Source: Bryoerythrophyllum caledonicum | Lineage: Eukaryota; Streptophyta; Bryopsida; Pottiales; Pottiaceae | Direction: 5' to 3' | NCBI GenBank assembly: GCA_963971425.1 | Contig: OZ020520.1 | Location: 25,562,754-25,626,753, forward strand | Length of the DNA: 64,000 nucleotides | Part shown: positions 1 through 64,000 of the stretch, in pieces | Layout: every line of letters begins with the position of its first letter | Numbering within the stretch: the first letter of the stretch is position 1 | Notes under the pieces: generated by a model | The model's input: only the letters and a program-made list of their open reading frames with translations | The model's database searches: none | What the model was told of the DNA's origin: nothing | Program-made: the position numbers and the translations under genes

Positions 1-911
1 CACAAATATTGTGTTCAAAGCTACATCAAGTAACAAAATCCCTTAGGACATGACTCTTCTAATAACATCAAGACAATGAAAGTATTAATCGTCACAAAAA
101 AACCCCCCTCCATTTTGTGTTTCAAATTTTATATTATACTCAATACTATTGGGTTGCAAATCCAAACTAGTGGATAAACAAAAACTATTGTCCAATTGAT
201 GTCAAAAAACACTATCTCCTTCCGTCCATGTCCAGTCAGCTCCCTTTCCAATAGCATATGTTACAACAATTAGTTTCATTCTAACAATCAACTCCCAAGT
301 ACATTTGCACATCTCCAAACCAAAACTCCCTCCAATATAATAGCCTCCCTTCATCACAGGCAAAACATAAAGCATGTGCACATGCCAACCGTATGGTTGA
401 ATTTCGACCCCCATCTTGTCCCTGGAACCCCGGATTGGGACTCGGGTGACTAGATGGATTCAGCCCCACGAACTGAAGGGGGTCCAGGTCGAGCTGACCG
501 TACAAGTGGATGCACAGACGATGGATGAACTACGTCGAGAGTCATTATTCATCCGTTCATGAGCGGCGTACAAACTCGACAAAAGGCTGACGCACATGCG
601 TCAGGAGCTGAGCCGGCGGCGCCTGGATCAGCTGCTCCGACCCCGTTCACACCGCGCGGTGTGAAGGGGTTCGGGGTATTTGAAAGTCAGCCGGCGTACG
701 CCAGGGAGCACGCCACTTGCATGTGCGCCGGCGTACGCCGCGTTGAGTAAAAAAAACCTCAAACCCCATCACATCGTGTGTTCTCACTGTGCTGGAGTTT
801 GATGTTTTTTGTAAAATAAATTTCGTATAAGTATAGAAGTTCAGCGGGGTAGACTCTCTCTTTTCTTGGGATTTTGTGGCATATTTCTTCTCATTTTCAA
901 TTGAGGTGGCT
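1..911. other. Left-edge non-coding region and 5' flank of Harbinger element 1
   Basis: No coding region here can be supported. The first 400 bases are AT-rich and the stretch 415-760 is GC-rich. A strong inverted repeat centred near 655 has arms TTCACACCGC and GCGGTGTGAA within CCCCG...GGGG, and the motif CCGGCGTACGCC-like recurs at 690-745. This stretch probably contains the left end of the Harbinger element, but I could not pair it convincingly with a right terminus. Confidence 0.4.
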
Positions 912-2192
912 ATGGGGGATCCAATAATTATTTTTTTTGCTTTCATGGTGGTTTTTGTGGCGTTGTCAACACCTCCTAGAAGGCGGCGGAGGAATTATTT
1001 GGAAATTATGGAGACATCAGTTGGAGCACGATATATGCCACTTATTATTGCGTTTTCTTGGGCGTGCCGTTTTGGAGACAGGATGTGGTGGGTGGAGCCA
1101 CGAAAATATATTCATTATGATATTGTGGAAGGTGATGTTTGGCACACGTCGCCGGGTATGTTGGATAGAAAATATTGGCAAGCATATAGAATGGGTTTGT
1201 TGGCATTTAATATGTTGGTGGATGAATTGACACCATTTTTGCAATCAAGGGCCATTCAATTTGTAAGAGATCCTATTTCTGTCCGTAAACAAATTGCATT
1301 AGTGATTTATAGATTGGCCCATGGGATTAGTTGTGACACTATGAGCAATTTATATGGGGTTGGCGCATCAACCATTAGAAAGTATACTTCTATTGTTTGT
1401 GCGGTTTTGAGTAGTACGGATGGACTTTATGGTAGGTATATACATGCCTCAACTAGTCATAGGCTCCAAGGGATTATTGAAAAAATTAGAGATGTAACGG
1501 GATTGCCAAATATATGTGGTGCAATAGATGGGACCCACATTCCGTTACGAGAAAAGCCTTCTAGACGTTATACGCCATATCCTTCAGATTTTTTTTGTAG
1601 AAAAAAATTTCATAGCATTAATGTGCAGGGCATTTGCGACATGGACATGATATTCTGGAATGCTAGACAACCTGGCGGAGTACATGGTGGAGGACAATTT
1701 CGTTGGTCATCTCTATATGGACAACTTCACACTAGACAAATTTTACGTGATCCTTTGATTCATTTGGGCGGCCAAGAAATTAGACCATATCTTATAGGAG
1801 ACTCGGCTTATCCAATCCGACCTTTTTTTATGAAGAATTTCAAACCGGCCAATCCTATATTTCGTGATCAAATTCGTTTCGATTCTTCTATGAATTCCGG
1901 TAGAGTCGTAATAGAAAATGCATTTGCTGCTTTAAAGAATCGTTGGAGGATTTTGAAGGCATTTGATATGAGTGTAGATAAATGTGCAATGGTTATTTTA
2001 GCATGTTGTGTTTTACACAACTTTTGTGAATTTCACAAGGAGCGAGTTCCAGTGCCTAGAGATCGAAAAATGCATAGGGATCCATTTGTAGGGAGATATC
2101 GTGGCCATATTCGTTTACTTGACGAAGGTGAAAGTAGCAAGAGAGCTGGAGAATTGACGAGAGAAGCTATATTTACAAATTGGGTATCTTGA
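912..2192 (+). CDS. PIF/Harbinger transposase (DDE superfamily 4)
   Basis: This 426-aa open frame without introns starts at ATG 912; the frame is open a little further upstream but without an ATG. It is a PIF/Harbinger (DDE_Tnp_4-type) transposase, which cuts and pastes its own element in the nucleus. A helix-turn-helix-like segment lies around residues 135-180 (VRKQIALVIYRLAHG, then GVGASTIRKY). The catalytic core shows ICGAIDGTHIPL (first Asp), YLIGDSAYPI (second Asp) and VVIENAFAALKNRW (Glu), as known for the family. The conserved His-Asp of the central PG..HD motif is replaced by His-Gly (PGGVHGGGQFR), which may reduce activity. Its partner Myb-like gene lies tail-to-tail at 2469-3308. 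Length and openness suggest a recent copy. Confidence 0.93.
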   Translation: MGDPIIIFFAFMVVFVALSTPPRRRRRNYLEIMETSVGARYMPLIIAFSWACRFGDRMWWVEPRKYIHYDIVEGDVWHTSPGMLDRKYWQAYRMGLLAFNMLVDELTPFLQSRAIQFVRDPISVRKQIALVIYRLAHGISCDTMSNLYGVGASTIRKYTSIVCAVLSSTDGLYGRYIHASTSHRLQGIIEKIRDVTGLPNICGAIDGTHIPLREKPSRRYTPYPSDFFCRKKFHSINVQGICDMDMIFWNARQPGGVHGGGQFRWSSLYGQLHTRQILRDPLIHLGGQEIRPYLIGDSAYPIRPFFMKNFKPANPIFRDQIRFDSSMNSGRVVIENAFAALKNRWRILKAFDMSVDKCAMVILACCVLHNFCEFHKERVPVPRDRKMHRDPFVGRYRGHIRLLDEGESSKRAGELTREAIFTNWVS

Positions 2193-2468
2193 AATCTTGA
2201 ATGGTGATTTCTCAATATTGTAACATAGTGTTCTTTAATGTGATCTTGAATACTTTATTGGAGAAATGATTACAAGTTCTTTTGTTCTATGCTATGATAT
2301 ACTCCATTTTCATAATTTTATTATACATTTAATGAGTTTCATGATATAAATATGGAACATGATATGTTAAAAATGGGGAATTTCAAAGAAAAGAAAATGC
2401 AATATAACTTTAAAGTTTATTGCAAATCATTGGAAATCCAATGTATACAAGCACATATAGTGCTACAT

Positions 2469-3308
2469 CTAAACCGAAGAATTTCCTCCACGGTTTTGCA
2501 AAAAAGATGCAAATAGTGTTGCCATGCGCTCTTGGGACGCCTGAGTTAGCTTGAACATCTCCAACTTCAAGGCCCTATTCTCAGCATGCAACTTGACAAC
2601 AGTCTCAACCTTCATCTCTTCAATCTTTAGTGTTGCCTCGCAAAAACGATCCAATGACGCGGCCATATCACCAGACACCCTCCGACGCTTGTTACTTGCA
2701 CCACGACAACCTTGTAGATTTGATGCCCTTGTTCGTGGCGAAATTGGCGCTGCGGGAGGTACATCTTGTGGACTCACCTCGTCATCATCCAAATTCACCG
2801 GAGCCTTCTTTGTCCCATCAAGCTTCTCGCCATTGTCCATCGCTCCTGGTACTCCATTTGCTTTGGCCGCTTCACTGAAAATAGCATCAAGGTCATAAAA
2901 AAAAAAAAACTTTGACTCACGATTCACTCCCAATGTCATTTCCTTCTTCTCATTAGTGTAATGCTTCTGCATTTTTCCCCACTTGTCTCTAACATGCATC
3001 CAAGTCCTACCGCCCTCACTAGGAAAATGGGCAACTAGGCGGGTTTGGATAAGGGCCCAATCCTTCCTCTTGAAGTTGCAATCTCCGCGCGCCTCAATCT
3101 TCTCCCTGCACAAGTCAATCAAATATCTAGTAGCGGGAATTCCCCACTTTCTATCATCGGCGGACACCAATGGAGGTAGGGGAGGAGGAAGGGGTGTGCG
3201 TGGAACACATGAGGGAGAAGGAGAAGGAGAAGGAGAAGAAGAAGGTAGTAGAGAAGGAGGGCCATTAGCCATGACCATTTGGCCTAAAAAACCCAACCCT
3301 TGTTCCAT
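2469..3308 (-). CDS. Myb/SANT-like DNA-binding protein of Harbinger element 1
   Basis: A 279-aa protein starting at ATG 3308 (MEQGLGFLGQMVMANG); the frame is open upstream but without an ATG. A low-complexity Ser/Pro stretch (residues about 20-55) is followed by a Myb/SANT-like domain (Myb_DNA-bind_3 type) with the spaced aromatic pattern RYLIDLCREKIEARG, DWALIQTRLVAHFP and TWMHVRDKWGKMQKHY. Then come the family motif FFYDLDAIFSEAAKANGVPG and a C-terminal basic/coiled-coil segment. PIF/Harbinger elements normally carry such a second protein, which helps the transposase reach DNA ends and the nucleus. The gene is convergent with the transposase (277 bp between stops). A run of A/T at 2898-2909 encodes a Phe run; the frame is intact. 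Confidence 0.88.
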   Translation of the reverse strand: MEQGLGFLGQMVMANGPPSLLPSSSPSPSPSPSCVPRTPLPPPLPPLVSADDRKWGIPATRYLIDLCREKIEARGDCNFKRKDWALIQTRLVAHFPSEGGRTWMHVRDKWGKMQKHYTNEKKEMTLGVNRESKFFFFYDLDAIFSEAAKANGVPGAMDNGEKLDGTKKAPVNLDDDEVSPQDVPPAAPISPRTRASNLQGCRGASNKRRRVSGDMAASLDRFCEATLKIEEMKVETVVKLHAENRALKLEMFKLTQASQERMATLFASFLQNRGGNSSV

Positions 3309-3685
3309 GCTTGAAGAAAGAAAGTTGCAAGTTTGTAAGCTTGCAAGACTCCAAGGCAAGGAGAGAGAGGACTACTACATCTCTCTGCCTTCTTTTATAG
3401 TACTTTTCTGTGTGACTTGTGCATTTTACTTACTCTAATTTTAAGTGTCAGAGGGTTGATGAGGGTAAAACAAAAGTGGGCGGCTGAGGCTGAGAGAGGC
3501 GGCTCATTTTTTTGTGCCTGCCTGACTTTGGCTGAGGTTGAGGCGCACTCTGAACAGAGGTCTGTTCTGGTGAACAGACCCCATCCATGTGAGCCGGCGT
3601 CGCCAGCCAAATCTGCGCATGTGCGTGGGCCTAGAGACGAGAAGCGAAGTTGGCAGAAGAGTTGGTTGCAGTGACGGCGATGGTG
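3309..3685. promoter_or_regulatory. Right flank of Harbinger 1 and upstream region of the pfkB gene
   Basis: Less than 380 bp separates the Myb-like start (-) from the pfkB start (+). The 5' control region of the kinase gene must therefore overlap the end of the Harbinger element. I see no clear TATA box for the kinase. Inverted motifs GGTCTGTTC and GAACAGACC occur at 3561-3580, and ACGCACATGCGC-type sequence near 3610-3625 resembles one near 579-593 on the other side of the element; this may be a decayed terminal repeat. Confidence 0.35.
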
Positions 3686-6600
3686 ATGGCGCACAATGTC
3701 GACGACGACGCTGCCGCTGCTCTGGAGATGGTCACCTTCACCATCATCATCGACGACATTGTCTTCCCCGACGGCCGCACCTCCATGGCCTGCCTCGGCG
3801 GTGGAGGTAAAATGCTCCACCCGATCTCTATCACTTGCATTCTCGCTTTTTAAAAAAAATTCTCGGTGATCTTCTGTTTGTGGTCTCACTCTTCTCTCTT
3901 CGACGTCTTTCTTGGGTTGCCCGAGTTTCTGAGCAATGCGGGTCACTCGAGTGGGTCTGTGGAGCACTCTCGCTGTTGGATCCGTAGATGTGCAAGGAAA
4001 TCGTCAGTGTTTCTGAAGAAACAGCTCATCTGATGCGTGGAATATCGTGATCTCAGGAATTAGGGTTGTTTTGTTGTTCTCGTGGGTTATTGAAATTCGA
4101 GGGTTTCCTTTTTTTTTGAGTGTGAATCGCTAATTCTCACTTCAAAGTGGACTTTAGAGGTGGTTATTTTTATGACTTGGTGAGATGAGATCCAGTTTTT
4201 GGAGTTCGTTACTGATAAAGAATTGTGAATTGCTAGGAACATGACAATGGTTATGTCATGGTAAAACAAAGTCAAGGTTAGGATGATTTTCTCAGCAGAG
4301 TATTGCCTGTTCTTTTTTGGAGTTCCATGTAACGGTATTGGTTTCTGGTTTAGAACTTGGTGCACTAAGTCTCAAATAGTGTGCACTTGCATTCTGTTTG
4401 TAGCAAATCTTGTGCCTTGAGCCTATATCGAAGTTCTATATCTTGGTTACAAATATTCAAGGGAAAGAATTCACTTTGGGGTGCATGTAGTAATTGGAAG
4501 TTGCAATCTAGCTTCACATTTGTCTAATTCCAAAGTGCAATTTCTGCAGGACCTCAAACTGCATTTGGAGCTCGTCTGTGGTTTGAAAATGGAGAGAGGT
4601 CAGTTCGCCCTTATGCATGTTTCCATCCATTCTTTATTTTGGCTTGTTTGAAGGATTGGTACGATTTTGGAGTATTTGCAGCTCTATCTTTATAATCAGC
4701 GACTAAATCTGAGAGAGCTGATGAAGTTCCTTCTTCGACAATGGACTTTGTTGATTGCAGAGTGGGGTTAGCATCCGGGGTTGGTGCTGACTTTCCAGAA
4801 TCGTGTAAAGATTGGCTCAAAAGAGCAGGTGTGGATATGGGCGGTCTTGTGACATGGCCATCTGCTACTCTAAGGGCGTGGCAGGTCAGGTGCAATTCCG
4901 AATACTTTACTTGTCAAACTTAGGAGATTGATATTTTGGCTGATACAATCGAGAAAAGAAAGTTGTGGTGTGGCTGCCAGTTTTTTGAACCCGGTACTGT
5001 TTAATTCTGATTAGTTATTTAATAATACTCATATTTACAGTAGTTGGTAACCAATAAAGAGGCCATGTTCACTAAGTACTGGTGGAAACTATTTATAGAG
5101 TGTATCCATACTTTTACTGATGGATTTTACAATGACCCGACCAATTCTAGGTTTTGGAGGAGGATGGTAGACGGGCAGAGGTATGCATCCCTTTTTGGTT
5201 TATCTCAACTTCTGAGCTATTTGTTTGCACTGGGCAGGTTTGCAAAATCGAAGGCGTGTCCTTTTTCCACGCAAAATGATCAGATATCTTAACCTGTCCG
5301 CGCCATGTAACAGGTATGGAGAGTGCCTGTGGGCGAGGAAGTGTGGGGAATGCTACGGCCGGAAATGAATGTGCTCCCTCCACTTTATCAGTAAATTCTC
5401 TTCCCAAGAGTCTTTGCTTGCGAGACCTAGCTCTCAACCTCTGTTGTTGTAACTGATGTTTTATAATGGCAACTTTATTTTGTTTCTTGGAAGTAAAGCG
5501 TTTAATTTTCTGTGAGTCTTTATTCTGTTGAGACCACATTAACCATAAACTTAATTAGACTGTTCGTATGGTGGAATCTAGACAGGCAAGGACGTATCAT
5601 GCCGGAGTGCACCCCAGCGGACTTGACATACCCTTTCTCCGGGCGCTGAGAAACTCAGGGGCAGAAATTGTCAGCGTTGAAGTTTACACACACGCCCTCA
5701 ACGTCGTCCCTCGTTCCGACCTTCAGTACGAACTCTTTGCCTTTCAACTGTGGCTTAACAAGTATAGTGTAGTCCCAATAAACATCGTTCAATTGCCCTC
5801 TTTTGCAACTCTCCCCTTGGAAGTGTCGAATGTTACCCGGTTCTGGATTACTTATCTTTCGCTGGCCTTCACTGTTGATAACTTCAAAGGATCTCTAGGT
5901 TGCAAAATAAATTTTTCTGACATATTTTATGTTCCGCTAATTTCACATTGTTTGGTTCCCTCCTTTGATTTATTTCCATTTGGAGTCTGTTGGAAACTTG
6001 GTTCGTAAGTCTTTACGACTTGAGAGGTCGAGTGCAAGAAGGGAGCAACCGTATAATTGATTTTTCAACTTTATTTTCACAGGGCCTTGGTTTCAACAGG
6101 CCACATATTCTCCCCAAACGAGAAGGAGGCGGCTTCTCTGGTTGGACCTGGGCCACCTCTGGAGATGGTTGAGCGGCTGTCCGAACTGGGTGCCGAAGTA
6201 AGACCTGCTTATTGCTCTGAACAAGGGATTTGCGTGATTGATCACAGTTATATGGAGCAATTTAGTTTGGGTCTCTTCATGTGGTCTCCTCATTGTCTTG
6301 TCTGGTAGTTGGGCTTAACAATTATATATTTTATATAACCTGGAGGGTGTCATTTCTAAGAGAGCTTTTGATTGGAGCCACATTTATTTCACAGATTGTT
6401 GTCCTACGACGGGGAGATCTAGGCTGCATTGTTCACAGGTAAGAAGCTCTGGTGTTAGATTGGGGATATTAGAGGAATTTGCAAAAACCACCCCAAGTTC
6501 GAAGAAGATACTCCTTTTCTTGGTCGTTATGAATAATAAAAATGAGCTCCAAAGAGTATCTAAAATCAGCGCAAAGGAGAGGAAGACTGAAAGGAAAGAA

Positions 6601-7705
6601 AGAGTTTGCAGGAGATATTTTTGGTATCTCATGCAAACTCTTTCTTCCACTCTCAAAGACGACTAAAACTACTTTGACTTGAATTTAGAGATCACCAAAG
6701 TCTTCCATAATCGAGGGATTCTAACCGCCAGGGTCTTTCATTGTTCTAATAACTGTTTAGAGAGGAAAAGATCACGGGAATAAATCGAAACAGGAGATAT
6801 CTTAGTGAAACTTTGGGTGACTTTACAGATAACTCTTGTGAAGCTCGCTGCGTCGTGTTCAGTTCTTGCAAGTGAAATGTGGTCTGATTCTTTTGCCTTT
6901 TCATTTCTAGCCTTTCATCCGATCATTCTAATATTGAATTCAAACTGGTTGGTGGTCGACAGGTCGGACACGAAAGAGACCTGGGATGTTCCGGCATTTC
7001 ACACGGTAGTCCATGGACGTTTTAAGCATAAGAGCGGCATGACCGAGACGAAGGTTCAGAAATTTAGTCTTGAAGGAATGGAGGTGAAGGAAGCCATTGA
7101 CCCCACCGGTTGCGGCAACACGTTCTGTGGCGGGTTTCTAGTAGGATGGTACAAGACCCGGAATATCTTGACGGCAGCTCTGTGGGGAAGCGTTTCAGCT
7201 AGCTTCAGTAACCCGCTTCCACTTTTTTTCTTCTGAACTCTATCTTTTGATTATATGCGCGGTATTGGAGTTATTTGGAAAGCCAGCCTTTACTCAGAAT
7301 TCTCTTACCTCTCTTTCTGGCGTAATAATCGATTCTCTGACCTCTTTTTTGGCCTAAAATTGTAGTATGTCGGATGCATAAATACTGTCATCGATTCTCT
7401 CTTGGCTTCGTACATCAAGAGAAATTCAAAATAGTAGAACATTATGTTGCATTGGGTTATCACAAGATTAATTCTCTCTAGTCCTTGTTTTCACTCGTCT
7501 TCAAAGAGAACATAGAAGTTATTTGAAATCTCGAAACACCACTTCTAACCTCTCTTGGAAGGAAGTGTGATTGATCTAACCTCACAACGTGGGTGCAGTG
7601 TTGGAGTACGAAGGCATTCCTCCACCTGAAGTTTCGGAATGGCGGGGTCCGGCGCAACTACGACTTGAGGTTCTCCAACCACTTGCCAAACAGGTCCTCA
7701 TGTAA
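3686..7705 (+). CDS. MAK32-like pfkB-family carbohydrate kinase, 10 exons
   Basis: Exons: 3686-3806, 4550-4598, 4761-4884, 5151-5180, 5314-5390, 5582-5725, 6083-6197, 6395-6438, 6963-7207, 7599-7705. All junctions are GT-AG and phases agree, giving 351 aa (an ATG at 3680 would add two residues). The product is a pfkB/ribokinase-fold phosphotransferase of the MAK32 type. The N-terminus has IIIDDIVFPDG and LGGGGPQTAFGARLW; the middle has VGLASGVGADFPE, ATLRAWQ and TYHAGVHPSGLDIPFL; then come FSPNEKEAASLVG and VVLRRGDLGC. The C-terminal ATP/anion-hole signature is DPTGCGNTFCGGF. Exon 4 is a 30-nt microexon. The substrate of this branch is not known to me. Neighbours are unrelated, as usual in plant nuclear DNA. 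A Harbinger element sits immediately upstream. Confidence 0.88.
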
Positions 7706-8760
7706 CTGGGATTGACGCCCTTTCAGATACAGGAGGAATTATCAGATAGAACTGACGAGCTGCATGTACGTTCTCATATCATTCTTTGATCACAACCCTT
7801 GGTCTTCATGATCCAAGATGACCCAAGTGTGTAGGATGCGAGTTGGAAAGAGAGAAGGTTATGAGCTAGAACATGTGATGGGTGGCCACGTTGGTGTTAA
7901 AGCCCACGGATTATCGTAAAGCCCACGGATTTTCTTTTCCATTCTCTTCCTGGGCACCTCATACCTCAGGTAGAAGAATCCATACTCCTCATGTTTATGA
8001 AATGTGCCTCTACGGTCTGTGTTTTAGGAAAATTCTCATATCTTCAGATTACAGAACTTAAGCGCATTGTAGGTGAAATACACTTGCCTTGTGAAATGTA
8101 AAATTTGTTGCAAATTTCCAAAGCATCCGAGGCAGAACCCAATGAGCATCACAAAAGCCTCCAAGTGCTTGAGATTCTTTCACGTTATGCTTTTTGTGAA
8201 GAAAACTTAAACGCAGAGAAGCCACATCTGGGTTGTAACATGATGTTTTCTATGTATTCGACATGTAAGGTGTAAAAATTGATGTATACAATAGAGTTTT
8301 CCAGAAAGTGCTTCCTGAAGGGTCAGGAGGAATATGGTGCCAGATAGTATGAGATGTATAAACGGAAAGAAAGAGAGCATGAGGAAATTTCATATCGCCT
8401 TTTTCTGCACCAATGAAATGCTTTGCAATCAATGTTCTTGGGCCCTACCCCACGCAAGCTAAAGCTCCCCCAAGTACCCCAAATTCTCATAGGGTGGACC
8501 AATAGTTCCCCCAAACCTTCCCCAAGGCAAGACACCATGTGCATGTGGTCCTGGTTACTAACATAAGACCCTAAGATTCGGGGTACCTATCCAATGTATT
8601 TTGGTGACTTTCAGTAAAACTCAAATAGTTACAAAAGTTTGTATTTGAGTTGAGCCTGATCCAATGACACATGACAATTTTAATGCAAATCATTATTGCA
8701 CCAACTATATGTTTGAAATGGTCATAAGAAAACTTCGAAATGCGACGAACCAAATAATCT
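7706..8760. other. Intergenic region containing a dispersed repeat copy
   Basis: No coding region is supported. The direct repeat GCCCACGGATT occurs twice at about 7899-7933. The segment about 8385-8582 is homologous, in the same orientation, to 22040-22256 (see the repeat entry). Confidence 0.5.
8385..8582 (+). repeat. Dispersed repeat, copy A
   Basis: It shares ordered blocks with 22040-22256: CACCAATGAAATGCTT against CATCAATGAAATGCTT, CACGCAAGCTAAAGCTCC against CATGCAAGCTAAAGCTCC, ACCATGTGCATGT, and ACTAACATAAGACCCTAA against AGTAACATAAAACCCTAA. The copies diverge by substitutions and small indels. I see no termini that classify the repeat. Confidence 0.6.
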
Positions 8761-8857
8761 GCGACGGCCACCGGCGACCGCGAACGTGGCCCCGAACCTG
8801 GACCCGATCCTACGCCGTCGGAGCGGCACCGGAGCGTCGTTCCATCGGACGCGTAGC

Positions 8858-8868
8858 GCCGACGTGGC
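8858..8868 (+). promoter_or_regulatory. Overlapping DRE/CRT and ABRE-like motifs
   Basis: GCCGAC (DRE/CRT core, 8858-8863) overlaps ACGTGGC (ABRE-type core, 8862-8868). Both lie about 170 bp before the likely 5'-UTR intron of the downstream repeat-protein gene. In plants these motifs mark drought, cold and abscisic-acid responsive promoters. That regulation is inferred here from the motifs alone. Confidence 0.5.
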
Positions 8869-9033
8869 GGACGGTGCCACTCGCGGACCCTGTCAACTCA
8901 CGCTCCGCGCTCCATCGCGCACTCCTCTCGCATAAGTACTCCTTCCCCCCACACCACCCCCACTCACCGTTTCCAATTAGTCTTGCTCCCACCTCACCAC
9001 AGAGCCGTCTCCCCGCGTGCTAGTGTTCGATCA

Positions 9034-9310
9034 GGTGGGTTGTCTTCTCTAAGTCTAGTCAGTAGCAGGGCACGCGCTAGTACCAGTCATGATTTTCGGG
9101 GACTGGATTGTTGGTGGAGTAGGGGTTTGATCATGGTGGGAATACCAGAGATGCCTGCCTGATCTAACGTTTGTTTCTACTAGAATCCTTTCTGGTCAAA
9201 AGGTTTTTTCTTTGGTTGCCTGCAGTTTTGATCAGGTTCCCCTATCTCTCGACTTATTTTGAAGATTCGTTTTTTGTTTTTGTTTTTGTTTTTGTTTTTG
9301 TTGTGATCAG
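9034..9310 (+). other. Probable 5'-UTR intron of the stress-type repeat protein gene
   Basis: CAG|GTGGGT at 9034 and GATCAG|GT at 9310 give a plausible intron directly before the leader of the ATG at 9337. A run of TTTTTG repeats precedes the acceptor. No transcript evidence is available. Confidence 0.45.
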
Positions 9311-9336
9311 GTGTTTGTTGTTGGTGAAGAGCAGAG

Positions 9337-10612
9337 ATGGCGTCCACAACTGAGGAGCAGAGCCATGGTGAGTGGTCTTGACCCATGTGTTGTCTAGCTT
9401 TTGTGTCTTTTCTTTGTTCTTGGATTTGCTGCGTTTTTGCAGAGAAGTGGAGTCGTTTCTACGGTGTGACAGTTTTTTTGATCTTGTTGGTTTGATGATG
9501 TATGTACAGTTGGGGTTAGGTTGATCGGTGTGAGTTTCTGAGATCTTTGTTGGTGATGGGCAGGTGCAGAGCACCCTGGGTTTCTGCAAAAGCTGAAGGA
9601 GAAGCTGCACATCGGTCACACCGACAAGGAGGCGAAGGTGGCAGGAGGAGCTGCGGCTCCGGCAGCTCATGATGCGCCAGTGGTGACCAAGAGCACCACT
9701 GATGATTCCGTTGCCAAGCCAGCTACTACGGATGCTGTTGCGCCGATGAGTACGGACGCTGCAGCAGAGGAGCAACAATACTACGACGCGAGCTCGAGCT
9801 CGACGACGGACATAGCGAGCCTCGCCGGCCACGAATCCGAGCACCACGGCGGCGTGCCCACATTCCTGGCAGCGTTGCCGGACAAGGACGTCCCAGCGCA
9901 AGACGCCTCGGCGCACCCGGAGCTCCACCATGTCGCAGAGTCCAAGGAATTGCAGCAGGGTGAGCACCAGGGGCATGTGCCGGAGGACGCCGTGCCTACA
10001 TTCTTAGCAGCGCTGCCAGACCAGGACATCCCTGCAGTTGACGCTCCGGCACACCCTCAGCTCCACCATGGCACTGAATCCAAGGAATTGGACCAGAGTG
10101 AGCATCACGACGTGGTTCTTGATGGCGGCGTGCCCACATTCATGGCTGCGTTGCCGGACCAGGACATCCCAGCGGAAGACGCGCCCACGCATCAGGAGCT
10201 TCATCATGTCCAGCAGGTTAAGCATGGCGATTCCGAGCAGGGGGAGCATCACCGCGGCGTGCCCACGTTCCTGACTGCGTTGCCAGACCAGGACGTCCCA
10301 GCGCTGGACTCACCCACACACCCTGAGCTTCACCATGTCTCCGAGCAGCAGCACCATGAGCATCACGGCCGCGTGCCGGAGGACGCCGCGCCTACATTCT
10401 TGGCTGCGTTGCCAGACCAGGACATCCCAGCGCTGGACTCACCCACACACCCTGAGCTTCACCATGTCGCCGAGCAGCAGCACCATGAGCATCACGGCCG
10501 CGTGCCGGAGGACGCCGCGCCTACATTCTTGGCTGCGTTGCCAGACCAGGACGTCCCAGCGCTGGACACACCTACACACCCTCAGCTTCATCACGTCGCC
10601 GAGCAGCAGTAG
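9337..10612 (+). CDS. Hydrophilic repeat protein with dehydrin-like N-terminus
   Basis: Exon 1 is 9337-9367 and exon 2 is 9564-10612, giving 359 aa. The N-terminus (MASTTEEQSHG) leads into an amphipathic Lys-rich segment, HPGFLQKLKEKLHIGH, resembling a dehydrin K-segment. An Ala/Thr-rich linker (residues about 40-100) is followed by six copies of a 43-48-aa repeat with core VPTFLAALPDQDIPA and a His-rich tail (HPELHHV, HHEHHGRVPEDA). The last copies are nearly identical in DNA (129-bp period around 10350-10600), so they duplicated recently. The upstream DRE/ABRE motifs support a desiccation/cold-protective (LEA-like) role, but I do not recognise the exact family. The TAG at 10610 interrupts a frame that goes on with further repeat sequence, so this copy is probably truncated. 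Confidence 0.75.
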
Positions 10613-10925
10613 CATGAGTACCACGGCCGCGTGCCGGAGGACGACACGTTTCCATTCTTGGCTGCGTTGCCAGATCAGGACTTGCCACCGCACAAAAAGT
10701 ACCCAGTGACCTGCACCGTGTTGAAGCAGGTTGAGCAACACCCCCCGCAGTTGGATTCTGAGCTGGTGTTCCAGGACGCGCAGCAGGGGGGAGCATCACC
10801 ACAATGGCGTGCCTACATTCTTGGTGGCGTTGCTGGACGAGGAAATCCCTGCGGAGGTCGCGAAGGGCGTGGAGTCCACGCACGATGCGCCCGCTGTGCA
10901 CGAGGTTCTTCGTTCAAGCAGAGAG
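10613..10925 (+). pseudogene. Decayed 3' end of the repeat protein gene
   Basis: After the TAG at 10610-10612 the same frame continues with HEYHGRVPEDD and FPFLAALPDQDLPPHKK, clearly a seventh repeat. A further copy (GVPTFLVALLDEEIPAE, about 10805-10860) lies in another frame. The ancestral protein was therefore longer: one nonsense change (CAG to TAG is the simplest) and at least one frameshift removed the C-terminus. Confidence 0.7.
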
Positions 10926-11970
10926 ACCACTCAGATTGTACTTTACTCGTTTTTTATTCTACAAATGTACAGTTTCACAATATGTAACACTTGTTTCCGG
11001 CTGAAATCTATTCTTCTACATTATAAACGTGATCGTAACTCTATGATGGTTTTGCTTCTTGGCTACCTTATTTGATGTGCTATGAACAAAGCAGAAGTGG
11101 TGGATTGCTTTCCCTGTTAAAGACACAGTTTATGACTTGATTGTCAGCAGTTGCCATACTTATCCCAGAACTCCCTTACTTCTCATTGATGAAACTATTT
11201 TTCGACACAAGTGAAAGAACTTGACTGCAGAAAAAGGGACCAAGTGAAACACCGATCTGATTGCTCATTTTCTAGGAAGACTTCGTTGAAGAGCGAAGCT
11301 GATCGTTCCGGAGGTGTGGAAAGTATCCAACAGGGTCCACACTTTTTGGCATTATCCGTTGCGGAAACTTATTGTCGGCCGTTCATGTTCGATCTCCGAT
11401 GGGAATGGATCCGCATATTCGCCCTTTCAGTGTTTGTGACAAGTGGCACACTCCTTTGTTACTGGGCCTTTCTGGATTTGTTTCAACATTGTGTAGTTCT
11501 ATCCAAGTTTGCAAAGATAGGACGCTGTCTTTCTATGCGTAACACTTCGGCATAACACCTTCACAACAGCAGTAGTTTTAGGAGTAAAATATAGGTGAGC
11601 TTGATGAGTTGCAAGTCTGAAAGTTTTCTTCATTTCTTGTTTTCACCTGTGACAATTCACATCTAGTTGATGATTCGCACGTTTGCAATAGCCGTGTCTA
11701 GATTGCGGTGTAATAAATCACAACATGAGAATACACACAATACCGAAAGCTGATTTATATTCTCATATCATGGAACGCTGGCCAGTCTACATGGAACAGA
11801 ACTGATCAGTGAGCATACATCTGGACGTTTTGGCAGAGAGGAGAAGAATGGAAAACTGACAAAACTGAACAATACAGTAATATCCAACAATCCAATTCAC
11901 CAAAGAAAAACCGGCATATAATCTACATGTATTGCACAACCGGGTTCCTAGCGGCTCTACCCTGCTCTGC
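10926..11970. other. Intergenic region, no gene seen
   Basis: Several short open stretches (for example 11211-11555) show no recognisable domain, codon pattern or splice context. The region holds the 3' UTRs of the flanking genes. Confidence 0.5.
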
Positions 11971-12636
11971 TTAACCGTGGCAGATGGAGGCGGTGGGCTG
12001 CGACACGCAGATGTTAGCGAATTTCTTCTTGGCCTCCTTGGAACCCTTCTTCACCTGGTCCTGCAGTCCGAAGCCAGCCTTCTGGGGGGTTCCTTCGGTC
12101 ACGGCAAAGGCCGGGGTGGCAATGGCCAACACGGAGGCGGCGGCAGCCGCGATCATGGCACGCCTGTTCATGATCTCAGCGTCAGAGCTGGCTGCGCATC
12201 GCACTGGCCCCATCTGCAAATCAAACCCAAACACATGAGTCCTAATTGCCACAAAACAAATAATAGATAGTCTCCCAAGAGCGACGACTCCATGGCAAAC
12301 TCTCACGAACGATCAGAAACCACATCATCCCAAGGAACCACATCTTATCTAAACAAAAATGTGCCCTATAAAAGCCCATCCTCACGACCAGAACAAACAT
12401 GCATACGAACAACCATAGCCACCAACAAGAGCAAGCACCTAACTTTCATTCGATCAGGATCCCATGATCCACACACCAGAACAAATGTCGCCACCCATGC
12501 ATTCTAATGAGTTTCCCAACCTACAATGCAGTACCTGGACGGAGACGGGCGCGGAGCGGGCGGGGGCGGCGACGCGCTCGCCGGCCAGGGAGGCGCAGGC
12601 GCCGACGATCGGGGCGGCGGCAACGAGTCCGGCCAT
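11971..12636 (-). CDS. psbTn: Photosystem II 5 kDa protein PsbTn precursor
   Basis: Two exons, 12636-12535 and 12213-11971, with a GT-AG phase-0 intron; 114 aa. This nuclear-encoded small lumenal subunit of photosystem II travels through the chloroplast envelope and the thylakoid membrane. The Ala/Val/Arg-rich start (MAGLVAAAPIVGACASLAGE) is a chloroplast transit peptide. Then NRRAMIAAAAASVLAIATP followed by AFA is a lumen-targeting signal with a twin-Arg and an AFA cleavage motif. The mature part contains SKEAKKKFANICVSQPTASIC, which carries the family's EAKKK(F/Y)A..CV..PTA.IC signature with both cysteines. ATG 12636 was chosen because it gives the complete transit peptide. The intron (321 bp) separates the transit peptide from the rest. 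This is the strongest evidence that the genome is photosynthetic. Confidence 0.92.
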
Positions 12637-12979
12637 GGCTTCGGTTGCGGTGGAGTTTGGTCGACGAATTAAGCGCAGGAGGAGCGTGTGTGGGCTGCTG
12701 TCTGTGCTTGGGAAGGGCGAGGGTGCGGCAGTATACTCAAATACGGGGCGTATGGCGTGCCTGCCGATAAGATAAGGTGCGCTTGTGGCCTCCGCGCTCC
12801 ATTGGCCTCTTTCTGGCGAATTCTTCATCTCAACTTCGTTGCGGCAGGTTGGCGAATGGACTCAGCCCAGGTGTACCCCCTACGTAGATGATTTTCATCA
12901 GAATCTATCCACTTCGTAGATTTCCTTTTCATGTCTGCAGTAGCTCAAACCTCAGAATCCAAGCACTCCAGTAAGCCTA
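12637..12979. promoter_or_regulatory. Upstream region of psbTn
   Basis: This is the presumed promoter and 5' UTR of psbTn (minus strand). A GC-rich leader lies near the ATG. On the minus strand TATCTTATCGGC lies near 12765-12776, an I-box/GATA-like sequence of the kind found in light-regulated promoters. The assignment is tentative. Confidence 0.35.
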
Positions 12980-13799
12980 GAGCATCTCCACCCGTTCCAC
13001 GCCATCCCAGTGGAAAGAAGGTGGAGAGCCTTGCGCCATCCCTGCCCCGCGGTTAGGGTGCCGGCTAGGGCCAAGAGCCGAAGAATGGCGCCTGATAGCC
13101 CCGTGCCGTCTGGGAAAAAAAAAACCCCAATTTTTATTTTTTAAATATCCAATTTTTTTTTATTAGTAATTGTTGCAGCTAGTCTAGCATTGTCACGTGG
13201 TAGCAGGGGAGTGGTGGGTGCGTACGCGTCAAAGTGGCGGAGGCCTGCCATTTTGCCAATATTTCCCGGGGCAGTGCCAGCGTGGAGCTAAGGTTGGATG
13301 ACCTATAACCACCACGAACCCCAGAACCAACAAGCTAAAGTGGACCAAAACCACCATAGACCCACCCCATTTCCGAAATTTTAGGAAGTCAGATATGATT
13401 GGGTGTCAGTTCATGATTGGTTCAAAGCTGCCGGTTTTTAGTCAATGCAGAAGTGGTCATTAGTACAATTTAGTGTGGAAATAGAGAGCTTTGTATGTCG
13501 AGGAATGGATCACGGCTTACTATCCACTTTGAAAATTTGTAACAATTTCAATATGAAGATATAAATGGTCACGACAATTGCAATATTCATGAAATCCTAT
13601 TTTCAATTCCCAAGAAATGTCTTACCTCGTATACAAATGCTATAAATAGGTCATCAAGCTTAAGTTGGTGGTTATAGGTCATCCAACCTTACCACCTTGG
13701 CTGGGATAGCGGGCCTCAAGCCAGTGGTGGAGGGTTAGACCCTGGCGCACGATAGGGCGGGCATTCTCGTTAGGGCCCAATGCCTCGGTGGAGATGCTT
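12980..13799. mobile_element. Candidate non-autonomous inverted-repeat element
   Basis: AGCATCTCCACC at 12981-12992 is repeated in inverse orientation as GGTGGAGATGCT at 13787-13798. The arms are short (12 bp perfect) and no clear target-site duplication is visible. A smaller TA-flanked element (13291-13689) is nested inside. The same motif GAGCATCTCCACC also occurs at 56406, so it may mark a family end. Confidence 0.45.
13291..13689. mobile_element. Nested TA-flanked MITE
   Basis: A perfect 26-bp inverted repeat, including TAAGGTTGGATGACCTATAA, lies at 13289-13314 and 13666-13691. If the outer TA of each arm is the duplicated target, the element is 399 bp, which fits a Tc1/mariner-type miniature element. 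It has no coding capacity. Confidence 0.6.
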
Positions 13800-13929
13800 T
13801 TATTAGGGTCAATCAGAAACCAAACGAGTGTTGGTAGGCCCCACGTGATGCACCTTTCAAAAAGTAAAGTCGGCAGTAATTAGAAAAGTAAATATTGGCC
13901 ACCACTCGGAATGCATAAGGATTGTGTTA

Positions 13930-15020
13930 GGGCCGCTTCACACTATGCCCAAGTTGAGTGACTGTCCGTCAAAATGAGTGGCCAAACTATGGCGAGAGGC
14001 CAAACTTTTTTGCCAAAAAAATATATTAAATAATATAGATTGAAGGTTGGCCGCTCGTGGTGTGAAGCCCCAAAGGCCAAGTCCAAAGTCCAAACCCCAT
14101 GTCATTACGCCAAAAAAACTAGCCCAAAAACATCAACCAATAAAAAACAGCCAAAAATATCAGCCATAAAAAATCAGCCAAAAAATTCGGCCTCTTTCAT
14201 CTAATGGTCCAGATCTTGTCAGTTTTTTATTATTTTATTGAAACATACGACGGACTCTCGATTGTAGTTTGGGTCGACTAAAATGGACGATCCAAGTTTT
14301 GCTCAAGAGGCCGTTGCTTTGGCGCCAAAACAACCCAAAAGTGCTGCCATGTAAGGTAGAGGCACCCAATTCCGATCACTTAAGCCAGTTTGGGACTCAA
14401 ATGACATTGTATGTCAAAAATATTTGTGTAGAAAGATGCGGAATTAGGAATGAAACTCAACAAATATGTTTTCAAATTTAATCACAAAGATTTGGAATTG
14501 ATATGGAATTTAAAAGCCCAAAAACCATCGGAGCCCAAAATCAAACTGTAGGTGAGATTTGGTGCCCTCTTTTGCCCAATGTTAATAAGTGAGAGTGAGT
14601 AAAAGAGAGAAGAAATGCCATGGATAACCAACTCATGGAGGGTACCCAATTCCGATCGGCCTTGTACGACTTTTGAGGCAATGCCACCAATGAGAGCTCA
14701 ATTGAGGTGGAGCAACCCAAAATTGCACACATCATAACCCAATGCCGATAATGACTAGAGTTTTCAAATTTTGAGTTATCGGTTTTGGATCACTTCATGC
14801 ACCATTTCATGCATTTGCCATTTTCATGCACCATGCCATGCATACTCTAGTGATTGGAATTCGGTGGCCAATCGGAATTGGTTGCCTCTACCTTAGGATG
14901 ACAACCTTTAGAGTTTGGGCATAAGTATGAAGGCCCAAAGTCCGGACTTTGGCCATTCTAGCAATCTCATTGGTGGAAATCGACAGCCACTCAACTTGGC
15001 CACCAAGTGTGAAGCGGCCC
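13930..15020. mobile_element. Non-autonomous PIF/Harbinger element, 1,091 bp
   Basis: It begins GGGCCGCTTCACACT and ends with the inverse AGTGTGAAGCGGCCC, flanked by TTA on both sides (13927-13929 and 15021-15023). TTA target duplications and GGGCC-type ends are the PIF/Harbinger signature. Inverted similarity continues inside (AAGTTGAGTG against CACTCAACTT). The body holds AT-rich sequence and repeated GGCCAAA-type motifs, with no transposase. It would depend on a transposase supplied elsewhere; whether the copy at 912-2192 can serve it is unknown. Confidence 0.82.
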
Positions 15021-15444
15021 TTAGGAGCGCATGGAGAATGCATGCGAATGCATGGGAACTCAAAGGGAACGTAAATAGAACTAATCCTAATTAACCAACT
15101 TCCATCCTAATTAATCCTAATTGGAGCTCTGTTATTGGTTGGGATGCCTACTTTTGGTCCATGTTTACAGGAGGTACCTACTAACGGCTTGTGGCTAACC
15201 ATGGTAGCATTTTTTTTTAATCATAACTAATTCTAATTTCATTGGAAAAAAATGAAATCACTAGGTTGAAATTGTAATCCTGTAGGCTATTACTGAAAAT
15301 AGAACCATTCTTATCTATTCTCTCCATTTAAACATGCTTCACTTGTTGATTACGGGGAGTTACTTGAATTCGGAACGTTCCTGATCTTTCCTACTATCAT
15401 GATTCTAAGAATATTTTTTAAATTCAAAAGTTGATGACATTGTA

Positions 15445-16020
15445 CAGTGGGGTGACACCCAGATTGGCGCCTTGTGCAATTCTAGGGATAGTGTCCACAC
15501 TGTTGCCAACTTTGATACCCTCCCGAGGGCTGAAAATTGTCATTTTACCATGAAATTTTGAACATAGAAACACCTTCATGTTGAAAACATAGGAACCAAA
15601 TTTCAAGGCCAAGAAATTCATACAAAGAATGATATACAAGATTTACCAACAAGGGGTAGATGTAAGAAAAGTTTCACAACTGCCAACTTTGACATCCTTC
15701 CAAGGATTGAAGAATTTTTTTTCCCATGGAATCTTTGGAGTGGAAACATCTTTATGTTAATTACATGTGTGAAAAATTCAAGTTCAAAAGACCCACAAAA
15801 AAACGATATTCCAAATCTACCAAGAGGTGTAGCTATGAGAAACAAAGGGGAAAATTATTTCACAACTTTCAACTTTGACAGCCTCCCTAGGGCTAAGAAC
15901 TTGTTATTTCAACATGAAATTTTTTTCACAAGATCACTGTTATGTTGATAACATGTGTAAAAATTTTCAAGACCAAAACGTATACACAAAAATAATTATT
16001 TAAAATCTACCAACCTGTGT
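15445..16020 (+). repeat. Left long terminal inverted repeat of the mariner element
   Basis: It is complementary to 21310-21865 with scattered differences. Sub-units begin near 15505, 15690 and 15865. Confidence 0.8.
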
Positions 16021-16029
16021 AACCACGAT

Positions 16030-19000
16030 AACCACTTCAAGGACATGGTGAAAATGTTGAAATATATTTGACACCTCATGCTTTCTCATTGAACTTATCT
16101 ATGTGACGCTCAATCATAAATGCATTTTTTTTAAAAATCAATAACATCCAAATGTAGAAGTGTGGAGTTGTCAAACCACTTGCATCATACACGCATGACG
16201 AAGTTTCCCCCTCGAAGTATCAATTGAGCACTATTATGTAAACTTAAGGGAATGTTGTGTGTGATTTGTGATCAGTGAATGTTGGAATAATGGTCAGAAC
16301 AGAGAGAAAGATTGTGTTATGTATGAGACATAGAGTGATGTGTTGCATGAGTAATTTAGTCATGCTTGCTTATGCCTATTGAGTGATGTGTATGTGGTTA
16401 TGCTTGCTACTTATGCATGCTGAGTGATGTGTATGTAGTTATGCCTAATGGACCAAGTGGTGTGTTTGAGTGACTGTTGTTGAGTGACTAATTTTGTATG
16501 AAATTGTTAATGTTGTTAATGAGAGTTTAAGGTTTTGATAGCCTAGTAAAAGTAAGTTCAACAAATTTGTTGCAAGTTGTAGGATCAATATTCTTCTGAA
16601 ATACACTTAATTGTCATTAAATGCTTCCAAAGTAAACCGCTTCAAATTCGTTCCCACAGAGGCCTACCATTTCTTATAGAATACACTAAATAATCCACAA
16701 ACATCAAGCACAATTCTACCAGATCCTTACTCTCACTTGTTCTACAACTATTTCCAAACCCCCCCATGTTCCAAATTCTTACAATAATTTCCGGACAACT
16801 GACAAATGAATTTAATTTTGTCTTTGTTTAATCCTCAAAGATTTCTCCGGACGGTTTTAGCGAGTGGTCGGAAGACCACTGATCCTATCAATTTAAGTGG
16901 TCGGATTTTCCATTGTCTTGTAACTTAAAGTGGCTAGACACCCACTCTTCCTACTCCGCTAACCGGTAGATGATTGTTGCTCCTAAACCCACACTCTCAC
17001 AACATCTCGACAACCATCCAAACGCAGTTACGCAGAGATCAGTCCGAACTACTACGACATTTTGGCAAGTATTGTCGTGATTCTATCGAGTGAGTATCAC
17101 AGATTTGCAAAGAGGACCCTTTCTAGATGTATGCATCAAGTTTTTTCCTAGCCGCAGGGATAGATTCAGGCCTCAACCGGAATCCGAGTTCAGACGGAGC
17201 TTCCGTGCCCTAGAGACTACTAGGCCCACCTCTGCAATACGTCTCTTCCCCTCCCGGCTACTTCCGGACCATGGAGAGTATCATGCCTCTTTCTGAACTC
17301 GTCTCCAGTTCTTCCAGGCGCTCTCCTGATGCAAGTCCCAACCGGTTACCTCAAGTGCAAATACAATAAGGCTCACTACCGAAGAACTAATCCACAACAA
17401 CACACCCCACAATGGATCCGTTCCTCCCGAAAAAAACACTTAACTCCAGAATATAAAGAAAGACAATATATTGCGAGGCTTAAATGTTTTAGCGAGAGAA
17501 AATAAGATGATGAGTTTCCTTAAATTCATCTTATTAAATACTAACTAAGCTGTTGATTTTATTCTAACCTTATCTGTGAGAAATCCGGAAAGTCTAATCC
17601 TAAAGTTTAGAAAATCTTATCCCGAAACTTGATAATTCCAAGGTAGAATCGTTAATTCCTAGGCAAAGTTCTGGACTTCCAATTTTTCGGATTAGGTCCT
17701 TCTGGATTACAAATTATTCATAGTCCCCTAGTTAGTAGGCAAGTGCAATTCTAAGCCCCATCGTTAATCGCTACTAATCCTAAGTGATTAAGAAATCCCA
17801 ACTTACTGATGTTATTTAGAGAGTCTTCTAGACCTCCTTGAGCCTAGTCCTCCTACGACTAGATGATTCATCTATCTCCTTTCCGGTTGGCATCGTCTAC
17901 CTCGATCCGGATCTGGAAGCATGTGCTAGAGGTTCGCCCGTTGATTGCACTGCTATCGTTGCCGATTCTCTGGTTGCTCCGATCTGCCTTCGGATAAGAT
18001 CCTGAAAACTTCCGCTCGGACTAGGAGTTTCTTCCATAAGCCGCACCATCACTTGGAAAGTTGACTTCCGGCGACCATCGAGGGGTGATGTCGAAGAGAG
18101 CCGAAATGTTGGAGAAGTTTCTTGGGAGAGTCCCTCCGGAAGCATGCTCTTCCAAGACTTCAGCATTTCCGTGATGGAAAGAGGAAAGTTGCTCCAGCTC
18201 ATGGGAGAGGCACGATTGGGGGTTTCCAACCTCCTCTTCTTTTGTCCGGAACGCTCGGGATTCCCAAATGGTCTGGTTACATCGGAAATCGTAGTGATTC
18301 TTAACGAAGTCGTCGGATCTTTTGCGGCCTGGGTCCCTCGAGTCTCCGGACCTTCCGGAATCAGGTTGCTCACCAACTCCTACATCCATGCCCAGGTCTT
18401 CTCCAGAATTCCGCCTCTGGTCAGGGAGGAGCCGGATGATCTGTCCGCAATTCAACTTGTCCTCCTTCTCCAGTTTTGCCATAAAGAAGAGGCTCCGGTT
18501 GATACTGTCGGCTGGAAAGTTGAGTGCGGTCCGGACTTTCGTCAATGCTCGTGCATAGGCGTCTGCCCGCTTCTTTGCCTCCTTCTGCCCTACATGTGCT
18601 TCCGCCAAGGCCGTCTTCGTCTTGTGGAGCTGCTCCTGGAGTCTCGCCTCGTCCCGGATGAGAGGAGTCTGTTGGTCCTCCAACACCTTCAACTGGACCT
18701 CGTTGGTTTTGAGCTTTTTCAGCTGGGGAAAGATGTCAGATACTTCCTTGACTACCAGCTCGTGCAGGACCTCCTTGATGACATCAATGCCATCGGCGTT
18801 TGTTTCATTGAGCAACGCGATTCGCCACGTTACATGAGTAAGCAGTTCCATAATGCCTACATCGGGACGATCAGTGAAGTTTGGAAGTTCAGCCGCAGGC
18901 ACCCGGCCGGGTGTTGTTGACGACCGGCCTTGTTCCGGATCAGTGGGCTCTTATTCCAGCTCACTTGGGTTGGCGGATTTCGACTCCGGCTCCTTCGTTA

Positions 19001-20260
19001 CCGACCTCCTTCTCTTGTGTGTGTTGGCAAGTGGAGGGGGAGTTGAAGAATCCAATGAGTCGGATTCTTCTTCAGACTCGATCTCCGCTCCTCCGTACTC
19101 TAAATGCTTAGAAGCTCCTTGTACTTGTCCTGCTCCATTGGGTGAGTACTTCATGCTTGGCGTACAGATGCGTCAAGTATGACGGAAAAGTTGTTCCAGT
19201 CTTCTTTGCCTTTCGGAGGTTCTTGACCAACCAATCATCTAGGTCACTCAATAAAGAGGCCCAGCCTACGGAGATCTTTCCCCTCATTGCTCCAAGAAAT
19301 GTGCAAGCCCATTTGCACACTACACGTTTTAGCTTTTCCGGATGAAAAATAGGGTTCAAAAACCCTACGACTAATCAGACATGTGGATCGCGGAGATCGC
19401 TAGCGCTATAGCCGACCTTTGGTTCAGCGTTTCGAGAGAACTCCCCTTTGAGCAACTCGTCCCTTTGTTCCACTATCTTCACCATTCCGTCCTGGAAGTT
19501 ATATGTCTGCTTTCACTCCAGTGTTGCCCTATGCTTCGGATGCGCTCTAAGGCTGCCGTCATATTGATTATCCGGAGTTCCAATCAACCTCGTTACTAGG
19601 TTCGCGTCCTTGATTCCCCACGACACTTCCATTAGGTCGACACATCTTGTGATCTCCGTGTAGTTGCAGAGGATCTTGATCTCCTCCTCATCTGCGGGGT
19701 ACACCGGCATCACCTTCTGGATTGGTGGCGCTCTGGCGGTGGTATTGTTTGCCTTGAGCTTTGTAGCGGCCCGATCTCCTGTTCCAGCCATGGTGCTGGA
19801 AAACCTTAAGTGCTCACCACCTCACAATTTCTTCGGTTACACCTGCACGCACTGTCCTCACGAAACTCTGCTCTACCATAAATTCTTTCCGACTTTGAGA
19901 TGAGAAGACGGAAAGCAGGGGAGAAGATAGAGTGAGAGCGAAAGACAACAAAGGAGAATGGTCGCACCTTCCCTTTTGTAACCCCTCCTATATTTGACGC
20001 GACGTACAAACAATCGTCGGATGACGTCGGGCTCAAGATGTCGGTTCTGGATGCGGATGTCATCCGGAATATTCCGAACTTCTCCGGGTTTCTCCGCACG
20101 TTGGGTTTCCGGGAAAGTACTTAGATAATATTGTTTGACGATTCCGGTTAGGCCAAATGTCCTTATTTCTTATTTCTACCTTACTGTACCATTCTGCACT
20201 ACTCTATTCCCTATTTTTTTCAATTTTTCCTTTTTTACCGGATTTCAGGGCTATATTCAG
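16030..20260 (-). mobile_element. Insertion nested in the mariner element
   Basis: This stretch separates the left arm from the transposase remnant and differs in character: it is rich in CCGGA/TCCGG motifs, with a minus-strand gene remnant at 18021-19791. A possible minus-strand promoter lies near 19990 (AAATATAGG). I looked for direct terminal repeats and a tRNA primer site and found none, so it cannot be called an LTR element on this evidence. The boundaries are approximate. The part 16030-18020 shows no coding region. Confidence 0.5.
18021..19791 (-). pseudogene. Broken transposon-like gene with coiled coil
   Basis: From ATG 19791 (MAGTGDRAATKLKANN) one frame runs to 19108, interrupted by in-frame TGA codons at 19513-19515 and near 19376. 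It includes VVGFLNPIFHPEKLKRVV and GKISVGWASLLSDLDDWL, which look like the uncharacterised gag-like or 'plant transposon protein' type. A frameshift near 19140 moves into a second frame with an acidic stretch and, after a TAA near 18950, a long coiled coil (18902-18021; EVQLKVLEDQQTPLIRDEA, LHKTKTALAEAHVGQKEAKK). No catalytic domain is visible. The family assignment is weak. The gene is decayed but still readable, so it is not very old. Confidence 0.55.
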
Positions 20261-21303
20261 AACCTTGCGGGAACAGATTCCCACAATATTTCAGATGGCG
20301 ATTATAGATGAAATTGTGGGCTTATTATAAATATGAGTAAGGGAGAAAGTACTCAAGTTCAAATTGCAGCAACTATAGGCGTTTGCGTTAGAACAGTTCA
20401 GAGGTTGGTGAAAAAATTAAAAGAAGATGGAACTTACAAGCGCAAACCTTGAGGTGGAAGTCACCCTACAAAACTTAGTGATAGGAATGTACTTAGTGCT
20501 TTGCATTACTCAGAAAATAATTGTTGCGTGTCAGATATCAGAGATAGCCAGTATATGTCCTACTCCAGTGTGTGGACGTACCATACAAAGACTCTTTTGT
20601 AGAAGTGGCATTTTCAGTCGAATTGCAGTCAAAAACCTTTTTTGCCACCTCGTCACATATATCAGAGGTTGGCTTTTACTCAGAAGTACCGTGGATAAAG
20701 CGCAGAAGATTAGGACCATATTGCTTGGACAGATGAATCTAACTTTGAAATTGGGAAAAATTTGAGACAACTTGATGTTTACAGAATTGCATATGAGCGT
20801 TATTCATTAAATTGTACAGGTCCTATTTTTAAAGGTAGACGGACTTCCTTCACAATTTGGGGAGTAATTGTTGGAAGGCAAAAGTCAGTACTTGTTTTTA
20901 ATATGCTTAAAAATTGACGTTGTGCAAAGGATTTTGAGGAAGTGGTTTACGAAGAAGAATTATCTCATTTCATGGGTAAAGTTCCACTTGCAGTGCTTAT
21001 GAAAGATGGTGCACTCGTCCATCATAGCAAAATATATGAAGAATGGAGTCAAACACACCTTCTTGAGAAGCTCAATTGGCCTGCAAACTCTCCTAGTTTC
21101 AATCCAATTGAGAACATGTGGAAAATTCTATAAGATGCAATATAACGTGACTTGGCATATCCTAGAAATATAGATGCGTTGAAGATAGTTCTTGAAAGAG
21201 AGTGGAAGTCAATTAGTAATACAAAGCTCCTTCAATCATGTCATTCTATGCCCTCCAGGTCACAAGCAGTAATTGACGCTAATAGTAGACATTCACATTG
21301 GTA
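20260..21303 (+). pseudogene. Decayed Tc1/mariner DD34E transposase
   Basis: Pieces in several frames read in order: a helix-turn-helix part (TQVQIAATIGVCVRTVQRLV), then AWTDESNFEIGKN (first Asp), FTIWGVIVGRQKSVLVFN, VLMKDGALVHHSKIYEEW (second Asp) and LNWPANSPSFNPIENMWK (Glu). Thirty-four residues separate the second Asp from the Glu, as in Tc1-like DD34E enzymes. The usual Asp before LNP is Phe here (SPSFNPIE). Stop codons follow KRKP, the segment near 20755, FNMLKN and NMWKIL. It is non-functional. Confidence 0.85.
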
Positions 21304-21309
21304 GATTTT

Positions 21310-21865
21310 TTTGAACTATTTTTTGTGTATCTTTTGGCCTTGAAAATTTTCACACATCTTATCAACATGAAAATGATCTTGTGGCAAAAATTTCATGTTG
21401 AAATAACAAGTTCTCAGCCCTAGGGAGGCTATCAAAGTTGGAAGTTGTGAAACATTTTTCCCCTTTGTTTCTCACAACTACACCTCTTGGTAGATTTGGA
21501 ATATTATTATTTGGTGGGTCTTTTGGACTTGAATTTTTTCACACCTGTAATTAACATAAAGATGTTTCCACTCCAAAGATTCTATGGGAAAAAAATTCTT
21601 CAATCCTTGGGAGGGTGTCAAAGTTGGCAGTTGTGAAACTTGTTCCAGCTACCTCTTGTTGGTAAATCTTGTATATCATTCTTTGTATGAATTTTTTGGC
21701 TTTGAAAATTTGGTACACATGTTTTCAACATGAAGGTGATTTTATGCCTAAAATTTCATAGTAAAATAACAATTTTTCAGCCCTCGGGAGGGTGTCAAAG
21801 TTGGCAATAGTGTGGACACTATCCCTAGAATTGCACAAGGCGCCAATTTGGGTGTCACCCAAGTG
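21310..21865 (-). repeat. Right long terminal inverted repeat of the mariner element
   Basis: Counterpart of 15445-16020. Sub-units lie near 21420, 21605 and 21790; the outer end is TTGGGTGTCACCCAAGTG, followed by TA. Confidence 0.8.
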
Positions 21866-22039
21866 TACATCGTTCACATAAAAGATGATATACGCTTGAC
21901 ATGTTTGAGGAGATGAGCAACCTTCTTATTGTTGAACTTTGAAGACACATGAGTTTTCTTGAAAGTGATTCCACTTTAGGAAAGAGAGGATGGCAAAGGT
22001 GCTAGAAATGATGAGAATTTTTATTGCACCGGGATAGAC

Positions 22040-22256
22040 TCTCAAAAATCTCATTTCTTTTTTCTCCATCAATGAAATGCTTGAGCGTAAATGGCAATCT
22101 ATGCTTGTGGTCCCTACCCCATGCAAGCTAAAGCTCCTCCATAGTAGAGTACCCTAAGTTGTCAAAAAGTTGACCAGCGATTCCCGACACCTTTCCCAAG
22201 CCAAGTCACCATGTGCATGTAGTCCCTATTAGTAACATAAAACCCTAAAATTTGGA
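22040..22256 (+). repeat. Dispersed repeat, copy B
   Basis: Homologous to 8385-8582 in the same orientation. It lies between the mariner right end and the Mutator-like element. The rest of the gap up to 22555 has no recognised feature. Confidence 0.6.
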
Positions 22257-22555
22257 GTGACATGAGGGATCACCTCCTTTAATTTTTAAAAAACTCTGTA
22301 CTAACCAACAATTTTTTGGAAATGCAAATGGAGGATGGTGATGAAAAAATACTTGTGGCTTTTGAAAAAAATAGGTTTAAGGTGTGCCTCAAAGTTCGAG
22401 TTGTTAAGTATCCTTGGCTTCATTTCCATGCATAGTTGCTTTAATTTCTAGGGTGTTGTCGTTGGATACTACAAGATGCATTACATAGCGGCCTCCATAG
22501 TTGTGGACAACAGCACAAATCACAACTAGCACCTTTACAATTAAAAGCACCCACA

Positions 22556-22565
22556 ACCATGGCTT
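22556..22565 (+). repeat. Target-site duplication (left) of the 14.5 kb element
   Basis: ACCATGGCTT, identical to 37081-37090. Ten bases fits the 8-11 bp duplications made by Mutator-like elements. Confidence 0.85.
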
Positions 22566-22620
22566 GAGCGACGCTATCTTGTGAGCGGTGAGCGGTGAGC
22601 GGCGAGCCGTGAGCAGAAAA
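22566..22620 (+). repeat. Left terminal inverted repeat of the Mutator-like element
   Basis: The perfect core at 22573-22607 pairs with 37039-37073. Outside the core, seven terminal bases pair imperfectly. Internal heptads are GTGAGCG x3, then GCGAGC. Confidence 0.85.
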
Positions 22621-23332
22621 TTGTCAGAAAACGGGAAAAAAAAGTTGCTTTTTTCCAGATTTTTTTGATTTTCACGGAAATTATCGATAAGTCTCTCAAA
22701 CTTTGCTTTGAAAATTCGAAATTTTTTCTAAACTTAGAAGGTACCCTATAGCCGTGGAATCACTAACCATATCCATTTATTTGTGATTCCCTTTCGTCGC
22801 TCCTGTCCACGACTATCACCTCTCAGTTATATTTCCATTTATTAAAAGATTATAAATACAGAGGTCACAATCAAATAAATAAATCGATTAAAATTCGACA
22901 GAACTTGCAGTGATTGTGAAGTCCAACAGTATGGGATGTGGAGTCATATAATTTCAGAGAGATAGCTATAGTACACAACGTCAGGAACAAATAACATTCT
23001 AATGTTCTAATATTTGGTAATAAACTATCGCCCAATGGTTTAAGATACCCCATCTCTCCACATGGAGTTTGCATGGTTCAAAATTGAAGATGTTAAATGC
23101 TGCTAATACATGACATATATTCTGCATGTTGCTACCATAACACCTCTCAAGTTGATTTAAATAAAGGTTCACAAAAAATTATACATTGTAACATAAGTAG
23201 AAGTACGAGTGAGTAATTCACTCATGTATTGACTACTAGCCATAGTCGTGACAAGCAAAACCAATTTCACATGTTGAAATACGAGCTCCCGGAAAATACA
23301 AATACTAATTAGAAGATACTTCATTGCGATTT
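22621..23332. other. Subterminal non-coding region of the Mutator-like element
   Basis: AT-rich, with no coding region. It presumably holds the 3' UTR and terminator of the transposase gene on the minus strand. Confidence 0.5.
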
Positions 23333-26300
23333 TCATGCTCGCTCGGCAATATTAGCAAGCTCTAGAATGCGCATGACCTCGTTAAAGCTGTAGCTTGGGG
23401 CATGCATGAATAAGTCCTCCTTGTAGTCCATCTTACATAAATAGCGAAGGATGTAGTACACATGCTTGCAATACTTCCATTGCCCTTTCTTCCCCAACGC
23501 CTCCACTGACATCTTCAGGAAATCTGGACATGTACACGCCGGATAGTCTGTGAAGGTTATGCAATACGACTTCTCCTTCTCCGTTAGAAGGGTGATGACG
23601 CATCCAAATCCCGGATACGGCATGGCGATGACATTCGTAACGTAGCAATTCTTCATCAACGCTGCGCTTGACCACTTGTTTCGGTGCTCCACGGAAGGCA
23701 CATCTGTAGTTCGGCGAATCTGGTAGCCGTTCCGGAAAGTATGGTACGAGTCCGGATTCTCTGGAAGCGGGAAGTTAGATCGCGGAAGAGGCATGTTCAA
23801 AGTTACCTGGAATTGTCTACGAGGCGACAAAGCACCACATTGCTCTAACTGAAAACCTGCTTCTTCTAACGATAAGACTTCTTGCATGGTTAGATTCGTC
23901 CCAAGCTTTACTGGCCATGTCATTGGAACTGATGGCCAGTCTACTACAAACGGTTTCTTCGAACCCATCACGCATCGGCTAATATCATCAGCACAAAACC
24001 AAAACTCCACAGAAGTATTTCGGGGCGACCTGAATTCCTTCTTCTTGCCAATATATGTTGGGGCAGGTGTTCCCTGACTCCCACGCCCAACTCTCGCATC
24101 ACACCTCTCACCGGTGTGAGCTTGCAATGCTTGGCACTTTCGGTGAGAGGTCTTCGGAAGCCGACCAATGTGCCACTTGGAGGGATCACAATCCGATTCT
24201 AATACTGCTGTTGTGTGACGGACCCCGGAACCTTCTCCATTTAGGGCCTCTTCGATCCGCGCCCTAGTCACTCTTCTGCCATCTCGTGGAATCGAATAGT
24301 TCACCGTATCGGATCGATGAGAGTCGTGGCTGGACCCGGGTGGCATGTCAAGTTTGCGTTTAGTGGACCCAAAAACCTCCGCTCCTTCGAGCCCGCCCGT
24401 CTTTGTCAAGAGATCCTCCTCCCCCGGGAAACTCCGCACTGCTTCTGCAATGAATCTTGGATCGCCAGAACGTTGGGCAGATCTTAATCGAAGCGTACCT
24501 TTGTCTGGACCTTTTCCGGAGGTCCCTCCATTGAGCCATGCCCGGTACGAAGTGATTTGCATGAAAGCCCGAATTAGGTCATCCACGGTAGCCGCATATA
24601 AACATGTCATGGTATTCCCGGACTGTTGAAGCCAGCGGTTGTGGACTGTCTCCGCAAGATTACATGATGGCATGTCAGCTCGCTCGTCGAGTGTGAGGTC
24701 CTAATATCATACACGAAATGTTATTACTACTTTCACAACTAACATTTCAATGATTTGAATATTGAGAAAAGGCATTGCGTGAACTTACTAGTTGCATTGC
24801 TCCACCCCATTGTCTATATCGGAAATGCCAAAAAGCCATGCAATCTTCTAGGGCACGGCGCCCGCTTTCGGTAGTGGCTCCAGATGAAATCCACCATCCA
24901 CGAATGACGTTGTATTGTGCTTCGGCCTCTTCTTGTGATCTCGCGTTCTTCCATATCCTGCAAAGTGCAATGTGTTGATCTTGGAATGCTGGTAGAATGC
25001 TCTTCGTGGTGGCTCGTTGAAGGCACTTGGTCCAATGGAATAAACAAGTCCGTTCTTTGTTTTCGATCGGGACGTCCTTGTCGCCATTGCCATACACTCG
25101 CCGAACAGCGTGCCAATTCGCTCCGGCACTATCAGCCATGAACCCTTTGAAGTTCGTGTTCTCCACTCCGTGATTCAATATCGTATCGTTCAGGTTCTCC
25201 CAAAACAACTGTTGTGCTTGAGCATCCTCCGATTGCATATCACACATAGCTATCGTCATAACTTTACAATACTTACTGTCGTATACATGGCATGCCATGG
25301 TAGTCCAGTCTTTAACCCGCTTGACGTGATCAAACATCAACCAACAGTCTTGGAGGTCTCCACCAGGTTGCATCCGCCGAACAAGATCAACACCGCTACC
25401 TGGACGATCAACAGACATTTTAAATACAAACACCTTACCTTTAGATTGGCCCGGGAACTTGTTCTCGTGGATGAAGACAAACTTGGATGACTCCTTCAGC
25501 TCCATGATGTTGTCCATGACACCCTTCCCACCACTGTAAAAGCGCTTGCATGTCGACACCAAATTCCTTATGTTAGGGGATGATTAAGTCTGGAACTGAT
25601 CCAAGACAGCATCCATCGATGCTCCTTCAAGGTTCGATGATCCCGACCCGGGACGGATCAAATAATCAGAAAGGAAATTCTTACTTGCAGACATAATGAT
25701 AGCAGAATTAGTGGCATTGGGTGTGCGCTCGACTTCCTTCGCAACGCACTCATGCATCAAGTCCATTGCGGTTTGGTCAACTCCATTCGAGATGGGATGC
25801 TGGTGAATACCAAGATGAATGGCAAGTCGGGTGCGCTCCGAATCGGTACACGTCACATAATAAATACGTGCATCACATAGAGCTAGACAAATAGGCGGGG
25901 TTTGACAAACCTTACAAGCCAAGGTTGATTTTAAGTGTGGAGCGCCCTTGACAGGCCAGGGGGAAATGGCGAGACCACTCCACTCCGTTTGATTAGTACG
26001 ACCTTCATTCCTGCACTTATAGTCACAATGAAGGTTGGAACACTGAAGATGGCCAGTACAAGATGACTTCCGGTATGTCAGGCCAAAATCATTCATGATA
26101 TTTGTCGTCATTGTCCTGCACCATGTGTGACCATCGTGTTGCTTGCTCATACCATCCAGTCCTCCTCCAAACTGAGTTGGTATGCCTTCTGGAAGTGGAG
26201 GCAACTCAAACATCACGTCCCCGTTGTAAGACGGAGGCAAATACTTCACACGTGAAACCTCTATGCTGTCGAAATCCACGTGTGTCAACTCAGAACGGGA

Positions 26301-26885
26301 TCCCTTTCTAGAACAGGTCCTGCGAACATATGGAATGATACTGCGGATACTTTTAGATTTCGGTGGGACAGGCGGTTTCCTAAAGGACAGAGACGGAGAC
26401 ATGTGTGACCTACTTGGGGTATGGATAGACGCATCGGGACGGATAGAGTCCTGTGACTTAAAGGTGTACGAAGATTCCCCCAAGTTCACATCGGAGAGGT
26501 CCTCGTCAGTGTCACTTAGAAGCTGCACGCTTGGGTTAGACCGAGTGCCCAAACCGGGCACGAGTATCGTTTCACCGGAATCGGTAAGAGGGACCATCAC
26601 GGCACACGACGCATTAGCGGACGTTTGAGTATCCCTAACACCATATACTTTAAAAGAACCACGACACAGATTCCACAGAAAACCGAAATCGTCTCGATCT
26701 TTCACTTGGTATATAGAATGTTCTAATACTCCTGAGCTATCAAAGACCTCTTGTTCAACGTGAACGGTTCCAATTCTAAACCCAAAGCGACTACTGAGGA
26801 CTGCCTCGGGAACATTCACAGAGCCATTTTCACCAACGGACATTACAAGTGGAACTCCACCATTCTGAGATGTGAGTGACGCCAT
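23333..26885 (-). pseudogene. Mutator-like transposase with SWIM zinc finger (one in-frame stop)
   Basis: Exon 1 is 26885-24789 and exon 2 is 24700-23333 (GT-AG, phase 0), about 1,154 codons from ATG 26885. A Cys/His N-terminal domain around residues 260-370 (CSNLHCDYKCR, CKVCQTPPICLALCD, HLGIHQHP) resembles the WRKY/GCM1-FLYWCH fingers of this family. The DDE-fold core has WLMFDHVKRV (first Asp), FMADSAGANWHAV (second Asp) and CLFHWTKCLQR. The C-terminus has a SWIM finger CTCPDF...YCKHVYYILRYLC. A single TAA (25584-25586) sits between DQFQT and SSPNIRNLV in an otherwise continuous frame. The protein cuts and pastes its element in the nucleus. With only one defect, this is a recently inactivated copy or an assembly error. 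Confidence 0.82.
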
Positions 26886-27806
26886 AGTCAAGCGCTCTCT
26901 ACAGCAAAGGAAATGGAATGTTTGCAGATAATGATTGCGGATATATATTGAACGAAATCAATTGCTTGCGAAAAAATCTGAGTGAAGGTGTCCAATTACG
27001 GAAACGCATCGTGATCATAAATCCCTGAAACATTTAGTGTCTTCTATCATATGTCCATGCACGTTCCCTGACATAACTTTATTAAATTTGGAAACATTTA
27101 TAAATTTATGAGAAAATTTTAAAGGTTGATCCAAGTAAGGCGGAGTGTACCATACAGTTGGCATTCGACGTGTATAGTCGTGGTTCACTGAATTATCAGT
27201 AACACCCAAATATAAGAGGGACACCCAAATATAAGAGGGACACCCAAATATAAGAGGTATGACAGATGACTAGTTGAACGCGAGGACAATACTTTGTCAA
27301 GTAGTAGAAATAGAGAGGACGTAGTTTCTCTATTACGGCGGAATAATGCATTCTTAGTATGGCATTAACACAATCTGACACATCTTTAATGAACACGACA
27401 AATTCGAAGCCAAGCTAGAGGTCATGATCAGAGTGAGCAATTTACAAATACATATGTTCTAGATGTATTCTCAAAGCCTCCAAAGTAGGTTTAAGATATT
27501 ATTAACCCGGTGTTGTCGATTTTCACCAAATACAATAGCTAAATCGAGTTAAGTGAAATGCTTGTGACTACAAAAGCATTTAACAGAGATGCAATTGCCA
27601 GAATTATCTTAGAGTTTGAAAATTCCATTGAAACAGACAACATGTGATAAAATCGATAAAGATCTTGAGGCAACCCGTTGTCAACTGCTTAGATTAGTAA
27701 AAGAGCACCCTTAACGGGTCGCTGAGTTTCAACTTGTATCCATATCATAGGAACGACACTCGTGTGAAAATGTTCAATGTGACGCAACCAGTTTGACATA
27801 CAGAGG
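26886..27806. promoter_or_regulatory. Shared divergent promoter region inside the Mutator-like element
   Basis: About 0.9 kb lies between the two head-to-head starts. It contains three perfect or near-perfect copies of a 19-bp unit, ACACCCAAATATAAGAGGG, at 27202-27258. Each copy includes an AAATATAAG TATA-like stretch. The arrangement suggests co-expression of the transposase and the accessory gene. Confidence 0.5.
27202..27258 (+). repeat. 19-bp tandem repeat x3 in the divergent promoter
   Basis: The unit ACACCCAAATATAAGAGGG occurs three times head to tail; the last copy differs at the final base. Confidence 0.85.
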
Positions 27807-29339
27807 ATGACAAGCAAGGGTGGACTGAAGAGAAGAACAACACACTACACAAATCCTAAGCAGAGGAGGTCACGAACGAATCGTGAACAGCTGAAGGCCT
27901 GTGTTTCTGAGGAGAATCGTGAGGAACTGACATCTGAGGGGCCCGTTCGATTCAGGAAGTTGTCAAGTATTCTGCAAGCAGAAGAGACGAAGCATTATCG
28001 TGTCGGAGTAAGTGTTTCATATTCATATTCCAGTTGGTTTCCTATAATGCAATTTTGGATAGGTCATACTTACACTCGGTATGTTTAGTCGTCTAGCTAC
28101 TTCATGCAGCTGCGAAGTGAAAGGGGGGATGAAGAGTCTATACAAGTTATCATGACGAGTGATTCCAGAGGACCTCATGCGTCGGGAAGCTCGATGCATG
28201 GGGGTAAGGATCCAGACGTTGTTGTTGACGACAATGACTGTCAAAGCATAGACTCTAGTATGGAAACAAGAAGCCGGGTAAATTTATCTCGATCTACACG
28301 AACTAGGAACCGATCCTCGTCTAGAGCGACCATTGGTCGATCACGGACCGATCGAGGAAGCGCGGGGGAAAGTGGATCGATATTGTTGGGGGAGGGACGG
28401 GCCCAAACAAAACAGGTTCGATATCATCATACCGCTTAAACATTATGCCGAGTACCTGTGGTTTCATAAATTTGTATTTGTATTTGCAACTAAATTCTGA
28501 GTTATGATTTCGAGAAAATATGATATTAAACCTCGCATTTTAGTAGAAAAGGGGAGATTGTAGGATTTATTATGGGGTAAACTAGGACATCTGGATAATC
28601 TCCGTGGATTACCCCGAGCTGAACTGTGGACCCCTAGTGAGAATACCTTCTTCATTTTGGATGCGAGCACGAGCCCTTCCAGTTTTGAAGGGTCATTAAA
28701 GGGTCACTCGATCAGAGCGCTCATAAACTAGTTCGTCGTTGCCTAGTTCGTGAGCTCATGATTGAATGCGGATTTTCAGTTGGGGTATGGTAAGATTCTT
28801 GTGATTCAATATCCGCCATAGAATCTGAATTTGCGAAGACCTTCGGCATTAGGTTTTATGCACGATTGCTTATGCATTAGAAGATTCTAATCAACACCTA
28901 GTCCAATTTGATTGCAGACGGCAGGTGGCATTAACAGAGAAGGAACTGGTCAGACTCGAGACGAGGGGGAGCGAGTGAGTCCGGTATGTTCACAACACAT
29001 TTCACCAAATCGATTCCATTCATAATCTCAACTAATTATTCCATGTCTGTACTCTAATGGAGATGAACATTGTCAAGACTTACCCTAAACCCTGGTCTTT
29101 GGATTGTGAAATGAATAATCTCTATTGCCGAAAACCCAATATGCCCAACAGACATTTTGTAAAATCAAATCCTCTATATCCTACTTCGCGATTTCAGATG
29201 GGTAACTGAGCATTTTATGTGTTGGGGATTAATTTCGTGTGTGAATTTGGAATGTTGTGCGAAGGGGCGCACCGGAGCTGGGTTTACAAGCTATCGGTCA
29301 GACGACACTTCGGTAGACAAGAACCGATTGGCACTGCTG
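27807..29339 (+). CDS. Probable N-terminal exons of the ParB/methyltransferase-like gene
   Basis: Four phase-0 exons with GT-AG borders can be chained: 27807-28007, 28110-28415, 28918-28983 and 29265-29339. The last has a weak acceptor, AAG|GGG. Together they give about 216 residues: a basic start (KRRTTHYTNPKQRRSRTNRE), a Ser/Arg-rich, probably disordered middle (RSTRTRNRSSSRATIGRSRT), and no recognised domain. The chain reaches phase 0, matching the acceptor at 31849/31850 across the palindrome-rich intron, so the whole gene could encode about 1,390 aa. These exons might instead form a separate small gene. Their basic composition would suit nuclear entry and DNA contact. Confidence 0.5.
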
Positions 29340-31849
29340 GTGAGTAGACTAATCCATCGTAAACGATTGCGGGTATTCTTCTTGCCGGTTATATTGCCTT
29401 AGCAATCACTTGCAGCCCTAAGTGCTTGTTTTTTCTCTGTAACTTCACTTTGTTCGTGTAGAAATCTTACTTGGTGAAATCGTCTCGACCTAATCTGGCT
29501 AGATTGTAATGTCCCTCGGATCCGAGAGAATGTTAGTAGTCTGTTGATGTGTAATTTATTTGGCTTTAAGTTGCAAAATTCGTGAGATCATCAGCATCAT
29601 ATTATGTGTACATGACTCGATTAGGAGAGGATTAGTATTTCATATATGACGAGTCCAAGTTGGACAAGGTCGGCCTTACTGGATTCATGAGCTCGGATTC
29701 ATTTGTGTACACTATGCAGTCGACAATGCTGGATATGTTCTTCTGTATATGACCTAATGCTTTCCTTAGACTGGAGTCGTGAAAGAGGTCATTCAAAATT
29801 ATCGTGATGTAAATTGTGTTTGGTAGATGGTCCCTCGGATCCGAGGAACATGTGCACGACTGAAATCTGTGCTTGATTTTATTTTTTCACGAAACTCTGT
29901 TCGTGAGCAGACACTGCTCAATGGAAAACCAAACCGAATCAGACTTGACTGTTTGGTCCCTCGGATCCGAGGGACAGATTGTCGTTTGATTTTGTGTTTT
30001 TTTTTTGCTTGAACTTGCTAACTTTGTGAGATCGTCCGCATGTTATTCTGCATGCATTTTAGGTTTCCAAGAGGATTTGATTCTCATGTATGTCGAGTCC
30101 ATGATTGATTAGTTTTGCCTGTCAGGAATGATGAGCTCCGCTTTCTCTTTTTACCTGTGGATTGGATAATGCTGGATGAGTTTGTGTGTATATGATCTCA
30201 TGCATTCGTGAGACTCGAGTCAATGTAGAGTTTATTCACAAAGTTGCAATCGTTTAATGAGAACTGCGGATGGTGGCTCGGATCCCAGGTACATTAGGAA
30301 CACTGAAATCTGAGTCTGTTTATTTTCGGTGATGTGACCTTGTTTGTGGAGAAAACTTGCTTGTGGATTACCAAACCGAATCAGCTCGAGTGTATGGTCC
30401 CTCGGATCCGAGGGACAGTTGGTAGTCTGCTTTTGTGTTTTTTTTTTTGCTGGAACTTGCTTACTTCGCGAGATCATCTGCATGTAATGCTGCATGCATT
30501 GCTGGTTTGCTTGAGGATTTGTATGTCTTGTATATCGAGTCCATGATTGATTAGTTTTGCCTTTCAGGATTGATGAGCTTTGCTTTCTCTTTTTACCTGT
30601 GGATTGGATATTGCTGGATGAGTTTATGCGTACATGATCTCATGCATTCGTGAGACTCGAGTCAATGTAGAGTATATTCACAAAGTTGCAATCGTTTAAT
30701 GAGAACTGTGGATGGTCCCTCGGATCCGAGGCACAGTAGGAAGACTGAAATCTGAGTATGTTTATTTTCGGTGACTTCACATTGTTTGTGTAGAAATCTG
30801 TCTTGTCGAAATACCAAACCGAATCAGACTAGTTTGTATGGTCCCTCGGATCCGAGGGACAGTTCGTAGTTTGCTTTTGTGTTTTTTTTATCCTTTGGAT
30901 TTGGATTCGATTAAGGTGTATGTCAACGTTGTAATGATGCTTGTGCGTCCAAGAGTAGTGAGTCGTGAGTTCTTGTTTAAAGTTGTTTGCTGAAATTGGT
31001 TTCTCGGATACTATGGCAGTTGGTGGTCACTTGTAAAGTTACATTTTTATGTTTATGTGAACATCGTGAGCTTGTGAGCAAACATCGTGAGTTCGTGAGA
31101 ATGTTATTCAGGATTCCATACTGGTTTGCAAGAAGACTTCAGCATAAAATTTGAAGAGTCTTTGATGGATAATTGTTGAAATGTCGGATTCATGAGTCTA
31201 GTTTTTCTTTCTTATTCTATGGCCTCGATTATGTTTGATGCATTCGTTTTAATGTGCTTATGAATTTCAAAAGTATTGAGCGACGTGGTAGACAGATATT
31301 CTGAAACTTGATTGCTTCAACTTGCAAACTTCCTGATTTCGTGGGCATGATGTTCTTGATGCGTTACTTGATTACTTGAGGAATAGTACTTTCAAAATGA
31401 ATTGTTCATGATGGATAAGTCCGGCCTTGCTGCATTCATGATCACGGTTTATGTTAATCGACCCTGTGGACTCGATAATGCTTGTTGTGTTCATTGATAT
31501 GAGCGTATGCTGTTTGTAGTAATGAGTAGTTGTGAGTAGTTATTCACAAAATTCATGATGAATGTTGTGTACTGAAATTGGTCCCTCGGATCCGAGGAAC
31601 AGTTGTCAGGCTCGATTTTGAGTTTGTTGTTGTGGACATTGTTCAAATTGCAATCTTGCTTGGTAAATGATTAGATATCACAAGGTGAGAGTCTAATGAC
31701 AAATGCGGATCCGAGGGAAAGTTGGCAGTCTTAATTTTTTTTGTTTGTATCAATGTCAAGCTCATTCATGCTGAAATCAAATTACTCTAGCTTGTGTCTT
31801 CAACTTCTATTTCTACAACTTACTCATGTTGTTGGATGGTTGCGCTCAG
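29340..31849 (+). repeat. Palindrome-bearing tandem repeat array in the large intron
   Basis: A unit of about 443 bp is repeated around 29600-30900, with more diverged copies to 31730. Blocks such as CATGATTGATTAGTTTTGCC and GTGGATTGGATA(A/T)TGCTGGA recur. Each well-kept unit holds two copies of the palindrome GTCCCTCGGATCCGAGGGAC about 125 bp apart. The array fills the intron just before the ParB exon. Confidence 0.85.
29511..31720. promoter_or_regulatory. Set of 20-bp palindromic sites
   Basis: Perfect copies of GTCCCTCGGATCCGAGGGAC lie at 29956-29975, 30397-30416 and 30841-30860. One-mismatch copies lie at 29830-29849, 30715-30734 and 31581-31600. Degenerate copies lie at 29511-29530, 30273-30292, about 30999-31018 and about 31704-31720. 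The palindrome is better conserved than the sequence around it, which suggests a protein-binding or modification site. The function is unproven. Confidence 0.6.
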
Positions 31850-34800
31850 ATGGCATCACCGCAAGGAGAGATGGTCACGCCGACGGTGGACCTGGATACA
31901 CCAACTGTGGACACGAGGACGTCATCTGAATCTTTGGACTCTCCACATGAGGCCTCGAACTTGGTCCTTCAAGTGGTTCATCAAGTTGTACCGGCGATTG
32001 GTGTAGATCCCGGGTTGGACACTACGGAGCTGTCTTTGAGGAAGTCCATTTGTGGAACTTCCTATGATGTGCTCCAGAAGTCTCACTATCCATCAATTGG
32101 GGAGTTGCACATCCCACTCTGCCGAATGTTGCCAATGACGGAGGTGCGCATTCCAGTCAAGCCCGACATAGAGAAGCTCAAGAGCGAGTTTGTCAAAGGC
32201 TACCGCCCTGGTTCAGCATGTTTCTATGTTGCATTGAGAAACTTCTCCATGGTAGAACGGGAAGTTCTTCCTGAGGAACGTGCGGGTTGGTCAGACCTTT
32301 GGAGGGTGGAGGACCAGAAATTCGAAGCTTTGATTGCGAGTAGACCAGAGTTACAGAGTCTTTCTGATCGCTATTTTTTTGTGTGGGATGGCAACCACCG
32401 CCACCTTGCATGGATGGATGTCATATCCACCATGCATCGAAACGATTGTGCTTTCCATACTCCAGTTCGGGCAGTTGTATTAGAGCCCACTTTGGGAAAC
32501 CGCCATATACTTCTGAACGCCATGACAGATTGGAACAAGTGAGTATTTTTTTTGACTCCTCTTGACTGTTTGTTATGATTTCTATTATTTCAATTTTCAA
32601 GATATATTCCTGTAGTTGATAGTGCGTTTATATTTATTATCGCTCAGGCAGAAAGACTCGGACCATGTGACACAACAATTGTCACATGATGTGAAGAGAG
32701 TTCAGCATTTTGGATTGCTGGACTTCGATCAGCTGAAGGGTCTGATTAGTGAAGAGGATCACGATGCTAGTGTGGCGGAGTGGGCTAGGAAGGGGACCAA
32801 AAAGTGGTACCATATGACCTTCGATTCATTTTTGAAGTTACTCTATGAGGTATGTTAGGATACGTTTTGGAATGAGTTTGTATGCTGTATGCTCTTATGT
32901 ATGGCTCTGAGTATGTGTTACATAAGTTATTGTATGTTTTATGGCAAATTAACTTATACTCTTTTGAATGATTTCATGTGTAGCGTGAGCTCATTGCAGC
33001 TCAAGAAGACTGCATTCGAACTTATCGTGACACACTAGTGACCGGTGTTGGGGCTGATCGTGTTGGGAGCTCGGCGGAGTTGGTCACTCTTTGCTCTGAA
33101 GCGGTGCAAAAGAAAAAGACTCAATGTGGCACATTACTCACTCGACTCCTTGCCATTGCTGACCCTCGTAATGGTGAAGAGTTCTTCAAAGAGGTATTCA
33201 TATTTGCAATTTCTTGAATTCGTTCATTCAATATCATTGAATTTATTTACTTGTTTTCATTGACTCATTTTTTGTTATCCTCTGATTTAGGTTCTTCATC
33301 ATTATGATGTTTATCAAAACAAGCCTGAAATTACAACAGAAAAGCTGCAACTTCTTTGTACGTCGAAGGTTTCAGCGAGGTTCAAAGGCAGATGGATGCG
33401 TTGGTGGAACTTGTCGAAAGAGGGCAGGGATGAATACAATTTCCCTAAACCTCCATGTTCGGAGATTAACCTCAAGCCCTGGCTCGACGTGGCTTCATTT
33501 TGGGCAGGGGTAAGTCATATAACATAAACTAATTGCCAAATTGTTATATAATCACTTCTAAGTTTTGTTTTTTAACATTTTGATCTTTTTGTGTAGCTTG
33601 AAGAGGAGGCTGAGAAGTTATTTCTGAAGGTCGTGAAGGAAGAAAATATCACCATTAGGATGGAGGGTCTCCCTAACCCGGTATTGGACATTGGCTCATG
33701 GATTGAAGCCAACTCACTCACGTTCTGGAAGAAGGCGTTTAAGAACCATTTTAGTGGAGCAAAGCCTTTTGTGAAGTCTGAAGAGTTTCCCAAGCAGCCA
33801 GAGACAACTCAAAGTGTCAAGAGAGCGGTGTTTCGATACTTCTGGCGAGAGCTCGTTGCCAACGGTGCATTGCAGCCTCGGGAGCTGCCTATCCGGCTGA
33901 GGAAGTGGTGTGATACCACTGTGAGCGCTGAGTGTATCTTCACAGAGTCTCAATTGCGCCGTTTCACTCGGCATGACTTGGCTCAGTGCCCTTGGTACTT
34001 AGAGCTTCATGGATTAGTTCCAACTCCAGGTGATGAGGTGGAGCTTCGGGAGTCCTGTGATGCCTTGGCAACACATTCTGGGTCGGGTCCTGCTTTACAT
34101 GCTTCAACTCCATTCCAGGTGGAGCCTGAGCTTGAGCTCTCTGAGAAGGCCAAGGAGAGGGCAGTACAGAAGGCCGCCAAGATGGCGGCTAGAGAAGCTG
34201 AGCGAGAAGCAGCACGATTGGAGAAGGAGACTGCAAGAAAGGAGAAGAAAGAGACTCGTATAAGGAACAAGGAATTGGCAGCTCTCGTCGCGAAGGAGGG
34301 GCCCGAGAAGTTGTTGTCTGCAGTTGGTCTTGGATCTATCTCACAGCCGGCACCCGTATTGACTACATTTGGCGCTTCTCCATCCGCCAGCAGCCGCCCA
34401 GGAGCATTCATTGCAAAGCCAGCTCAGATCATTTATTCGATTCCTGTAGTGGAGCAGACGGAGTCCACTGTAGCTGTTGAGGTAATCAATACCAGCGCCT
34501 ACTCTATCTTTACTGATTATGATTCAGTTACAGCTGAGGATGACGTTCCGCCAGTTTGGAGGGATATTGCACAGTGGTTGATGGCCAATGGCGGATCGAA
34601 GCCGCGTTACATGAAGGGGGAGTTGACTGAGGATGGTTTGGCGGATATGTTCATATTTGACGTTCCGGAGGACTTGCCAGTTCCTGGCATTCAGGGTGGT
34701 ACTGTGATTCCACCATGGAACTCACTACCCACAGTGCCGACCCCCAAGGGTCGGAGAGAATCATTGTGGATTCGGTTTAACTTCGAGTTGGCTGAGTCAT

Positions 34801-35967
34801 TTCTTCGTGATGGTGGAGCTATCATTGTGTTCTATCCAGATTCCAAGTTCATTTCAAATGAACTGGTTTCCTGGTCTCAGTGGTCGGGATTTGACGAAGA
34901 GGCGAAGTGGTTCGCCATCAATGGACTTCCTCTCTTCTCTGATGGTCGCCCCGGCCGCGTACACAAGACTTTCATGGTCAAGTGTTTTGTTCGTAAGAGG
35001 GATCCTCCAATTCCATTTGTCTTCAATGACAGAGTGGAGCTCTTGGCGGATGGGATTGAACTTTCTTCGAACGGTCATCTGACCAATTACATCACCCAGG
35101 AGTCACTGACGGTGAGGGCCTCCACCGGGATGCCATGGCGAGGAGCCAGGGAGAAGTCGCAGAATCTATTGGAGGCTCTTATTGATCTTTGCACAAAGGA
35201 GGATGAGATCGTCATGGACCTTACCGCTTCTACGGGTATATAAATTTTATACTTGCATTTTGTGGTTTGATTATCAAACCATGATTCTAATTTCATACTG
35301 TTTGTGTTCTATACTTTTTGCAGGTGCATCTATTCAGGCTTGCAAAGCCCTCAAGCGTCATATTCTTGCCTTGGAGGCAGACAAGGACTTGGTAGACGAG
35401 GTGCTTCAACCCATGATTCCACAGACGGTGGAGGTTACTTCTGCGATTGTTGAGCCCTTGGAGCAGCCTTCTCTCAAGCGCCCTTTGGAGCTTGGTGATG
35501 ATGAACCAGAGATTAAGACTGCGCCTAAGAGAACTTGTAAGTAAGTTCTCTTCCATTATTTGTTTTTTTTTAATCTCTCTTCTATCATTCGTATTTTACT
35601 AATCCAAATTTGTTGCAGACGGTTCTCGACGTCGTTGATGGCTTCTCTGTCAACACCTCCCGTTGGAGTGCTGGCTCGCTTGGCATGGAAGGTTGTGAGT
35701 CCGGAGCAGCAACATATTTTGCCTGGATATGCCGAAGCTGCTGCCATTGCATCCGTAGCGCAGCCGTCGCCTTCACGACGTCCACCGACTGCTCGATCCG
35801 GCTCTGGAGCAAAGGATTTTATGGATGACGAGGCTGAGGAGGGTAGTATTGATTCCGATAGTGGTTCTCAGAGCAGTATGCCGTATTTACCTGATATGAG
35901 GCTTTGGATTTATGGATACATATCACCCTTACATGTCTTATTTGATTCTTCATTTCAATCACATTAA
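31850..35967 (+). CDS. ParB-like domain fused to a DNA methyltransferase-like domain
   Basis: Seven exons: 31850-32538, 32648-32849, 32984-33193, 33291-33509, 33597-35235, 35324-35540, 35619-35967. All are GT-AG, phases match, and the frame is open throughout: 1,174 aa. Residues about 80-190 look like a ParB/sulfiredoxin-type domain (GELHIPLCRMLPMTEVRIPV, FFVWDGNHRHLAW, matching the D-G-x-H-R box). Residues about 610-675 are a highly charged helix. Residues about 780-1010 resemble permuted (beta-class) N4-cytosine/N6-adenine methyltransferases: a possible motif IV (FDVPED at 794-799, or IPPWN at 811-815, both degenerate against DPPW/SPPW), FLRDGGAIIVFYP, then KSQNLLEALIDL and a motif-I-like VMDLTASTGASIQACKAL (979 on) ending LALEADKD. 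The tail is Ser/acid-rich. Such fusions are known in bacteria and phages; here the gene has introns and sits in a transposon. Catalytic activity is uncertain. Confidence 0.7.
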
Positions 35968-37038
35968 TGTTTGTACTCTAGTTAGATAATCTAATAGATT
36001 AAAATGATACTTCACTGATGGATTATAATCAATTGTAATAATGTGTTTTTGAAATTAGAAATATACCTTTATCACACCATGAATTGTTTACAAAGTTTCA
36101 AATATTTTTAGAGGGTCCATCACTATCATTCTCTCCATTCGGCACCCTGAACCTTCTCTCAAAAATTTCCATAATCCCATATCAATTGGAGAGGTTGGGG
36201 AGGTGTACTATATAATGGCTGAGTACCACCAATACTTTCAGTGACAAGCCCGGATGGCTTGGTCATCTCAAGTTGCAATTGATACTGCCGTGGCAGCCTT
36301 CGGGTGCTAGTGCCGGGTATACAAGGACCTTGAGAGACCCGCTCCAATCCGCTTGGTGTAGTTTAGATACATGGTAGGCACAGGGTAGGCGCGGTTCTAG
36401 CACAACAATTTTTGTGTTTTTGTTTTGATGTTTTTTTTTTTCATTCGTCTTTTAAACCGGCTTAGCATGTTCACTTCATACATTTCGCTTCATGCACCTT
36501 GATATTTATTAGAATATTGCTACATATTTGACTCAATTAGAATAGTAATACACATCCGAGAGAATTCTTCTACTGCAATTCGCAGAGTTATTCAAGCGAT
36601 GTTTATCCATGGACTTATGATATTTGCAGTAATACAATTTAGATAGTTGAATAGATGTACTTTATCTCCATATTTTAAATTCTATTGTATAAGAAAATAA
36701 AAGGATTATAGATGTACTTTTCCCCCGTTAATGAAATATAAAATCGTTATTATTTGGAATACAAGTTTGCATTGTAATATATGTTATATTATCTCTTATC
36801 AAATTACTTATAGTTGTAATTTTTTGCCAAAATTCTAATAATGGTGCCACGGCTATAGGTGCCTCTATTCAATAAACTATAAATTAAAGCGATTGCAGGT
36901 CAAGAATTTCTCTTATTTTTTTATTTTTTTTAAAAAAAAATTCTAAGCACAATCCACCTACACTCACGGCAATAGGTGTTCTTTTTTAATTTCACAACAA
37001 AAAAAATGGTAAAAATTGTCATGAATTCAGTGCTCGCC
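35968..37038. other. Right subterminal region of the Mutator-like element
   Basis: AT-rich 3' flank of the accessory gene. A small open stretch at 36159-36347 (-) shows nothing recognisable. The last 45 bp lead into the terminal repeat. Confidence 0.5.
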
Positions 37039-37080
37039 GCTCGCCGCTCACCGCTCACCGCTCACAAGATAGCATTCCTG
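37025..37080 (-). repeat. Right terminal inverted repeat of the Mutator-like element
   Basis: The perfect core at 37039-37073 is the reverse complement of 22573-22607; the outermost seven bases are ATTCCTG. Confidence 0.85.
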
Positions 37081-37090
37081 ACCATGGCTT
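37081..37090 (+). repeat. Target-site duplication (right) of the 14.5 kb element
   Basis: ACCATGGCTT, identical to 22556-22565. Confidence 0.85.
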
Positions 37091-37245
37091 TGCAAATCAA
37101 CTCAACAATTACCCAATATTGTGTCTAAAATTCATGGAATTCCCCGTTTATGTGATAGAGCAACTACCGAGCACAACATTTGAGCAAAGCAAACCTGATC
37201 ACAAATTTTCCAGCCTTGCTTATTTTGCCACATCAGTCTAAACTC

Positions 37246-38520
37246 TCACTGCAAAGTATCCCCGTTGCATTGTGCAAGAGTGGATAAAATAACAACTTCA
37301 ATTTGCTTTGTGATGCACTTTGCTAATCCAACAAATTGTTTGTTTTCGCATACCAACTCGGTTATTTTGCAATGAGTGGCAGTTTTCATTGTCTCGTTCA
37401 CAGAGATTAGAAGCCAACCATACCTTTTTTGCCAGAACCGCTCAGCGACGTACAATGAGTCTGGTGCCATTGTATGGTCCATTTGATGCCTCTGAATTAC
37501 TCATAAGTATTATGGGTGTACCAACTTGGAGTGTGAGGTGGTCACCCGCTAACTTCTAGCGTATTCAAGAACTCAATTGAAACCACGTTTGCGCCATATC
37601 CATTGTCCACCTTGTCAACGCTCAAATAAACTTCAGTTGTCTAAGGCACCATGCCAAACACAATAGCATTTCTTTTTTCCACGTCTTTGCTATGTGTTGC
37701 AAGAATAGTGCAACTGTCAAAAAAAGATCCTTCGACAACCTACAGTCATAATATTGGAGTAAATTGCATCGATCAGGTTCTTCATAGTTAACTAAGGCTA
37801 AACCATATTGGGAACAGAGCAGATGTAATGGTCCTCAATAATATCCAGCTTGCCTTCTTTAAGTGCCAAAATTCAATTCGCAAAATTTGAATTCCTCAAG
37901 TCAACAAGCGTTGTAAAGGCTGCAGTAGCACGCATATTTTGACATATGGTGCAAACTTCAAGGTCGTCCAAAACATGCAAAAATCTTTACTGATGGCCGA
38001 GAAACTGTTGCAACATCAATATTGATTCTTGTAACACTTTTGGTTGCAAGCCTTTAGAACAAGAGAGAGAATCTGCCTAAAATTGTCGCATATTTTTGCA
38101 TTCAAGGCCATATTATTTTAGTTATAACAGAGGGAACGTATTGTTGACAACTTCAAAAGCAAGCTTACATACCATTGGCGCCTCATCCTAGATGATGAGC
38201 TTTGTACGCCGTATCAATTCCGCCATATCACTTTGCCATTAGATGTTGCATACAAAAGTTAGGTCCAACTCAATTGGAATTTCAAATCTTTAATGAGCGG
38301 TCATGCCATTGTTTAAGAACAATGTGGCAATCCCACACAAAGTAATAGCCAACACAATCTAATTTTGCGTACGCACGAACTTCACAATGTAAATTCTTAA
38401 AGTATGTCTTTCAAGTACCACCTGGTCTATCAACAAAGTGAATCTTGTTGGAGATGTTAAGCGCGCTTGATTTCATAATTTTTTTGGGAATGTCATGTTG
38501 CTTGTTGTTCAACGTTTCAA
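37246..38520 (-). pseudogene. Decayed Helitron helicase (PIF1-like) part
   Basis: Read on the minus strand, pieces in order are NKIHFVDRPGGT followed by a stop and KT (Walker A, normally GPGGTGKT), LII-stop-DEAPMVCK (normally WDEAPM, Walker B) and GTPIILMSNSEASNGPYNGT (the helicase VGxPVMLLRN..NGLCNGTR block). Stops and frameshifts are frequent. This is the C-terminal helicase half of a Rep-Hel protein. Confidence 0.75.
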
Positions 38521-38529
38521 TTTGACATT

Positions 38530-41500
38530 GAACCTCTTCCACAAATTGTATAGGATTGTTGTTGAGTTGCTCCAAAATGAGTTGATTAGCTTATAATTAT
38601 TCCACATGAAATGCAGGCTACGACAAGTTGAAATCTTCAAGCATGTTTGTTTAATGTTGCAAATTAAGTAATTAAGTTCAATGCAAGATTGTAATTTGCT
38701 ATATGATGGTTGCTCCACTCCATTCCTTTGTAATTTTGGTAATTTTTAAACATTTTATGACATATTAACATGGTGATTGTAATCACCATATGCACAAAAG
38801 AATTTGGTTCAACTATATGGAATTTAAGCATAATGATTGGTACTTTAAGCATAAAAGGATATAAACCCTTCCATTATAATAGGATAGAGTTAATCAGAGA
38901 ACTTGACAATGGAAACCATGAAGGTGATTTTTGGATCTTAGATTGGGCCTTTTGTATTTGAAATACGACAACCTTTTTAACCCAACTACCTCGTTCAGGC
39001 TAAGAGTTTTGAATTGCCTATCTATCAAATATTTCAAAAAAAATGAGAAGTTGATAATTTTTATATATTACCAGGGTTCATTCTACTTCTATTTTTTTGG
39101 CTTATACAAACTTTCAAAAGTATTTTAAGCTAAAATAGCTTTAAATAGCTCCTTGATTGTCATTTCAACTTTAAACTTTGAAAGATATATTAAATTGGCT
39201 GAATAGAATTTAATTTTCTTCTACAATTTCTTGCTAAATTTTGATCTTGCCAAAATTGCTCCTTACAATGGTAAAAGTACCTATTAGACTTCCACAATCC
39301 ATTTTAAGAAGGACTTTATCCATAATAGCTACTAAATTAGCTTATTTTGACTTTAAATAAGGTCAATTGGATGGTTTATTTTTAAAATAAAAATTGAGAT
39401 GTTTTGAGGGCTCACACGATCAATAGTGTGGTCGAACATAATTGCTTGGATATATAAGTTGTATCTTTAGTAATTTGCTTTCTTGGCTTCTTGAAGCCCT
39501 TTCAAATTTTTGTCATGGTAGTTTCTACCACTAATCCATGCTTGTTTGCAAACTGATTGCCTTAGTAGTATTTCCTCTAAGTTCGTTTGTCTTTGTTATT
39601 TATGTAGAGACTGTTGTTGCGGTTTTCGTAATGGTCTCTTTTCCACCTCCATTACATCATAAGATAGACTTGGATCCTTCTTATAGTTGGCTTTTAGACT
39701 TTAAAGGTAGAGAAAGGAATCAAAGGCACTGAGGATGGTTCCAGTTCCACAACTTCATAGGCTAGTTTCATTTAGTTTCTATGATTGTTTGTCAAACTTT
39801 GTTTTCTTGTAGTTGCATTGGTGCATGAATGTAAGGTAAAGAGACTTTTACAACCACTGCATAATATTATGGCCTACACATGAACTTATCCCATAAGACA
39901 TTAAACAATTTCTTTATATGTTTAACTCTTTATAATCCTAGTTCCTACATGCTACCTTACTATTCTAAAAATATATGATAGTTCAACTTCTTTTCATAAC
40001 ATATTATGTTTTTTAGTTAGTGCATAATACATTTATTGACAAATGTTTTTACATATTATTCTTGAATTGAATAACTTGATGATATTTCTTGGAGCAGATT
40101 CTTCAAAATTGGACAATACTCATTTTAGGGTTTTAGTGTTTATATGCTTGCCATATATTCCACTAGGTTGATAGCTTATATCAAGAGTAGACAACCTAGT
40201 ACGTCTTTAAAGCTACATATTAATATGATATTTTCATAAATTAAATTTTCTTCAAATTCATTTGCAATATTTTGAATTTTATTATTATATTTTAATGCTT
40301 CTGTTATAACAAAGCTAAAAAGCATTCATAGTTTTTGTGATAATTTCTTTCTAAGCTTTTTAAACGTCTCTCAAAATTTTAGAATTAAATATTTTCGTTA
40401 ATACTATTCTATAGAGTATAAATTCTATGATGGTATACTCATATAAATTTATATGATTTGAATACACTAACATATTGATACAAAAATTATGATAATTTAA
40501 TATGTATTTGTAAAATATTTAAAATCTTCACACATACTGTAAATAATTCTTCAAAATCTATTATGTCTTTAAGGTATTCTAATAAAGTATAAATAATACT
40601 TTCAAATAGAATTGGCTTATGACTAATAAGTAAACAAGGGCAATTTTCCAACTATGTATATTTTATAGTTCTCTTAAAACATGATAGCTCTTTTATATGG
40701 ATGATAATAAATGTTTCTTATTTGATGCATCTTATACAAGAGATGAATAAATTTTTATTTCTTTTCTTTTAGAAGATAAAAAATTAAATTAATGATTACC
40801 TTAATTTTTTTACAAAACTAGATATATGGGTTTAATTTTCAATTTCACAACAAACAAAACATTGATTATTAACAACATCACTTGTACAATTGTGGAATTC
40901 AAATTTTCTATATTCATTCATGTATGGAATATTTTTTTATTTTACACATTATGGGGAATTATAGTTGTTAGGTTTGAAATACAAATATTGTAACTTTTGA
41001 TTTGTAAACAATTTGTTGGAATTTCAAAAGATGATATATTGTCATATTGATTTAACTGTAGTAACTATTTAAGTACTTCCAATGCCATTGAAGTTCACTT
41101 AATATCATTTTCATACTAGAAATTGAATCAGAAAATGTTTCATATATTCAATGGCATTACCACGATCTTAAAACCCTTTGATTATAAAAATATATACTTT
41201 AAATAAAATTTCCTCTGATTGATTTTCATATTAAAAGCCACATACTCTCAATGATGGCTACTCCAAAGCTTGTAACCATTTTCCGATAATGTCTTCCAAT
41301 GTTTGCAATATCGATAATTTCATGATCAATGTAATCATACAATGTTACATAGTTCATTTTTCCTAATATGTTATACAATACACAAACCGGAGGAAGCACA
41401 ATTTGCGGTATCAAGTATGATATGTGGTATCAACACCTACAATGTGATAAATACATCTCTATTAGATCCACTAAAAGTGAACTCATTCCTCTCTTAATCC

Positions 41501-41680
41501 AATTGCAACCATATTAAATTTTTGAAATGAATTTCTATGTGAAGTGTACACATTGGCAAATTCAAATGTGAGCCACCAACTTGAAGGAGATTGATTATAT
41601 GTAAAATTCAATTATGAACAAAAAATGCTCCAATACTCTAATAAACTTTCACAAAATCGCTCTCAAAGGTGTAGTAAGTT
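38530..41680. other. AT-rich block interrupting the Helitron remnant
   Basis: About 3.1 kb of very AT-rich DNA separates two Helitron parts that should be contiguous. I found no coding region, terminal repeat or target duplication. It is likely an old insertion. Confidence 0.45.
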
Positions 41681-41687
41681 TGCATGG

Positions 41688-43150
41688 TTACAAAAAGCAA
41701 ACAAAACAAAGCGCCTCAGCTTCTCGAAGGCATTGCTCCAACTCTTCATCTTCCTTGAAAAGTCCATGCGCAACACAAACAAACTTGAAGGTATTTAAAA
41801 CGATGCTTTCAAAAGTACACGTGTGTTGAAAGAATGTTGCCGCCTTCACCATCGTTAAAAAGTGTTTAAAGGTAGTATCTCTCGTTCGCCGATGGGCAGA
41901 CAAAGGTCAAAGGCTCAATTGCAAATCCCATTTTTTGGATCGCCCATTTCTTCTCTAGCTGCAACGTAAAGCAGGAAGGAAAGTCTATGAAGGATCTCTT
42001 TTTGGCAAGCGGAATCGTTCAATTTGTCTTAAACCATTCCGTTTGAGTTGTCTACCTGGCTCAATTTGTGTTAAAAATATTTGTCCAAATCCCATCCGCA
42101 TTAAATGTCACACACTATTCATTGAGTAAACAAACTTGTAAACTCTGATTTGTTGAAAACCCATCATGCATTGGAATTTTGAATATCCTTGACGATACCT
42201 CAGGCGTGATAAACATATTTGTTGGCAAAATAGATATTTTAAAAAATGAATAATGAAAATGAAAAACATACATGTAAACCATAATACACAACAATGTACA
42301 TACGGTACAAAAAAATGATCACAACGTTAATGTGCGCGTTGTACTTTGACACCAAATACAAGTTGTGCGCTACAATCCATAGGTTGTCAACAAAGAAGCA
42401 GCCGTAAACTCTCTTCTTGTACAAAAGATAGTTGTTTCTATCCACGCATGTTTTCTTCACGAAGTCTATGCACCAAGGAGCTTATCATTGTCTTGTACAC
42501 CTCGGAGTGAGTGATTGAGATTGAAAGTTTGACAACCACTACTGTATTGATTTGGTTTGTAGTCTTTTATCTTGACTACTCGTCGAGAATCAGCATCATG
42601 TGCGTGTCCGGTAGAAATTTCTTTTGAAATTCAAACCCTCAAATGTATTCCAAACACATTGCCACAATACTTTGTTTGCGCTTCTTGAAATTGATCTTTA
42701 GCTCCTAAAGTTTTCAAGTTAAATACATGCACAACCAAATCTGGTCAATCTTGTATTGTTTGCCTGAATTCCAATTTTGTTTCTATCATAGGCCATTTTT
42801 TTATCATATATAAATGCCACAGAAAATTGTGGTCATCCAGCCGCGCGAACCTTGGCCATGGCATCTAAATAGTACCGATTCATTTCACGTGTGTCTCTTG
42901 AAAAAAAACGGCATGATAAAATTCTAGCTAATTTGTGTCAAATCGTAGTTGCCAACATTTAGGGCATCCACCATTCCATTGTAAGATTTGCATTAGAAGT
43001 CTTTACAGTTAATCATGATGAGCTTCAACTATTTGTGTGCAATGCATTCCCATGCGTCCGTCATGTACTTTTGTAGCAAGCGGCCAACCTAGATACATGG
43101 TCGTTGCAATTATGCTAGTAAAATGTATATGCATAAATTGCATTTGCGTC
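41688..43150 (-). pseudogene. Decayed Helitron Rep/central part
   Basis: On the minus strand: VGRLLQKYMTDAWECIAHK, YYLDAMAKVRAAG followed by a stop, CVDRNNYLLYKKRVYG, DNLWIVAHNLYLVSKYNAHI and FKFVCVAHGLFKEDEELEQC. These correspond in order to known Helitron Rep/helicase landmarks (GRLxQQY..D, YxLDAMA, YRRR, DNRWVVPYNP..L..K...HIN, A..A.GLL.DD.EW..C). Frameshifts and stops abound. Confidence 0.75.
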
Positions 43151-46130
43151 ACTCTCCTTGGTTTGGCCCTTGCCCCTAACAACATTTAGATCGACTTTTG
43201 TAGACTCTACACGTTCAAATTTAACCCCTGTAGGACCAAGTATCAAAAATGGGCTTTTTGAAAGTTCGGTCACGTTCCTATGGTGTCAATTTCCAACATT
43301 TCTCTTTTAATTTTTTACTATAGAAAGTCATTATCAAGACCTTAGTGGGAAAACAAATTTTTCCTAAATTGGACATTTGATGAAAAAGTTATAGGGTTTT
43401 GAATTCAAATGGGGAGAGCGGGCACCTTGGGCACCTCCAAAAACTTTGGCTAGGACACTCTATTAAATGTGAGATTTTCAATATCAGCAAGTAATATTGT
43501 TTCCCTTGATATAGTCAAAAAAAAATTATTGTCTTTAGTGAAAAATAGCATACCAACCCAAGTCAAACATTTTCACAAATTGTCACTCATTGTCGGGCAA
43601 GGTACCAAAAAAACTTCTTCTTTTCTACATAAAACCTAGATATCTTTATATTTTTCACTTTTTATTTTCTCCACAACAATATGTGGTGTGAACTTTCTTA
43701 TTGACCATTCGGATTATCAACCTAAAACATATTAATTTCACAAAAAGTTAAAGTGTGAATTGGCAAATTTCGAACCTCCACTTCTTGCATAGTTGATTTG
43801 AATATGCTACACTTGTCCTCTACCTCTAAAAATTGGTGTATAAAGAACTAACATCATGCTCAACAAAATGGTAATGGATTTAGACCTTGTGTAGTGCAAA
43901 AATTTGACACCAAGTGAAGTCAAAGTCTGCTAATCCACTGAACACAGGGAAGGAAATTCTTAATTGAGATCCTACGATCAAAACTAGAAATCAAAGTTTT
44001 TACTTCCTTCTTTGTTCATTGCACTAGAATCCAACAATTTTGAAGTGTTTTTGGTGTAAAACTGTCACGGTACCATAGGGGTTAAAGCCTCTCAATGGAA
44101 TGTTTGGAGACGATCTTTGATGACCATCACAAAAGAGTAGCACGTAATGTATTGGTGATATCACTACTAGATATCAAGGCTTTTATTTCAGGCATTTTGT
44201 CTCTTTTTTGCGATATTAATGGCTCATACTACTACGAAAATCACTAAAAATATCTTGGTCGAGCATAATAATTGTTGTGAATTATTTATTTAATGTGGTG
44301 ATTCTTTTTGTCATGTTTGTTTCTCATCCATTTGCCTGACGTGCAATCCTACGTAGCAACTTACCTACCGGGTCATAGTACGCTGAGGTTACTCACTTTT
44401 GAACAAAACAATTTTTTTAAAAAAAGATTGGAAAAAAAGTTTTTAACATTTTGGTTGATTGGAGAGGAAGTTGACTTGATTCTACATGTGGGCCTATTTT
44501 TTTGGTTATTTAATCCCTTCTACAAGGAATTTTTTAGAAATGCTAAAATTTGGAGGAGGTTCATTGAAATATTAAAAAGTCTAATTTTAACTTTAGAGTT
44601 ATTTCAAAGACAAAATAATGATTTGAAAATTATACCCACTTATAGTATCTTGTAAAGTTGCGCTATAAACCAACAAAAGTATATAAAACTTATTTTTAAA
44701 TTTTATTGAATTCTCTATTATATTGATTTTAGAGAATAAAACTAAATATTGATTACAATGGAATAAAATTGCCATTGGAATCCAAGACCCATTAGTAATA
44801 TCAATAGTTTCACCAAATTCATGCATGTAATTCTCCTCATTTATGTACCCTTAAAAATAAATTTGTTAAAATGTGACACTGTGACATAAAAAGTGGGGTA
44901 CCTTACTATGTTTCTATCATGTCATCTTCTCATTTGTAGTTAATTAACGTCTTTTTTGAAATCTACCTATCAGTAGGTGGTGTCGTTGTTTGATTGGATG
45001 AAGTTAATAAGCGCACTCTGTAGTTTTTATAGTTATCACACACTGTTACTACAGTAATTTAGAAATTATTTTTGTAGTGAATGTTTGTTTTTTATAGATG
45101 ACATACACATGTGTAGGTATCTTATATTTATTGTATGCTTGTTGTATAGTTGTGGGTATAGTTTTGTGCAGTTATTATATACAATAGATGTTGTTTGGTT
45201 ATTGTATAGTGTTTTCTAGATATTGTTCATTTATCAAGATCTAATGTTTGGTCACTATGCTAGTGATTAAGTAGTAATTTCCTACTGATTACGTAGTTAT
45301 TTGCTAGTTCTTACAAAGTGATTAGAGAGTTATTCTAAGTCAGTTTGTTTGGTTAATGTAGTAATACATTGAATTATTATATAGTGATATTTGGTGAGTG
45401 CTTACACTTGGGGTTAAATGTTAACCTTGTAAGGCCAATGAGCTTTTTTAGCCTATGAGAGTCTACGAGATCATGTCAAAAATGACATCTACGCATTAGG
45501 TACATTTCAACAACAAAAAAAACCAACAACCCCACTCCACGAAAATCGCTGTAGCTCACCAATGCTTGCACCGATTTTTTGTGACAATGGTCTCAATAGA
45601 TGCCCATCTTCCCCCACCTCTATATCCTCATTTACGGAGGTGACTTCTAGAGTTTGCTATCGAGATTATCGTATCAAAACGACCCAAAAATGGACTTCAG
45701 ACTTAATAGACACTCACGCTTCTCTTCTCTAGAAATGATGTGCGTCCTTTCTTCCCCTTTTGCCCTTTCAGCCTCCACATCTCAGATACCCGGAACCCCT
45801 CGAGCGAGAAGAATATACCCGGGGAGGAGGGCGGGTATGAGCAGGACTAGTCAACCCTAATAATACCAACACCGAGAATACCACGAGGACGACTCTCGTC
45901 GAAGCGCTTTGCGTTGGCATTGTTGGCGATTTCCAAGCTTGATCGATCACGTCAACGACGCTCCACCGCCTCGCACGCATGCCACCAAGTTGCGCATGCC
46001 CTCTCTCTACGACAGCTGAACGAGGCGCTAGGGAGAAAGAGGAAGACGAGAGAGGGGAAGAAGGGTTGCCAGGGGTCGCAGGGTTCGGAGGGTTTTTCCG
46101 AGAGAGCCATTCTCGGCATCAGCAGCAGCT
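43151..46130. other. AT-rich intergenic DNA and RPN8 upstream region
   Basis: 43151-45600 shows no supportable gene; the open stretch 44308-44655 has no recognisable content and AT-driven codons. From about 45730 GC content rises, marking the promoter and leader of RPN8. No clear TATA box was identified. Confidence 0.5.
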
Positions 46131-48816
46131 ATGGACGTGATCAGCACGAGCGTCGGGGCAGGGGCCACCGGGATCGAGAAGGTGGTGGTGCACCCGCTGG
46201 TGCTCCTCAGCATCGTGGACAATTACAACCGCGTCGCCAAGGATACCCGCAAGCGCGTCCTGGGCGTCCTGCTCGGGTCCACGTTCCGTGGCAGGGTCGA
46301 CATCACCAACAGCTACGCAGGTTTGGATTTCTGGTGTTAGGGTTAGGGCAGTGTTTTTGGTGGAGTTTGAGCATTAGGGTTTGATCTTTCGTGAATTTTG
46401 GGGGGTTTGCGGTTTTTGACAGTACCATTTGAGGAGGATGACAAGGACGCTAGCATATGGTTCTTGGATCACAACTACCACGAGACGATGTTCGACATGT
46501 TCAAGCGAATCAATGGTACTTTTTTTTGCTGCTCAAACTTAGTTGCTGTTTCGATGTAGACGATACGTGTCTGTATGACGGTGATGGTATTGAAAGTGTT
46601 GATGGTTTCGTGGAAAAGTGTTTTGAATCTTTCTCACTGGGAGTTTTGTATGTTTAGTTGCGTCTACTAGCTCTATTTTTTTTTGTTTCAGAATGTGTGA
46701 CGGAGGCGGTATATGGTGTTAGAGTTTTGCTTTTGATGACGTCGACGTTTGTCTGTATGACAGCGATGGTCTTGATGGCGGTGACAAGACTTCATGGTTT
46801 TATGGAAAAGTGTTTTGAATCTTTCTCACTAGACGTTTTAGTGAGTAGCCCCTTTTTTTAATGAAACTTATTGCTTTTGATGATTGGACAGCTAAGGAGC
46901 ATGTGATAGGATGGTACAGCACCGGGCCAAAGCTTCGAGAGAACGATCTTGACATTCATGAGTTGTTCCGGGAGTAAGTTCAGTTTTTATGCCTACTTGT
47001 GGAGGATGTCGTATCATCTTCATCACTTTGTTTACAGTCGGATTTGAATGCGCCTTTGATTGCATGGATGTGAAGAGTCTTCCCCAACTCAAGTGCTGGT
47101 TATGCTGTGCTCGCAGTTATTGTCCGAACCCAGTTCTGGTGATTATTGACGTACAGCCCAGAGAGCTTGGTATTCCCACGAAGGCTTACTATGCGGTTGA
47201 GGAAGTCAAAGAGGTAAGTATTCTCGACTTAAACAGTGCATTTGGATCCAGTACTTCTGGAGAAAGTCAGATGAATCTGAGGATCTCAGAAGAATTTTTT
47301 GGTTGGTAGTGATAGGTTTGTTAGTCTAGCAGTTAGAGCGACCTTGAATCATTGGCAGTCATCTCGATTCTTGTTGTGTCAGATCAGATGTAAAATTTGG
47401 GTTACTTCAAGATCTGTGAACAGGTACTTTCTGTGGATACTTTTTTCATCGTGAGTTCTGAATACTTGACTTGTCCTGTTCTCTTTCTTCAGGATGCCAC
47501 TCAAAAAAGTCAGAAGGCGTTTGTACATGTTGCGTCTGAGATTGGGGCTTACGAAGCTGAGGAAATTGGTATGTGTTGTTAATAATTTAGCACTTTCACC
47601 AACCGGCTTCTTTAACCAAATCCGAACGCAAAGAAATGTAGCATCATATTGTAAGATTGTTGACTTACCGAGGTTTGTCAATTGATTAAAGGGTGTATGT
47701 GATTGAAAAGTCCGATGTTTTTGTGTACAGGTGTAGAGCATCTCCTAAGGGACGTCAAGGATGCGACTATTAGCACACTTGCTACAGAGGTGCGAAATAC
47801 TTTTCTCCTTTTGAATGGAGTACTAGTAGTTCTTTCCGCATTTTCATTGTAGTTATGCTCATTAGATCTCTAAGAGAAACGGCCTCTGACCTTTCGACAA
47901 ATATTTGGTACAGGTCGGAGGAAAGCTTGTGGCATTGAAGGGTTTGGAAGCACGACTGAAGGAGATTCATGCTTATCTAGAGCTTGTAGTTGAGGGCAAA
48001 CTGCCTTTGAATCATGAAATTTTGTACCATCTTCAAGTAAGTCTCTCAAGCTTATCAATTTCAGTTGCTTGGCTAAGGCAGTGTCTCATCTTAGCTTGAG
48101 ATGAAAATACCTTATTGTAATACAATAATTGCGATGTGCTGATACTATGCACTTTACTTGAACAGGATGTGTTCAACCTGCTGCCCAACCTCAATGTGCA
48201 CGAGCTCGTCAAATCTTTTGCTGGTGAGTATTTTTAATGATTGGTGTATGTGTTGCATTTTCATTATGACAATTCTTGATGGACTTATGCGTGGTTCTAG
48301 TGTTGGCATTTACAAAGGAACTCGACGTGTTTTGGAAAGATAGTGATTCTGGCTCTCGTTATACTTATCTTGACAGCACTCTCGTTTTAACGGATATTTT
48401 GTTTTCCTGCTTTTTTCTTTCCAGAGACGGTTTTTGTGTTCCAGTGCGCATTATTAACGCTTGTTTTGATTTTGCAGTGAAAACGAACGACATGATGTTG
48501 GTGATTTATCTTTCCTCCCTTATTCGGAGTGTTATTGCACTACACAACCTCATAAATAACAAGGTATATTATGTTATTTCAAGATTCAGCTCATTTTTAA
48601 GATGGTGGCTCACAATATTGCATAGTGTATGGACGCCCATTAGACTTCCTTTGGTAATGAACCCCGATAGCTTCCCTCGGTTGAAGGGTCCGTAAGATGA
48701 ACTTTGTTTCATGGTATGGTCTTGGCTCACGCAAATTTCGTGTGCAGATTTTGAATAAGGAGCATGAAAGAATTGCAGATGCGGCATCGGCTAGTGTTTC
48801 AGCTATCACAGTTTAG
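46131..48816 (+). CDS. RPN8: 26S proteasome regulatory subunit RPN8 (PSMD7), 10 exons
   Basis: Exons: 46131-46320, 46423-46515, 46892-46973, 47117-47213, 47493-47568, 47731-47789, 47914-48036, 48166-48223, 48478-48563, 48748-48816. All are GT-AG in phase; 310 aa, the usual plant length. RPN8 is a scaffold subunit of the proteasome lid, pairing with the deubiquitinase RPN11. The N-terminal MPN domain shows [45 protein letters not shown] and [20 protein letters not shown]. It lacks the zinc-binding JAMM histidines, as expected for RPN8. The C-terminal helices include [16 protein letters not shown] and end [16 protein letters not shown]. The short acidic/Lys tail seen in some relatives is absent. 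This is the best-supported host gene in the window. Confidence 0.95.
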
Positions 48817-49729
48817 GTAGTGAGCTTTGACACTTTTTTTCAAGTCTCCTGTGGGACATGTTCTACTGTAGGGTCTCTCCTACTTTCTGTGAATCATTGT
48901 TGTATGTTCATAAGAGTCCTTCCCGCTTTTTCCTCTTTTCAAGCTGCTTCCATGAAAGGCGATATGACTGAGGGCCATTGTTATCTATGCGTTGGAGAAC
49001 TGGATGTTTATCCTTTACAGCCTAATTGACCATTCTGGTCACTTGGTGTGCAAGATTTCAATGACATCAAATTTGTGAGGATCTACAGTGTTGAACAAAG
49101 CTGAATATCTTAAGGCGGAGGCTCATGTTCCTGTGAGTTCAAGCAACTATATATAATCAAAGATGGAGTCAATATATGAGAAATTTTTACCAAAATGTCA
49201 ACTAAAAATCATGAAGCCTCAGAATTGTTTTATAATTGTCTTAACGCAAAACTTCAAACCGTTTTCAGCACATACTATATTGCCACTTTTAGTTTCATGT
49301 TGTACATTTCAGCCAAATATATCTTCAAATCACATGCATTTTCACACTTACAGTGTTGAAAGTCACAAGTTTTTCCAGTTTTTTCATACTAAAATATTTG
49401 CAAAGTGTCAAAAAAGCACCTCTCATTTTCTTTGCAATCTTTCTTACTGTACTACCAAATGAACTAATTTCAAAGCAATATATTTAAATAATGTTTTGAA
49501 GGTTTGGTAATTCTAAATGTTGCATCAGTACATCTCATTTACATAAAGTTTGGATATATGTCCAAGAGTCATGAAATTGAGGTTCCGGGGATCAAACTCT
49601 TTACAAGACTCCAGAGGTTTCAGCTGCAAAACATTCACTATTGTAAGTCGAGAGCACCGTCAAGTTCACTCTTCTACACAATAAATCTTGACTGAATACA
49701 ACTAATCCGTTCTGAAATATTTGAACACA
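48817..49729. other. Intergenic region after RPN8, no gene seen
   Basis: Contains the RPN8 3' UTR, then AT-rich sequence with short open stretches (49163-49462, 49504-49695) lacking any recognised content. Confidence 0.5.
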
Positions 49730-50285
49730 CTACACTAAAATTTATGTTTAGTGTAGTATACACTAAATGCGAACCCATACACCAATTGCATACGAGGCAT
49801 TTAGTGTAGTGACAAAACCCTACACTAAATGCCAACTACTACACTATTTGTCAATTGTAGTAAAGATTTCAACATAATTTTTTTCACTTGTGCACATTTA
49901 GTGTATCAATAGTAGAAGTATAAAAAAGGTCCAGTAGTCGAGGGCTGTCAGAGTATCTTATCAGCAGCTTTCAATTGGCCACAACTTATTCATTATAAAC
50001 CCGAATTGGACATATGAGGTGTTTTTTTGGCATCTACAGAAAATGTAGGTTCTAAAAAACACCTCATTTGCCCAATTTGGACAAGTTTTGAATGAGTTAT
50101 GACCACTTGAAAGTTGCAAATGAAGAGAAGCATGGGCTGGTATGATTGGGGGATTGATTGAGGTTTGAGTGAAGGTTACATTAATGACATTGGTAGCTAA
50201 CACCAATTGTCAACTTCTTTACAAATAGTGTACTAGGGTAAGTACACTATTCGTACCACTACACTAAACATAAATTTTAGTGTAG
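49730..50285. mobile_element. MITE with hairpin terminal repeats, 556 bp
   Basis: A perfect 28-bp inverted repeat lies at 49730-49757 and 50258-50285, starting CTACACTAAAATTTATG. Each arm is itself a hairpin: CTACACTAAA pairs with TTTAGTGTAG across a 7-base loop. More TTTAGTGTA-type motifs lie inside (49800-49850). It is non-coding. The target duplication is unclear (TA is possible), so the superfamily is undecided. Confidence 0.7.
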
Positions 50286-50687
50286 AGTCATAGCTAATTA
50301 TCGACGTGAATGGTTACCGTACCAATCCAGGTAAGATTCCATAGGTTGCGGTTTATGGCCGAAATCAAGCCCTAAGAGATCCGAGGGTCGAAAGATGCAT
50401 AATACCTAGGTAAGAGAGAAGATTTGGGACTGCAATATTTTAGGCTACCTCTTCTTCAGTCCAATTTCAATTGAGCCGCGCACATGAGGCTAATAGGGGC
50501 GTGCGACGTCGTACCCGAGTGTGCGGAAATGCGGGTTTGCTCTGGCCAACCCTCATAGCCAGGGCTAATATTTTGTGCAACCTAAGCCCTCATGGATTGT
50601 TTACCTCACGTTTTTGCCCCTAGGGTGAATCAACCAAGCCCAAAATTAGACCTGTCAGGAAGTCACCACGCAAGTCTACGGATCCCA
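50286..50687. other. Intergenic region, no gene seen
   Basis: About 400 bp with no coding region, repeat or RNA gene that I can support. Confidence 0.4.
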
Positions 50688-50940
50688 TTATTTCACCCCG
50701 GCGAGCGTTGCACCAAACCTTAGCTTCGGGGGGTCCATTTTTCTGCCATTTTCACGTATGGAGCTTCGAAGGCTTTTTTTGGTTTTTTTTGCCAAATTCA
50801 GGACCTACAACCTCAAATTACCCTGGAAGATCCTTTCTTTGATCAAGTAGGGCCCCACTTCAACATAAAAATAGGGGCATGTTTTTCCTCTCCCCTCCCG
50901 AACCTACGGCTTGGTGCAACGCTTGCCGAGGTAAAATAGA
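50688..50940. mobile_element. Short foldback element
   Basis: ATTTCACCCCGGCGAGCGTTGCACCAAACC near 50690-50720 pairs imperfectly with GGCTTGGTGCAACGCTTGCCGAGGTAAAAT near 50907-50937. The loop is about 190 bp. The ends are uncertain and it has no coding capacity. Confidence 0.5.
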
Positions 50941-51073
50941 CAAATCCCAAGTCTATCCGTCTCTGTCCTTTTTTCTCTCTCCAGGCCATCGTCTCTCTCC
51001 TTTTCTCTCTGTCCACAAAACTTGTTTCTAGCTTCCTTTAAGTGAGTTAGGGTTTCAATTTCTTGGGTGATTT

Positions 51074-51854
51074 ATGGAGGTTCCAAGGGGGGGTTTAATA
51101 GCTTTAATGCTTGATGAAGGGGGTGATAGTTCTCAGGGGACTCATGGTACTTCAAATTTAAAAAGGAGTGGACAAAGGGATTGTGAGGTTTCTTGTGGAT
51201 TTGTGCGAGGAAAAATATTGGAAGTACAATCGCAAGCCCTTCAAGACAGCGAATTGGGAGTCATTTGCGGAGCACCTCAACAGACAATTTCCAAAAGATC
51301 CTCGACGAACTTGGCAACAAACACATGACAAGTGGAACAAGATGCGGTCAACGTACCAAGAGGAGAAGATGAAGCAAGAAGAGACTGGAGCTTCAGCGTC
51401 CACTTGGACACCATGGTATGAACATTTTGATAACATTTTTGGTGGTACTACAAAAATCAATGGTGTGCCTAATGGTCTTGATCAGGGAGTTTGTTTAAAG
51501 CATTCTGAGGCTTTTGTTTTGAGTGATGATGATGAGGACACTTTGCCTACCCCTCCTCATCCCTCTGTTCCAAAAATTGTTTCTTCACACTCCCCTCGCA
51601 GTGAGGTCGTTAATCAACCAGGGTGTGAAGGACAAGTGAATCGAAATGTAGGGAAAAGGAAGAGGAAATTGGTTGTGGGAGAGGAATCCATTGTCTCTGC
51701 CATTAACAATTTCTCCAAGAATATTATGGAGGTGGAGAAGATGAAACTGCAACTCATGGAGAAAATGAAAGATAATGAGAGAGAAGGTAGGGAGATGTTG
51801 ATGAAGGGGCAACTACAAATGGCGGCTTTATTTGCTGATGTGTTGAAGGCCTAG
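51074..51854 (+). pseudogene. Myb/SANT-like protein of Harbinger element 2
   Basis: The long frame 51168-51854 encodes a Myb/SANT-like domain (VRFLVDLCEEKYWKYNRKPF, NWESFAEHLNRQFP, TWQQTHDKWNKMRSTYQEEK), the motif WYEHFDNIFGGTTKINGVPNG, an acidic stretch and a C-terminal coiled coil (MEVEKMKLQLMEKMKDNE). It is the same architecture as the protein at 2469-3308. The long frame has no ATG before the domain. The plausible ATG at 51074 lies in another frame, with a shift near 51160-51185 (A/G-rich runs), so the gene is probably frameshifted at its 5' end; an unrecognised intron is the alternative. Confidence 0.7.
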
Positions 51855-52099
51855 GACTCTTCCGGGAGTTCTAAGTAGGTTTTGTATTTTCATAGTTGTT
51901 TAGATTTTGTGATTGAGGGCTTTGAAATGATAATTCCAATATTGTATGGAATTTGTTTGGATTTGATTTGGATTTGGTTGCATTTGTTCCAAATTCCATA
52001 ATATTGAATAAATTTATTTTTTCAATGATTATATGCATAAGTGACTTTGAATTCAAAGCTTAGAGAAAATGCAAGGATAATTTCATTGTAATCATTCAT

Positions 52100-52540
52100 C
52101 ATTAGGGTTTTCTAGAGCCCATTGCCTGAACAATTGTCGCCTAAGTATCTCTCCTTGGCGTTTTGCATGATCTCCCTCTCTATTCACTTGTAATTGTGCA
52201 TTTCCAAATCCAACATGTGAATCTCTTTGGAAATCAGCATTAAGCACAGGAGGCTCAGGTTGGTCCAACATCTCACAATAATTGTATAACTAGCAACAAG
52301 CTATCGTAATTCTAGCGGCTTTGTCAACTCTAGAATTAAAGTTTTAAAGATTTCTCAATCTGTTCTTCAATGTTCCAAATGCTTGCTCAATCACAACTCT
52401 TCGAGAATTCATCGACTTGTCAAATCTTTTCTTCTCCATATCATTGGGAGCCTTCCAATTTTTCATCGAGTACGCGCGAATGGAATAAGCAACATCTCCA
52501 ATCAAATACGGAGCTTGTAGTGTATTTCTAAATTTTGAGA
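52100..52540 (-). pseudogene. Remnant of PIF/Harbinger transposase 2 (C-terminal part)
   Basis: On the minus strand: APYLIGDVAYSIRAYSMKNW, RFDKSMNSRRVVIEQAFGTL, KNRLRNL, with stop codons after NL and after TIACC. This matches residues about 300-380 of the transposase at 912-2192 (second catalytic Asp and Glu preserved). The N-terminal half is not recognisable in 52540-53370, which is AT-rich. The gene converges on its Myb-like partner, as in element 1. Confidence 0.78.
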
Positions 52541-53379
52541 TCTCAATAATAAGTGCTTTTGAGGGCTCTTACGCTCTTCATTTTGACATGCTCATTCCAA
52601 GATGGTATGGCAATAGTCCATTGGATAACTAATGGATGCGTTAAATGTGGATGAACTCTTCCAATGGAGTACTTCATCCATTTAGAAGTGTTTGGTTCGT
52701 TGCCGGATTCTGAGATGCCATACCACTCCGAAATGAGCAATATAATCTCAAGAGCATTGTGTATTAGAAATATGGATTTTCATATGAACAAGGAAGTCCG
52801 ATTCTACCGGTCCAACACTTCATCTTTTAACTTCTCCACTCATTTTTTTTATTCCAAGTGTGTTTAGAAAGTTCAACCTTGGTTCAAACCCCCAACTTCC
52901 AATTCTATCTGAAACACAAACAATGCCACCCCAAAATGGTGTAGAGTTTGGAAATATTTTAAGACATTGCTAAGGTAATCACATTGTTTGTAGAACATTA
53001 TCGACATTATGATTTTGGAAAGTATCGTTAAACACTTGCACCTTTCTCCAAGTTCCATATTCACTACATACATCCTTGTAAAAATAATTACTCCTTTCAA
53101 ATGTAATGTTGGAGACGTTGGAATGTATAAAAGTTTCTCATTCCACACATCCACTTATACAAAAAATAATCAATCAAGTTTATTTAAAAACGGATAACAT
53201 ACAATGTATATTCTTTGTTTACATTGACATAGCCGCAATGTAGAAATAAACATCCACTAGAAGATCTTAAAAAATGACCTTCGAAATTTACAAAATAGTG
53301 TTCATGCACCAAGACATTATCCACATAGACTACATAACATTGTGCCCATGTACAATTAATCTTCATCTAAATCAATATC

Positions 53380-54490
53380 ATGTCTTGGACTTCGCCTAGC
53401 CTCACTTGAGATCGCTCAAGCTGTCCGAAGACGGACGGACTTGGCCATAATGCTCGATCGAACGGCCGCACGATCGGCACCATCTATCGTAGCCGTCCGA
53501 TCGCTCTCATCCATCTGTGGCGGTTCCATTGCGGACACACTCAACTGCGCCCGCCTAATCGGACGGTCTCGCTCCACCCGATGCCGATCAAACATCCTTG
53601 ATCAATCGACTTGAGATCAGTTGGTCGGCACTTGGTGGTCGACCGCCATGCCGTCTGCCTCTAGAGCCTTGCGGATGGCCACCACGCCACCAAGCCTCAA
53701 ATTTCAGCAACTCCCTCCCCTCTCCTCCACTTCTCTCTGCTCTTTGGCAATACAAAAGTGGTTTAGAACTTTTCTTTTTTGGGTAGTTTGACATTGCACG
53801 TGCACTCTAAATAAGGAGAAAGAGTCACATGCATTATTAGTCAGAGGAATGTCTAGAAGATTTTATGCAAATACAAATGGAAATTCCATTTCAAATATCC
53901 TATGCGCTTAGAAACATATGAAGAATAGAACTTGTAAACAATGGTTCTACTTAAAATAGACAACATAAGATATGTTGATTATTTTTTTCTTTTACTAACC
54001 ACAAGCATATGGAATGGCCGACCGCCAGGTCATCCGCATGGCGGTCGGCCACCCGCCGTCCGCTCGGCGGTCGATTTTTGCCATTTGGGCGTCCCCCCTG
54101 CCGTCCGCCTTGCCAACCGCACATTGTTTGGTCCTTGGGCGCAAATCGTTGAAAGCGCATTTTCAAGACGCTTTCAACGGTATATTACACGTTCTAAAAC
54201 TCCCCAAAATGATGGAGTTATGGCTAAAAACCCGAGATAGCCCGATTTAGGAACAATGTTGACTGTTCCGACAGTGTGGTCAAATGAACCAAACCTCCAA
54301 ATCGAGTGGGGTTTGTTTTTCCTAGTTTCGTACTAGTGGAGGGGGGCGCTCAAATGGCAAAGATCAACCGCCGTGCGGACGACCAGGCAGTCAGCCGCGT
54401 GGACAAGTGAAGGCCGACCGCGGTGCGGACGTGAAGTGAGGCTCCATGTGTTGTTTTCTTCATACTCACGGTGATTATGACCGTTGGGAG
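53380..54490. repeat. GC-rich inverted-repeat region before the gap
   Basis: Many CGGTCGGCC and CCGACCGCC motifs. The arm at about 54007-54100 (ATGGCGGTCGGCCACCCGCC, GATTTTTGCCATTTGGGCG) is inverted at about 54335-54440 (CGCTCAAATGGCAAAGATC). A related GC-rich motif block lies at 53620-53690. No coding region is supported; the hairpin potential probably contributed to the assembly gap. Confidence 0.55.
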
Positions 54491-54690
54491 NNNNNNNNNN
54501 NNNNNNNNNNNNNNNNNNNNNNNNNNNNNNNNNNNNNNNNNNNNNNNNNNNNNNNNNNNNNNNNNNNNNNNNNNNNNNNNNNNNNNNNNNNNNNNNNNNN
54601 NNNNNNNNNNNNNNNNNNNNNNNNNNNNNNNNNNNNNNNNNNNNNNNNNNNNNNNNNNNNNNNNNNNNNNNNNNNNNNNNNNNNNNNNNN
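54491..54690. other. Assembly gap (200 N)
   Basis: Exactly 200 undetermined bases, which suggests a placeholder length. Open frames crossing it are meaningless. Confidence 0.99.
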
Positions 54691-55019
54691 CACGGGGTAC
54701 AAAAGAGCAACACGCCAACAAAACCTCCACAACATCACCAAAAGAAATCAAGCTTACACGACACTAATATAAAAAAAATAGGTGCTTGGTAAGCACACTT
54801 ACCAGGCATGGGGTCCTCATCCAGCTCCTGAAACGAAGAATGTGTAAAAGGCTGAAAGAGTCCTAGGAAAAGGGAGAGAAATAGATGAAATGTCTTCATC
54901 CTTCGTCAAGCAGCTCGAGTTGCAATGCACGTGCATCCTCTTTTTCGAGAAAGAATCGCCACGCAGAGTGGAAAATTTCAACCCAGATTGGACCAAGAAT
55001 TGGATGGATGGAAAATATG

Positions 55020-55190
55020 TCTGCCTGTTGGAAGCTAGAAGTCGCTCCACCAGGAGGCTGGGACGCTAGAAGCTGATCCGCCAAGAGGCTGGGCGTTGGG
55101 AGATGAACCACTAGGAGGCTGGGCGTTGGATGAACCGCCAGGAGGCTGAGCGTTGGAAGACAAACCACTATGAGGCTAGGCGTTGGGAGA
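55020..55190. repeat. VNTR of about 30 bp in a decayed gene's 3' end
   Basis: Five or so copies of a unit like CCAGGAGGCTGGGCGTTGG, spaced about 24-33 bp. On the minus strand they encode Pro/Gly/Ser repeats (SSNAQPPGGS). Confidence 0.75.
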
Positions 55191-55802
55191 CGAGGGAGGC
55201 AAAAGTAACTCTCCATCTTTGGAATAGCGTTTGCCAATCCAATAGGCACTATGAAGCTCCTTCAACAGCATCAATTGCATATCATCAAATGTAATCTTCA
55301 ACTCACCTTCCTCATCTCGAAACTGTTTAAAAAACAAAAAACGAGGAAAATTTATAAACGCCGGTATATCATATTCATGGGGTTGCAACACCCGCACGTG
55401 AATAGTATGAGAGAAGTTAAAGTACCCATGCCGAGCCGAAAATGCACTTGACGGATCTGGTCGGAGAATTTGACCTGTCTGAAAATCTAACCATTATGTA
55501 CCAACATAGGGTATAAACCTCTGCACTCGATAGGGTTGCGTAGATCCCAATAAAACAACGGCGTTCTTTGTGGCGTGGTTGTATCGAATGATTATTGCAG
55601 GATGGATTCTTTTGTTCTGAACCCTCTTCAATGTAGTAGTTGCAAGAGCCATACGCCACCCGTCAATCAACCGTGGGATCTTAATTGAGCTTATCTCATT
55701 GATATCTTTAAAGGGCCCAAGCAAGGACACCAAATAGCACATCCCGACCACAACTTCCATCTCTCTCGCCAACAATCTCCTGAATTCGGCAAACATGCAC
55801 AA
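55020..55802 (-). pseudogene. Decayed gene of unknown family with Pro-rich repeat tail
   Basis: One minus-strand frame from 55802 reads EFRRLLAREMEVVVGMCYL, RLIDGWRMALATTTLKRVQN, NAVVLLGSTQPYRVQRFIPY, a TAA near 55496, then LDFQTGQILRPDPSSAFSAR, EYDIPAFINFPRFLFFKQF, LKITFDDMQLMLLKELHSAY, a TAG at about 55177, and a repeat tail (SSNAQPPGGSSNAQPPSG). The frame is coherent across both stops, so this was a single gene. I do not recognise the domain. Related coding may extend up to about 56046, where MSSRGFWSRF opens. It may be transposon-derived. Confidence 0.45.
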
Positions 55803-56792
55803 TCACAATCACATCATGAAAATGGAAAACCTTATACCACTCTTAAAAAAGAAACGACAGCAACCCTCGAAATCTGCGTGCATGACAACCACTTCTAGAC
55901 CCTCCCGAATCATGCCAATCTGATACCCCTCCTCTATCACCATCAACCAAACAACGACCAAACCTCTTAGGCAACGCGCCGAAGCAAACCTCGAGCTGAG
56001 AGTGCGAGGTCGCACCAAAACGCGACCAAAATCCGCGAGAAGACAATCAAACGATTGGCGATCACCACAGCTTCACGTCCTCACCAAGCGCTTCCCCCGT
56101 GACGTGATGACCTGGTCCTCACAGATCCGCAATCACCGAAATCGGAGCTCCAAACCCCCCCGAAAACAAAACTTGAGTATGAACTGCGCCACGCGGTCTT
56201 CAACAACCTAATGCAAGGAAGACGATAACGGAGAGCCGTCGATGGTCTGAATCCAACGGCGGAAAGCTATTGCGCATTTGATAACCCGTTGATACACGGA
56301 ACCATAACTGCTATTATACTTGGATCCGACGACATCCGGTAAGAAATCATTGCCTAGACAAGTCATTCACTTTGCTTGGATTTTGGATTGAGTGTGTTGT
56401 TCGTTAGAGCATCTCCACCCCGCCACAACATCCTGCCAAATTGGTAGGTTTGCAGTGGCGTGGTGGAGGAACCGCCCCACCGCATGCCCCAGAATGGGGA
56501 GGCGAGGTGGGGTTTCACCATGACAAGGCCTCGTCGACGGGGAACTACCGCAGTTCCCCGGGACCCCGTTTACTTTTGGGGTGTGGTCCCAGCCACTCGA
56601 AGCCTGCCACGTAGCATGCCATGAGTGGCTGCAGCCACACGCGGTGTTCGTTGGTGTTCGAGGCGCAGCGCAGCGCGCAAGCTCCCGCGTCAAGACGCCT
56701 AAAGTTTTTTCGCGATTGCTCCAGCACCAAGACGTTTAGTGATACAGACAGTTTATGTGTGTGTTTGGTAGAGCTCAAGGAGAACAGCAGTT
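55803..56792. other. Intergenic region, no clear gene
   Basis: Short open stretches on both strands show no recognised content. GAGCATCTCCACC at 56406-56418 matches the end motif of the candidate element at 12980. The part 56450-56700 is GC-rich. Confidence 0.4.
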
Positions 56793-56844
56793 GTGGCGGG
56801 GCGGCACTCTAGCTCCGAAGCTCCATTGCCCGCACCGTGCACAA

Positions 56845-56974
56845 TCACGTTGTCCGTGATGGACCTCACGCTAGAGTCCTTCGCGCCGTTCGGCCAGGTC
56901 GTGGATCCTCGGCCCGACGGTGGCCGCTTCGGCCCGCACGACGCGCAACTCGACCTTAGCCGCGGCACTCCCCG
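56845..56974 (+). pseudogene. Orphan first exon of a ureidoglycolate lyase-like gene
   Basis: The frame MDLTLESFAPFGQVVDPRPD...GRFGPHDAQLDLSRGTPR is the N-terminal signature of the ureidoglycolate hydrolase/lyase (AllA-type) family of purine breakdown: ESFAPFGQV and FGPxDAQLDLSRGxPR. It ends at a good donor, CG|GTACGT. The expected next segment (FYIM...) was not found before the unrelated SAHH fragment at 57300. This is either a truncated copy or a gene with a disrupted 3' part. Upstream in-frame residues (HSSSEAPLPAPCTITLSV) may belong to the leader. Confidence 0.6.
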
Positions 56975-57338
56975 GTACGTCAAATCTTGCATCATTCTTC
57001 TTGGTAGATTGTTGCGCTATTCTCTCCAGTTGCTGTTCTCGACCTTATCTTTTGTGAAATTCGTTTAGGTTTATACTTCTCCTCGTTTCTTGTGAAGTTT
57101 GTTCTCTATTAGGTTTTTTTTGTGGCATTACTCTACGAGACTTGTCTTATTTTTGGTTTCTGAAACTCTGAATTCTGAAGTTTTTCTGGTTTGCGTTATT
57201 GTATGTAAACCTGACGCTTGGATTCCAATTGAATGAAAAAAATTGATGATATATGATGATTCCAATTGATGAAAAAGATTAGCGCGGAGAGCTCCCCGAG
57301 CTTGGAAGAAATCGCGCCATGGAGCGCGGCATCCGTGA

Positions 57339-57950
<612 letters not shown>

Positions 57951-59569
57951 AGAGAGGGGAGCGCTTTGAGAATTCACGGGGAATCTGGCTGCAACCGGAA
58001 TAGATGGCAGGAGAGTCCAGTCGTGTCTTCAATTCTTCAAATCTTCATATCTTCATCTCTTCGACTCTTCAAACAGCTTCCCGTTGGCCTATCCTGTGGT
58101 GGCTCTAAACGGGTTTAGGGTAAAGGTAAGGTGATAAGAACCCACGGCCTCGGACGGGTAAAACGGGACGGCCAGACCACAAGCTGAAACCGTCCGAAAG
58201 ATTGGCTCCTAAAATTCAAACCCACGGTGACCAGCAATCGCACCTCACCGGTGGGAACAACATAAATACGACCGTGTGGGTGATCAACCCCACTTCGCCG
58301 CAACAAAATTTACGAAGCAGAATTGAAAAGAACTAGCCTCCAAATCCGGCTGGGAATAACAAAAAAAAGACAACGAGCCTCCAAATCTGGCTAGGAATAA
58401 CAAGCCACAAGCCACAACACACGAGTCTTCATGTCTTCTTATCTTCTAGTCTTCAAGTCTTCAAGTCTTCAAGTGTTCAAAAACACTAAGAAACTCAAAA
58501 GAAGTGTTCAAAAACACAATGGAAAAATTTCCATCAAGGCTGTAACCTTCAAACAAGTGCCACAGATGACTCAAAACTCCAACTACTAAGTTTAATAACT
58601 TTCTGTAAAGCTAACACAAATAACTAACACTCCTCCAAATTTCAAGTCATTCTAAACTACTGTCCGAAAGTTATGCGAGTTCAAAGTTCCGCCCTTCTAG
58701 AAATTCAATCGCTCATAACTTCTTTTTCAAAACTCCAAATCTTAATTGTAATAGCTTTTTGGAGAGCTATAACAATGGTGCACACACCTTCCAAATCTCA
58801 AACCATTCTAAACTACTGTCCAAAAGTTATGGCTTGTTGAAACCTCTGCCCTCTCAATGGATGGCCTCGGGTCTTCACAATTTCAAACCTTCATAACTTT
58901 TGCAATTCAACTCTAATCAACTTGAATGATAAGTTTATGGAAAGCTAAACAAAAGTTCTATAACTCCTGAAATTTTCAAAGAAAGACGCAAAAACTACAA
59001 ACTTTGGTGGCCGCCCGAATCTCTGCTCCTCTTCGTTGGGTGGCAGCAGACCCTCCTCCACTCACACGCTTGTAACTTTTTGTCTACAACTCCAAATCAA
59101 GCGAAAATAATCTCTCTGGAAGCGCATCTCAAAGAGGAAGAAACCCTCAAAATTTCATTCAAAAAAATTGCTTACAACCAGAGTTCTCGCCCATCAAACT
59201 CTCGGCTCTCTACACACCCACACACACTTTTTCTCCAAAGCACACTAACTTCTTTTTCCCCCAAAACCCGACTAGGAGGGAGAGAGAAGATGCCTACCTA
59301 CCCTCTAGACCCCTAAGGTGGATAAGATCAGCCCATGTGCATATCACATGGGCCTCAAAACACCCATTGGCTCTAGGAAAACTCAAAAGATAAGTATCTA
59401 CTTATCTTTAAAGGTCAACAAACCTTTAGAGTTCTAACTAGGAGGTAAACTACCCTCTATCTACTATCTTTTAACTTCTAACATTCAAATGAAACACAAA
59501 ACACAAAAATTTAGTACAAAGCTTCAATCAAAAACAAGTAGAGGTAAAAACTAAAGTCAAAGAACAGTG
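57951..59569. other. Non-coding region, possible 3' part of the gypsy element
   Basis: Pyrimidine-rich runs such as CTTCAAGTCTTCAAGTCTTC (about 58440-58475) and repeated 'ctaaactactgtcc(g/a)aaagttatg' blocks (about 58652-58676 and 58810-58832) are present. No coding region. If the retrotransposon to the right is complete, its LTR should lie here or further left; I could not see a matching LTR because the other end is outside the window. Confidence 0.4.
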
Positions 59570-60028
59570 CTACTCCATCTGCAAGAACTTGAGGATGCGC
59601 TTGATAGTACTTGCAATGTAATCTGCACGTTGAGTTTTTGTCAAAGGATTCACTGGCCCTTCTAACCAACGATGGTGGCCAGTGCTTAGCTCGATTGGCC
59701 TAGGTATACAGAAATAATGGTCTTCGTTCAGGCCTTCGAAACTGCCTTCAAATGTCACTTCACGGGTGCCCGGTTCAACACATCCAGTTTGAAGTAAGAT
59801 TACTAAAACACGCGCGTCCTTTTGGAGATTACCATGCCAACGCTGCTCAACACGAGGCTGCTTTAGCGGACGAGAAGATCCAGCTTCATCTTGCGGATGA
59901 AATGGCAATGGTGAAGAAACCGCCGGCTGGGATGGTTGAATTGGCAACTGAGACAAGGAAAGCTGTAAATCTACCTCCGGTTCAGACTCTTGATCTTGTG
60001 ACTCCATAAAAACCCTCCAGTTCGACAT
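59570..60028 (-). CDS. Extra ORF downstream of gypsy pol, unknown function
   Basis: A 152-aa open frame from ATG 60028 (MSNWRVFMESQDQESEPEVD). The N-terminal third is acidic and Pro/Ser-rich with one basic patch (SRPLKQPRVEQRWHG). The rest looks folded (ILLQTGCVEPGTREVTFEGS, DHYFCIPRPIELSTGHHRWL, YIASTIKRILKFLQ). I recognise no domain. It is in sense orientation 3' of pol (272 bp apart), where some plant Ty3/gypsy elements carry additional ORFs, so it is probably part of the same element. Confidence 0.45.
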   Translation of the reverse strand: MSNWRVFMESQDQESEPEVDLQLSLSQLPIQPSQPAVSSPLPFHPQDEAGSSRPLKQPRVEQRWHGNLQKDARVLVILLQTGCVEPGTREVTFEGSFEGLNEDHYFCIPRPIELSTGHHRWLEGPVNPLTKTQRADYIASTIKRILKFLQME

Positions 60029-60300
60029 ATTAGTTCGAACTTCAAATCCAAACACAAACTCTAAGAACGTAAAGGAATACTTCGAATTGGTGAATATTGT
60101 TTACGGCTTTCGCCTTTTAAACAATTCCATGAGCAATAAGCGTCACCTTGAAGCTACTGGAAGCGTCACCAATAAGTTTCGTCCTTCTAATCAAAGATCT
60201 TTCCAAAAAGGTAAACAAGTAAATATTTTATACACTGAAAATATTTACATCAGGACATTCACCCCCTCTAATCCTGCACATCCTCTGGTATGTGCCAAAC

Positions 60301-63300
60301 TCAGGGGTCTTCATTATCTTGGTGATCGTGTAGTGCATCTTCGAATGTTTCATGATCTTCTTCGGTCTCATCTTCCTCTGTATCTTGGTCTGGGATCATG
60401 AAGCTATTCAAGTCCTCATCATTGAATCTGCCATCTCTTCTTCTGAATGCTTTGATCCTCTTTCCAGCTATTGGTACACGCAGAAGAGTCCCGTCTAATT
60501 CCCGAAGTGAATAAGTGCCATTTTCATAGACTTTGACCACAACATAGGGTCCAAACCATCTTTTGGCAAATTTACGCATTGTACTGTGTTGGTGTTCCAA
60601 GGTACTATCAAAGACAAGTACCCAATCACCTTCTTCGATTTTCTTCACCCTCAGCCGGTGTGTCTTGTCAAAGCGCTCTTTGTTGCTAAGCCTTGCAGTC
60701 TTTAATTTTTCCAATGCCACCTCCAGGTCCTCAGGCAATCTTTCAAGTTGTTGAATGCGAAGTTCTAACAACCTTTCTCTGGTAATTCCGTCCTCCCATG
60801 AAAGAAACATCCATGTAGGAATGTTTGCTTCCCCTGACATCATTGGCTTCTGACCATGCATAAGCTCCACAGGCATGTAACCAGTCACAGTACTATGTGT
60901 GGTTCTATCAGCCCATAGAGCAAATGGAAGTAGTTTCGGCCACATACTAGGTTTTCCTTTGCAGGCCTTGACTAGAGCATGAATGATTGGAGGATGACCT
61001 CTCTCAATTTTGCCGTTGGCCTCAGGATTGTAAGCCGTAGTCAGCTTCAACTGCACACCATATCGCTTGAAGAATTCTTTGGCTTCACTAGCATTCAATT
61101 CTCCTCTGTCAGCTCTCATCCGACCAATACTCCCATACCGACTAAAAATGTCTTCAAGTATAAATCGGCACACATTCTCTGTTGCCTTGGTCCTCAAAGC
61201 CCTTCCTTCGACAAAGTTTGAGAGCTCTTCCCGGGCCAAAACAAGGTACTTCATTCCCCACATTGCACTTGGCATGGCAACCAAATCAATCATCCATTGA
61301 AAATGGATTGCAACGGGGTAAGTGGGATGTAATTCGTCTCTGTGCCGCACCTTGGATTGTAATTGGCATACTGCACAGGAAGCTACATACTCTTCAACAT
61401 CTTTATATAGCCCTTTCCACCAATATCTCTCCTTAATTTTTGTATACGTGGCCCACACTCCTCTGTGACCAGCCCAAAGTGTATCATGAAACTCTTGTAG
61501 AACTTGGGTCTTGGTTTCAGAGTCTCCCACCACTCTTAACGGCACTTCACTAGCTCTTTTTGCCCTCTTCCATAGAAATCCATCTTTCAACAGATATCCA
61601 TAAGACTGATGTCTGATGTCTTTGAATGTCTTATCCATCCAACTTCTTTGTCGCTCCATTGTGCTCAAGTAGAGCCCAATATCTCTCAGCTTTCCTTCGT
61701 ACAACTCAGACTTGAAAGGCAATACTCTAGTAGACGAACTTTCACCACCTATGTTCATCACATAGCCCCCGTGTAACAATTCTTCACCATGTTCATAAGC
61801 CATCATCTCTTCTTCATTGAAATACCTTGCTCTAGACAACATATCCGCTACAGAATTCTTTCTGCCTTCAATGTGAACAAGAACAGGGTTCAAAGACTTG
61901 ATGTAGGCTATCCAGCGCAGCATCGCAATGTCTGGTGAAGAACAATTTGCTATCATCCCCAGCAAAGGCAAGCAGTCAGTTTCTAAAACTACCTCCGCAC
62001 CAATCAAGTAGTTTCTGTCCGCTTTTAGAGCAGTAAGGGCACCCCAAAGTTCTCTTTTTACTTGTGGGTAAACCCTCTGCCGCTCTGTCAAGATCCTTGC
62101 TCCAAATCGGATAGCAAATCTATTCCCTTCTTCATCATCCTGTCCAACAGCCCATCCAATTGCAATTGGACTTGTATCAACAGTTACAATCACCGGTCTT
62201 CCACAAGTATAACTCACTTGTTTAAGAACCGATGGTGATTCCAAGATTCTCTTCAGCTCCATCATAGCTCGGTCTTGCTCACGCTGCCAAACAAATTTGT
62301 TTCTCTTGCGCAATAGCTTGTAAAGAGGTTCTGATATATGAGCAAAATGAGGGATCCAAATTTGATAGAAGACGCAGGCTCCTAAAAACCTCCTTACTTC
62401 AGTGATATTGCTACAGGCCTTCATTCTCCCAATAGCATCCACCTTCTCAGGGTTAGGTTTTCTTCCATAAGAACCACATAAGTGTCCAACCACCAAAATC
62501 TCATCAACCCCAAACTTGGATTTCTCAATGGAGAGAGTCAAATTGACCTCCTCCAATTTGTTCAAGATTTTGGCTACATCTTCAATATGATTACTCACAA
62601 AGGCTCTGCAACCATCATCTTGAATAGTTAAGTCTCTTCCTTTCTCCTCGCACCCTTTCATGGGAATGTCATCCACAAAAGGTATGGTTTTCTCAGGCAC
62701 AAAGTCTCTTAGGATTTGATTCATGGCGCTCTGCATATGTGCCACCGAGTTGGTAGCACCTTGAGGCAATGTACACATGCGCACTAATCCAAGTGGAGTC
62801 TTCATGGTTGTTAAATCTCTGCTCTCAGCAGCTAGTTGAAATTGATCATAACCAGAGTATAGATCTCCAATGGAATAAATTGCATGCCCCGCAAATGCTT
62901 CAGCTACTTCATCAACAATAGGCCCTGAGCCCTTGTTTCTGATTGTCACTCCATTTGCTGGCTGCATATCTTGAATGAACCTCAATGCTCCCGATTTCTT
63001 TGGCACTGTGAACCATCGATTTGAATATGGAGCCATTGAAGGTTCAAGTATGCCCATGCGTGTCTTTTCTTTGAGCAACTCTACAAGCTTCGGAAGTAGA
63101 GCTCTAGGCACAGGTATAGGCTTCAAATCCCATGGTACATGCGGTACCGTAAAAATAACCATTGGTGCCACAATAGTTGGATGTACACATCCAATTTCAT
63201 CTGGCGAAGAAGCAAAGGCCTTTCCATGCTTCGAAAGCATATCTTGAAATTTCTTCTTCTCCGGCTCAGTTAAAAAATCATCTCCACCAATCTTCAAGTT

Positions 63301-63861
63301 TGCCAAAGTCTCTTTGGTGAACTTGTGTCCAATCCTCCTTGCTTCTCTCAAACTTGGCTCTTTCTCAGCTTGTCTGATATGATCATCAGTGTCAGGTGGT
63401 AGCTGAGTAGCCACTGGCTTCACCTTCTTGGCCACAGTTTTGTATCTTGTATGAACTGAAGCTTCCGGTCTCTGCCCATCAATTCTTGAACAATCAAAGC
63501 TTGTTATTGCTGTGGAAATCTCATGATACATTGCACTTGTATGCACATTGACAAAGCAATGAGTAGCTCCCTTCGCATCCGTGTTTGTTTTTAGATCTTG
63601 CAAAGTCTGCAAGATATCATCTGGCATTCCATTCTCTTCATAAATACCAGAAATAGTCTCATCTTCTTCTAAAACCTTCATCTTTTTTAGATTTTTCTCC
63701 ATCTTTTTCACAAATTTTCTATATACAGGGTCCAAATCTTTGACACCCGTAAAGCTCACAAAGCCGCACTCTGTCACACTTAAAAATCCACACCTAATGT
63801 TGGTGTGTACATTGGGGAACTCGTCAATCTTAATTCCCTTAGCACCCGTGGATCCCCACAT
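60301..63861 (-). CDS. pol: Ty3/gypsy polyprotein: reverse transcriptase, RNase H, integrase
   Basis: An uninterrupted 1,186-aa frame from ATG 63861. Order: N-terminal spacer (residues 1-210), reverse transcriptase (about 230-440) with VPKKSGALRFIQDMQPAN, LPQGATNS and a FVDD active site, then RNase H (about 545-670; TVDTSP, ADMLSRARY). Next is an integrase HHCC finger (HDTLWAGHRG...CAVCQLQ), an integrase core with DLVAMP, RADRGELNASE and NPEANGKIERGH (D, D, E all present), and a C-terminal tail with WFGPYVVVKVYENGTYSLRE. The order RT-RNaseH-IN is that of Ty3/gypsy. The RT (FVDDIPMKGCEEKG, RRFLGACVFYQIWIPHFAHI) resembles a lineage I associate with fungal-type elements more than common angiosperm clades, a point to be tested. 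Intact pol suggests recent activity. Confidence 0.93.
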   Translation of the reverse strand: MWGSTGAKGIKIDEFPNVHTNIRCGFLSVTECGFVSFTGVKDLDPVYRKFVKKMEKNLKKMKVLEEDETISGIYEENGMPDDILQTLQDLKTNTDAKGATHCFVNVHTSAMYHEISTAITSFDCSRIDGQRPEASVHTRYKTVAKKVKPVATQLPPDTDDHIRQAEKEPSLREARRIGHKFTKETLANLKIGGDDFLTEPEKKKFQDMLSKHGKAFASSPDEIGCVHPTIVAPMVIFTVPHVPWDLKPIPVPRALLPKLVELLKEKTRMGILEPSMAPYSNRWFTVPKKSGALRFIQDMQPANGVTIRNKGSGPIVDEVAEAFAGHAIYSIGDLYSGYDQFQLAAESRDLTTMKTPLGLVRMCTLPQGATNSVAHMQSAMNQILRDFVPEKTIPFVDDIPMKGCEEKGRDLTIQDDGCRAFVSNHIEDVAKILNKLEEVNLTLSIEKSKFGVDEILVVGHLCGSYGRKPNPEKVDAIGRMKACSNITEVRRFLGACVFYQIWIPHFAHISEPLYKLLRKRNKFVWQREQDRAMMELKRILESPSVLKQVSYTCGRPVIVTVDTSPIAIGWAVGQDDEEGNRFAIRFGARILTERQRVYPQVKRELWGALTALKADRNYLIGAEVVLETDCLPLLGMIANCSSPDIAMLRWIAYIKSLNPVLVHIEGRKNSVADMLSRARYFNEEEMMAYEHGEELLHGGYVMNIGGESSSTRVLPFKSELYEGKLRDIGLYLSTMERQRSWMDKTFKDIRHQSYGYLLKDGFLWKRAKRASEVPLRVVGDSETKTQVLQEFHDTLWAGHRGVWATYTKIKERYWWKGLYKDVEEYVASCAVCQLQSKVRHRDELHPTYPVAIHFQWMIDLVAMPSAMWGMKYLVLAREELSNFVEGRALRTKATENVCRFILEDIFSRYGSIGRMRADRGELNASEAKEFFKRYGVQLKLTTAYNPEANGKIERGHPPIIHALVKACKGKPSMWPKLLPFALWADRTTHSTVTGYMPVELMHGQKPMMSGEANIPTWMFLSWEDGITRERLLELRIQQLERLPEDLEVALEKLKTARLSNKERFDKTHRLRVKKIEEGDWVLVFDSTLEHQHSTMRKFAKRWFGPYVVVKVYENGTYSLRELDGTLLRVPIAGKRIKAFRRRDGRFNDEDLNSFMIPDQDTEEDETEEDHETFEDALHDHQDNEDP

Positions 63862-63875
63862 CCCACGTGTGCCCT

Positions 63876-64000
63876 TTAGAAATCCGGAAAGTTCGTAGAA
63901 GTTGGTAGAGGGATCTCTCTGAGTTGAAGCCGATGCCTCTCATTGTCAGGCCTCACCGTTAAGAACTGCACTGACCTCTTTCCATCAACACTTCGAATCC
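63876..64000 (-). CDS. Tail of the upstream gypsy ORF (partial)
   Basis: In a different frame from pol, the minus strand is open from the right edge to TAA at 63876-63878. It reads SVDGKRSVQFLTVRPDNERH and ends TSTNFPDF, 14 bp before the pol ATG. This would be the end of gag or protease, with pol starting separately or by frameshift. Only 41 codons are visible. Confidence 0.4.
   Translation of the reverse strand, partial: IRSVDGKRSVQFLTVRPDNERHRLQLREIPLPTSTNFPDF

Follow-up and report, generated by a model that had tools for sequence, protein, structure and literature searches.

The element and its genes

The DNA analysed here (the window) is a stretch of 64,000 nucleotides from the moss Bryoerythrophyllum caledonicum (GCA_963971425.1, contig OZ020520.1, 25,562,754-25,626,753, forward strand). 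It holds a Mutator-like transposon of 14.5 kb (22566-37080) with inverted termini, a target duplication of 10 bp, and a transposase gene that diverges from a second, intron-containing gene. The duplication is exact (ACCATGGCTT; left copy 22556-22565, right copy 37081-37090), and its sequence occurs only twice in the window. The left terminal repeat (22566-22620, plus strand) carries the core GCTATCTTGTGAGCGG followed by TGAGCGG repeats. Over 43 bp it is a 95% inverted match to 37031-37073, in the right terminal repeat (37031-37080, minus strand).

Related copies exist elsewhere in the genome. Here, W denotes the window element, and A97 and B59 are copies 97% and 59% identical to it in exon 5 of the second gene. 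The terminal core is found at both ends of A97, B59 and B2; the left end of B3 carries it with a single mismatch. Target duplications of 9-10 bp flank three of the six elements examined: a script found that of W, and visual inspection of the flanks those of A97 and B59. They were not seen for B2 and B3, and a left end was not found for C63. That last copy is decayed: it has five degenerate palindrome sites, no transposase match and no left terminus. A match to exon 1 was not found in B3.

The transposase gene (23333-26957, minus strand) consists of three open pieces (26957-25584, 25583-24747 and 24700-23333), with an in-frame stop at 25584-25586. B59 is open at that site; the A97 transposase has stops and a gap. 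Where stretches could be matched, A97 and B59 are 92-97% identical to the window copy. With the pieces scanned separately, one of the three matched Transposase_mut, at an E of 0.053 that falls short of the cut-off, and the window was absent from the 138 matches to MULE (PF10551) obtained when 150 of 384 candidates were scored. An earlier reading of this DNA, made from the sequence only, had assigned the gene to a Mutator-like transposon. The termini and the duplications support this assignment and show the element to be mobile, with the weak Transposase_mut match beside them.

The same reading had proposed that seven exons at 31850-35967 splice into an open frame of 1,174 amino acids, and this model holds, with one terminal stop and six introns of 78-134 bp, each GT..AG. 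The exons, all on the plus strand, lie at 31850-32538, 32648-32849, 32984-33193, 33291-33509, 33597-35235, 35324-35540 and 35619-35967. The longest is open for 546 codons, while 500 first-order Markov simulations of that exon gave open frames of 109 codons on average and 277 at most. GT-AG dinucleotides stand at all six homologous positions in A97, and at all six in B59. In the model for B2 the third intron is misplaced (AA-AG), and the comparisons drew on B2 only through exon 5 and its methyltransferase piece. One correction concerns the C-terminus. The last 27 residues of the window copy, with their stop at 35967, are unlike the family, and 68 bp present in A97 near position 35875 are missing; in A97 and B59 the gene product ends in an acidic tail.

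Purifying selection acts on exon 5. The median dN/dS is 0.13 across 36 pairs of nine stop-free copies, and 0.11 in the methyltransferase part; B59 against B2 gives 0.12, and W against B59 is saturated. Exon 5 is present in at least 79 copies in the genome (79 scored among 3,286 candidates) and exon 1 in at least 150 (150 of 150 scored were confirmed, from 1,844 candidates).

A methyltransferase-like protein with a ParB-like beginning

A methyltransferase relationship had been suggested for the C-terminal part of the protein, which begins near 34539 in exon 5 and continues into exon 6. Sequence profiles bear this out, with PF01555 above its cut-off (26.7 bits) in two subfamilies. As domain pieces, the window copy scores 29.1 bits (1.2e-6) and the 59%-identical copy 31.4 bits (2.4e-7); the whole window protein scores 24.3 bits, below the cut-off. 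Further matches are to a PHROG methyltransferase (7.7e-6), to DpnA in the PDB (0.003) and to the NCBIfam profile for CcrM (3.6e-5, far under that profile's curated cut-off). Judged by these profiles, the domain is a relative of the beta-class amino-methyltransferases. The motifs first quoted for it are present: GGAIIVFYP at 34812-34838, KSQNLLEAL at 35154-35180, DLTASTG (motif I) across intron 5, and ALEAD, within the motif II sequence ALEADKD, in exon 6.

The bacterial and phage enzymes CcrM and DpnA share the motif order IV-X-I with the moss protein, as well as profile similarity. The moss protein differs from them in its degenerate motifs IV and I, in its long N-terminal extension, and in being encoded by a spliced nuclear gene. 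A large protein database returned no homologue for the full-length query (E up to 0.001; 8,000 candidates scored), for a two-sequence alignment (7,998 candidates scored) or for residues 755-1030 (E up to 0.01). A six-frame scan of the genome for PF01555-type domains gave eight matches, and the split domain of the transposon family was not among them. Single-sequence AlphaFold models of pieces of the window protein, made without an alignment, reached pLDDT values of 41 and 36.

The N-terminal part had been read as ParB-like. What stands of this claim is a D-G-N-H-R box (as WDGNHRH in exon 1) and the order of conserved blocks in a region (residues ~84-229) shared by families A, B, D and E. Pfam ParB_N (PF02195) has no match in the window protein or in families B, D and E, and none in the whole genome at E 0.1, while 11 of 14 control genomes were positive. 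A PHROG family annotated as a ParB-like partition protein (1033) matched two of five family members at E 0.35, and unrelated proteins matched the region as well or better: eL24 in the PDB at 0.008, PaRep2b at 0.028 and a CoA-transferase at 0.12. Its single-sequence model has a pLDDT of 41. The search for phage relatives of exon 1 gave a single match, a DNA ligase gene at E 2. P1 Dmt, considered as a ParB fusion, was rejected, as Pfam shows no ParB domain in it.

With bacterial ParB-parS the moss system shares the DGxHR-type box and, by analogy, palindromic sites close to the gene. It differs in giving no match to a ParB profile and in having its sites in repeated arrays.

Palindrome arrays 5' of the gene

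The noncoding stretch between the two divergent genes, 5' of both, holds an array of palindromes that is a new observation, absent from the earlier list of features. Motif comparison gives eight sites and a remnant. The first, second, sixth and eighth (29512-29529, 29831-29848, 30716-30733 and 31582-31599) have one mismatch to TCCCTCGGATCCGAGGGA. The third, fifth and seventh (29957-29974, 30398-30415 and 30842-30859) are perfect, the third being part of the 20-bp palindrome GTCCCTCGGATCCGAGGGAC. The fourth (30274-30291) is degenerate, with four mismatches, and the remnant (31701-31718) has five, its right half being intact.

Arrays in families A, B, D and E have in common the core CGGATCCG, which contains GATC and GGATCC, and their arms are symmetric and family-specific. 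Between D and E, four of five inner arm positions differ and pairing is retained; between W and B59 the arms differ by a single base pair, T/A versus A/T next to CCC. Perfect palindromes reach 40 bp in family D and 36 bp in E. Conservation peaks at the centre in A, B, D and E; in family F the centre is imperfect in most sites. Exact 16-mers of three site types occur 616, 237 and 357 times in the genome, and their reversed controls not once. For the first type, about 0.02 occurrences are expected.

These sites accompany the gene. Among 23 scored loci with the ParB-like exon on chromosome C1, 12 are accompanied by sites less than 5 kb away on the 5' side, and 0 of the 23 by sites at that distance on the 3' side (random mean 0.05); the other 11 show no exact match to any of the three site types used. 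Each of the 12 carries one type only (seven A/B, five D), and the type follows the similarity of exon 1: at loci with A/B sites it matches the W or B59 query at 75-98% identity, at those with D sites it matches B59 at 62-65%. Conversely, of 47 listed site clusters, defined by script with one 10-kb rule, 23 have a scored ParB-like exon within 5 kb on the side expected for a 5' array, and none has one on the opposite side. The remaining 24, mostly single sites, are not tied to a scored copy; among clusters of at least three sites this holds for two of 20. Around one of these two (C1:7202669) no match was found in about 2.5 kb on either side.

What the protein may do

The reading we hold to be somewhat probable is that of a self-recognising accessory system, comparable to VANC, in which a protein with a ParB-like N-terminus and a beta-class amino-methyltransferase-like C-terminus, encoded divergently from the transposase, recognises the array 5' of its own gene. 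It would probably bind the palindromes as a symmetric dimer. Once bound, it may mark or shield its own element and sister copies carrying matching sites, and this might relieve silencing or tune expression, giving VANC-like self-recognition built from other parts. Three points in this reading are inferred: binding of the sites by the accessory protein and not by transposase or host factor, a methylating activity that persists, and anti-silencing as the result.

As to the second of these points, it is not far short of an even chance that the protein is instead a catalytically dead methyltransferase whose sole role is to bind DNA, as a scaffold in anti-silencing or in autoregulation. The canonical motif IV, (D/S/N)PP(Y/F/W), is not found. 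Its equivalent, FDVPE (34656-34670, plus strand; DLPY or DLPF in phage relatives), is invariant in 24 of 24 copies of the same length; B59 and B2 also have DVPE, and C63 has DVPM. In DVPE, E takes the place of the aromatic residue. In motif I, DLTASTG stands where DPFxGxG is expected, with S for the first glycine, and DLNASTG is kept in a paralogue whose identity over this part is about 46%. These two motifs make catalysis uncertain. Against a dead enzyme, motif IV keeps its D and P, motif II keeps its acidic residue, the domain is strongly constrained, and some amino-methyltransferases tolerate variation at the last residue of motif IV.

A bolder form of the favoured reading can be held only tentatively. 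Here, protein and arrays would diversify together, with CGGATCCG as the fixed core and the arms as a family code, and each family would evade the 5mC silencing of the host by placing 4mC or 6mA on its kin alone.

Rather unlikely, in our estimate, is that the palindromes serve the transposase, or a host factor at a bidirectional promoter, and are unrelated to the accessory protein. The array does sit between two divergent genes, and the transposase region is conserved too. Yet W and B59, 92-97% identical in the transposase, are only 59% identical in exon 5 and have slightly different arms, an argument that is weak because the difference is a single base pair. Further, in two copies with internal deletions the sites still adjoin the ParB-like exon.

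Long perfect palindromes could, of course, also form hairpins, in RNA or as cruciforms, perhaps for small RNAs or replication and with no specific protein. We consider this improbable, since conservation is highest at the centre, where the free loop would lie, and the arms around it vary among families; a conserved centre would fit a dimer site better than a loop. Mutator-like elements frequently capture genes, but a functionless host or bacterial passenger, as in Pack-MULEs, is very improbable, being already disfavoured by the observed selection (dN/dS 0.13), by the conserved introns and by the amplification of several subfamilies together with gene and array.

Relation to known systems

The gene had been proposed as a new combination. 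In part it is not, as transposon proteins joining ParB and methyltransferase have been published for algae (PMC12477816); the Mutator-like plant setting of such an accessory gene appears new. In the available text of that paper, Sola1-1_Ec32 of Ectocarpus encodes an accessory protein with ParB-like and N4/N6 DNA methyltransferase parts, and similar proteins are cited from green and red algal transposons. Compared by description, the moss gene resembles it in a length of about 1,100 amino acids, in an amino-methyltransferase domain behind a region described as ParB-like (in the moss, by its motif), in lying on the strand opposite the transposase, and in its place in a giant DNA transposon. The moss element differs in being Mutator-like and not Sola1, in its 9-10 bp duplications, in its at least 150 copies of exon 1 and in its palindrome arrays. 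For the algal proteins, binding and modification of the element that encodes them has been suggested, with a target that the available text leaves unnamed; the string "palindrom" does not occur in the paper.

VANC of the Arabidopsis VANDAL elements is, as far as the accessible descriptions go, likewise the product of a second gene in a Mutator-like element, with noncoding tandem-repeat targets that differ among related families (PMC5735166, PMC10398659). Its domains are given as DUF1985/DUF287 (PMC5735166); a Pfam scan of the full moss protein shows PF01555 only. The VANC21 motif, YAGTATTAC/T as described there, is short and non-palindromic, unlike the moss sites. Transposon-borne DNA methyltransferases are also described in the available part of PMC5890265, for dinoflagellates and charophytes, but those are cytosine (C5) enzymes in retrotransposons.

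In the moss, the sequence itself points to the likely targets. There are more than a thousand of them, and they are not alike in sister families, which makes binding specificity and methylation directly testable. Were the protein anti-silencing, such systems would have evolved at least twice in Mutator-like elements, once with VANC and once with the moss gene. And if protein and arrays do diversify together, the families would offer a ready-made series of proteins, each with its matching site.

The accessory gene

The sequence-only reading of this DNA placed a gene of seven exons (31850-35967) in a plant transposon; the element spans 22566-37080 (~14.5 kb), and the gene is here called its accessory gene. 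Splicing the window sequence bears out that model to the base, with the frame open for 1,174 amino acids. Exon 5 has 546 open codons, whereas the longest frame in 500 simulations had 277, and each of the six introns has a GT-AG counterpart at the homologous position in two other copies of the element, A97 and B59 (97% and 59% identical to the window copy in exon 5). Exon 5 is also under purifying selection, with a median dN/dS of 0.13 (range 0.09-0.27; 36 pairs, nine stop-free copies) in a sample biased to good copies, since the 30 fetched were the best of 79 scored among 3,286 candidates. Together, the openness of exon 5, the recurrent introns and the purifying selection exclude a chance frame.

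Six of the 30 copies, being of other length, were dropped, and at least one stop interrupts 15 of the remaining 24. Among decayed exon 5 copies genome-wide, TAG is seemingly the commonest internal stop, as an untallied impression that fits C-to-T decay at CAG. The final 27 residues are peculiar to the window copy, which lacks 68 bp near 35875 relative to A97.

Palindrome arrays

The space between the divergent genes of the window element holds one remnant and eight sites resembling TCCCTCGGATCCGAGGGA; three of the eight are perfect palindromes of 20 bp. B59 has seven perfect ACCCTCGGATCCGAGGGT sites, in DNA that gives no blastn match to the window over the array stretch. Other subfamilies of the accessory gene have arms of their own. 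Families D and E, selected from the exon 1 list as having no site of the type common to families A and B (A/B) nearby among listed matches, each carry an array on the 5' side of exon 1. The D array consists of five palindromes (34-40 bp, arm ...GAAAATGGCTTTCGGA), the E array of eight (26-36 bp, arm ...GAAAACCACCTTCGGA). In family F, TTTCGGRYCCGAAA occurs within a repeat of 64 bp; seven of the nine sites found there are imperfect at the centre. Among three further copies, there are two sites in B2 and five, all degenerate, in C63; the few in B3 resemble the E and F types. In four stretches tested, palindromes of at least 18 bp number 3 to 8 per stretch; the Markov model gives means between 0 and 0.04.

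Across the genome (437 Mb, 894 contigs), exact 16-mers number 616 for A/B, 237 for E and 357 for D; the reversed-palindrome controls give none for any of the three. Linkage was scored for the first 50 sites listed per type (150 in all), with clusters joined within 10 kb, against same-chromosome matches to accessory exon 1 (here, the "ParB exon"). Since each search scored just the 150 best of ~1,840 exon 1 candidates, a ParB exon may still be present beside an unlinked cluster. Of the clusters formed by the listed sites, 11 of 19 for A/B, 5 of 9 for E and 7 of 19 for D are on the 5' side of a ParB exon at a distance of up to 5 kb; on the 3' side, at up to 5 kb, there are 0 of 47. The 23 linked clusters contain 107 of the 150 listed sites, and 18 of the 20 clusters with at least three sites are linked. 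Viewed from the gene, 12 of 23 scored ParB loci on chromosome C1 have sites within 5 kb 5' and none within 5 kb 3'; the random mean is 0.05. Each C1 locus with sites has a single site type, and this type tracks exon 1 similarity.

Three arrays were picked by palindrome alone. Two (in stretches L049 and L050) adjoin a ParB exon in internally deleted copies; these derivatives keep the palindrome array, the ParB exons and the methyltransferase end, and have lost the middle. The third, at C1:7202669, has no match in ~2.5 kb on each side (L057, L058). In L057 there is a marginal match (E 0.56) to the C-terminal stretch of the accessory protein, perhaps the remnant of a deleted copy. Elsewhere, nine E-type palindromes lie irregularly over 7.5 kb at C2:21382254-21389734, unlinked to a scored ParB copy.

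The encoded protein

The methyltransferase-like assignment holds for the domain piece, from exon 5 on, where PF01555 scores 29.1 bits in the window copy and 31.4 in B59, both over the cut-off of 26.7; the whole window protein scores 24.3 against the same cut-off. In alignment, motif IV reads FDVPE here versus DLPY/DLPF in phage enzymes, and motif I DLTASTG versus DNCMGSG. FDVPE is unchanged in 24 of 24 same-length copies, and D-L-N-A-S-T-G is kept in a paralogue ~46% identical over the motif stretch; thus, both changes look old and maintained, in a putative enzyme that may be altered or dead. The paralogue, a distant methyltransferase-like one at C3:24900-25900 (L061) with its exon unsplit and the ~46% identity in motifs X-I-II, is one of eight genome matches to PF01555 over cut-off.

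The ParB-like label goes back to a motif. The D-G-N-H-R box is present and the N-terminal region is conserved (63-73% identity to A among families A, B, D and E), but ParB profiles do not match it in the window copy, in families B, D and E, or in the whole genome. The sole ParB hint is a weak match to PHROG 1033, "ParB-like partition protein" (E 0.35, two of five members), and the region also draws unrelated weak profile matches. Structure prediction of protein pieces from single sequence gave low-confidence models only.

The transposon and its surroundings

The inverted termini at 22566 and 37080 have a common GCTATCTTGTGAGCGG followed by TGAGCGG repeats, and ACCATGGCTT flanks the element on both sides. 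Read by eye, A97 and B59 have duplications at equivalent places (GGGTGGAAG and GTGAAAATAG); none was seen at the ends of B2 and B3, and no left end was found for C63. Three minus-strand pieces make up the transposase, which in this copy has an in-frame stop where B59 stays open; A97 has stops and a gap. The sole Pfam match of the transposase, to Transposase_mut, is weak, so that the earlier "Mutator-like" now draws mostly on the termini and the length of the duplication. The transposase pieces of the window copy and B59 are 92-97% identical, versus 59% for exon 5, which indicates that the transposase and accessory halves have separate histories.

As for the host, the NAC family, known only from plants and their algal kin, is matched in this genome by 31 pieces, taken to represent roughly 17-18 genes, and in 0 of 14 prokaryote control genomes. 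The host is therefore probably a land plant, perhaps one without seeds.

Other features lie nearby. An inverted repeat of ~570 bp (15441-16013 and 21298-21869; 90% identical, arms internally repetitive) encloses ~5.3 kb and is perhaps another terminal-inverted-repeat element. A PIF/Harbinger-like DDE_Tnp_4 transposase at 837-3371 sits beside a Myb/SANT-like ORF on the opposite strand. An open frame of repeated units (FLAALPDQD..HPELHH) at 9557-10987 corresponds to DNA direct repeats at 9850-10691, and a minus-strand retroelement polyprotein frame, gypsy-like by eye, is open for 1,212 amino acids at 60301-63939.

Interpretation

Among the matches listed, the Ectocarpus paper (PMC12477816) is the only direct precedent for a transposon protein combining ParB and methyltransferase; neither a Mutator-like or plant example nor any mention of palindrome arrays turned up among those matches, whose coverage leaves out most subscription literature. 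VANC of the VANDAL elements offers a likeness in organisation: according to PMC5735166, its targets form tandem repeats, and related elements have different ones.

That the arrays sit beside the gene, keep one core and change their arms symmetrically suggests a binder that is sequence-specific and symmetric, and that would be encoded by the element or diversify along with it. The strongest candidate for binding the palindromes is the accessory protein: the arrays adjoin its gene, and similarly laid-out proteins of algae have been proposed to bind and modify the transposon that carries them (PMC12477816). We infer that the accessory protein may bind, catalyse and act against silencing.
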